Virus record (IMG/VR): IMGVR_UViG_3300027631_003061
Coordinates: 1-30,434 of that record
DNA: 30,434 bases
Direction: 5' to 3' (one strand)
DNA from: a virus
Part shown: positions 1 through 30,434 of the stretch, piece after piece
Position numbering within the stretch: position 1 is the first letter of the stretch
Layout of the letters: each line of letters begins with the position of its first letter
Position numbers and translations under genes: made by a program
Notes under the pieces: generated by a model
Database searches by the model: none
What the model was told of the DNA's origin: nothing
The model's input: the letters and a program-made list of their open reading frames with translations, nothing else

Positions 1-557
1 CATTAAGAGATTTCAATATTTTGAATGCTTTAAAGTCTGAGAAGGCTTGGGCATTATTCAAGAAGAGATCAGATGGTTCTACTGTATGTGGTGGTCATGC
101 TTTTGCTGCTGGTTTTGAACTTGCAATTGATAATATCCCTGCAATGAGAGAAGCTTTAAATGAATATGCTTCAGACATTATTGGACAGTTATCAGAAGTA
201 AAAGTCATTGATTTTGATTCAAGAATAGAACCTGGTGATATTAATGAGAAGGTTTTTGGTCAATTAACTAGGCTCTCACCATTTGGATCAGGAAATGAAA
301 CTCCAATTTTTGTCTGTACTAAACTCAAAATTGTAGAAGCTAAAACTCTGACAAGTGGCAAACATCTTAAATTAAAAGTTTCTGATCCAGACTCAAAACA
401 ATGGATCAATGTAAATGCTTGGAGAAAAGGCTATTTAGCTGAACATTTAAAAGAAGGATCCTTGATTGATTTAGCATTCACTATGTCAATTGATGATTGG
501 CAAGGTAGAAAGAGTTTGACGTTGACAACTGTTGATATTAAACCTCATGTAAAATAA
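1..557 (+). CDS. recJ: RecJ-like single-stranded DNA exonuclease, C-terminal part (5' end outside window)
   Basis: The reading frame is open to the left edge (first full codon at base 3), so only the C-terminal third or so is present. The stretch STVCGGHAFAAGFEL matches the GGHAxAAG signature of the DHHA1 domain of RecJ/DHH phosphoesterases, which binds single-stranded DNA. The rest, with SRLSPFGSGNETPIF-like sequence (LTRLSPFGSGNETPIF), matches the OB-fold end of RecJ, where 'PFGxGNPxPxF' is typical. RecJ degrades single-stranded DNA 5' to 3' in recombination and repair. The catalytic DHH motifs would lie upstream and cannot be checked. A TTG at 21 could be mistaken for a start, but the homology to RecJ runs through it. 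A promoter follows the stop, so this gene probably ends a transcription unit or is followed by a new start. Confidence 0.85.
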   Translation, partial: LRDFNILNALKSEKAWALFKKRSDGSTVCGGHAFAAGFELAIDNIPAMREALNEYASDIIGQLSEVKVIDFDSRIEPGDINEKVFGQLTRLSPFGSGNETPIFVCTKLKIVEAKTLTSGKHLKLKVSDPDSKQWINVNAWRKGYLAEHLKEGSLIDLAFTMSIDDWQGRKSLTLTTVDIKPHVK

Positions 558-563
558 ATTATA

Positions 564-592
564 TTTACATTCTAATTGTTGCAAACTATAAT
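564..592 (+). promoter_or_regulatory. sigma70-like promoter for the zinc-finger sigma-like gene
   Basis: TTTACA (564-569), a 17-base spacer and a perfect TATAAT (587-592). The predicted transcription start, about base 599, falls inside the inverted repeat at 596-621, so the RNA would begin with or near a hairpin. The same TTTACA-17-xATAAT arrangement recurs at 6417-6445. Confidence 0.65.
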
Positions 593-595
593 ATA

Positions 596-621
596 GCCAC
601 ATTAAGTTTATTTAATGTGGC
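596..621 (+). repeat. perfect 10-bp inverted repeat at the predicted mRNA 5' end
   Basis: GCCACATTAA (596-605), six-base loop, TTAATGTGGC (612-621). No T-run follows, so it is not a normal intrinsic terminator for the plus strand. It covers the predicted start of transcription and the alternative GTG start at 617. It may be an operator or a 5' stabilising hairpin. Confidence 0.6.
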
Positions 622-634
622 TTATAGGTCTATT

Positions 635-1624
635 ATGCAAGAAACTGAAGTTCAACCAAACAAGAATGTAAAGAGTTATACAGGTCATCAAGAAAAGCTA
701 GAATTTGCTATTCTTAATTATCAAAAAGCTTTAGCAAGTGGCAATGTAAGAATTATAGATAATGCTTACAAGAAAGTTATAAAGCTGTATCCCCCAATGA
801 TGCACTTGCAAGAATGGTACACCCAATACCATTATTTATATGATGCATTGGAAGATTTTCAACAAGATTATATAAGAATATTTTGTAATGTTTTATCAGC
901 ATGGAAACCTAGAAATGCCAGAAAAATATCTAGATACGATGGCACAGGCGAGTTTAAGAATTATTTTATTGGAGCATTACAGCACAATTATATTAATTTA
1001 GTAAAAGCTGACAATGCTGGTAAGCGCAACCCTTCATGTAAATGCCCTATATGTGAAAAATGGGTCAATCCTCTATCAACACATTTGAGAAGTAGTCATA
1101 TCGATTTACTATGGTCTCAATTGAAAATTAATGGACACAATATAGAAACTCTAACAAATTGTCCACTCTGTAAATCTCACAAACTACCCAGACAATATAA
1201 TTGTTTAATTAACCCAGAGGAAATATGTTTCGGTGCGGGAGATTGCGCTGAATGTAAACGTGTAGGGATTAATAATGCAATTAGAAAGCATATGTTGTCT
1301 AAGCACTCTACACTTCTATTTCAAAGATTCAATGAAACTTATCCAGGGTACCAAACAGTATCTCCAAGAGCTTTAAGTATTTACACTGGTGAAGACGAAG
1401 ATGGAGACGAAGGCTGTTATTATGATAAAGTTCAAGAAAGAAATAATTTAAATAATTTAATGTCCATGGATCTTAATGAAATTGAAAATAAAATCCTTTC
1501 AAACATATTAAATGGATCTACTAGTTTAAAATTTGATGCAGCTTTGTATAATTGTTCTATCGAAGAGTTTAATGATGCAATTGATGGTTTAAAAGATAAA
1601 ATGTCACTTGCTGGATTGGAATAA
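635..1624 (+). CDS. sigma-factor-like protein with inserted zinc fingers
   Basis: A 329-residue protein. Residues about 65-125 look like sigma70/ECF region 2: an acidic 'LEDFQQDYIRIF' helix and, after a gap, 'GEFKNYFIGALQHNYIN', resembling the core-binding and -10 recognition helices. Next come cysteine/histidine clusters: C137-x2-C140 with H150 and H155, C176-x2-C179 with C190 and C198, and C204-x2-C207 with H219 and H224. The last 60 residues ('LNEIENKILSNILNG...YNCSIEEFNDAIDGLKDKM') could be a small region-4-like helix-turn-helix. ATG 635 is preferred, with AGG six bases upstream; an in-frame GTG at 617 lies inside a hairpin. Likely role (inference): a phage transcription factor that redirects host RNA polymerase. 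A zinc-binding DNA protein unrelated to sigma is possible. The family match is by eye only. Confidence 0.55.
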   Translation: MQETEVQPNKNVKSYTGHQEKLEFAILNYQKALASGNVRIIDNAYKKVIKLYPPMMHLQEWYTQYHYLYDALEDFQQDYIRIFCNVLSAWKPRNARKISRYDGTGEFKNYFIGALQHNYINLVKADNAGKRNPSCKCPICEKWVNPLSTHLRSSHIDLLWSQLKINGHNIETLTNCPLCKSHKLPRQYNCLINPEEICFGAGDCAECKRVGINNAIRKHMLSKHSTLLFQRFNETYPGYQTVSPRALSIYTGEDEDGDEGCYYDKVQERNNLNNLMSMDLNEIENKILSNILNGSTSLKFDAALYNCSIEEFNDAIDGLKDKMSLAGLE

Positions 1625-1638
1625 TCAAAGGAATTAAA

Positions 1639-2013
1639 ATGGAAGATTTTTCAAAAGTTGAAGACGCAGAAGTAAAGAAAGTAGGTTTTAATGACGCTAG
1701 GACTTTACGTGCAAGGGGAGGAGATGCAAATGACCCTGATCCCCGCAAGCGTCCTACAGATCCAGTAGGCCTTTCTAGAAGCATTTTGCATGTTCTTAAA
1801 GAGAATGAATATGTTAGAGTGTTGTCAGTAGGCCCGACAGCTTTAAACGCTGTTATGAGTGCTTTTAGACTAGCTTCAAGAGAAGTTGAAAGTTTGACAA
1901 ATGGTTCTGTTTTAGTTTGCCGTCAATCAGAATACACTGCTGAAATTGGTGGTAAAAAAGCAAAGGGTATTTCCACAAGAATATTTGCAATCAACATCAA
2001 ATTTGCGCTATAA
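1639..2013 (+). CDS. SpoVS-like (Alba-like fold) protein
   Basis: 124 residues with a good SD (AAAGGA, 1628-1633). Residues about 42-122 follow the plan of the stage V sporulation protein S family: 'PVGLSRSILHVLKENEYVRV' matches its first helix and strand, 'SVGPTALNAVMSAFRLA' matches its 'GAGALNQAVKAVAIAR' core, and a C-terminal part ends in 'RIFAINIKFAL'. SpoVS proteins are small and probably bind nucleic acid; in Bacillus spoVS affects sporulation. The N-terminal 40 residues are charged and extra relative to the usual roughly 86-residue family length. It sits 14 bases after the sigma-like gene, so the two are probably cotranscribed. The TAA stop is embedded in the -10 of the next promoter. 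Function in the phage is unknown; a regulatory or DNA-organising role is inference. Confidence 0.6.
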   Translation: MEDFSKVEDAEVKKVGFNDARTLRARGGDANDPDPRKRPTDPVGLSRSILHVLKENEYVRVLSVGPTALNAVMSAFRLASREVESLTNGSVLVCRQSEYTAEIGGKKAKGISTRIFAINIKFAL

Positions 2014-2014
2014 T
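1985..2014 (+). promoter_or_regulatory. sigma70-like promoter for the deaminase gene
   Basis: TTGCAA (1985-1990), 18-base spacer and a perfect TATAAT (2009-2014) overlapping the stop of the SpoVS-like gene. The predicted start is near 2021, giving a leader of about 38 bases that contains the palindrome at 2037-2052. Confidence 0.5.
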
Positions 2015-2036
2015 CAAACATAGAACGACTCTGTAG

Positions 2037-2052
2037 TTTAAGTTAACTTAAA
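2037..2052. repeat. 16-bp perfect palindrome in the leader of the deaminase gene
   Basis: TTTAAGTTAACTTAAA equals its own reverse complement. It lies between the predicted transcription start (about 2021) and ATG 2059. It could be an operator or a weak RNA hairpin. No Shine-Dalgarno is visible between it and the start codon. Confidence 0.5.
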
Positions 2053-2058
2053 TTACAA

Positions 2059-2526
2059 ATGAATAATATGGAAGAATTAGCAGTAAAAAGAGCCCTAAGA
2101 TTAATGTCCCAGGAATGGAAACAGGATAAATCTAGGGCTTCTTTTCATTATGCGTTTGCAATTAAAAAATCTAAAGTTGTTGCAATTGGTAAAAATAATA
2201 TTTCTGATGGATCTAGAACAGCATTACAAATTGGGAGATCTTTAAATATAGCAAAATGGAAAGAATACCCATATATTCATGCTGAGTGTGATGCTATATA
2301 TCAGATTAAAGATAAATACCCGCAAGCAGATATTGAAATTATTAGCGTAAGAATTAACAGAAATGGTGAGTTTAGATTAGCAAAACCATGTCCTCATTGC
2401 CAAAAGGTGTTGGATATTTTAGGGTATTATAACGTCTGGTGGTCAATTACTTGTGATGATGGAAGTAATAAACTTACTCTCTCAAACGACAAAGAAAGTA
2501 TTAATTATAAGTATGCAAAGCTCTGA
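2059..2526 (+). CDS. Cytidine/deoxycytidylate deaminase-fold protein
   Basis: 155 residues. It carries the zinc-dependent deaminase signature: H74-A75-E76, where His is a zinc ligand and Glu the proton shuttle, and P110-C-P-H-C114, with both cysteines as zinc ligands. In a phage next to ribonucleotide reductase and dUTPase the natural substrate guess is dCMP, giving dUMP for dTMP synthesis. The short length and weak match outside the motifs leave cytidine, a guanine-type substrate or a nucleic-acid target open. The start is uncertain: ATG 2059 or ATG 2068; neither has a clear SD. The TGA stop (2524-2526) overlaps the next gene's start in another frame, suggesting coupled translation. Confidence 0.75.
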   Translation: MNNMEELAVKRALRLMSQEWKQDKSRASFHYAFAIKKSKVVAIGKNNISDGSRTALQIGRSLNIAKWKEYPYIHAECDAIYQIKDKYPQADIEIISVRINRNGEFRLAKPCPHCQKVLDILGYYNVWWSITCDDGSNKLTLSNDKESINYKYAKL

Positions 2527-2938
2527 TTGGAAGAAAAAGAAAAGGCAATTTTTAGAAGATTATTTTGCCACAGATGATATTTCTACGAGTGATTTTTTTA
2601 AGGTTGACAGTAATGAAAACCAGAATAAAAAATATGCTGCTGGCACTCCATGGACAACGTTGATCAGGGATTCATCACTGGTGAATTCTCGTGTTTTCGT
2701 GCGTGACAATTATCATAATCATGATATATTTAGCACAGATAATGATCAAGGTAACGCCATACTCAGTTGTGCCGTTAAGAAAGCTACATACATGATAAGT
2801 GAAGAAACCGAAAGGGATTATCACGAGATTTATGAAGCAATTAAAAACTATTTTTCTGATAATGGAATGAGCGGAAAAGAAATAAAAGCTATTATCAAAT
2901 TATTAAGAGACTTAGATCACGAAGAACTATTTAATTAA
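2513..2938 (+). CDS. Hypothetical protein, 141 residues
   Basis: Not recognised. The likely start is ATG 2513, overlapping the end of the deaminase gene by 14 bases; an in-frame ATG at 2453 would overlap much more. The N-terminus is basic (WKKKKRQF), the middle is polar, and the C-terminal 45 residues look helical ('YHEIYEAIKNYFSDNGMSGKEIKAIIKLL'). No membrane segment or cysteine motif is seen. It lies between the deaminase and nrdB in the same run of genes, so a link to nucleotide metabolism is possible but unproven. Confidence 0.6.
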   Translation: MQSSDWKKKKRQFLEDYFATDDISTSDFFKVDSNENQNKKYAAGTPWTTLIRDSSLVNSRVFVRDNYHNHDIFSTDNDQGNAILSCAVKKATYMISEETERDYHEIYEAIKNYFSDNGMSGKEIKAIIKLLRDLDHEELFN

Positions 2939-2953
2939 GAGAGTAAGACAAAA

Positions 2954-3916
2954 ATGGAAAAGATTTTAGAAGAGAATAAGAATAGGTTTGTTTTGTTTCC
3001 ACTTCAGTACCATGATATCTGGGAGTTTTATAAGAAGTCCCAAGCATCATTTTGGACTGCTGAAGAAATTGATTTATCCTCAGACTTGGCAGACTGGGAG
3101 AAGCTCAATGCAGGAGAACAACACTTTGTAAAGCATGTACTAGCATTCTTTGCTGCATCTGATGGAATTGTAAATGAAAACCTTGCAGAAAACTTTGTCT
3201 CTGAAGTTCAATATACAGAAGCGAAGTTTTTCTATGGATTCCAAATTATGATGGAGAATATCCATTCAGAAACTTATTCTTTGCTTATTGATACATACAT
3301 TAAAGACAAGGATGAACAAAATCATCTTTTTAATGCAATTGATACTGTTCCAGCCGTTCAAAAGAAAGCTGAATGGGCTCTTAAGTGGATCAGCTCTGAA
3401 TCATTTGTTGAGCGTCTAATTGCTTTTGCTGCTGTTGAGGGCATTTTCTTCTCTGGATCTTTCTGTTCAATTTTCTGGTTAAAGAAGCGTGGTTTAATGC
3501 CAGGTTTATCCTTCTCCAATGAGTTGATTTCTCGTGATGAGGGATTGCATACAGATTTTGCAGTTCATCTTTATAATCATCACATTGAGAACAAACTTTC
3601 TCGTGAGCGTTTGATTGAAATTATTGATTCTGCTCTTACAATTGAAAAAGAATTTATTACTGAAGCTTTGCCTGTATCTTTAATTGGAATGAATTCTGAT
3701 TTGATGAAGCAATATTTAGAGTATGTTTCTGACCGCCTTTTGATTGACTTAGGCGTAGGAAAAATCTATAATTCTGAAAACCCATTTGATTTCATGAAGA
3801 ATATTGCAATGGAAAACAAAACAAACTTCTTTGAGAAGCGTGTTGGTGAATATTCAAAGCAAGGTGTAGGCACAAAGCCAGACACAATTCAATTCTCCAC
3901 TGAAGAAGATTTTTAA
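2954..3916 (+). CDS. nrdB: Class I ribonucleotide reductase small subunit (NrdB/R2), eukaryote-like
   Basis: 320 residues. R2 houses the di-iron centre and tyrosyl radical used by NrdA to make dNDPs. All six iron ligands can be placed by matching to mouse R2: D70, E101, H104, E162, E196 and H199. The radical tyrosine is Y108 in [11 protein letters not shown]. '[10 protein letters not shown]' near residue 33 holds the conserved tryptophan of the radical path. The C-terminus ends FSTEEDF, like the tail by which R2 docks to R1. Wording such as '[35 protein letters not shown]' is far closer to eukaryotic R2 than to E. coli NrdB. It lacks the roughly 70-residue N-terminal extension of animal R2. 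nrdA follows after 11 bases, so the two form an operon. Confidence 0.95.
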
Positions 3917-3927
3917 GGTAAGCAAAT

Positions 3928-6384
3928 ATGAATGTTGTAAAAAGAGACGGGACAGTCGAACAAGTAAAGTTTGACAAGATTTCTTCTAGAATCCGTAAGC
4001 AAACATACGGATTAAACGAAGATTATGTAGATTATTTCCAGGTTGCTCAAAAGGTTATATCTGGTCTTTATGATGGTGTAACAAGCAGTGAACTTGATAA
4101 ACTCAGTGCTGAAACAGCAGCATCTATGATCACAACTCACCCTGATTATGGTAAGTTGGCTGCTAGAATTACAATTACATCTCTTTACAAAGATGTTGCA
4201 AAAGAGTTTTCAACAGTTGCAAAAGAACTTTATGAATACATCAACCCAGTTAATGATGAACCAGCTGGATTGATTTCAGATGAAGTCTATGCAATTATTG
4301 AAAAGAATGCTACAGCACTCAATGCAATGATTGTGCATGATCGTGATTTCAATTTTGATTATTTTGGATATAAGACATTAGAAAAGTCATACCTTCTGCA
4401 ACGTCATGGTAAGCCTGCAGAAACTCCTCAACAAATGTACATGAGAGTTTCTGTTGGTATTTGGCGTGATAATCTTGAAATGGTTCAAAAGACCTATGAT
4501 CTTCTTTCACAAGGCCTCTTCACCCATGCCACTCCTACTTTATTCAATTCAGGCACAAAGAGACCACAAATGTCTTCTTGTTTCTTGTTAGATATTGATG
4601 ATGATTCGATTCCGGGTATTTACAAGACACTTTCTGACTGTGCAAAGATTTCTCAGTCCGCAGGTGGTATTGGTGTAAATATTCATAAGATTCGTGCCAA
4701 GGGTTCCTACATCAAGGGAACAAATGGCTGGTCTAATGGAATTGTGCCTATGCTTCGTGTCTTTAATGAAACCGCAAGATATGTTGATCAGGGTGGTGGA
4801 AAGCGTAAGGGTTCAATTGCTGTTTACCTTGAGCCTTGGCACGGTGATGTCTTTGATTTCTTAGACCTCCGCAAGAACCATGGTAAAGAAGAAATGAGAA
4901 CAAGAGATCTTTTCCTTGCTCTTTGGATTCCTGACTTGTTCATGAAGCGTGTTGAAGAAGATGGTGTTTGGACACTCTTTTCTCCTGAAGCTGTTCCTGG
5001 TCTTATTGATGCATATGACACTCCTGAAAATAAAGCTTTCACTGAGCTTTATGAGAAATATGAAGCAGAAGGTAAGGGTTTAAAGACAGTTAAAGCTCGT
5101 GAACTTTGGGAGAAGGTTCTTACATCCCAAATTGAAACTGGTACACCTTATATGCTTTACAAGGATGCTGCCAATTATAAGAGCAACCAAAAAAATCTTG
5201 GCACAATCAAGTCTTCTAATTTGTGTACAGAAATCCTTGAATACACAGACAAGAATGAGATTGCTGTTTGTAATCTTGCTTCTATTGCACTTCCACGTTA
5301 TGTAGTTATTCCTACAGGCAAGGTTCGTGAAAAGGATAAGAAGCTAAGAAAATTTGATTTCCAAAAATTGTATGAAGTTACTTATCAAGCTACAGTTAAT
5401 CTTAACCAAGTAATTGACGTAAACTTCTATCCAACAGAAGAAACTCAAAATTCAAACTTCAAGCATCGACCTATTGGTTTGGGAGTTCAAGGGCTAGCAG
5501 ATACATTTGCTATGCTGGGAATTGCTTTTGAATCTGATGAAGCAAGAAAGCTTAATCAAGATATTTTCGAAACAATTTATTTTGCTGCTCTTACTGCATC
5601 AAAGGATTTGGCTAAAACTCATGGGGCTTATTCGTCTTTCCAAGGATCTCCAGCATCTCAAGGTTTATTACAATATAACCTATGGGGACTTAATGAGAAC
5701 GATCTTTCAGGACTTTGGGATTTCAATGTCCTCAAAGCAGAAATCAAAGAATTTGGTTTAAGAAACTCATTACTTGTTGCACCAATGCCGACAGCTTCTA
5801 CAGCTCAAATCCTTGGTAATAATGAATGTTTTGAACCTTTCACTTCTAACCTTTACAAGAGAAACACACTCTCTGGTGAGTATGCAATTGTTAACAAGCA
5901 TTTAGTGGAAGATTTAGTCAACAATGGTCTTTGGACAGATAATATCAGAATGAAGCTATTTATTAATAATGGCTCTGTCCAAGAGATTGAAGAAATCCCA
6001 GCTGATATTCGTGAAGTTTATAAAACAGTTTGGGAGATGAAGGGTAAATCTATTCTTGAGATGGCTCGTGATCGTAATTACTTTATTGATCAAAGTCAGT
6101 CGTTGAATATGTTTATGGCTGAACCTACAATGTCTAAACTTTCTTCTGCTCACTTCTATGGATGGAAGCTTGGTCTTAAGACAGGTATGTATTATCTCAG
6201 AACAAAACCAAAAGCTTCTGCAATTAAGGGTCTTGGTATTGATACTTCTGGTATGCAATCTTTGGATAAAGTACTAGTGGTAGAGACACCCAAACCTGAA
6301 ATAAGCAAAGACTTTAGTCCTGATGAGTTTAATTCTGCAGTTTGTTCTCTAGATAATCCAGACTGTGAAGCATGCGGTAGTTAA
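3928..6384 (+). CDS. nrdA: Class I ribonucleotide reductase large subunit (NrdA/R1), eukaryote-like
   Basis: 818 residues, with SD AAGG upstream. The N-terminus (VVKRDGTVEQVKFDKISSRI) is an ATP-cone, the allosteric activity site. Catalytic residues by analogy with mouse R1 are C218 and C448 (redox pair), C433 (thiyl radical), N431 and E435 in the NLCTE motif, and the 'PMPTASTAQILGNNE' loop. The C-terminal swinging-arm cysteines are C813 and C816 in DNPDCEACGS, nearly the same as the eukaryotic tail. Sequence and length (about 790-820) fit the eukaryotic-type R1, also found in some bacteria and large viruses. It reduces ribonucleotides to supply dNTPs for phage replication. It is translated with nrdB and followed by a strong terminator. 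It appears complete with no inteins or introns. Confidence 0.97.
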   Translation: MNVVKRDGTVEQVKFDKISSRIRKQTYGLNEDYVDYFQVAQKVISGLYDGVTSSELDKLSAETAASMITTHPDYGKLAARITITSLYKDVAKEFSTVAKELYEYINPVNDEPAGLISDEVYAIIEKNATALNAMIVHDRDFNFDYFGYKTLEKSYLLQRHGKPAETPQQMYMRVSVGIWRDNLEMVQKTYDLLSQGLFTHATPTLFNSGTKRPQMSSCFLLDIDDDSIPGIYKTLSDCAKISQSAGGIGVNIHKIRAKGSYIKGTNGWSNGIVPMLRVFNETARYVDQGGGKRKGSIAVYLEPWHGDVFDFLDLRKNHGKEEMRTRDLFLALWIPDLFMKRVEEDGVWTLFSPEAVPGLIDAYDTPENKAFTELYEKYEAEGKGLKTVKARELWEKVLTSQIETGTPYMLYKDAANYKSNQKNLGTIKSSNLCTEILEYTDKNEIAVCNLASIALPRYVVIPTGKVREKDKKLRKFDFQKLYEVTYQATVNLNQVIDVNFYPTEETQNSNFKHRPIGLGVQGLADTFAMLGIAFESDEARKLNQDIFETIYFAALTASKDLAKTHGAYSSFQGSPASQGLLQYNLWGLNENDLSGLWDFNVLKAEIKEFGLRNSLLVAPMPTASTAQILGNNECFEPFTSNLYKRNTLSGEYAIVNKHLVEDLVNNGLWTDNIRMKLFINNGSVQEIEEIPADIREVYKTVWEMKGKSILEMARDRNYFIDQSQSLNMFMAEPTMSKLSSAHFYGWKLGLKTGMYYLRTKPKASAIKGLGIDTSGMQSLDKVLVVETPKPEISKDFSPDEFNSAVCSLDNPDCEACGS

Positions 6385-6388
6385 ATGA

Positions 6389-6416
6389 AAAGAGAGGAGA
6401 AATCCTCTCTTTTTTC
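6389..6416 (+). terminator. Intrinsic terminator after nrdA
   Basis: AAAGAGAGGA (6389-6398), GAAA tetraloop, TCCTCTCTTT (6403-6412), then a T-rich tail. It lies four bases after the nrdA stop and closes the nrd transcription unit. Confidence 0.9.
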
Positions 6417-6445
6417 TTTACAAGTAGGTTGTTTTGTGGCATAAT
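6417..6445 (+). promoter_or_regulatory. sigma70-like promoter for the dut operon
   Basis: TTTACA (6417-6422), 17-base spacer, CATAAT (6440-6445). The predicted start, about 6451-6452, is right at the GGAG of the next gene's SD (6451-6454), so the leader would be only about ten bases. Confidence 0.6.
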
Positions 6446-6460
6446 GAATTGGAGAAATAA

Positions 6461-6787
6461 ATGGCTAAAGAAAATCAAAATCTGCAAGAGAGAATGGTAA
6501 AAATTATCGATGCAGTTGTTAAAGAAGACGAAGGGACTGAAGAAGTTCCTGTGGTTAAGAAAACTCTTTGGCTAGTATTGCAAGATGTTGAAACACAAGC
6601 TATATTTCAATCTCCTTTAAGCTTAGAAGACATAAAAGAAATTACTGGAATGTCAAGGATTCTTCAAGGAAGAGAGTTATATAATTTTGCTACTAACTTG
6701 AGAGCTAGAGTTGATCCAATTAAATTAATTGTTGATTTGAATCAAGCTGAAGTATCTCCAGAACAAATTATGAAGGAATCTATCTAA
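6461..6787 (+). CDS. Hypothetical protein, 108 residues
   Basis: Not recognised. The start is well supported: GGAG SD at 6451-6454 six bases before ATG 6461. The protein is acidic at residues 20-32 (KEDEGTEEVP) and then predicted mixed helix and strand ('TLWLVLQDVETQAIFQSPLSLEDIKEITGMS'). It contains no cysteines or membrane segment. Its stop overlaps the dut start by one base (TAATG), so it is translationally coupled to dUTPase and probably expressed early with it. Confidence 0.75.
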   Translation: MAKENQNLQERMVKIIDAVVKEDEGTEEVPVVKKTLWLVLQDVETQAIFQSPLSLEDIKEITGMSRILQGRELYNFATNLRARVDPIKLIVDLNQAEVSPEQIMKESI

Positions 6788-7263
6788 TGGATATTGTCGC
6801 AAAGGTTGAGATTAAAGCATTTCGTGAAGGGGCTGTAATCCCTAAGAAGGCAACTGAAGGAGCAGCAGGTTATGATTTGTGTGCTTGTATTCCAGATTTT
6901 ACAAGCGGGATGATGATTCACCCTCATAATAGCTTAATTGTTCCAACTGGATTGAATGTAAATATTCCTGAAGGATATGAAATTCAAATTCGTCCACGCT
7001 CTGGGCTGGCTGCAAAGCATGGTGTAACTGTTTTAAATACACCTGGAACTATTGATTGTGATTATTCTGGTGATGGAGAGGATTTCGAACTTAAGGTTAT
7101 CCTTTTCAACCATAACAAGATTCCTTTCACAATTAATGATGGTGATCGAATTGCACAAATGGTCGTAGCAAAGTTAGCTGCGCACGAACTAGTAGAAGTT
7201 AGTGAGTTTGGACAAACTGCTAACAAAACTCGCAAGGGCGGACTTGGTAGCACAGGAAAGTAA
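6787..7263 (+). CDS. dut: dUTPase (deoxyuridine triphosphatase, trimeric type)
   Basis: 158 residues, a normal length for the trimeric family. All five dUTPase motifs are visible: GAAGYDLCA (motif 1), RPRSGLAAKHG (motif 2), NTPGTIDCDYSG (motif 3, with the tyrosine-bearing beta-hairpin that recognises uracil), DGDRIAQMVVAK (motif 4) and RKGGLGSTGK (motif 5, the C-terminal arm, with Leu where Phe is usual). It cleaves dUTP to dUMP and pyrophosphate, keeping uracil out of phage DNA and feeding dTMP synthesis. A few extra residues (GEDFE) sit after motif 3. SD AAGGA lies nine bases upstream, inside the previous gene. Confidence 0.97.
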   Translation: MDIVAKVEIKAFREGAVIPKKATEGAAGYDLCACIPDFTSGMMIHPHNSLIVPTGLNVNIPEGYEIQIRPRSGLAAKHGVTVLNTPGTIDCDYSGDGEDFELKVILFNHNKIPFTINDGDRIAQMVVAKLAAHELVEVSEFGQTANKTRKGGLGSTGK

Positions 7264-7595
7264 TGTATCCAGAATTTAAAAAGTTTGTCAACTTAATTGG
7301 ACACGACATTACAATTTCAGGGTATGGGACTTTATTTAGGTCTGAACTTCCTTGCCGTGTTGAAACAAAGCAAAGAATCATAGGTAGTGTTGCAGGTATT
7401 CCGATTGCAGAAACTCACTTTGAAAAAATTGCAAACCTTCCAGATCCTGAAGACGGTGTTTATTACATCGTAAGCAGAGTAGTAATGGATTTTGTTCCAT
7501 TTGATCGTGAAGATGTATTTTGTGTAGATACAGGCCCTTCTGCAATTAGAGATCAAAGTGGACATGTAGCTGCAGTAACACAGCTCACTTTATAA
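7263..7595 (+). CDS. Conserved phage hypothetical protein ('NLTPHxI'-type)
   Basis: 110 residues starting at ATG 7263, which overlaps the dut stop (TAATG); SD AGGAAAG is six bases upstream. The layout 'FVNLIGHDITI ... CRVETKQRIIG ... IPIAETHF ... NLPDPEDGVYYIVSRVV ... REDVFCVDTGPSAIRDQSGHVAAVTQL' matches a widespread family of small phage and plasmid proteins of unknown function that start with 'NLTPHxI' and contain 'PDTGPSAVRD'. No enzymatic residues can be assigned. It is the last gene of the dut operon before a terminator. Confidence 0.7.
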   Translation: MYPEFKKFVNLIGHDITISGYGTLFRSELPCRVETKQRIIGSVAGIPIAETHFEKIANLPDPEDGVYYIVSRVVMDFVPFDREDVFCVDTGPSAIRDQSGHVAAVTQLTL

Positions 7596-7600
7596 AAGTT

Positions 7601-7628
7601 AAAACCCATCGAAATCGATGGGTTTTTT
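7601..7628. terminator. Terminator between converging genes
   Basis: ACCCATCG (7604-7611), AAAT loop, CGATGGGT (7616-7623), flanked by AAAA on the left and TTTTTT on the right. It can stop plus-strand transcription of the dut operon and, less strongly, the minus-strand exonuclease transcript. Confidence 0.9.
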
Positions 7629-8219
7629 CTATACCAGCCTTACATTTTCAACAAACTCTTCTAATTTACTTTGCCTTCTTAAGAGTCCAAAAAACAAAGC
7701 TAATGTATTAGAAGCATCAATGTCAGCTCTATGTGGAGTGCCTTGGAATTGCATTTTGAATCTGCCCATAGCTGATTTCAAGCTGGATGTAGTAGATTTA
7801 TTTTGAGCAAGCATTAGAAATGTATTTAATGTTTTAACATCAATTTCTCTTCTGCCAAACTTCTTAAACTCAACATGTCTGTCGCTGAACTCTTTTTTAA
7901 GCTCTTCAACATCTCCACCACCCCAAGTTACAGGATTGACGTAGCAACTATATTCATCTATCAAATCGGAAATTTCATTTGCCACTTGTTGATGAGATAC
8001 AGCTAAAGTCAAAATGTCTTCATCGGTAATTCCAGTTAAATTAGTAATGAATGGATAAATTGGTTCATGTGGGTCGATATACCATTTAGCAAGATAGTAT
8101 TCAGATTGCTTCTGATGTACATTACCAATTGCTACTCCTACTTGAATGATTTTTCTTTCAGTAAGATTATTTTCTTCATTATTATTTAGCTCTAGATCTA
8201 TTGCTAAAAAGTTTTTCAT
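7629..8219 (-). CDS. DnaQ-like 3'-5' exonuclease (DEDDh family)
   Basis: 196 residues; the only gene on the minus strand. Exo I motif AIDLELN (D8, E10), Exo II motif with D103 (WGGGDVEELKKEF), Exo III motif HRADID with H163 and D168 spaced H-x4-D, as in DEDDh enzymes. The family includes the proofreading epsilon subunit of DNA polymerase III, RNase T and oligoribonuclease. Next to DnaX, DnaN and a delta subunit, proofreading is a natural guess, but an RNA- or oligonucleotide-degrading job is equally possible. A phage Exo-like 'LELN' in place of the more common 'xDxET' suggests divergence. A TATAAT on the minus strand (8231-8226) ends seven bases before ATG, suggesting a leaderless transcript; no SD is visible. 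Confidence 0.88.
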   Translation of the reverse strand: MKNFLAIDLELNNNEENNLTERKIIQVGVAIGNVHQKQSEYYLAKWYIDPHEPIYPFITNLTGITDEDILTLAVSHQQVANEISDLIDEYSCYVNPVTWGGGDVEELKKEFSDRHVEFKKFGRREIDVKTLNTFLMLAQNKSTTSSLKSAMGRFKMQFQGTPHRADIDASNTLALFFGLLRRQSKLEEFVENVRLV

Positions 8220-8225
8220 GAAACT

Positions 8226-8231
8226 ATTATA
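8226..8231 (-). promoter_or_regulatory. -10 element of a possibly leaderless promoter for the exonuclease
   Basis: The minus strand reads TATAAT here, and the predicted start seven bases downstream coincides with the A of ATG 8219. No good -35 is seen. The gap to the diverging gene at 8254 is only 34 bases, so plus-strand promoter elements (TTGCTA 8201-8206, TATTAT 8225-8230, 18-base spacer) may overlap it. Confidence 0.4.
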
Positions 8232-8253
8232 CTTTACAAGAGAGGGTAAAGCT

Positions 8254-8742
8254 ATGAATAATGTTGTGTTTTTAGAAGCTCCAGAAATTAAATCAATTGC
8301 TGAAAAGCTTAAGGAAAGATACTACGTATATATTGGTTACGTAGATTTAGAACAAATATATTTTGCTGAAATGGTTGGTCCTACTCCCAAAAAAGCAAAG
8401 CCAATTGTTGTTAATGGTCTTGCTCAAAAATGGGTTAGAGATTTACTACTGGGTGATGTTCAAGACAAGAAGATATATTGTTTAGGGGTTTATGAAGAAA
8501 AGTGGGCAGAACTTACAAAGGCTCATAAAGAATGGGCTCTATTTGCTGCTTTGTATTCAATTAGTCCACAGAACGATGGCTCAATAAGACAATTTGAAGT
8601 TCAGGATTATGCTTTTATTTTAGAATACTTTATCAAAAACAATTATGGCGCAAACTACATGAATCATAGTATACTGCCTTCATTGTTGGATAGTAAAGAT
8701 CCACTAGCCATTCCATTACCACCAGACCCAGAGGATAATTAA
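8254..8742 (+). CDS. Hypothetical protein resembling a phage metallopeptidase family, active site lost
   Basis: 162 residues. ATG 8254 is chosen because GAGAGGG lies just upstream; the frame is open further upstream but that part overlaps the diverging gene. Overall layout ('YYVYIGYVDLEQIYFAEMVG', later 'KIYCLGVYEEKWAELTKAHKEW', then 'FEVQDYAFILEYFIKNNYGANY') resembles the putative phage metallopeptidase family, in which an HELLHI-type helix and a following HDVxDF motif bind zinc. Here the corresponding positions read EWALFAALYSI and FEVQDYAF, so zinc-binding histidines appear absent. If the match is right this is a non-catalytic relative. The similarity is from memory and needs a profile search. 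It overlaps dnaX (TAATG) and is translated with it. Confidence 0.6.
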   Translation: MNNVVFLEAPEIKSIAEKLKERYYVYIGYVDLEQIYFAEMVGPTPKKAKPIVVNGLAQKWVRDLLLGDVQDKKIYCLGVYEEKWAELTKAHKEWALFAALYSISPQNDGSIRQFEVQDYAFILEYFIKNNYGANYMNHSILPSLLDSKDPLAIPLPPDPEDN

Positions 8743-9809
8743 TGAGTTTCTATAATAAATATCGGCCTAAACAATTTTCTGACTTTTCTGGTGATTTTAC
8801 AGTCCAAGTTTTAAAAGCACAAATTGAAAAGAATCAAGTACAACATGCTTACTTATTTTCAGGCCCTCCAGGTACAGGCAAGACATCATTAGCACGTTTG
8901 ATGGCTATGTCTTTGCTTTGCGAAAATAGAGAAGATGGAACTTCTGAGCCTGATATTGACAGTAATTCTTCAAAGATGATATTGGCTGATAAACATAGAG
9001 ATTTGATTGAAGTTAATTGTGCAGTAAATAATGGTGTTGACAATGTAAGAGAAAACATTGCAGAAAAGATGAGATTAATGCCAGCTTATGGTAAATATCG
9101 CATCTTTATTTTAGATGAATGCCATATGCTTACTACACAGGCACAGAACTCTCTTTTAAAAATTGTTGAAGAGCCACCAGCCCATATCATTTTCTTTTTT
9201 TGCACTACAGATCCAAATAAAGTTCTTCCAGCTATCAAAACAAGATGCCAGCACTTTCAATTAAAGAAGCTAAGTGTTAATAACTGCAAACAAATATTAG
9301 AAAAAATTGTAAAAGTAGAATTAATTGATTCAGAAAGTAAAGCTTTAGATTTAATTGTCAAAGAGTCTAATGGAAGCGTTAGAACTGCTTTGAGTATATT
9401 AGAACAGATTAGCACAATAGGTGTTAGTGAGGAGAATGTTCGAAATATATTAGGTAGAAGTCCAAGGCAACTTTCTGTTGAATTACTAAAAAATATATAT
9501 AGTAAAAATAGAGGGAAGTCTTATTCGATTCTAGAGTCGTGTCATTTAGAAGGTAGAGATCTATCTGCAATTTTAGATGAAATGGCCAGATTGTTGATGG
9601 AAAGCATTTCTTATCGTTTGCTCAAAGTAAGTCAAGAAGACAGAGCAGAGGATATAGAGTTTTTAATGCAACACAAACCATCAATAATGCTAGAAACGGT
9701 GGACGGCCTTTTATTAATTGTAAAGAATATACGGCAAAACGTTTCTGAAGATTTAATAGTTCAAACAGGAATCTTAAGAATTATTGATTTGATTGCTTCT
9801 AAAGAGTAA
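8742..9809 (+). CDS. dnaX: DNA polymerase III gamma/tau-type clamp loader subunit
   Basis: 355 residues, close to gamma rather than full tau. SD GAGGA is seven bases upstream. AAA+ motifs: Walker A GPPGTGKTS (41-49), Walker B with DECH (125-128), sensor 1 region 'IIFFFCTTDPNK', and the TRC arginine-finger motif (R168) where bacteria have SRC. The N-terminal 'YNKYRPKQFSDFSG' matches the DnaX start 'YRPxxFxDxxGQ'. The zinc-binding cysteines normally found after Walker A are missing; only one (C60) remains. The protein loads the DnaN clamp on primed DNA using ATP. With DnaN and delta elsewhere in this block, the phage may encode most of its own loader. No delta-prime gene is seen in the window, so host delta-prime or another phage gene may complete it. 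Confidence 0.93.
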   Translation: MSFYNKYRPKQFSDFSGDFTVQVLKAQIEKNQVQHAYLFSGPPGTGKTSLARLMAMSLLCENREDGTSEPDIDSNSSKMILADKHRDLIEVNCAVNNGVDNVRENIAEKMRLMPAYGKYRIFILDECHMLTTQAQNSLLKIVEEPPAHIIFFFCTTDPNKVLPAIKTRCQHFQLKKLSVNNCKQILEKIVKVELIDSESKALDLIVKESNGSVRTALSILEQISTIGVSEENVRNILGRSPRQLSVELLKNIYSKNRGKSYSILESCHLEGRDLSAILDEMARLLMESISYRLLKVSQEDRAEDIEFLMQHKPSIMLETVDGLLLIVKNIRQNVSEDLIVQTGILRIIDLIASKE

Positions 9810-9848
9810 TAAAGTTGTTTGTTGATTTGTAGCCGTAGAGTGGGGAAA

Positions 9849-10550
9849 ATGGCTACAGAAGAAGTTAGAATTGTAAATATTGTTAAGAAAGCAAAGAAAG
9901 GTGACAAGCGATCATTTAATTTCTTGCTCAAATTAGTCGAGCCAGATTTAAAGAAAATTGCTAGTCACTTTTTTATTTTAGGTGGAGACAGAGATGATGT
10001 CTTACAAGAACTTAGATTAGGAGTTGTCAAAGCTGTCAACTCATATGATCCAACAAAAGACACTACATTTAAAAACTTTTGTGTAAATCTAGTTTGCAAA
10101 AGACATTTAGCAACTGCAATTTCATCAGCTAAAAGAATGAAAAATTCTATTTTGAATGACTCCATTTCTCTTGATGCACCAATTATTTTGGGTGATGATG
10201 GAAACTTGCAAACTTTAGCTGATTTTATCCCAGATAGATTGAATCCTTTTGATGAATCTCCAGAGACCAATTTAGTTGAAGATATTATCATTAGAGAAGA
10301 ATACGAGCAGACATCAAAATTATTAAAGCAAAAGTTGACACCATTAGAGGAAGATATTTTTACAGAATATGGTTTTAATTCATCATATAAAGAAATATCT
10401 AATTCTTTACAAGTTCCGCCAAAATGTGTTGATAATGCGCTTACAAGAATTAGAAAAAAAGCCACTGAAGTATACATAACATATTCTCAGCAGGAAATTA
10501 TATTAATTCAAAGTAAAGTAAAGAAAGAAAGTCCCGAGCCAGAAGAATAG
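9849..10550 (+). CDS. Sigma factor of the SigH (sigma-30) type
   Basis: 233 residues from ATG 9849, preceded by GGGG (9842-9845); an upstream in-frame start at 9819 is less likely. Region 2 is clear: 'GGDRDDVLQELRLGVVKAVNSYDP' followed by 'FKNFCVNLVCKRHLATAI' corresponds to SigH 'GADREDLxQEGxIGLxKAIRDF...FRAFAELCxTRQIITAI'. 'DSISLDAPI' matches the SigH linker 'NSYVSLDKPI'. Region 4 is 'LTPLEEDIFTEYGFNSSYKEI' plus 'DNALTRIRKKATEVY', a helix-turn-helix for the -35. The C-terminus is charged (KVKKESPEPEE). It should direct RNA polymerase to a phage promoter class. It follows dnaX by 39 bases and is followed by its own neighbour promoter, so it is probably transcribed with dnaX. Confidence 0.85.
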   Translation: MATEEVRIVNIVKKAKKGDKRSFNFLLKLVEPDLKKIASHFFILGGDRDDVLQELRLGVVKAVNSYDPTKDTTFKNFCVNLVCKRHLATAISSAKRMKNSILNDSISLDAPIILGDDGNLQTLADFIPDRLNPFDESPETNLVEDIIIREEYEQTSKLLKQKLTPLEEDIFTEYGFNSSYKEISNSLQVPPKCVDNALTRIRKKATEVYITYSQQEIILIQSKVKKESPEPEE

Positions 10551-10579
10551 TTGCAAATATTTCTACACTGAAGTAGAAT
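10551..10579 (+). promoter_or_regulatory. sigma70-like promoter giving a leaderless purA transcript
   Basis: TTGCAA (10551-10556), 17-base spacer, TAGAAT (10574-10579). The expected start, seven bases after the -10, is base 10586, which is the A of the purA ATG. No SD precedes that ATG, which agrees with a leaderless mRNA. Confidence 0.6.
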
Positions 10580-10585
10580 ATATGC

Positions 10586-11581
10586 ATGGATAATTCAGTT
10601 GTTGATGTTGTTATTGGCATGCAATATGGCGATGAAGGTAAGGGCAAAATAGCCAATCAAATGGCTATGTATGGTGATTATGATTATGTATTTCGCTTCA
10701 ATGGTGGAGGAAATGCTGGTCATACAATTTACCTCAATGGAGAGAAAATTGTTACACATCTTGTTCCTTGTGGTATTCTGCATGGCATTCCTAGTGTCAT
10801 CGGTAATGGTTGTGTTATCAATACGCAAAAATTATTTGACGAACTTGAATATCTTGAAGGATTTGGGTTTGACACATCAATCCTTAAAATAGCAGAAAAC
10901 GCACATATAATTACTAAAGAACATATTGACGAAGATTCCAAAGATACTAAAATTGGAACTACTCGCACTGGTAATGGCCCTTGTTATAAAGACAAAGTTG
11001 GTCGCACAGGTCTTCGTGCCAAAGATGTTCCAGAACTTGCACCATATCTTGTTGATATGCATAGCCTTATCCATTCATCACCTAAGAAGTTTTTAGCCGA
11101 AGGAGCTCAAGGTTACTGGCTTGATGTTGACTTTGGTGATTATCCTTATGTAACTTCATCAAACACTGGAGTAGGAGCGGTACTAAACAATGGTTTCAAT
11201 TTTAAGCAAGTACGGGATGTTGTCGGGGTTATCAAATGTTATTCTACCTATGTTGGAGCTAAAGGATACCAAAAAGATGACGAACGATTTGAAAAGTTGC
11301 GTGAGATTGGTCAAGAATACGGAGCCACTACAGGGCGACCAAGACAAATCGACTGGCTAAATATCGACGAAGTTAACACAGCTTGCCAAATGAATGGTGT
11401 TACAAAGCTTATCGTCAATAAAATGGATGTTCTTGATCAGATTAATGATAGCTGGAACTTTTATCAAGATGGTATTTTAAATTGTTGCGCAGATGAAGGC
11501 ACGTTTATGCTTAAAGTCATAAACTATATTTCACGATACAATCAAGATATTCAAATTGAGTTCCAGGGGCAATTACATTGA
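10586..11581 (+). CDS. purA: Adenylosuccinate synthetase family protein, short form (PurA/PurZ-like)
   Basis: 331 residues, much shorter than the roughly 430 of most bacterial PurA and similar to archaeal PurA and phage PurZ. GTP-binding loop GMQYGDEGKGK keeps the catalytic aspartate (D16) and FNGGGNAGHT the catalytic histidine (H46). 'GTTRTGNGPCYKDKVGRTGLR' matches the IMP-binding stretch; 'FLAEGAQGYWLDVDFGDYPYVTSS' and 'GATTGRPRQIDWLN' (the arginines that bind aspartate) are also present. PurA joins IMP and aspartate using GTP toward AMP. Phage PurZ enzymes act on dGMP toward 2-aminoadenine DNA and, as I recall, replace the catalytic Asp; here it is retained, which favours PurA-type chemistry. 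No MazG-like or DatZ-like gene is in the window. Its TGA overlaps the dnaN start. Confidence 0.88.
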   Translation: MDNSVVDVVIGMQYGDEGKGKIANQMAMYGDYDYVFRFNGGGNAGHTIYLNGEKIVTHLVPCGILHGIPSVIGNGCVINTQKLFDELEYLEGFGFDTSILKIAENAHIITKEHIDEDSKDTKIGTTRTGNGPCYKDKVGRTGLRAKDVPELAPYLVDMHSLIHSSPKKFLAEGAQGYWLDVDFGDYPYVTSSNTGVGAVLNNGFNFKQVRDVVGVIKCYSTYVGAKGYQKDDERFEKLREIGQEYGATTGRPRQIDWLNIDEVNTACQMNGVTKLIVNKMDVLDQINDSWNFYQDGILNCCADEGTFMLKVINYISRYNQDIQIEFQGQLH

Positions 11582-12693
11582 AAATATCCATAGATACATT
11601 TTTAGCAAATAAACTTTTTAAGAAATCTAAACTCACTTGCAATCTTTCAATGAAAGGAACTGCAGATTCTGAGTTTAACTTTTTTGCTAAAAATAATCAA
11701 TTACATTTGCAAACAATTAATGATTATTGTCAACAAATAATAAATACCAAAATAGATGTTGGAAGTGATTTTGAAACATTTTCCTGTGAAGCTAATTTAA
11801 CTTCTGATTTTGCTAATATTTACACATCAGATAAACTCAATATGATTTATTCTGCTGATAAAAACATAGTACATCTTGGAGATAAAAGTGCAAAATGTGT
11901 TGTTCTTGCAAATGATGGGTCAGACTTCATACCTTTTAATTTCATACCAAAGTCTATAGTTTTTGATGTCCCTGGAAATTCTCTTTGGCATGCTTTAAAT
12001 TACACTGCATTTTCAACTTCTAAAGAAAGCATGATCAATGCAGTTTATCTTAACTTTGATTCAGCTTATCTAACCGCATATTCTTTTGATGATAGAAGAA
12101 TGTCAAGGTTTAGAATTAAGATTGGTGAAAATTGCCCAGAGTTTGAATCGTTTTTTATTCCTAAAGAAACTGCAGAAATATTAATTAATTTACTTCAAGA
12201 CAATACAGTTACATTTGAAGTAGGACAAAGACATTTAAAACTATCCTGGGAAGACACTATTTTAATTTTATCACTTGTTCAAATTGACAAGAAAACTTAC
12301 CCAGATTTAAATAAGTTTTTCCGCAAAGATGATAAGGCTGAGTTTAAAGTAAATAAATCAGAATTGACTAAGGCTTTAAAATTAGCTGGACTTGTTGCTA
12401 AAAACTCTTTCATAAATATAGAGCTTAAAGACAAGACGCTGATTTTTACTGGTTCTGATAAAGAGCGTGGTTCTACTCAAAATAAGATAGAATGTATTTC
12501 AAGTACTAATTCAGGGGAAGTTCAAGTCCTACACAAAGATTTGATGGACTGTATTTCCAAAACTGAAGACGAAGAGTTAGTGTTTAAAATTAAAGAAATT
12601 GATGAAGATAAGTTGTCATTGTGCTTAATTCATGGTAACTTTAATCATCTACTAATGCCAATTGTTTCTAAAGATGATAATGAAGAAGAATAA
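11578..12693 (+). CDS. dnaN: DNA polymerase III beta sliding clamp
   Basis: 371 residues, the standard length for a three-domain beta clamp. The start is TTG 11578, supported by SD AGGGG (11565-11569) and by overlap with the purA stop (TTGA). Diagnostic places: 'KIDVGSDFETFSCEANLTSDFANIY' in domain 1, 'SMINAVYLNFDSAYLTAYSFDDRRMSRF' in domain 2 (compare bacterial 'RLxxVxxxxxGxxLxxVATDGHRLA'), YPDLNKFF (bacterial YPDYRxVLP), and the C-terminal 'FNHLLMPIV' (bacterial YxxMPMR/L). As a dimer ring it tethers the polymerase and other partners to DNA. Such clamps bind partners through short QLxLF-like peptides, which could also recruit the sigma factors encoded nearby (inference). Confidence 0.9.
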   Translation: MKISIDTFLANKLFKKSKLTCNLSMKGTADSEFNFFAKNNQLHLQTINDYCQQIINTKIDVGSDFETFSCEANLTSDFANIYTSDKLNMIYSADKNIVHLGDKSAKCVVLANDGSDFIPFNFIPKSIVFDVPGNSLWHALNYTAFSTSKESMINAVYLNFDSAYLTAYSFDDRRMSRFRIKIGENCPEFESFFIPKETAEILINLLQDNTVTFEVGQRHLKLSWEDTILILSLVQIDKKTYPDLNKFFRKDDKAEFKVNKSELTKALKLAGLVAKNSFINIELKDKTLIFTGSDKERGSTQNKIECISSTNSGEVQVLHKDLMDCISKTEDEELVFKIKEIDEDKLSLCLIHGNFNHLLMPIVSKDDNEEE

Positions 12694-13780
12694 TCCTTAT
12701 ATTGAAGGGAATTGGAAAAAGGTTTACATTTACACGGGGGATGAATACATCTCCCGTATTTTTTCCTTTGAAGACACGATAGTAGAAAGACTAGATACAA
12801 ACACTTCTATAAATAAAATTGCTAATACCATTCAGGGTGTTAATATATTTGAACAGAAGAAATGCGTCAAAATATATAACCCTAACACAGCTCAAGTTAA
12901 AGCAATTTGTGATTCTATTCTTACATCTAAAATTAATGTTGATTATCTTCAAATCTATTGCTGTAATGAATCTTTAGATGGTAGATCTGCATTAGCTACT
13001 AAAGGCAAAGCAGCTGGAAGAATATTCAATTATAGTGCAATTGAATACACTAATGCTTCTGGGTTTTTACGATTTCTAAACGATTGGCTTTTACATAGAA
13101 AGCTTACAATTACTTATGAAGCAGAAAACTGGATTCAAAACAATTCCCCATCCACAATAGTTAAAATGAAATCCGGGGCTACGAAAAAAGAAATAATTGT
13201 TTATGATCTTCCTTTGATCTTTAATGAATTATCTAAGCTTGCAGTTCTGGACAAAAAAGAATTAGATTTAGATGACGTTAAGATTTTTCAATTTCATGAT
13301 CATAACAAGAATATATTTGATTTCTTTAATTTGTGTATGTATGGCAAAGCCTCTGAAATATTAAAAAGCTTGATTGATTTAAATGAATCACATGGCCACC
13401 AGATGATATTGATGATCTTTTTATCTCAATTATTTTTCTATCTTAAAATTGCAGAATATAAAGAAAATAAAATAAACAATACTGATATGCTTGAGGACTT
13501 AAGCTTATCTAAATACATCAAGAAATATCTGGATGTTGATTTTAAAGAAATCGAACAAGATATTCCTACGAAGCAAGTTAATCCAATTAGACTTCAAATT
13601 GCTTATAATCAAACCTATTTATCCACCGAAGAAGTATCAAGATTTATTCAGTCTACTTTGAATGTTGTTGTTGACTTAAGAAACAATTTAAGTACAGAAA
13701 TTGTCTTTCCATACTATTCTTTGTGTTTATCGAACAAGAGATTATATCAAGTCATGTCGTATAACTATACTAATGATTGA
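12674..13780 (+). CDS. holA: DNA polymerase III delta subunit-like clamp loader protein
   Basis: 368 residues if ATG 12674 is used; TTG 12662 and ATG 12680 are alternatives and none has a clear SD. It overlaps dnaN by about 20 bases. The N-terminus 'KKVYIYTGDEYISR' fits the delta start 'xxYLLYGxExYL'. 'FNELSKLAVLDKKELDLDDVKIF' and 'NIFDFFNLCMYGKASEILKSLIDL' followed by 'QMILMIFLSQLFFYLKIAEYK' match the delta pattern 'ELEKLxLY...ITxEDV...NIFDLxDAxxxGDxxKALxxLxxL...ILxxLxxQxRxLLxxK'. Delta opens the clamp and has no ATPase site, consistent with no Walker A here. Together with DnaX it would load the DnaN clamp. Assignment is by pattern and context, not by a search. Confidence 0.75.
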   Translation: MIMKKNNPYIEGNWKKVYIYTGDEYISRIFSFEDTIVERLDTNTSINKIANTIQGVNIFEQKKCVKIYNPNTAQVKAICDSILTSKINVDYLQIYCCNESLDGRSALATKGKAAGRIFNYSAIEYTNASGFLRFLNDWLLHRKLTITYEAENWIQNNSPSTIVKMKSGATKKEIIVYDLPLIFNELSKLAVLDKKELDLDDVKIFQFHDHNKNIFDFFNLCMYGKASEILKSLIDLNESHGHQMILMIFLSQLFFYLKIAEYKENKINNTDMLEDLSLSKYIKKYLDVDFKEIEQDIPTKQVNPIRLQIAYNQTYLSTEEVSRFIQSTLNVVVDLRNNLSTEIVFPYYSLCLSNKRLYQVMSYNYTND

Positions 13781-14327
13781 TGAACATTACATATACATTA
13801 ATGAATTAGTTAAAAAGATAAAAGAAGATGACAGTCCAGCACTTTTTGAATTGTTTAGCTTTTATAAACCTTTAATTTTTTCAGCAATAACCAGATGTCT
13901 AGCAAAAGATAAAAACTTAGTCTCTTTTAAGGAAGATTTGGTTCACGAGTCTATCTTTGTCTTGCAGAAATTAAGTAAGAACTATGACCCCGCCTTGTCT
14001 TATTTTTCATATTATTTATCAACAAGAATAGATCATGCTCTTTTATCTCATTTTAAAAGTACATTTGATGTTAGGACTGAATCAAGTGAATTATTAGTAA
14101 TTCATTCATATTTTGATCCATTTAACAGGGTCAATAATGAGATTGTAATTGATGAAGCGATGGACCAATTAAACGAAAAACAAAGAGAAGCAATAGAACT
14201 TTATTTTTTCCAAGAAATGACACAAGAAGAAGCTGCAGAAAAACTTGGCATCCAGCAAGCGGCATTTAGTAAGAGACTTGACAGAGCATTAGACAAATTA
14301 AGGTCTATTTTGAGTGATTGCTTTTAA
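13773..14327 (+). CDS. ECF-type RNA polymerase sigma factor
   Basis: 184 residues from ATG 13773, overlapping the delta gene stop by 8 bases. Region 2: 'FKEDLVHESIFVLQKLSKNYDP' followed by 'FSYYLSTRIDHALLSHFK'. Region 4: 'AMDQLNEKQREAIELYFFQEM' followed by TQEEAAEKLGIQQAAFSKRL, a clear helix-turn-helix for -35 recognition. The linker is short, as in ECF sigmas. Being the last gene of purA-dnaN-holA-sigma, it would be made together with the sliding clamp. In T4 the late sigma gp55 is activated by the clamp gp45, so a similar coupling is worth testing here, but no clamp-binding peptide is certain. The unit ends at the terminator 14383-14413. Confidence 0.88.
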   Translation: MIDEHYIYINELVKKIKEDDSPALFELFSFYKPLIFSAITRCLAKDKNLVSFKEDLVHESIFVLQKLSKNYDPALSYFSYYLSTRIDHALLSHFKSTFDVRTESSELLVIHSYFDPFNRVNNEIVIDEAMDQLNEKQREAIELYFFQEMTQEEAAEKLGIQQAAFSKRLDRALDKLRSILSDCF

Positions 14328-14382
14328 ACCGATGGAATATTTTTGCTAAGTTTTTTGTATTATATTGGTATGTTGAACTTTT

Positions 14383-14413
14383 AAAAACCCCTAGTTAATC
14401 TTAGGGGTTTTTT
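14383..14413 (+). terminator. Intrinsic terminator after the ECF sigma gene
   Basis: AAAAACCCCTA (14383-14393), eight-base loop, TAGGGGTTTTT (14402-14412) with a run of six T. The rest of the gap 14328-14461 holds an AT-rich stretch without a confident promoter before the terminator, and TTGACA plus a palindrome after it. Confidence 0.9.
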
Positions 14414-14416
14414 ATT

Positions 14417-14440
14417 TTGACATATAAATTTGCAAATTTA
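14417..14440 (+). promoter_or_regulatory. Candidate promoter or operator region before the packaging block
   Basis: TTGACA (14417-14422) is followed at once by TATAAATT (14423-14430), one base off the T4 late -10 TATAAATA, and by the perfect 16-bp palindrome TAAATTTGCAAATTTA (14425-14440). TTGACA could be a -35 with a weak -10 near 14439, or TATAAATT could be a late-type -10. The palindrome could be an operator. All three readings are tentative in DNA this AT-rich. Confidence 0.35.
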
Positions 14441-14461
14441 TTCATTCAAGGGGAGTCTAAA

Positions 14462-15181
14462 GTGTCCGAAAAAAATAATGATGACTTTATTTACAATTGG
14501 CGCAACGAGCTTAAGCAACACGCAGATGGTGCTTACCTTGTAGCTAAAAGAATGGCCTCGAATCTCAAAGAAAAAGGATTAGGCAAGAGCGATGTTATTG
14601 AACTCTTGGCTGTAGAGAACTTTGACTTAGATCTCGCTAAGAGAGTTGCTTCCAAAGTTTTTGATGAGAAAGAAGCAGTAGCTGATAAAAATACAATCGA
14701 AGTTTCAGTAGTCCCAACAAAGTATGCCGATTGTGCTCCAATTATAGAAAGAAGTCTAATAAAATTAAGTGCTAAAGAGTTTGCTAAGAGACTTTGTTCT
14801 GGTCCTTATGCAATTGTTAAAGCAGATGAGAAATCATTTGATTCATGGGTTAGATTAGCAGAATTAGCTAAAACATCAGCAAATGGTAAAAACAATTTAC
14901 ATACTGAACTTAAACCATGGGTTGAAGAAGCTTTGTTAAACTCAGTTTTAGTAGCACAAAACGAAAAACCTGTTATTACTGCAGCTGATAAATCAAATAA
15001 GATTTTTAAAGTTGCAACCAGAAAAGGTGAAGCCACAGTTAATTTAGCTGCTGGTATTTCTTCATCAGATAAGTTTACCAAGGGTAATTATGAAACATTC
15101 GGTATTGCTGACGAATTTATGATTTCAGCTGCAGATAAAGTTTCCCCTTACCAAAGATTGAAAAGAGCATTAGACTTTTAA
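14462..15181 (+). CDS. Hypothetical protein, first gene of the packaging block
   Basis: 239 residues. GTG 14462 is chosen because an excellent SD (AAGGGGAG, 14448-14455) lies six bases upstream; a TTG at 14417 is in frame but sits in the promoter-like region. No domain recognised. Residues 1-70 are helical and charged ('YNWRNELKQHADGAYLVAKRMASNLKEKGLGKSDVIELLA'); the rest mixes short strands and lysine-rich turns (KTSANGKNN, FKVATRKGE). It ends 'SPYQRLKRALDF'. Its own terminator pair (14383-14413 before, 15201-15226 after) suggests it is transcribed as a single gene. A virion or packaging role is suggested only by position. Confidence 0.75.
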   Translation: MSEKNNDDFIYNWRNELKQHADGAYLVAKRMASNLKEKGLGKSDVIELLAVENFDLDLAKRVASKVFDEKEAVADKNTIEVSVVPTKYADCAPIIERSLIKLSAKEFAKRLCSGPYAIVKADEKSFDSWVRLAELAKTSANGKNNLHTELKPWVEEALLNSVLVAQNEKPVITAADKSNKIFKVATRKGEATVNLAAGISSSDKFTKGNYETFGIADEFMISAADKVSPYQRLKRALDF

Positions 15182-15200
15182 TTATATAAATATTAATTTT

Positions 15201-15226
15201 AAACCCGTCGTTTTCGACGGGTTTTT
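15201..15226 (+). terminator. Intrinsic terminator before the terminase genes
   Basis: AAACCCGTCG (15201-15210), TTTT loop, CGACGGGTTT (15215-15224), ending in a T-run. It separates the single gene 14462-15181 from the terminase operon. An exact TATAAATA (15185-15192) lies just upstream of it. Confidence 0.92.
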
Positions 15227-15251
15227 CTTTTATCTGTAAAATTATAGTAAT

Positions 15252-15938
15252 ATGGCTAACTCTAAAGACAACATCATCAATTCATTAGTTCAAGTAGAAG
15301 AAAATTTACCAGAAACTTCTACAAGATATTTTAAAGATATCAAAGAAACTGACAAACCTTTAATTCCTCTACCAGTTGATCATATGGCAGACATCACTTA
15401 CCCTCAATTCATAGAGGTAAGATGTGCTATTTGCTCTTCCCATTTAAGAAACTTAGCAGAACACGTATTTCTTGAAAGCGGAAAAAAATCCCAAGCTGTA
15501 ATTAAGTTTTTTGAACGGCATTATGGTGTAAAGCTAAACTGGACACAAGTTTCAACTCACATGGATCAACATTGTGATTTTAAGAAACTTATGACTTCTG
15601 GTTTAAAGAGTTATGAACATCAAGAAGAATTAATTGCACCTTGGATCTTTAGAGAAAATCAATTAGCCCTTACTGCTTTAATGGTTGAGCTTGATGATGT
15701 TAGAGGAATTGATTGTAGTAAAAATAATGATTTAAAATTGAAAAGAGCTGCAATGGTTGAAAAACTTATTAGCAAGATATTAGACATCAAAGCAAAAAGA
15801 GATGATCAAGGTGTATTTGCAATCAATATTTTTGAGATATTAGCTGAACTTCATGACAAGTTTGAAAGCGAACATGACAAAAGACTAGTTAGAGACGAAC
15901 TTAAAAAGCTTAGAGAAAAGCTTAAGCAAGAAAATTAA
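15252..15938 (+). CDS. Probable terminase small subunit or packaging accessory protein
   Basis: 228 residues. Residues about 58-107 contain CAIC and later a His/Cys pair (STHMDQHCDF), with 'SQAVIKFFERHYGVKLNWTQVSTHM' between them that reads like a helix-turn-helix; together this suggests a small zinc-supported DNA-binding domain. The C-terminal half is long helix and coiled coil ('KLISKILDIKAKRDD', 'ELKKLREKLKQEN'), as expected for oligomerising small terminases. The stop overlaps the large terminase start (TAATG), the usual order terS-terL. No sequence match to a known TerS could be made, so the name rests on position and domain layout. No SD is visible; a -10-like TAAAAT (15237-15242) lies just upstream of ATG. 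Confidence 0.55.
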   Translation: MANSKDNIINSLVQVEENLPETSTRYFKDIKETDKPLIPLPVDHMADITYPQFIEVRCAICSSHLRNLAEHVFLESGKKSQAVIKFFERHYGVKLNWTQVSTHMDQHCDFKKLMTSGLKSYEHQEELIAPWIFRENQLALTALMVELDDVRGIDCSKNNDLKLKRAAMVEKLISKILDIKAKRDDQGVFAINIFEILAELHDKFESEHDKRLVRDELKKLREKLKQEN

Positions 15939-18064
15939 TGAGAAAAAACGCATCCAAAGCTACATTGACACAAGCTGAAGTTAGACAACAACTAATTCAA
16001 CAAGCAAATTTAGCCTCAGAAAAGTTCAAAGACAGTGAATATGCAGAAGAGTTTGCTGATGAAGTTGCACCCAATGTAAGATCTGAAATTGCTCCTCCGC
16101 TAAAACCTGAGAAAACAAGATTTAATCCTGATCAGATTGTTGATATTGTAACTTTTATTGAACATCCTTACTTTTGTAATCTAAAGCCATATCCTTTACA
16201 AAGACTTATTCTAAAATGTTTCTATATGGGGCAAGAAGGTAATACAGATCTAGTAATTCAAGATATCCCAGAAGAAGAAAGAATTGGATGTAGCGGATGT
16301 GTGTGGGACTTTGTAAAGAAAAATGAACATAAATCTGTTGAAATGCATAAACAAAACAGACCTTTCAAAGCTTCATTTTCTGTAATCAATTCGCCTTGTT
16401 TGACTTGTGATCGTATGGATAAAGATATTATCCAACAAAGATTTGAAAATGAAATAGATAACGCAACTAACCCAGATGCATTAAAAAAGATTGAACAACT
16501 TAAAGAAAGACCATACATAGACAACTTTCAAACAGAGAAAGATTTATTATATTCTGAAGAGTTTGATCCAAAATTAAGAATGCAAATTATGGACAAATGC
16601 GAAAACAGATATAAGTTTCAAGAATTAGTACTGGTTCTTGGAAGACGTAGTGGTAAATCCTTCCTTGTTTCTGCAATTGGTTTATATGAACTTTATAGGC
16701 TAATTTCTATGGGGCATCCTCAAGCAAGATATGGCTTGATGGAGTTTGATGCAATTTATCTCTTGAACGTGGCTAAAAATGAGGAACAGGCTAAAAATGC
16801 TATCTTCGCAAAGCTAAAGCAAACTGTTCTAGCTTCACCATTTTTTCAACCTTATATTGGAAAAGATACAGAATTAGAAATGCGTTTCTTTACTGAAAAC
16901 GACCGTAAAGAAAATGAAAGAAGAGAAACTGCGGGTCTTAACTTATTTTCTGGTTCATTAGTTTTAAAGTGCGGTTCTAGTAGTGCTTCAGGTCTCGTTG
17001 GTCTCACTTGTTGGAGTGTGATCATGGACGAAATTGCTGCTATGGCTGGGGACAATCCTGATTCTGGTCTTGACTATGATTTATATAATGATCTAAAGCC
17101 TTCTCTTGCTACTTTTGGTAGAGATGGAAAGATGATGATGCTTTCCAACCCTAAAGGCCCAATTGGATTACTTTATGATTTACATGAAAATAGACAAGAC
17201 GATCCATCCACTCTTGTTATGCGTGGTCCTACTTGGCTTGTAAATCCCAATATTGATAGAGATTTCTTAGAGTCTGAAAAGAAGAAAAATCCTACAGAAT
17301 ATCAAATGCAATATGGAGCAGAGTTTGGAGCTTCATCCTCTGACCCTATGTTTGCTGAAGATGACATTAATAGATTCTTTTCATCTATGTCTATGGTGAA
17401 AAGAGTTGAAAAAGGATTTGGAATGCATGATTATTTCTGCCATTTAGACCCTGCAAGAACATCTGACTACTATGCTTTAGCTGTTGCACACACTGAAGCT
17501 ATTATTGGACAAATGGGTGCAGATGGAAGAATTATGAGAAGAATTGTTATTGATCATATTCATTTCTGGAATCCATTGACAAAGAATCAACCAATTGAAG
17601 AAAAAACTATTGAAGAATATGTTTTAGACTTACACAAAAGATTTAGATTTAGACAAGTAAGCATAGACCAATGGAACTCACAATCTTCAGTAATAAAACT
17701 TCAAAGCTTAGGTGTGCCAATTGTTGAAAAACAATTTAATAAAAACTACAAAGAAAGTATCTACACAGAATTGGCTACGTTAATTAGAGAAGACAGAATT
17801 GATATTTATGATGTTTCTGGTGGAGCATACTTAGATAAATCAGGAAATAAACATCCTTTAAATGAAATTAAAGAAGCTAAATCTCAATTCTTATTTCTTC
17901 AAAAAAAATGGAAAGGTAAAAGATTTGCAATTGAAGCATTGTCTGGATATCACGATGATATTTGTGATGCAGTAGCAGCTGTAGCTTATGAAGCACTATT
18001 TGCTAAGATTGCAAAACAATTACCTAAGTCAAGGACGATTAATATGAGCGGAAGAATAAGATAA
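15938..18064 (+). CDS. terL: Terminase large subunit
   Basis: 708 residues. ATPase: Walker A GRRSGKS (235-241), Walker B VIMDE (361-365) with the catalytic glutamate, and the coupling motif 'MMMLSNPKG' (about 400-408). Nuclease (RNase H fold): D504 in HLDPARTSD, D577 in VSIDQWN and D673/D677 in YHDDICDAV. It uses ATP to pump phage DNA into the prohead through the portal and cuts concatemers. Unusual for the family is an N-terminal region of about 200 residues that carries C118-x2-C121 and C154-x2-C157, a possible zinc site, before the ATPase core. It is directly followed by virion-type genes, with portal about 8.5 kb downstream. Confidence 0.96.
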   Translation: MRKNASKATLTQAEVRQQLIQQANLASEKFKDSEYAEEFADEVAPNVRSEIAPPLKPEKTRFNPDQIVDIVTFIEHPYFCNLKPYPLQRLILKCFYMGQEGNTDLVIQDIPEEERIGCSGCVWDFVKKNEHKSVEMHKQNRPFKASFSVINSPCLTCDRMDKDIIQQRFENEIDNATNPDALKKIEQLKERPYIDNFQTEKDLLYSEEFDPKLRMQIMDKCENRYKFQELVLVLGRRSGKSFLVSAIGLYELYRLISMGHPQARYGLMEFDAIYLLNVAKNEEQAKNAIFAKLKQTVLASPFFQPYIGKDTELEMRFFTENDRKENERRETAGLNLFSGSLVLKCGSSSASGLVGLTCWSVIMDEIAAMAGDNPDSGLDYDLYNDLKPSLATFGRDGKMMMLSNPKGPIGLLYDLHENRQDDPSTLVMRGPTWLVNPNIDRDFLESEKKKNPTEYQMQYGAEFGASSSDPMFAEDDINRFFSSMSMVKRVEKGFGMHDYFCHLDPARTSDYYALAVAHTEAIIGQMGADGRIMRRIVIDHIHFWNPLTKNQPIEEKTIEEYVLDLHKRFRFRQVSIDQWNSQSSVIKLQSLGVPIVEKQFNKNYKESIYTELATLIREDRIDIYDVSGGAYLDKSGNKHPLNEIKEAKSQFLFLQKKWKGKRFAIEALSGYHDDICDAVAAVAYEALFAKIAKQLPKSRTINMSGRIR

Positions 18065-18090
18065 TTATCCGTCTTTGAGGTTCTCAACAC

Positions 18091-19044
18091 ATGTCTTCAA
18101 AAAAGAATATTAAAATAGCTGCTGGTTTTGGTGGTGTTGGAGGTGCAGGCTCTGGTGCTTGGTCTCCTGGTGGTAGTCCTGGCGGCGGAAATTATGGTGA
18201 CTACAACCTGTTCATGACAGACCAAGGCTTTGAATCAATTTTAGCTAGAACCCATAACCCGCCAGATGATGATGCAAACAGAAACTTTGAAGCAAGATTA
18301 GTGCCTTTTCATACATCAAAAGAAGATGATGTATTAGGAAACATTGACATTCTTGATCCAGTTGAAAGAGAAAGAATTAAATTAAGAGCTAAATTGAGAG
18401 ACCATAAGGCTTTAATGGAAGCTGAAGCTAATAAAAGCAAGCAAACTGATAATAAAGAATCTTACATCTCAATGGAAGAATCACTTTCCAGTAGAAGAAA
18501 ATACAAAGAAAAGCAAAAGTTTGATTATGAAGATGAAACTCCTGAACAGATTAAACCTGAAAGAGTGCATTATTCTTCAAAACAATTTACAAAGATAGCT
18601 AAGGATTTTACAACTAGAAGAAGAGACAATATTACCCCTTCTGGTCCTGATGATAATCCATTCTATGATGCACAATTTTCAAACGCACACCTTGGTAAAA
18701 CTCCATTATTAACCGAAGGCGCAGATCTTGATAAATATTTTGCAGAACAAAGAACAGAATACACACCTGATCAAGATGGTTTTAGAAATGAACCAACCAT
18801 CTTAGATACATTGGATCCAGATGCAGCATACCCATCATTCTCAGGTAAAAGTTCTGCAGAAAATTATGATCCTAATGAAAATGACAAAACAATAGAGCAA
18901 CAACTACATACACAAGAATATGCATTGAACAATGAATATGATAGACATAAACAAGGTGATGAAGAAGTTGGCTTTGATGATAATCCTGGATTGAAAGGAC
19001 AAGGCAATTTCCCAAGAGTACCATGGGCAGGATCTAATTTGTAA
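18091..19044 (+). CDS. Hypothetical hydrophilic protein after terminase
   Basis: 317 residues, not recognised. The N-terminus is glycine-rich (GFGGVGGAGSGAWSPGGSPG) and the rest is highly charged and low in hydrophobic residues, suggesting a largely unstructured protein. Near residue 270 is DKTIEQQL, the same short motif found several times in the protein encoded at 24449-26017. GAGG lies ten bases before the ATG, a slightly long SD spacing. Position between terminase and other morphogenesis genes suggests a head or scaffold-related role, which is inference. Confidence 0.7.
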   Translation: MSSKKNIKIAAGFGGVGGAGSGAWSPGGSPGGGNYGDYNLFMTDQGFESILARTHNPPDDDANRNFEARLVPFHTSKEDDVLGNIDILDPVERERIKLRAKLRDHKALMEAEANKSKQTDNKESYISMEESLSSRRKYKEKQKFDYEDETPEQIKPERVHYSSKQFTKIAKDFTTRRRDNITPSGPDDNPFYDAQFSNAHLGKTPLLTEGADLDKYFAEQRTEYTPDQDGFRNEPTILDTLDPDAAYPSFSGKSSAENYDPNENDKTIEQQLHTQEYALNNEYDRHKQGDEEVGFDDNPGLKGQGNFPRVPWAGSNL

Positions 19045-19053
19045 AATATATGT

Positions 19054-20178
19054 ATGGTATATGACTATTTGATTATTGGAGCCGGATTATTCGGCTCCAT
19101 TTTTGCATATGAAGCAAATAAAACAGGGAAAAAAGTTTTAGTTATTGATCAAAGAAATCATATCGGCGGAAACTGCTACACAGAGCCGCATGAAGATTAT
19201 CATATTCACAAATATGGTCCACACATATTTCATACATCCAAAAAATATATTTGGGACTATTTAAATGAGTTTACAGAATTCAATAATTATTCTCATAGGG
19301 TTAAAGCTATAAACAAAGGCAAAACATATTCTTTGCCAGTTAACCTATCAACAATTAATCAAATATGGCCAGAAGTAAATACACCTGATAAAGCCATAGC
19401 AAAAATACAATCTGAAATTGTTCCTTGCGAAAATCCTAAAAACTTAGAAGAACATATTTTATCATTTGTTGGCCCCACTATTTATGAAACCTTAATATAT
19501 GGGTACACGAAAAAACAATGGGGTAAAGAACCTAAATATTTACCATCCTCAATCATTAAAAGATTACCAATTAGATATACATATGACGATAGTTATTATC
19601 CAGACCAAGATATTTATCAAGGCATACCAGTAAACGGATATACACCAATATTTGAAAAAATGCTTAAGGGTATCGATATTGAATTAAATGTTGATTTCTT
19701 TAGTGACAGATCATATTGGGAATCTAAAGCTCATAAAATAGTGTATACCGGTCAAATTCAAAGATATTTTGATTATATGTATGGAGATTTAGAATATAGA
19801 TCTTTAGATTTCAAAAATTATGAAGTTATGACTGATTTTCAAGGATGTTCACAAATGAATTATCCTGATGAAAATACATCCTGGAATAGAATAATCCAAC
19901 ACAAGCATTTCACAAAAAGTAAATCTAAATACGACTTGATTACTTATGAATATTCAAAAAAATATGATTCAAAAGATTTAACTAGTCAACCATATTATGC
20001 AGTTAATGATGAAACAAACAATCTAATTTATGAGAGATATAAAGAATATTACCAAAAGTTTACTAAGAACTTAATTATTGGTGGACGCTTGGGGAATTAC
20101 AGATATTACGATATGGATATGACTATTGCGAATGCATTGAACGTATGTAAAAGAGAATTAGCAGGAAATTCAGTTTAA
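19054..20178 (+). CDS. glf: UDP-galactopyranose mutase
   Basis: 374 residues, the usual length of the bacterial enzyme. FAD-binding start 'DYLIIGAGLFGSIFA' with G9-x-G11-x2-G14, then the family stretch 'RNHIGGNCYTE', 'YGPHIFHTS', 'GYTKKQWGKEP', 'IKRLPIRYTYDDSYY', and the C-terminal 'GGRLGNYRYYDMDMTIANAL'. It converts UDP-galactopyranose to UDP-galactofuranose, the donor for galactofuranose in surface glycans. In a phage this could alter the host envelope or decorate virions, but no galactofuranosyl transferase is seen in the window. It interrupts the morphogenesis genes as a metabolic cargo gene. No SD; TAAAAT (19042-19047) ends seven bases before ATG, so it may be leaderless and separately expressed. 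Confidence 0.95.
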   Translation: MVYDYLIIGAGLFGSIFAYEANKTGKKVLVIDQRNHIGGNCYTEPHEDYHIHKYGPHIFHTSKKYIWDYLNEFTEFNNYSHRVKAINKGKTYSLPVNLSTINQIWPEVNTPDKAIAKIQSEIVPCENPKNLEEHILSFVGPTIYETLIYGYTKKQWGKEPKYLPSSIIKRLPIRYTYDDSYYPDQDIYQGIPVNGYTPIFEKMLKGIDIELNVDFFSDRSYWESKAHKIVYTGQIQRYFDYMYGDLEYRSLDFKNYEVMTDFQGCSQMNYPDENTSWNRIIQHKHFTKSKSKYDLITYEYSKKYDSKDLTSQPYYAVNDETNNLIYERYKEYYQKFTKNLIIGGRLGNYRYYDMDMTIANALNVCKRELAGNSV

Positions 20179-20197
20179 AAATTATAAAACACAAATT

Positions 20198-20656
20198 ATG
20201 CATAGAAGTGAAATTGTTAGATTATTAAAACTTGCACACTCATTAGACAAGCGGGGGAAACTTCGTGAGTCTGACAAAATAACTTTCAAACTTACTAAAA
20301 TTGCTCAATATTATGGCAACTTCATGTCCACCAGCACAGAAAACAGAGTTGTGCCTTTCGATGATACAGCAGAAGATGTTGAAATTGACGAAAAAAGACT
20401 AGATAAGCAAGATAGATTTAGAGTTCCTGAGTCCAAAGATGATGAAGCTTCTAATCCAGAATTATTCAATACAGAAGCACAACTTCATGGTGCTTCTGGG
20501 TATGGAATTACTTATGAAGATCCAGCTCCAGAGTCAAAAAATATTGGTTTAGATGACAATGTAAGCCGTGGTGATTTAAGTGAATTTTTATTCGAAAATA
20601 CTTATGAACAAAATGTTTCAGATGGCAATGGTCACTTGAACAGAAACCCAAGATAG
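20198..20656 (+). CDS. Hypothetical protein, 152 residues
   Basis: Not recognised. The N-terminal 40 residues form a charged helix pair 'EIVRLLKLAHSLDKRGKLRE' then 'SDKITFKLTKIAQYYG'; the pattern 'xxxA..LDxxGxxxESDxI..kL.KIA' resembles a short motif that recurs in structural proteins of other large phages. The remaining two thirds is acidic and probably disordered, ending HLNRNPR. No SD; TATAAA (20183-20188) lies about ten bases before ATG. The stop is TAG. Likely a minor virion or morphogenesis protein on position alone. Confidence 0.65.
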   Translation: MHRSEIVRLLKLAHSLDKRGKLRESDKITFKLTKIAQYYGNFMSTSTENRVVPFDDTAEDVEIDEKRLDKQDRFRVPESKDDEASNPELFNTEAQLHGASGYGITYEDPAPESKNIGLDDNVSRGDLSEFLFENTYEQNVSDGNGHLNRNPR

Positions 20657-20665
20657 GAGAAAATT

Positions 20666-21142
20666 ATGCCCTTACCGATTCAATCTTTAAACAACTTTCC
20701 TGAAGATAATGACAATGTACAAATGTCTTCTTTAGGTCTTTCAGATATGCAAATTCAACTTTTAGGTTTTTCCAGTCCTGTTAGAGAAGCAAAAGTAATT
20801 GTAAGCCAAAAGCACATTGATTTACTTAAAGAAATTGAGAAGAATCAAAATGATGTAGTTACAGCTGCAAATATGATTAATAACCTCAAGGATGCTAAGG
20901 TTTGCAATGTTCCAAAAACAATTAATGACAATGATCTTCTTGCTCTTAAAACAGCTGGATTATTGACAGGAAGTGGTAGAACTGTTGCACTTACTTCTAA
21001 AGGCAGAGTTGCTCTTAGAGATGCTTACTTGAAAGATCCAGTTAATGAGTTTAAGAAAGCTAGAAAGAAAGAAAAGTTTGATTTGACAGAAGCTAAAAAT
21101 GTTAAAGTTGCTTCCAAAAAATCAACATTCAAGAAGATATGA
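20666..21142 (+). CDS. Hypothetical protein, 158 residues, ending in frame with the DUF192 region
   Basis: Good SD (AGGAGA) and ATG 20666. Residues about 50-125 look like a winged-helix fold: 'SQKHIDLLKEIEKNQNDVVT' and 'LLALKTAGLLTGSGRTVALTSKGRVALRD' read as helix, helix and wing, as in small transcription regulators. The tail is lysine-rich (FKKARKKEKFD, ASKKSTFKKI). Its TGA (21140-21142) is followed in the same frame, without another stop, by the DUF192 coding region, so readthrough would fuse the two. Could be a DNA-binding protein acting in the head or a regulator; unproven. Confidence 0.7.
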   Translation: MPLPIQSLNNFPEDNDNVQMSSLGLSDMQIQLLGFSSPVREAKVIVSQKHIDLLKEIEKNQNDVVTAANMINNLKDAKVCNVPKTINDNDLLALKTAGLLTGSGRTVALTSKGRVALRDAYLKDPVNEFKKARKKEKFDLTEAKNVKVASKKSTFKKI

Positions 21143-21217
21143 CTGACAGAAGATTTTAAAGGTGAGTTTGAATTAAGACTCCTTGCAGATAATGAAAAAT
21201 TATTACAAAAGGGTCTA
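21143..21217 (+). other. In-frame upstream part of the DUF192 domain lacking a normal start codon
   Basis: Between the TGA at 21140-21142 and ATG 21218 the frame is open and encodes 'EFELRLLADNEKLLQKGL', which matches the conserved first strand and RGLM motif of DUF192 proteins. No ATG, GTG or TTG is in frame; only CTG at 21143 could start it. ATG 21139-21141 is one frame off: removing the single base 21142 would join it to this frame (ATG CTG ACA GAA) and would also move the upstream gene's stop to the following TGA. Confidence 0.65.
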
Positions 21218-21520
21218 ATGCATTCTAAACCTTTAGAAGATTTTGAAGTTGCTTATTTTATCTTTCCAACAAAAGGCAAGCATTCATTTTGGAATAAGAA
21301 TGTTTCATATCCATTAACATTAGCATTTTTAAACTCAGATCATGAGATTGTTGACTTTAAAGATATGGAAGCAGAACAAACTAAAAGTGTTTCTCCAGAC
21401 AGTAATTTTGTAAAATATGTAGTTGAAGCTAATAAAGATACATTTGAAAAACTGGGTATTGAAGTTGGAGATAAATTAGAATACAAGGATAACAAAATAG
21501 TTTTCCGTAAAAGTAATTAA
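21218..21520 (+). CDS. DUF192 (UPF0127) family protein, start uncertain
   Basis: From ATG 21218 the protein has 100 residues, with AAGGG four bases upstream. 'YFIFPTKGKHSFWNKNVSYP', 'LTLAFLNSDHEIVDFKDM', 'NFVKYVVEANKDTFEKLGIEVGDKL' follow the DUF192 plan 'MLFVFPxxGxxxFWMKNTxxPLDIAFLDxxxxVVxI...YVLELxAGxxxxxGIxxGD'. DUF192 is a small beta-barrel domain of unknown function found in bacteria, archaea and some phages. The ATG falls within the family's RGLM motif, so starting there would delete the first strand; the true product probably includes bases 21143-21217. No signal peptide is seen, unlike many bacterial members. Confidence 0.75.
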   Translation: MHSKPLEDFEVAYFIFPTKGKHSFWNKNVSYPLTLAFLNSDHEIVDFKDMEAEQTKSVSPDSNFVKYVVEANKDTFEKLGIEVGDKLEYKDNKIVFRKSN

Positions 21521-21642
21521 TAATGCCTAAAAAGCAGGGTTAAAAGTATTTTTTATAGAAGGTTTTTAATAAGTATCAATTGCTTACTTAATCACAATCT
21601 TTAAAAAGATTAAAAGGATTGAACTTGAGGAGAAATTAAACA

Positions 21643-22623
21643 ATGGCAGATAGAATTTTCCCAAACAAGTATCAAGAATCTGGATTGGATTCTGAGCTTG
21701 TTTTTACGGGCATCAATTGGGATGCATTTGGTCAAAGACTTGCCGCTATGGAAGAAGGCGAGGATGAAGGCAAAAAGGAAGTCCCAGATGAGCTTATGAA
21801 AGCACTTCATGAGAAATATGAAGGCGCATTTGACAATATTGCTGAAGGATCTGACCAAGGTCATGACATGAAAAATGCTAAATGGGCTTCAGTTGAGGAA
21901 GATGACAAAGAATCTGACGAAGATGACGAAGATGAGTCTGAAGAAGATGAAGACGAAGAATCTGAAGAAGATGAAGATTCCGATGTTGACACTGATGAAG
22001 ATGATGAAATGACAGAAGAATCTGAAATGAAGAAGAAAGCTTCAAAGATTGTTTTCACAAACCCTTCTCAACTTTCTGCAGAAGCAGTAGAAGCTGCTGT
22101 AGCAAATGGTGATGTAAGATTGGCAAAAACAATTCTTGCTGCAAGACATGAAAGAAGATTAAGATTAGCAAGTCAAATTGAAACTAACATCAAAACTGCA
22201 CAAGCGCACGATCTTAAGCTTGCACAAAGAAGAGCTTACAGAGAGAATCTTGTAAAGACTGCTGCAAACACTCAAAAGAAGACTGTTAAGACAGCAAAGA
22301 CAAATGATTCATTTGCAAAAGCATCACAACTCAACAATAACGCTAAGAAAGCATTTGCTGCTAAAGCAATTGCATCTGGCTTCCCAGTTGAATATGTAGA
22401 AGCTATGCTTAACACCACTGTTGCAGAAAAGCCAGCTGTTGTTGAAATTAAGCAAGTTATGGCTTCTAATTTGAATACAAATGTTAAGAAGACAGTTGTA
22501 GCAAATATGATTAAAGAATCTGAATTAGATTCAGCAAATATCAATAGATGCAAAGATTATTGGAAGAATGAGCTCGGTTACGGCGACCCAGAATGGGTAG
22601 ACGAGTTATTTAAAAATAGTTAA
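21643..22623 (+). CDS. Hypothetical protein with long acidic tract, possible scaffold or virion protein
   Basis: 326 residues with the strongest SD of the region (GAGGAGA, 21627-21633), suggesting high expression. Residues about 85-130 are almost all Asp, Glu and Ser. The next 150 residues are rich in Ala, Lys and helices ('AVEAAVANGDVRLAKTILAARHERRLRLA'), and the end is an ordered 'CKDYWKNELGYGDPEWVDELFKNS'. K-[TKV]-A-x groups recur (KKKAS, IKTAQ, VKTAA, VKTAK). Such acidic plus helical layout is common in scaffold and internal head proteins, but no family match is made. The 120-base gap before it has a small inverted repeat (AATCTTT/AAAGATT near 21600) and no confident promoter. Confidence 0.75.
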   Translation: MADRIFPNKYQESGLDSELVFTGINWDAFGQRLAAMEEGEDEGKKEVPDELMKALHEKYEGAFDNIAEGSDQGHDMKNAKWASVEEDDKESDEDDEDESEEDEDEESEEDEDSDVDTDEDDEMTEESEMKKKASKIVFTNPSQLSAEAVEAAVANGDVRLAKTILAARHERRLRLASQIETNIKTAQAHDLKLAQRRAYRENLVKTAANTQKKTVKTAKTNDSFAKASQLNNNAKKAFAAKAIASGFPVEYVEAMLNTTVAEKPAVVEIKQVMASNLNTNVKKTVVANMIKESELDSANINRCKDYWKNELGYGDPEWVDELFKNS

Positions 22624-22631
22624 TTAAAATC

Positions 22632-22680
22632 CTCAAGTTCAAAATATCCCAGAGCGAAAGTTCTGGGATATAGACTTGGG
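22632..22680 (+). promoter_or_regulatory. Strong GAAA-capped RNA hairpin between structural genes
   Basis: The core is a 12-bp stem, ATATCCCAGAGC (22644-22655), GAAA tetraloop (22656-22659), GTTCTGGGATAT (22660-22671), with one G-U pair. An outer stem pairs CTCAAGT (22632-22638) with ACTTGGG (22674-22680). No T-run follows, so it is unlikely to be a plain terminator. It may be an RNA processing, stability or translation control element in front of the gene at 22699. Confidence 0.65.
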
Positions 22681-22698
22681 AAAGAATAGGATGCAAAA

Positions 22699-23511
22699 AT
22701 GAGCAAATTCAGAAAAGTTTCAGAAACAGAAAACATTCCATCATACATGGAAAAGAAATTCGTTGGCGCTAGTTATGAAGCTTTTGATGATCCATATGCT
22801 GAATTGAAGCAAAATTCTACAGAAAATAGAATCAAGATTTCTAAGCAAACAATTGGTAATCAAAAAACAGCAGAAAACTTCACAAAGTCATGGGAAAAGA
22901 TTCAAGGCCCATCTGTATACGAAGAACCAAAATACAACTTCAACAATGAAGATCTTTTTGGCACTAATACTATCAGAAGAGCAGGATCTGATTATGATGA
23001 AGGCATGAACGCCAGAACCATTACATCAGGTTTGAAGGCTTACTCTGCAGATGAATATATGAATGCAATGCTCAGCAAAAGCGCTTCTATTTTTAACCCA
23101 GATATGATTGCCCTTTCCGAAGAGTTTTTAAATAGCCAAGAAAGCACAAGCCAACAAGCTATGGTTAATCATGCTCAAAGAAGAGAAGCACAAGCTACAA
23201 AGCATGCTTCATGGGAAGAAAGACAACTCAATCAAATTAGAAAATCTAGTGTCGTAACAAACAGAGCGCACTCTGTTTTAAGAACTGCTAACGAAGGCCA
23301 ACATAGTTCACAATTTGGCATGGTTGACTCAGATGCACTAGATAATAGAGAAACACAAAGAGTTGCTATGCACGAGAAATCAAGAGAGCAAAGACTTGGA
23401 TTAAAGAAGAGTCATACAGAAGATCTTGAAAATAGAGCAGTAAATAGAGCTCAAACAATTCATGACATTTACAATAATGTGAGTATCAATTTAGATATAG
23501 ACAAAATTTAA
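22699..23511 (+). CDS. Hypothetical protein, 270 residues
   Basis: Not recognised. A polar, mostly helical protein: 'IPSYMEKKFVGASYEAFDDPY' near the start, a Gln/Glu-rich middle (EEFLNSQESTSQQAM, HAQRREAQATKHASWEERQ), and an Arg/Lys-rich end. AGGA lies near 22687-22690, upstream of ATG 22699. The gene is preceded by a strong RNA hairpin and followed after one base by the next gene. Structural or scaffold role inferred from position only. Confidence 0.7.
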   Translation: MSKFRKVSETENIPSYMEKKFVGASYEAFDDPYAELKQNSTENRIKISKQTIGNQKTAENFTKSWEKIQGPSVYEEPKYNFNNEDLFGTNTIRRAGSDYDEGMNARTITSGLKAYSADEYMNAMLSKSASIFNPDMIALSEEFLNSQESTSQQAMVNHAQRREAQATKHASWEERQLNQIRKSSVVTNRAHSVLRTANEGQHSSQFGMVDSDALDNRETQRVAMHEKSREQRLGLKKSHTEDLENRAVNRAQTIHDIYNNVSINLDIDKI

Positions 23512-23512
23512 T

Positions 23513-24442
23513 ATGGAAAGGAAATATTCTTTATCTGGTCTTGCTTCTAACCCTGCAATGGGAATTAGCAATCTTGATCTAAATGTAGTAGGAGCTGATG
23601 GTTCTCAAGGAAATCCAGAAAGTTCTGATGGCATTTCTATTAAAGATATGCTTGTAATTTTGGATAAGTTTGAAAATTCAAATAGCCAAAATATAAATGA
23701 TATCAAAACTGATTTAGAAGAAATATTTCCTCAAATTACAAGAGAAGAATATCGAAAGATGGTTTCTCAGCTTATGAACTCAATTGATTATGCTAATGAT
23801 CCAAAGAAGAGAACTAAGAATCCTTCAACTGGTAAATATGACCCAACCCCTCAAGAATTAGCCAGCAGAATGAAGCATAAGTTAAATCATATTAAAGATG
23901 TTAATTCACAGCAATCTGAAAAAGTAGGTAGCACAATTATGGCTTTCAATAGTAGACAAGCACAAGTAAAGAAAAAGAAAAAAACTAGAGGCAATCCTTT
24001 CCGTGTTTTAATGGGGAAAGTAGGAAAGCTTTTGGATCATGGACTTGAAAAGAAAGACATTGTTAGATATTTAAGTAAACAAAAATACTGGAATGGTGAA
24101 ACAATTGAACGTGCTGTTGACATTGTAAGAGACTACAACAAGAAGATTAAAAATGACTCCAAGGATGAAAAGGATGAAAAACCAAAAAAAGCATCCCAGG
24201 AATCAAATGTCAAAGTTGCTTCTTACGATTATGATACTAAACCAGATTTTGGAAAGAGATCAACACCAGAATTAATTTCAAGAGCATATTATTTAGATGA
24301 TTTATTAGCTTATAACAAAGACACTCCTCAAGGTGATTTTAAAGAAGCAGCTAGTAAAGAAGGTGCTAAAGAAGAGCTTGCTAAAGTTAAAACTGAACTT
24401 AAAAATAGAGGAATGGATCTTAAAAACTTAGATTTAGGGTAA
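23513..24442 (+). CDS. Hypothetical protein, 309 residues
   Basis: Not recognised. Residues 45-85 are helical ('ISIKDMLVILDKFENS', 'IKTDLEEIFPQITREEYRKM'), followed by a very basic region (VKKKKKTRGNPFRVLMGKVG) that could bind DNA or RNA, and a helical 'KLLDHGLEKKDIVRYLSKQK'. The end is charged and repeats KKAS/KVAS. It starts one base after the previous stop, with no SD, so translation is probably coupled. Head or scaffold role is inference. Confidence 0.7.
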   Translation: MERKYSLSGLASNPAMGISNLDLNVVGADGSQGNPESSDGISIKDMLVILDKFENSNSQNINDIKTDLEEIFPQITREEYRKMVSQLMNSIDYANDPKKRTKNPSTGKYDPTPQELASRMKHKLNHIKDVNSQQSEKVGSTIMAFNSRQAQVKKKKKTRGNPFRVLMGKVGKLLDHGLEKKDIVRYLSKQKYWNGETIERAVDIVRDYNKKIKNDSKDEKDEKPKKASQESNVKVASYDYDTKPDFGKRSTPELISRAYYLDDLLAYNKDTPQGDFKEAASKEGAKEELAKVKTELKNRGMDLKNLDLG

Positions 24443-24448
24443 GGAAAA

Positions 24449-26017
24449 ATGGAAAAGAAAAATTACACAATAAAAATGAAACTTCAATCACATAACCCTA
24501 AGACAGTTGGAAAATTAATTGGCGGTACAGGGATTTTAGATATGCTCCAGAAAATTATGGGCAATCTTTCACCTATGCACTCTATGCCAGAAACACCATT
24601 CCATGATTTAGAAGATGGTGATATTGATGCTTCAGACCCAGTAGGCGCAAAACTTTTAAATATGGGTGGTCCAAAGCATGTTGTCAAAATCTTCAGAATG
24701 CAATCACCAGAAGATATGCATCACGCTATGAAGCATTTAGCAAACACCCTTTCTGAAACAAGAAATGCTTATATTAGAAAAGAACTAAGACATTTATTTG
24801 CCTCCATTAACTGTGCATTAGGTAATGAAAACGATGCATTTACAATGGAAAGAATTGCAAGTAATTTACCAAAGAAATCCACTGGTTTATGGCAAGCAGA
24901 ATCTATTGCAACAGTTGAAAAATTGATGAAAGTTGCAAATATTAAAGAATATGATGCTCTTGTCGAAATTGATAAAATGCTAAGCAATGGTAGTTATGCT
25001 CATATAGCTAACGCATCAAAAATTGCTAAAAATATGTATGATGCAATTTCAACTCCAAGAAATACCAGAGTTGCTTACACTACATTAGCAACTACAGACG
25101 GTGAACCAATTTTGATGTGTCCTAAAGGCAAAGTGGAGTTCGGCTCTGCTGTTCCTATGGAATCATCAAAGTGTAGATGGAATTGTATTGATTCAAGATT
25201 AGATGCTGACGGAAATGTTAGATGTAATTATGAAGCTTGGATGAAACAATCATTCCAATCCCATGATGTTGTAATGGGAAGATTAGACACAACTAGACAT
25301 CCTGATAATGAAGCCAATTTATTAAATATCAAAGATGGCGAAAGAAAAACTCATGAAGATGAAGTTGGCTATGAAAAGATGTTTGAAGACAGTGATCTTA
25401 AAGCAACCAAACTCAGAAAAGAAAAACCTAATACAGATGACAGCATGGAAAAACAATTAGCTGATTTGCCTGCAGTTGGTTATGGTCACACTGTTGATGA
25501 CAAGAAACTTAATAAAAGAACTGCTCAATCAGATCATTCTAAAACTATAGAAGATCAATTACCACGTAAGGGTGAGCAAAAGAAATCTTTATTTGATCTT
25601 CTTGTAGACAAATATAATACAAAAGTTAATTTAGATGAAAAGATTGAAGTTAATTTAGAAGACAATGCTGGACTTTACGACAGAAAAGGCGAAGAAGATA
25701 AATCCACCATTGAAAAAATTAATGAAATGAAAGAAAATCCTGTTAATGTATCTGAAGAAATTAACGAAGATGCTGGTGACGGTGACGAAAAAAGTTTATC
25801 AGATCATTTAAATAAAACAGCATCTAAGGATGAAAAGTCTTTTGATTCAATGCTAGAAGATAAAAGAACTAACAAAAAATTAGATAAAACAATTGAAGAA
25901 ATGCTTGAAGATGATTCAGAGAATTGGGGACATCAATTTTCTGATGATGATTTGAAAGATTTTGCAAAACAATTAGGATTAGATTATATTTTAGAAGAAT
26001 CAAGAGAAGAAGACTAA
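24449..26017 (+). CDS. Hypothetical protein with repeated short helical motifs
   Basis: 522 residues; AAGGAAAA precedes ATG 24449. The N-terminal half looks folded, with many methionines ('PEDMHHAMKHLANTLSETRN') and cysteines near residues 228-256 (MCPKG, KCRWNC, RCNYE) that might bind metal or form a redox site. The C-terminal 200 residues are acidic and carry at least six versions of a short motif: DSMEKQL, KTIEDQL, KSLFDLL, KSLSDHL, KSFDSML, KTIEEML. The related KTIEQQL occurs in the protein at 18091-19044. The repeats look like linear binding peptides. The stop overlaps the next ATG (TAATG). No family recognised. Confidence 0.72.
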   Translation: MEKKNYTIKMKLQSHNPKTVGKLIGGTGILDMLQKIMGNLSPMHSMPETPFHDLEDGDIDASDPVGAKLLNMGGPKHVVKIFRMQSPEDMHHAMKHLANTLSETRNAYIRKELRHLFASINCALGNENDAFTMERIASNLPKKSTGLWQAESIATVEKLMKVANIKEYDALVEIDKMLSNGSYAHIANASKIAKNMYDAISTPRNTRVAYTTLATTDGEPILMCPKGKVEFGSAVPMESSKCRWNCIDSRLDADGNVRCNYEAWMKQSFQSHDVVMGRLDTTRHPDNEANLLNIKDGERKTHEDEVGYEKMFEDSDLKATKLRKEKPNTDDSMEKQLADLPAVGYGHTVDDKKLNKRTAQSDHSKTIEDQLPRKGEQKKSLFDLLVDKYNTKVNLDEKIEVNLEDNAGLYDRKGEEDKSTIEKINEMKENPVNVSEEINEDAGDGDEKSLSDHLNKTASKDEKSFDSMLEDKRTNKKLDKTIEEMLEDDSENWGHQFSDDDLKDFAKQLGLDYILEESREED

Positions 26018-26529
26018 TGTGGTACAGAATTAAAAAGGCACAGTTTGGAGGAGGGGTTGTAAAATCCACTCCTCTTTTGCCTGTTTCAAATCAACAAATT
26101 GAACAAGAACCTCAAGAAGAATTGAAAGATTCTCCTGAATTCAAGAATTATGATGAATTAAATGAAGATTTACTAACAATTCTTGAAGATATGGGACAAA
26201 CTTTAGAAGAATATTATGAAATGTCTATGGAACAGCAAAAAGAACTTTGGGATCTTTTAATAAAAAGACCTCATCAAATTGTTGACCAAGAAGCTTCAAA
26301 AAGAAATAGATTAAAATCACCTTATCATGATGCTTTTATCACTACTGAAGCTGCTTTAGAAGCTTCCAGAGATTCAGCTATCAATGTAGATCCAATCAAT
26401 AAGCAATCTTCTGAAGCTGGAAATGGCATCTTACTTCAAACAGGTATTGGTTCACCATCGTTCTTTGCATCTTCCAAATCAAATCCTCTTTTTACTGGTG
26501 ATTTGCCTTCAGCAAGAACACTTATATAA
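26017..26529 (+). CDS. Hypothetical protein, 170 residues
   Basis: Not recognised. It starts 'MWYRIKKAQFGGG', then a proline/serine stretch, then an acidic helical part (LNEDLLTILEDMGQTLEEYY) and an Asn/Ser-rich tail. ATG 26017 overlaps the previous stop. Placed immediately before portal, where many phages have a small head protein or portal partner; this is only a positional guess. Confidence 0.65.
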   Translation: MWYRIKKAQFGGGVVKSTPLLPVSNQQIEQEPQEELKDSPEFKNYDELNEDLLTILEDMGQTLEEYYEMSMEQQKELWDLLIKRPHQIVDQEASKRNRLKSPYHDAFITTEAALEASRDSAINVDPINKQSSEAGNGILLQTGIGSPSFFASSKSNPLFTGDLPSARTLI

Positions 26530-26549
26530 TAATACAATCTCAATGTGGG

Positions 26550-26557
26550 TATAAATA
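26550..26557 (+). promoter_or_regulatory. TATAAATA -10-like element before portal
   Basis: TATAAATA matches the T4 late -10 consensus. Its six-base core ends seven bases before ATG 26562, so a transcript starting there would be leaderless. No -35 and no SD are seen. Such an 8-mer is expected several times by chance in 30 kb this AT-rich. Confidence 0.35.
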
Positions 26558-26561
26558 AAAT

Positions 26562-28937
26562 ATGATTTCCAAGAATGCACCTACATTAGCAAACGTCTTA
26601 AAAACAGCAGCGCAAAATGTATCGGGAGAGAAAGTTTCATCAGCAGAATATTCGGGTCAATATGCTTATTCTAGAATTACAAGTGGATTGGGCCCTTCTG
26701 TAAACTCTAAAACTGCACAAATGTCCGGTGGTAATAATACAATGACCACCGCACCAAACTTCTATTCTCCTTTCTTAACACCTACATCTTTTCAAATCCC
26801 AAATGCTAGACGTGAAGTTTATCTCTGGGCAAACTGGTGGAGAAACAACGAGCCAAAAATTGCTGCAGCCATTAACTTCTATTCCAATTATCCATTCTCT
26901 GGTTGGAAATTGGAATGTTCTTCATCATATGTAAAAGATTATTTTGAAAAGTTAATTGAAAAAATTAACTTTCAAAAATGGCTTCCTGAAATCTCAAAGG
27001 TTTATCACTTACTTGGAGATGCATTTGTTCTTCTTTCATTAGATTGTGAACACTGCCATGGATCAAACTGGGACGAAGAAAAGAATGAGGCTTGTAAACA
27101 TGATGGAGCAACATGGAAATCTGTATGTTTATTAAATCCTGATAGTGTTCTTAAGTCCCCAAGCATGATTGATCAGCCTGGAATGTACACTTACAGACCA
27201 TCCCCTGAAGAAATCAAAATTGTAAATGAGAGACAACCAAGAGAATATTATGATGCTATTCCTGACAATGTAAAGAAACTTATATTGAAAGGCGATCCTA
27301 TTCCACTTTCTCCTATTTCTATTCACCATTTCAAACATGGATCTAACCCTTGGGAAGATTATGGTACTCCACTTATCAGACCATTATTTCCAACATTAGC
27401 ATATAAAGATAAATTAAGACAATCTCAATGGATTGTTGCAGAAAGACATATCCTTCCAGTTAAAGTTGTAAAGGTAGGAAATGATCAAAGGCCAGCGTCA
27501 CAAGAAGACCTCGATTCGGTTCAAGATGAGTTGGCTGCAATTGCTAATGACCCTAACCTTACACTAGTCACTCACCATGCTTTTGACTTTGATTATGTTG
27601 GCGCCTCTGGAAAAGTACTTCAATTAACTAATGAATATGAATTAATTGATCAAGAAATCCTAGATGGTGTAATGCTCAACAAAGCTCTCCTCAATGGTGA
27701 AGGTCCAACATATGGTAATGCTCAAGTTGGTCTCCTTGCAATGGCTCAAAGATTAGAGACATTTAGAAGAGAAGTGGCAAGATGGGTTGAACAATGTGTA
27801 TTCAAACCTGTTGCTGAATGGAATGGTTTTACAATTGAAGGCGAAAGAGGACAAGAAGAAATTATCTTTCCTACAATTAAGTTTGATGATCTTCAATTAA
27901 GAGATGACACCGGTAAGTTGCAGATGCTTGTTACTGCTAACTCAAATGGTGTTATTTCAAACATGACTCTTATTGAGCAATTTGGACTAGACCCTGATCA
28001 AGAAATTGAAAGACTTAGATTTGAACAAGGGTCTAACTTTGTTCAAAACCCAGCATTTGGCAATTTGGATACTAATAATGGTTTCCAATCTGGTGATGTA
28101 ACTGGACAAGGATTTGGTGCTGGTGGTGGGGATATGGGTATGGGTGCTCCTGGTATGGGAATGACACCTCCTCCTCCTGGCGGTATGGGAGGCATGGGTG
28201 GTGGAATGCCAGGTATGCCTATGGCTAATAACTCCATACAAAATTATAGATTAGCTTCTTCTATTATGAACGAACTCTACTATGAAAACTTGGAAAATAA
28301 TTCAAGTTTGATTAATGTTAGAGTTGCTGGAAGAAGATTTAAATCAGCAGCACATGAAGGCTTTGTAAGAAGTTTATCACCTGTTTCTGGACGTGGTAGG
28401 CTTGGATCTGTACCTGAAACTTATGATGGTTTTGGTGGTGTTTTAAGTCCATTACCTTTTGGCGGTCCTTATTCAAAAGCATTAAATTATGCCGCAGAAT
28501 ATGAACAATATAGCTTTGCAAATAGTGAAGATACAAGAACTGTATATGCTGCAAAGAAAATGGAAAAACCACCAACTCAAATGTTTACTTCAATAGAAAA
28601 GAAACTTTATGGTCTTTTACTTTCTATTAACCTGCCGTATCCATTGTATGCCCAATATTCAGCCGGTCCTACTATGGATTATCAATTAGATGCAGCAATT
28701 CCAACACTTAAGATTGGAGTCGAAGCAGATGGTGAAATTTGGCATAACAATCCTGAAAAAATTGCAAAAGATAAAAGAAGAGATATTGAACTTGCTTCTA
28801 ATGGATGGGTTATGTTGAGATTTACAGATAAAGAATTAAATGATCATCCACAAGATGTATTGAATGTTGTTATGCAAGCAATACGAAAGAAAAGTGGAAA
28901 ATCTCAAGCACAAGATCCAGATGAAATAAAGATTTAA
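26562..28937 (+). CDS. Portal protein fused to a C-terminal DUF559/Vsr-like nuclease domain
   Basis: 791 residues. Residues about 60-500 read as a portal: 'YLWANWWRNNEPKIAAAINFY', a 'FKHGSNPWEDYGTPLIRPLF' segment, 'TLAYKDKLRQSQWIVAERHI', and 'ARWVEQCVFKPVAEWNGF', typical of portals that form the DNA entry ring. Residues about 510-556 are a Gly/Met/Pro-rich linker (GGMGGMGGGMPGMP). Residues 676-776 match DUF559, a PD-(D/E)XK nuclease: 'TSIEKKLYGLLL', YAQYS, D710 in DYQLDAAIP, E721-x-D723 in GVEADGEIWH, then 'KDKRRDIELASNGWVMLRFT'. A single open frame covers both parts. The portal should sit at the head vertex and contact terminase; the nuclease role is unknown. The portal call is from pattern and context; the nuclease call is stronger. 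Confidence 0.85.
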   Translation: MISKNAPTLANVLKTAAQNVSGEKVSSAEYSGQYAYSRITSGLGPSVNSKTAQMSGGNNTMTTAPNFYSPFLTPTSFQIPNARREVYLWANWWRNNEPKIAAAINFYSNYPFSGWKLECSSSYVKDYFEKLIEKINFQKWLPEISKVYHLLGDAFVLLSLDCEHCHGSNWDEEKNEACKHDGATWKSVCLLNPDSVLKSPSMIDQPGMYTYRPSPEEIKIVNERQPREYYDAIPDNVKKLILKGDPIPLSPISIHHFKHGSNPWEDYGTPLIRPLFPTLAYKDKLRQSQWIVAERHILPVKVVKVGNDQRPASQEDLDSVQDELAAIANDPNLTLVTHHAFDFDYVGASGKVLQLTNEYELIDQEILDGVMLNKALLNGEGPTYGNAQVGLLAMAQRLETFRREVARWVEQCVFKPVAEWNGFTIEGERGQEEIIFPTIKFDDLQLRDDTGKLQMLVTANSNGVISNMTLIEQFGLDPDQEIERLRFEQGSNFVQNPAFGNLDTNNGFQSGDVTGQGFGAGGGDMGMGAPGMGMTPPPPGGMGGMGGGMPGMPMANNSIQNYRLASSIMNELYYENLENNSSLINVRVAGRRFKSAAHEGFVRSLSPVSGRGRLGSVPETYDGFGGVLSPLPFGGPYSKALNYAAEYEQYSFANSEDTRTVYAAKKMEKPPTQMFTSIEKKLYGLLLSINLPYPLYAQYSAGPTMDYQLDAAIPTLKIGVEADGEIWHNNPEKIAKDKRRDIELASNGWVMLRFTDKELNDHPQDVLNVVMQAIRKKSGKSQAQDPDEIKI

Positions 28938-28956
28938 TTCTTCTTGAATGTGTACA

Positions 28957-28984
28957 AAAAACCTATCGATTTCGATAGGTTTTA
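28957..28984 (+). terminator. Intrinsic terminator after portal
   Basis: AAAACCTATCG (28958-28968), ATTT loop, CGATAGGTTTT (28973-28983). The remaining gap to the next gene (28985-29084) has AGGAGA at 29068-29073 and no confident promoter. Confidence 0.9.
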
Positions 28985-29084
28985 TTGTTTGAACAGGATT
29001 TTTAGAGAAAAACTGAGAAGAGAAATTAGAGTAAATGTCTAAAATTGTTTCAGCATTAAACAATTGCAGGAGAAAAATTTATTT

Positions 29085-30434
29085 ATGTACAGAGTAGCAA
29101 TAGGTGGGCCTATAACAATTAATAGTTTTCTCACCGAACATGACAGAAATACTGCAAGAGAACATATGCTTAAAACTGCTTCCAAACAAATGAGAGAGGC
29201 TGCTAAGATTGGTTTGCAATCTTTGTATGCAGATCCTTCAGAAGTTTTAGAAAAATATAAAGATTTCGATATTGTCAAAGAAATGAAAGCTCGTAAAGAT
29301 GCTAAGCTTCTTTGGGTAAGAGCTAGATCCATTGATGCAGATACGGTCAATCATAATGGAGACTATTTTTCTAAAGCTGAATTATTAAAAGAAGTTGAAG
29401 TTAAGGGCGAGAAAATCCCAGCTTATAAAACATTCGAAGGTGTACCAATTTACACCAACCATAAGAATGATGATATTGAGCAAGCTAAAGGCATGGTCGT
29501 TTATGCTGAATGGGAAGAATCTGAAAATTGTGTTTATTGTACTTTTTTCGTAGATGAAGAAGCTTATCCTGATATTGCTAGAAATATCCGCACTGGTGTA
29601 ATTCATGATGTATCAATGGGCTGTTCGGTTGCCTATGGAATATGTTCTAAGTGCGGAAATAAAGCATACACAGAAAAAGAATATTGTTCTTGTCTCAAAA
29701 AGTGGAAAGGCAAAAAGGAAAACGGTACAGGCAAATCCATTTATGAAGAAAACTATGATTTAAAATTCATTGAGCTTTCTTGTGTAGGTGATGGTGCCTT
29801 TGATACTTGTGAAATTAAAGAAATCTACGATGTTGACGATATTCTTAATGCTGCCACTGATGCTGAAAAGAAAGCCTCTGAATTAATTGCAAATATTGTG
29901 GTTGCTCAACAAGGCGCTCCATCAGACCCAACTGTAAGACACGAATATGAAGAATGTTTAAGAGTAGCAGAAAACACCGCTAGAACTTCAATTAAATTAG
30001 CTCAGTCTGCCGGTACTTTAGTAGGCGGACAATTGATGGCTGGAGAAGGCGCAAACCAAAACTCTACAGTCCAAGCAGTTTTAGGAGCTTTGGGAATTGA
30101 TCCTAGAGCTGGTTTAAATATTTTAGATCTTATCAATTTATCACTTAACTTTTTAGAAGTAGCTGTGATGAATATGTTTGCACGTAAAGACAATGTTGAT
30201 TTAGTACACGTAGGCAAAATTACTAAATCAATGGCAGATCTTCAATCAACAATGCAAGACATGATTGATGATGGAATTGACACTGGAGGAGGTCAAGGAC
30301 AACAACCTCTAAACCAACAACAATTACAACAACAGCCTCAGCAACAACCACAACAGCCTCAACAAAATAATGTTGCACCTGCTAATTATATGCCAGCAGG
30401 AAATGTAGGCAGAATGATTGAGCCTGCATTATTC
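29085..30434 (+). CDS. Probable prohead maturation protease with scaffold-like tail (3' end outside window)
   Basis: 450 codons are present and the frame is open at the right edge. ATG 29085 has AGGAGA eleven bases upstream, rather long. Residues about 75-245 resemble prohead proteases of large phages: 'LLWVRARSIDADTVNHNGDYF', 'FEGVPIYTNHKND' with H126 as candidate catalytic His, 'FFVDEEAYPDIARNIRTGVI' leading to DVSMGC with S177 as candidate nucleophile, and 'FIELSCVGDGAFD'. After the serine comes a cysteine set (C187, C190, C201, C203), a likely zinc ribbon. Helices follow and then a Gln/Pro-rich stretch near residues 405-428. It would cut scaffold and head proteins before DNA packaging. 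The protease call is from motif pattern and position; the third catalytic residue is not assigned. Confidence 0.7.
   Translation, partial: MYRVAIGGPITINSFLTEHDRNTAREHMLKTASKQMREAAKIGLQSLYADPSEVLEKYKDFDIVKEMKARKDAKLLWVRARSIDADTVNHNGDYFSKAELLKEVEVKGEKIPAYKTFEGVPIYTNHKNDDIEQAKGMVVYAEWEESENCVYCTFFVDEEAYPDIARNIRTGVIHDVSMGCSVAYGICSKCGNKAYTEKEYCSCLKKWKGKKENGTGKSIYEENYDLKFIELSCVGDGAFDTCEIKEIYDVDDILNAATDAEKKASELIANIVVAQQGAPSDPTVRHEYEECLRVAENTARTSIKLAQSAGTLVGGQLMAGEGANQNSTVQAVLGALGIDPRAGLNILDLINLSLNFLEVAVMNMFARKDNVDLVHVGKITKSMADLQSTMQDMIDDGIDTGGGQGQQPLNQQQLQQQPQQQPQQPQQNNVAPANYMPAGNVGRMIEPALF

Follow-up and report, generated by a model that had tools for sequence, protein, structure and literature searches.

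A predicted Vsr-like nuclease domain on the portal protein of a clade of uncultured giant bacterial viruses

Analysis of a viral sequence from IMG/VR (record IMGVR_UViG_3300027631_003061; 30,434 nucleotides, analysed over its whole length and hereinafter called the window) recovered a portal protein with a C-terminal DNase-type domain of the EDxHD branch, a fusion fixed across an uncultured clade of giant bacterial viruses. This arrangement is apparently new: portals fused to PBECR (a predicted RNase), 2H, InPase and Nudix domains have been reported (PMC5512222, PMC9503650), and none of the literature searched describes a DUF559/EDxHD nuclease joined to a portal. A preceding sequence-only reading had known of no described portal-nuclease fusion of this kind, a statement that stands for DUF559/EDxHD domains but has to be narrowed in view of the other enzymatic portal fusions. 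The ORF is a real portal-nuclease fusion, and its translation bears out the single uninterrupted frame, the coordinates and the three-part layout of portal body, linker and nuclease that had been proposed. It sits in the head-gene cluster, between the gene for the terminase large subunit (TerL) and that for the head-maturation protease, which is about 1,400 aa long in relatives (1405 and 1402 aa). The features referred to below, all on the + strand, are:

26562..28937 (+): portal-nuclease fusion gene, 791 aa; a single open frame, with the same fusion in relatives
26790..27902 (+): portal fold (wing, stem, clip, stem, wing), residues 77-447; AF2 model compared with solved portals
27903..28061 (+): residues 448-500, helices past the wing, at the place of the portal crown; secondary structure and position behind the aligned portal core
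28062..28244 (+): Gly/Met/Pro-rich flexible linker, residues 501-561 (about); composition, variable length, dN/dS about 0.3
28248..28259 (+): RLAS, residues 563-566, candidate head-maturation protease site; [KR]-hydrophobic-A-[S/A/F] in 42/42 aligned portals
28260..28583 (+): fast-evolving spacer, residues 567-674; mean identity 46% (residues 557-664), dN/dS 0.28
28587..28898 (+): EDxHD (DUF559/Vsr-like) nuclease domain, residues 676-779; Pfam, AF2 pLDDT 83, VIA matches
28596..28598 (+): E679, invariant, in stand-alone homologues too
28689..28691 (+): D710, invariant in 42 portals and in a 26-row alignment with stand-alone homologues
28722..28730 (+): E721-A722-D723, invariant in 42 portals
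28743..28745 (+): H728, invariant
28770..28772 (+): D737, invariant
15938..18064 (+): terminase large subunit with its own nuclease aspartates intact (D504, D577, D670/D671); PHROG 2, E 7e-28
29064..30434 (+): start of the head-maturation protease gene, which runs past the window end; PHROG 18299 (head maturation protease), E 2.5e-17

Sequence profiles and structure comparison agree on the N-terminal part. The Pfam model Portal_Mu matches residues 219-463 (E=1e-10, above the cut-off) and PHROG portal family 16240 matches residues 46-428 (E=3e-39). An AF2 model of the full protein, for which 36 relatives were used, has low overall confidence (pLDDT 58, pTM 0.41); within it, residues 77-447 align with a Pakpunavirus portal over 312 residues (VIA Z 17.7), the VIA matches listed are portals throughout, including those of T4, lambda, SPP1 and G20c, and Foldseek against solved portals gives E 4e-8. 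The portal-like body proposed for the first 500 residues is thus recovered as a portal fold. In the secondary structure of the model, three helices follow residue 447 (450-461, 467-473 and 478-495), and these probably correspond to the portal crown. The best match in the phage collection is the portal gp14 of Bacillus (Lysinibacillus) phage G (31.6% over residues 41-496), which also has a Gly/Pro-rich tail but is devoid of the nuclease, no member of this nuclease family being detected anywhere in the phage G genome. A further phage G-like portal (L185:3998-7042) has a long C-terminal extension with a Cys-rich motif that is MuF-like by eye; Pfam finds only the portal in it.

The C-terminal domain is matched by the Pfam models DUF559 (residues 703-774, E=1e-7) and MTES_1575 (residues 706-774, E=3e-8). 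An AF2 model of residues 665-791 alone reached pLDDT 83 and gave VIA Z-scores of 14.0 to NGO0050 (3hrl), 13.6 to the catalytic domain of I-Bth0305I (3r3p) and 11.0 to Vsr (1cw0); Foldseek pairs the model with structures of the same three proteins, and the sequence profile of the domain also finds NGO0050 and I-Bth0305I. Structure prediction, which had been suggested as a check, returned a portal fold within the full-length model and a Vsr-like nuclease fold for the C-terminal part. I-Bth0305I (3r3p), NGO0050 (3hrl) and E. coli Vsr (1vsr, 1cw0) share both fold and catalytic pattern with the portal domain but are free-standing or homing/repair enzymes rather than parts of a virion protein; some free-standing relatives resemble Vsr- or homing-type enzymes and are a plausible source of the domain. 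At two loci (L145:3791-4213 and L147) a small free-standing EDxHD nuclease has at its N-terminus a hydrophobic stretch resembling a membrane anchor.

The catalytic residues run in the order E...D...ExD...H...D. Across the 42 aligned portals, which extend to about 50% identity, E679, D710, E721, D723, H728 and D737 never vary, and E679, D710, D723, H728 and D737 are also kept in the stand-alone homologues of four loci (L145, L147, L149 and L150) in a 26-sequence alignment. The complete DUF559-like domain with D710, E721 and D723 that the sequence-only reading described is present, with these residues invariant and with Pfam and fold in agreement; E679, H728 and D737, which it had overlooked, are invariant as well. 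Its assignment to PD-(D/E)XK is right at the superfamily level but not in detail: the ExK lysine is absent in 42 of 42 portals, which sets the domain outside the classical PD-(D/E)XK definition and in the Vsr-like EDxHD branch. From its sequence we predict a catalytically competent-looking DNase.

A first IMG/VR scan yielded 69 loci; as part of its search patterns fell within or immediately ahead of the nuclease, it was redone by alignment with patterns chosen in the portal only. In this portal-seeded scan 58 of the 59 complete portals bear the nuclease domain, and when both scans and locus L139 are combined 68 of 69 complete portal ORFs (57 distinct) carry it in the same frame, near-duplicate contigs being included in both counts. 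In the sole exception (L052) a single in-frame TGA follows the linker (L052:6678-6680), with the nuclease frame intact beyond it; recoding is unlikely since other genes at that locus showed no in-frame TGA, and an error or nonsense mutation is more likely. Copies of the fusion that are 100% identical occur in other contigs (L001, L030), and it is also present in contigs of 300-379 kb. The recommended search of related phages thus found the fusion to be general, and its presence in many independent contigs rules out an assembly artefact at the join. Even a portal at 40% identity (L258) still bears the nuclease, whereas phage G and nine related portals (about 31% identity) have no fused nuclease. 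Nine large relatives (up to 379 kb) each encode the nuclease once, as part of the portal, and phage G not at all. Searches of cellular genomes for relatives gave no match. Portal tblastn against cultured phages covered at most 61% of the query and found no fused portal at that sensitivity; the nuclease-domain matches listed for cultured phages lie in helicases, beside methylases or in hypothetical proteins, with no portal among them, and of the 50 matches listed in predicted viral structures, many of them without names, none is named a portal. In two of the fused portals (L139:848-4354 and L258:3878-7150) an intein-like insert with a LAGLIDADG_3 match occupies the same portal position.

Simple Nei-Gojobori counts over non-independent pairs of moderate synonymous divergence give the portal body and the nuclease median dN/dS values of 0.085 and 0.077, and the linker and the spacer values of 0.31 and 0.28, so that the two connecting segments evolve at about four times the rate of the domains they join. 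The linker varies from 28 to 69 residues between fixed points across relatives, with a mean Gly/Pro/Ala/Met content of 72%. The nuclease is therefore kept like a core part of the virion and unlike a diversifying weapon: the attack on host or rival DNA that had been considered is, in the form of a rapidly diversifying weapon, disfavored by so low a nuclease dN/dS (median 0.08). Few components of tailed phages are as conserved as the portal. A DNase fused to it and maintained with equal care implies a core DNA-cutting step at the portal that is done otherwise, or is absent, in model phages.

Within the otherwise fast-evolving stretch, a [KR]hA motif (h, hydrophobic) stands directly behind the linker in 42/42 portals, with the basic residue and the alanine constant and the hydrophobic residue variable. 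The pattern [KR]-hydrophobic-A-[SAQ] was first spotted post hoc in the portal and protease of the window and counted afterwards: the head genes of the window (15938-30434) contain 19 occurrences against 2.6 expected, those of two relatives (G004, G005) 25 against 4.6 and 23 against 4.7, and the first 25 kb of phage G 16 against 3.3. Most control regions lie nearer to expectation, with mild enrichment outside the head genes too. When all patterns of this shape were ranked with none singled out beforehand, [KR]hAS or [KR]hAQ took the top or the second place in all four head sets. In L258, the most distant of the fused portals, no clear instance of the motif follows the linker. Prohead proteases of giant phages process portals, at other motifs (PMC5694885). 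The [KR]hAS after the linker may be a recognition site of the head-maturation protease; it could instead be an ordinary trait of alanine-rich helices. If it is a protease site, the processed proteins of the clade and of phage G become predictable from sequence. At one locus (L052:8206-9344) about 1.1 kb interrupts the protease gene at Gly-Cys, possibly another intein.

The orientation of portal and nuclease was taken from homologous portals, the full-length AF2 model (pLDDT 58) being too poor for this purpose. Stem, wing and crown of the T4 portal lie inside the capsid (PMC9958956), and when T4 gp20 carries a C-terminal GFP, the GFP is found in the prohead interior and such heads still package DNA (PMC10893049). 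Because the C-terminus and crown of the T4 portal are inside the capsid, by homology the tether and nuclease should face the lumen. The most likely reading, to which we assign a probability of roughly 0.4, is of a lumen-housed DNase on a flexible tether that is freed by the protease and ejected with the genome. With the portal C-terminus at the crown side, about 12 nucleases, one for each subunit of the usual dodecamer, would face the capsid interior; more tentatively, the neighboring head-maturation protease might cut the [KR]hAS behind the linker and so free the nuclease within the head; and, again tentatively, the freed nuclease might exit with the genome at infection and act on intracellular DNA, that of the host being the simplest target. 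Somewhat more doubtful is the same picture drawn for the clade as a whole, in which a dozen portal-built DNases would be stored in the lumen, freed at the shared [KR]hAS and sent into the host as a core nuclease that stays constant, not as a variable toxin.

Enzymatic domains fused to portals have been read as packaged and injected (PMC5512222, PMC9503650), and the present portal fits that class in having a C-terminal enzymatic domain on a head protein. The portal/MuF fusions (PBECR, 2H, InPase, Nudix, ART) likewise place an enzymatic domain on a head protein of the portal vertex, with packaging and injection proposed (PMC5512222, PMC9503650), but they belong to other enzyme classes, whereas here the domain is a DNase-type EDxHD nuclease and constant across the clade. 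Against delivery speaks that carried effectors are often variable, and this nuclease is constant. The main difficulty is the protection of the packaged genome, which a lumenal DNase would adjoin; no clade-wide DNA modification emerged among the three families searched: N6/N4 methyltransferase families occur in 2 of the nine relatives, and thymidylate-synthase-type and C5 methyltransferase families in none of the nine. Within these three families, a modification-protected genome as a general rule was rejected, only the N6/N4 families having been found, and those in 2/9. The window also encodes a PurA-like adenylosuccinate synthetase of the short phage type (10586-11581, 331 aa; in 5/9 relatives). 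A 2-aminoadenine genome by way of this gene was likewise rejected: it scores far better to PurA than to PurZ, below both cut-offs, and is present in only 5/9 relatives. If the nucleases are lumenal, the question is how the packaged genome survives beside active enzymes, and the portal would offer a natural scaffold for loading enzymes into phage heads.

Close behind delivery ranks a possible, if tentative, role in packaging, in which the tethered domain would remove branches from the viral DNA itself, or trim an end of it, at the portal while the head is being packaged or completed. With similar reserve it can be pictured as a covalent version of the T4 endonuclease VII-gp20 pair or of the T4 head-completion nuclease gp4. 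T4 gp49 binds the portal gp20 and releases stalled branched DNA (PMC3485210, PMC9958956), and packaging also requires the DNase gp4 (PMC7824862); both set a nuclease at the portal during packaging (PMC3485210, PMC9958956, PMC7824862), but each is an unrelated protein in its own right, with no fusion to the portal. The constancy and strong conservation of the domain suit such a role, and a structure-specific or nicking enzyme would pose no threat to the packaged genome. The main difficulty is that portal C-termini lie in the capsid lumen, away from the place where branches stall; moreover, phage G-like relatives do without the domain, TerL retains its nuclease, and RusA-like resolvases occur in 7 of the nine relatives, 4 of them above the curated cut-off. 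The branch resolution suggested by the sequence-only reading is hence possible, but lumenal C-termini and RusA-like resolvases encoded elsewhere in most relatives weigh against it.

The residues of the three acidic nuclease motifs of TerL (D504, D577, D670/D671) are kept in the window and in 9/9 relatives, which rules out replacement of the TerL nuclease by that of the portal, and the RusA-like genes in 7/9 relatives weaken the case for the portal domain as the sole Holliday-junction resolvase of the phage. As the TerL motifs are kept and most relatives have RusA-like genes, the portal nuclease need not replace either enzyme. Searches of the nine relatives, of which several records are fragments, detected no RuvC, endonuclease VII, Hjc or RecU. 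Three TerL proteins (L164, L165 and L169; records G002, G003 and G009) carry some 370 extra residues in the ATPase region, close to residue 240; by position and length this insert is intein-like.

A nuclease that stays attached in the lumen, nicking or ending packaged DNA or gripping a DNA end and never being released, is unlikely. The lumenal position and the long flexible tether would accommodate it, and release from the portal is itself a proposal only; however, this analysis found no portal precedent, and action on packaged DNA would demand tight control. Far less probable is a selfish homing endonuclease domain at the 3′ end of the portal gene: the closest solved structures include a homing enzyme, free-standing relatives look Vsr- or homing-like and some of these portals contain LAGLIDADG inteins, but the clade presents no empty site (68/69 complete portals are occupied, and homing elements are usually patchy), the position is constant and the dN/dS is as low as that of the portal. 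A catalytically dead structural or DNA-binding tail is equally improbable, every EDxHD residue being kept in 42/42 aligned portals.

Two further features of the gene neighborhood were observed. A gene for a UDP-galactopyranose mutase (GLF; 19054-20178) lies within the head-gene cluster, as it also does in the relative G004, and genes for DnaX-like (8742-9809), DnaN-like (11578-12693) and HolA-like (12662-13780) proteins provide this phage with what looks like a clamp and clamp loader of bacterial type.
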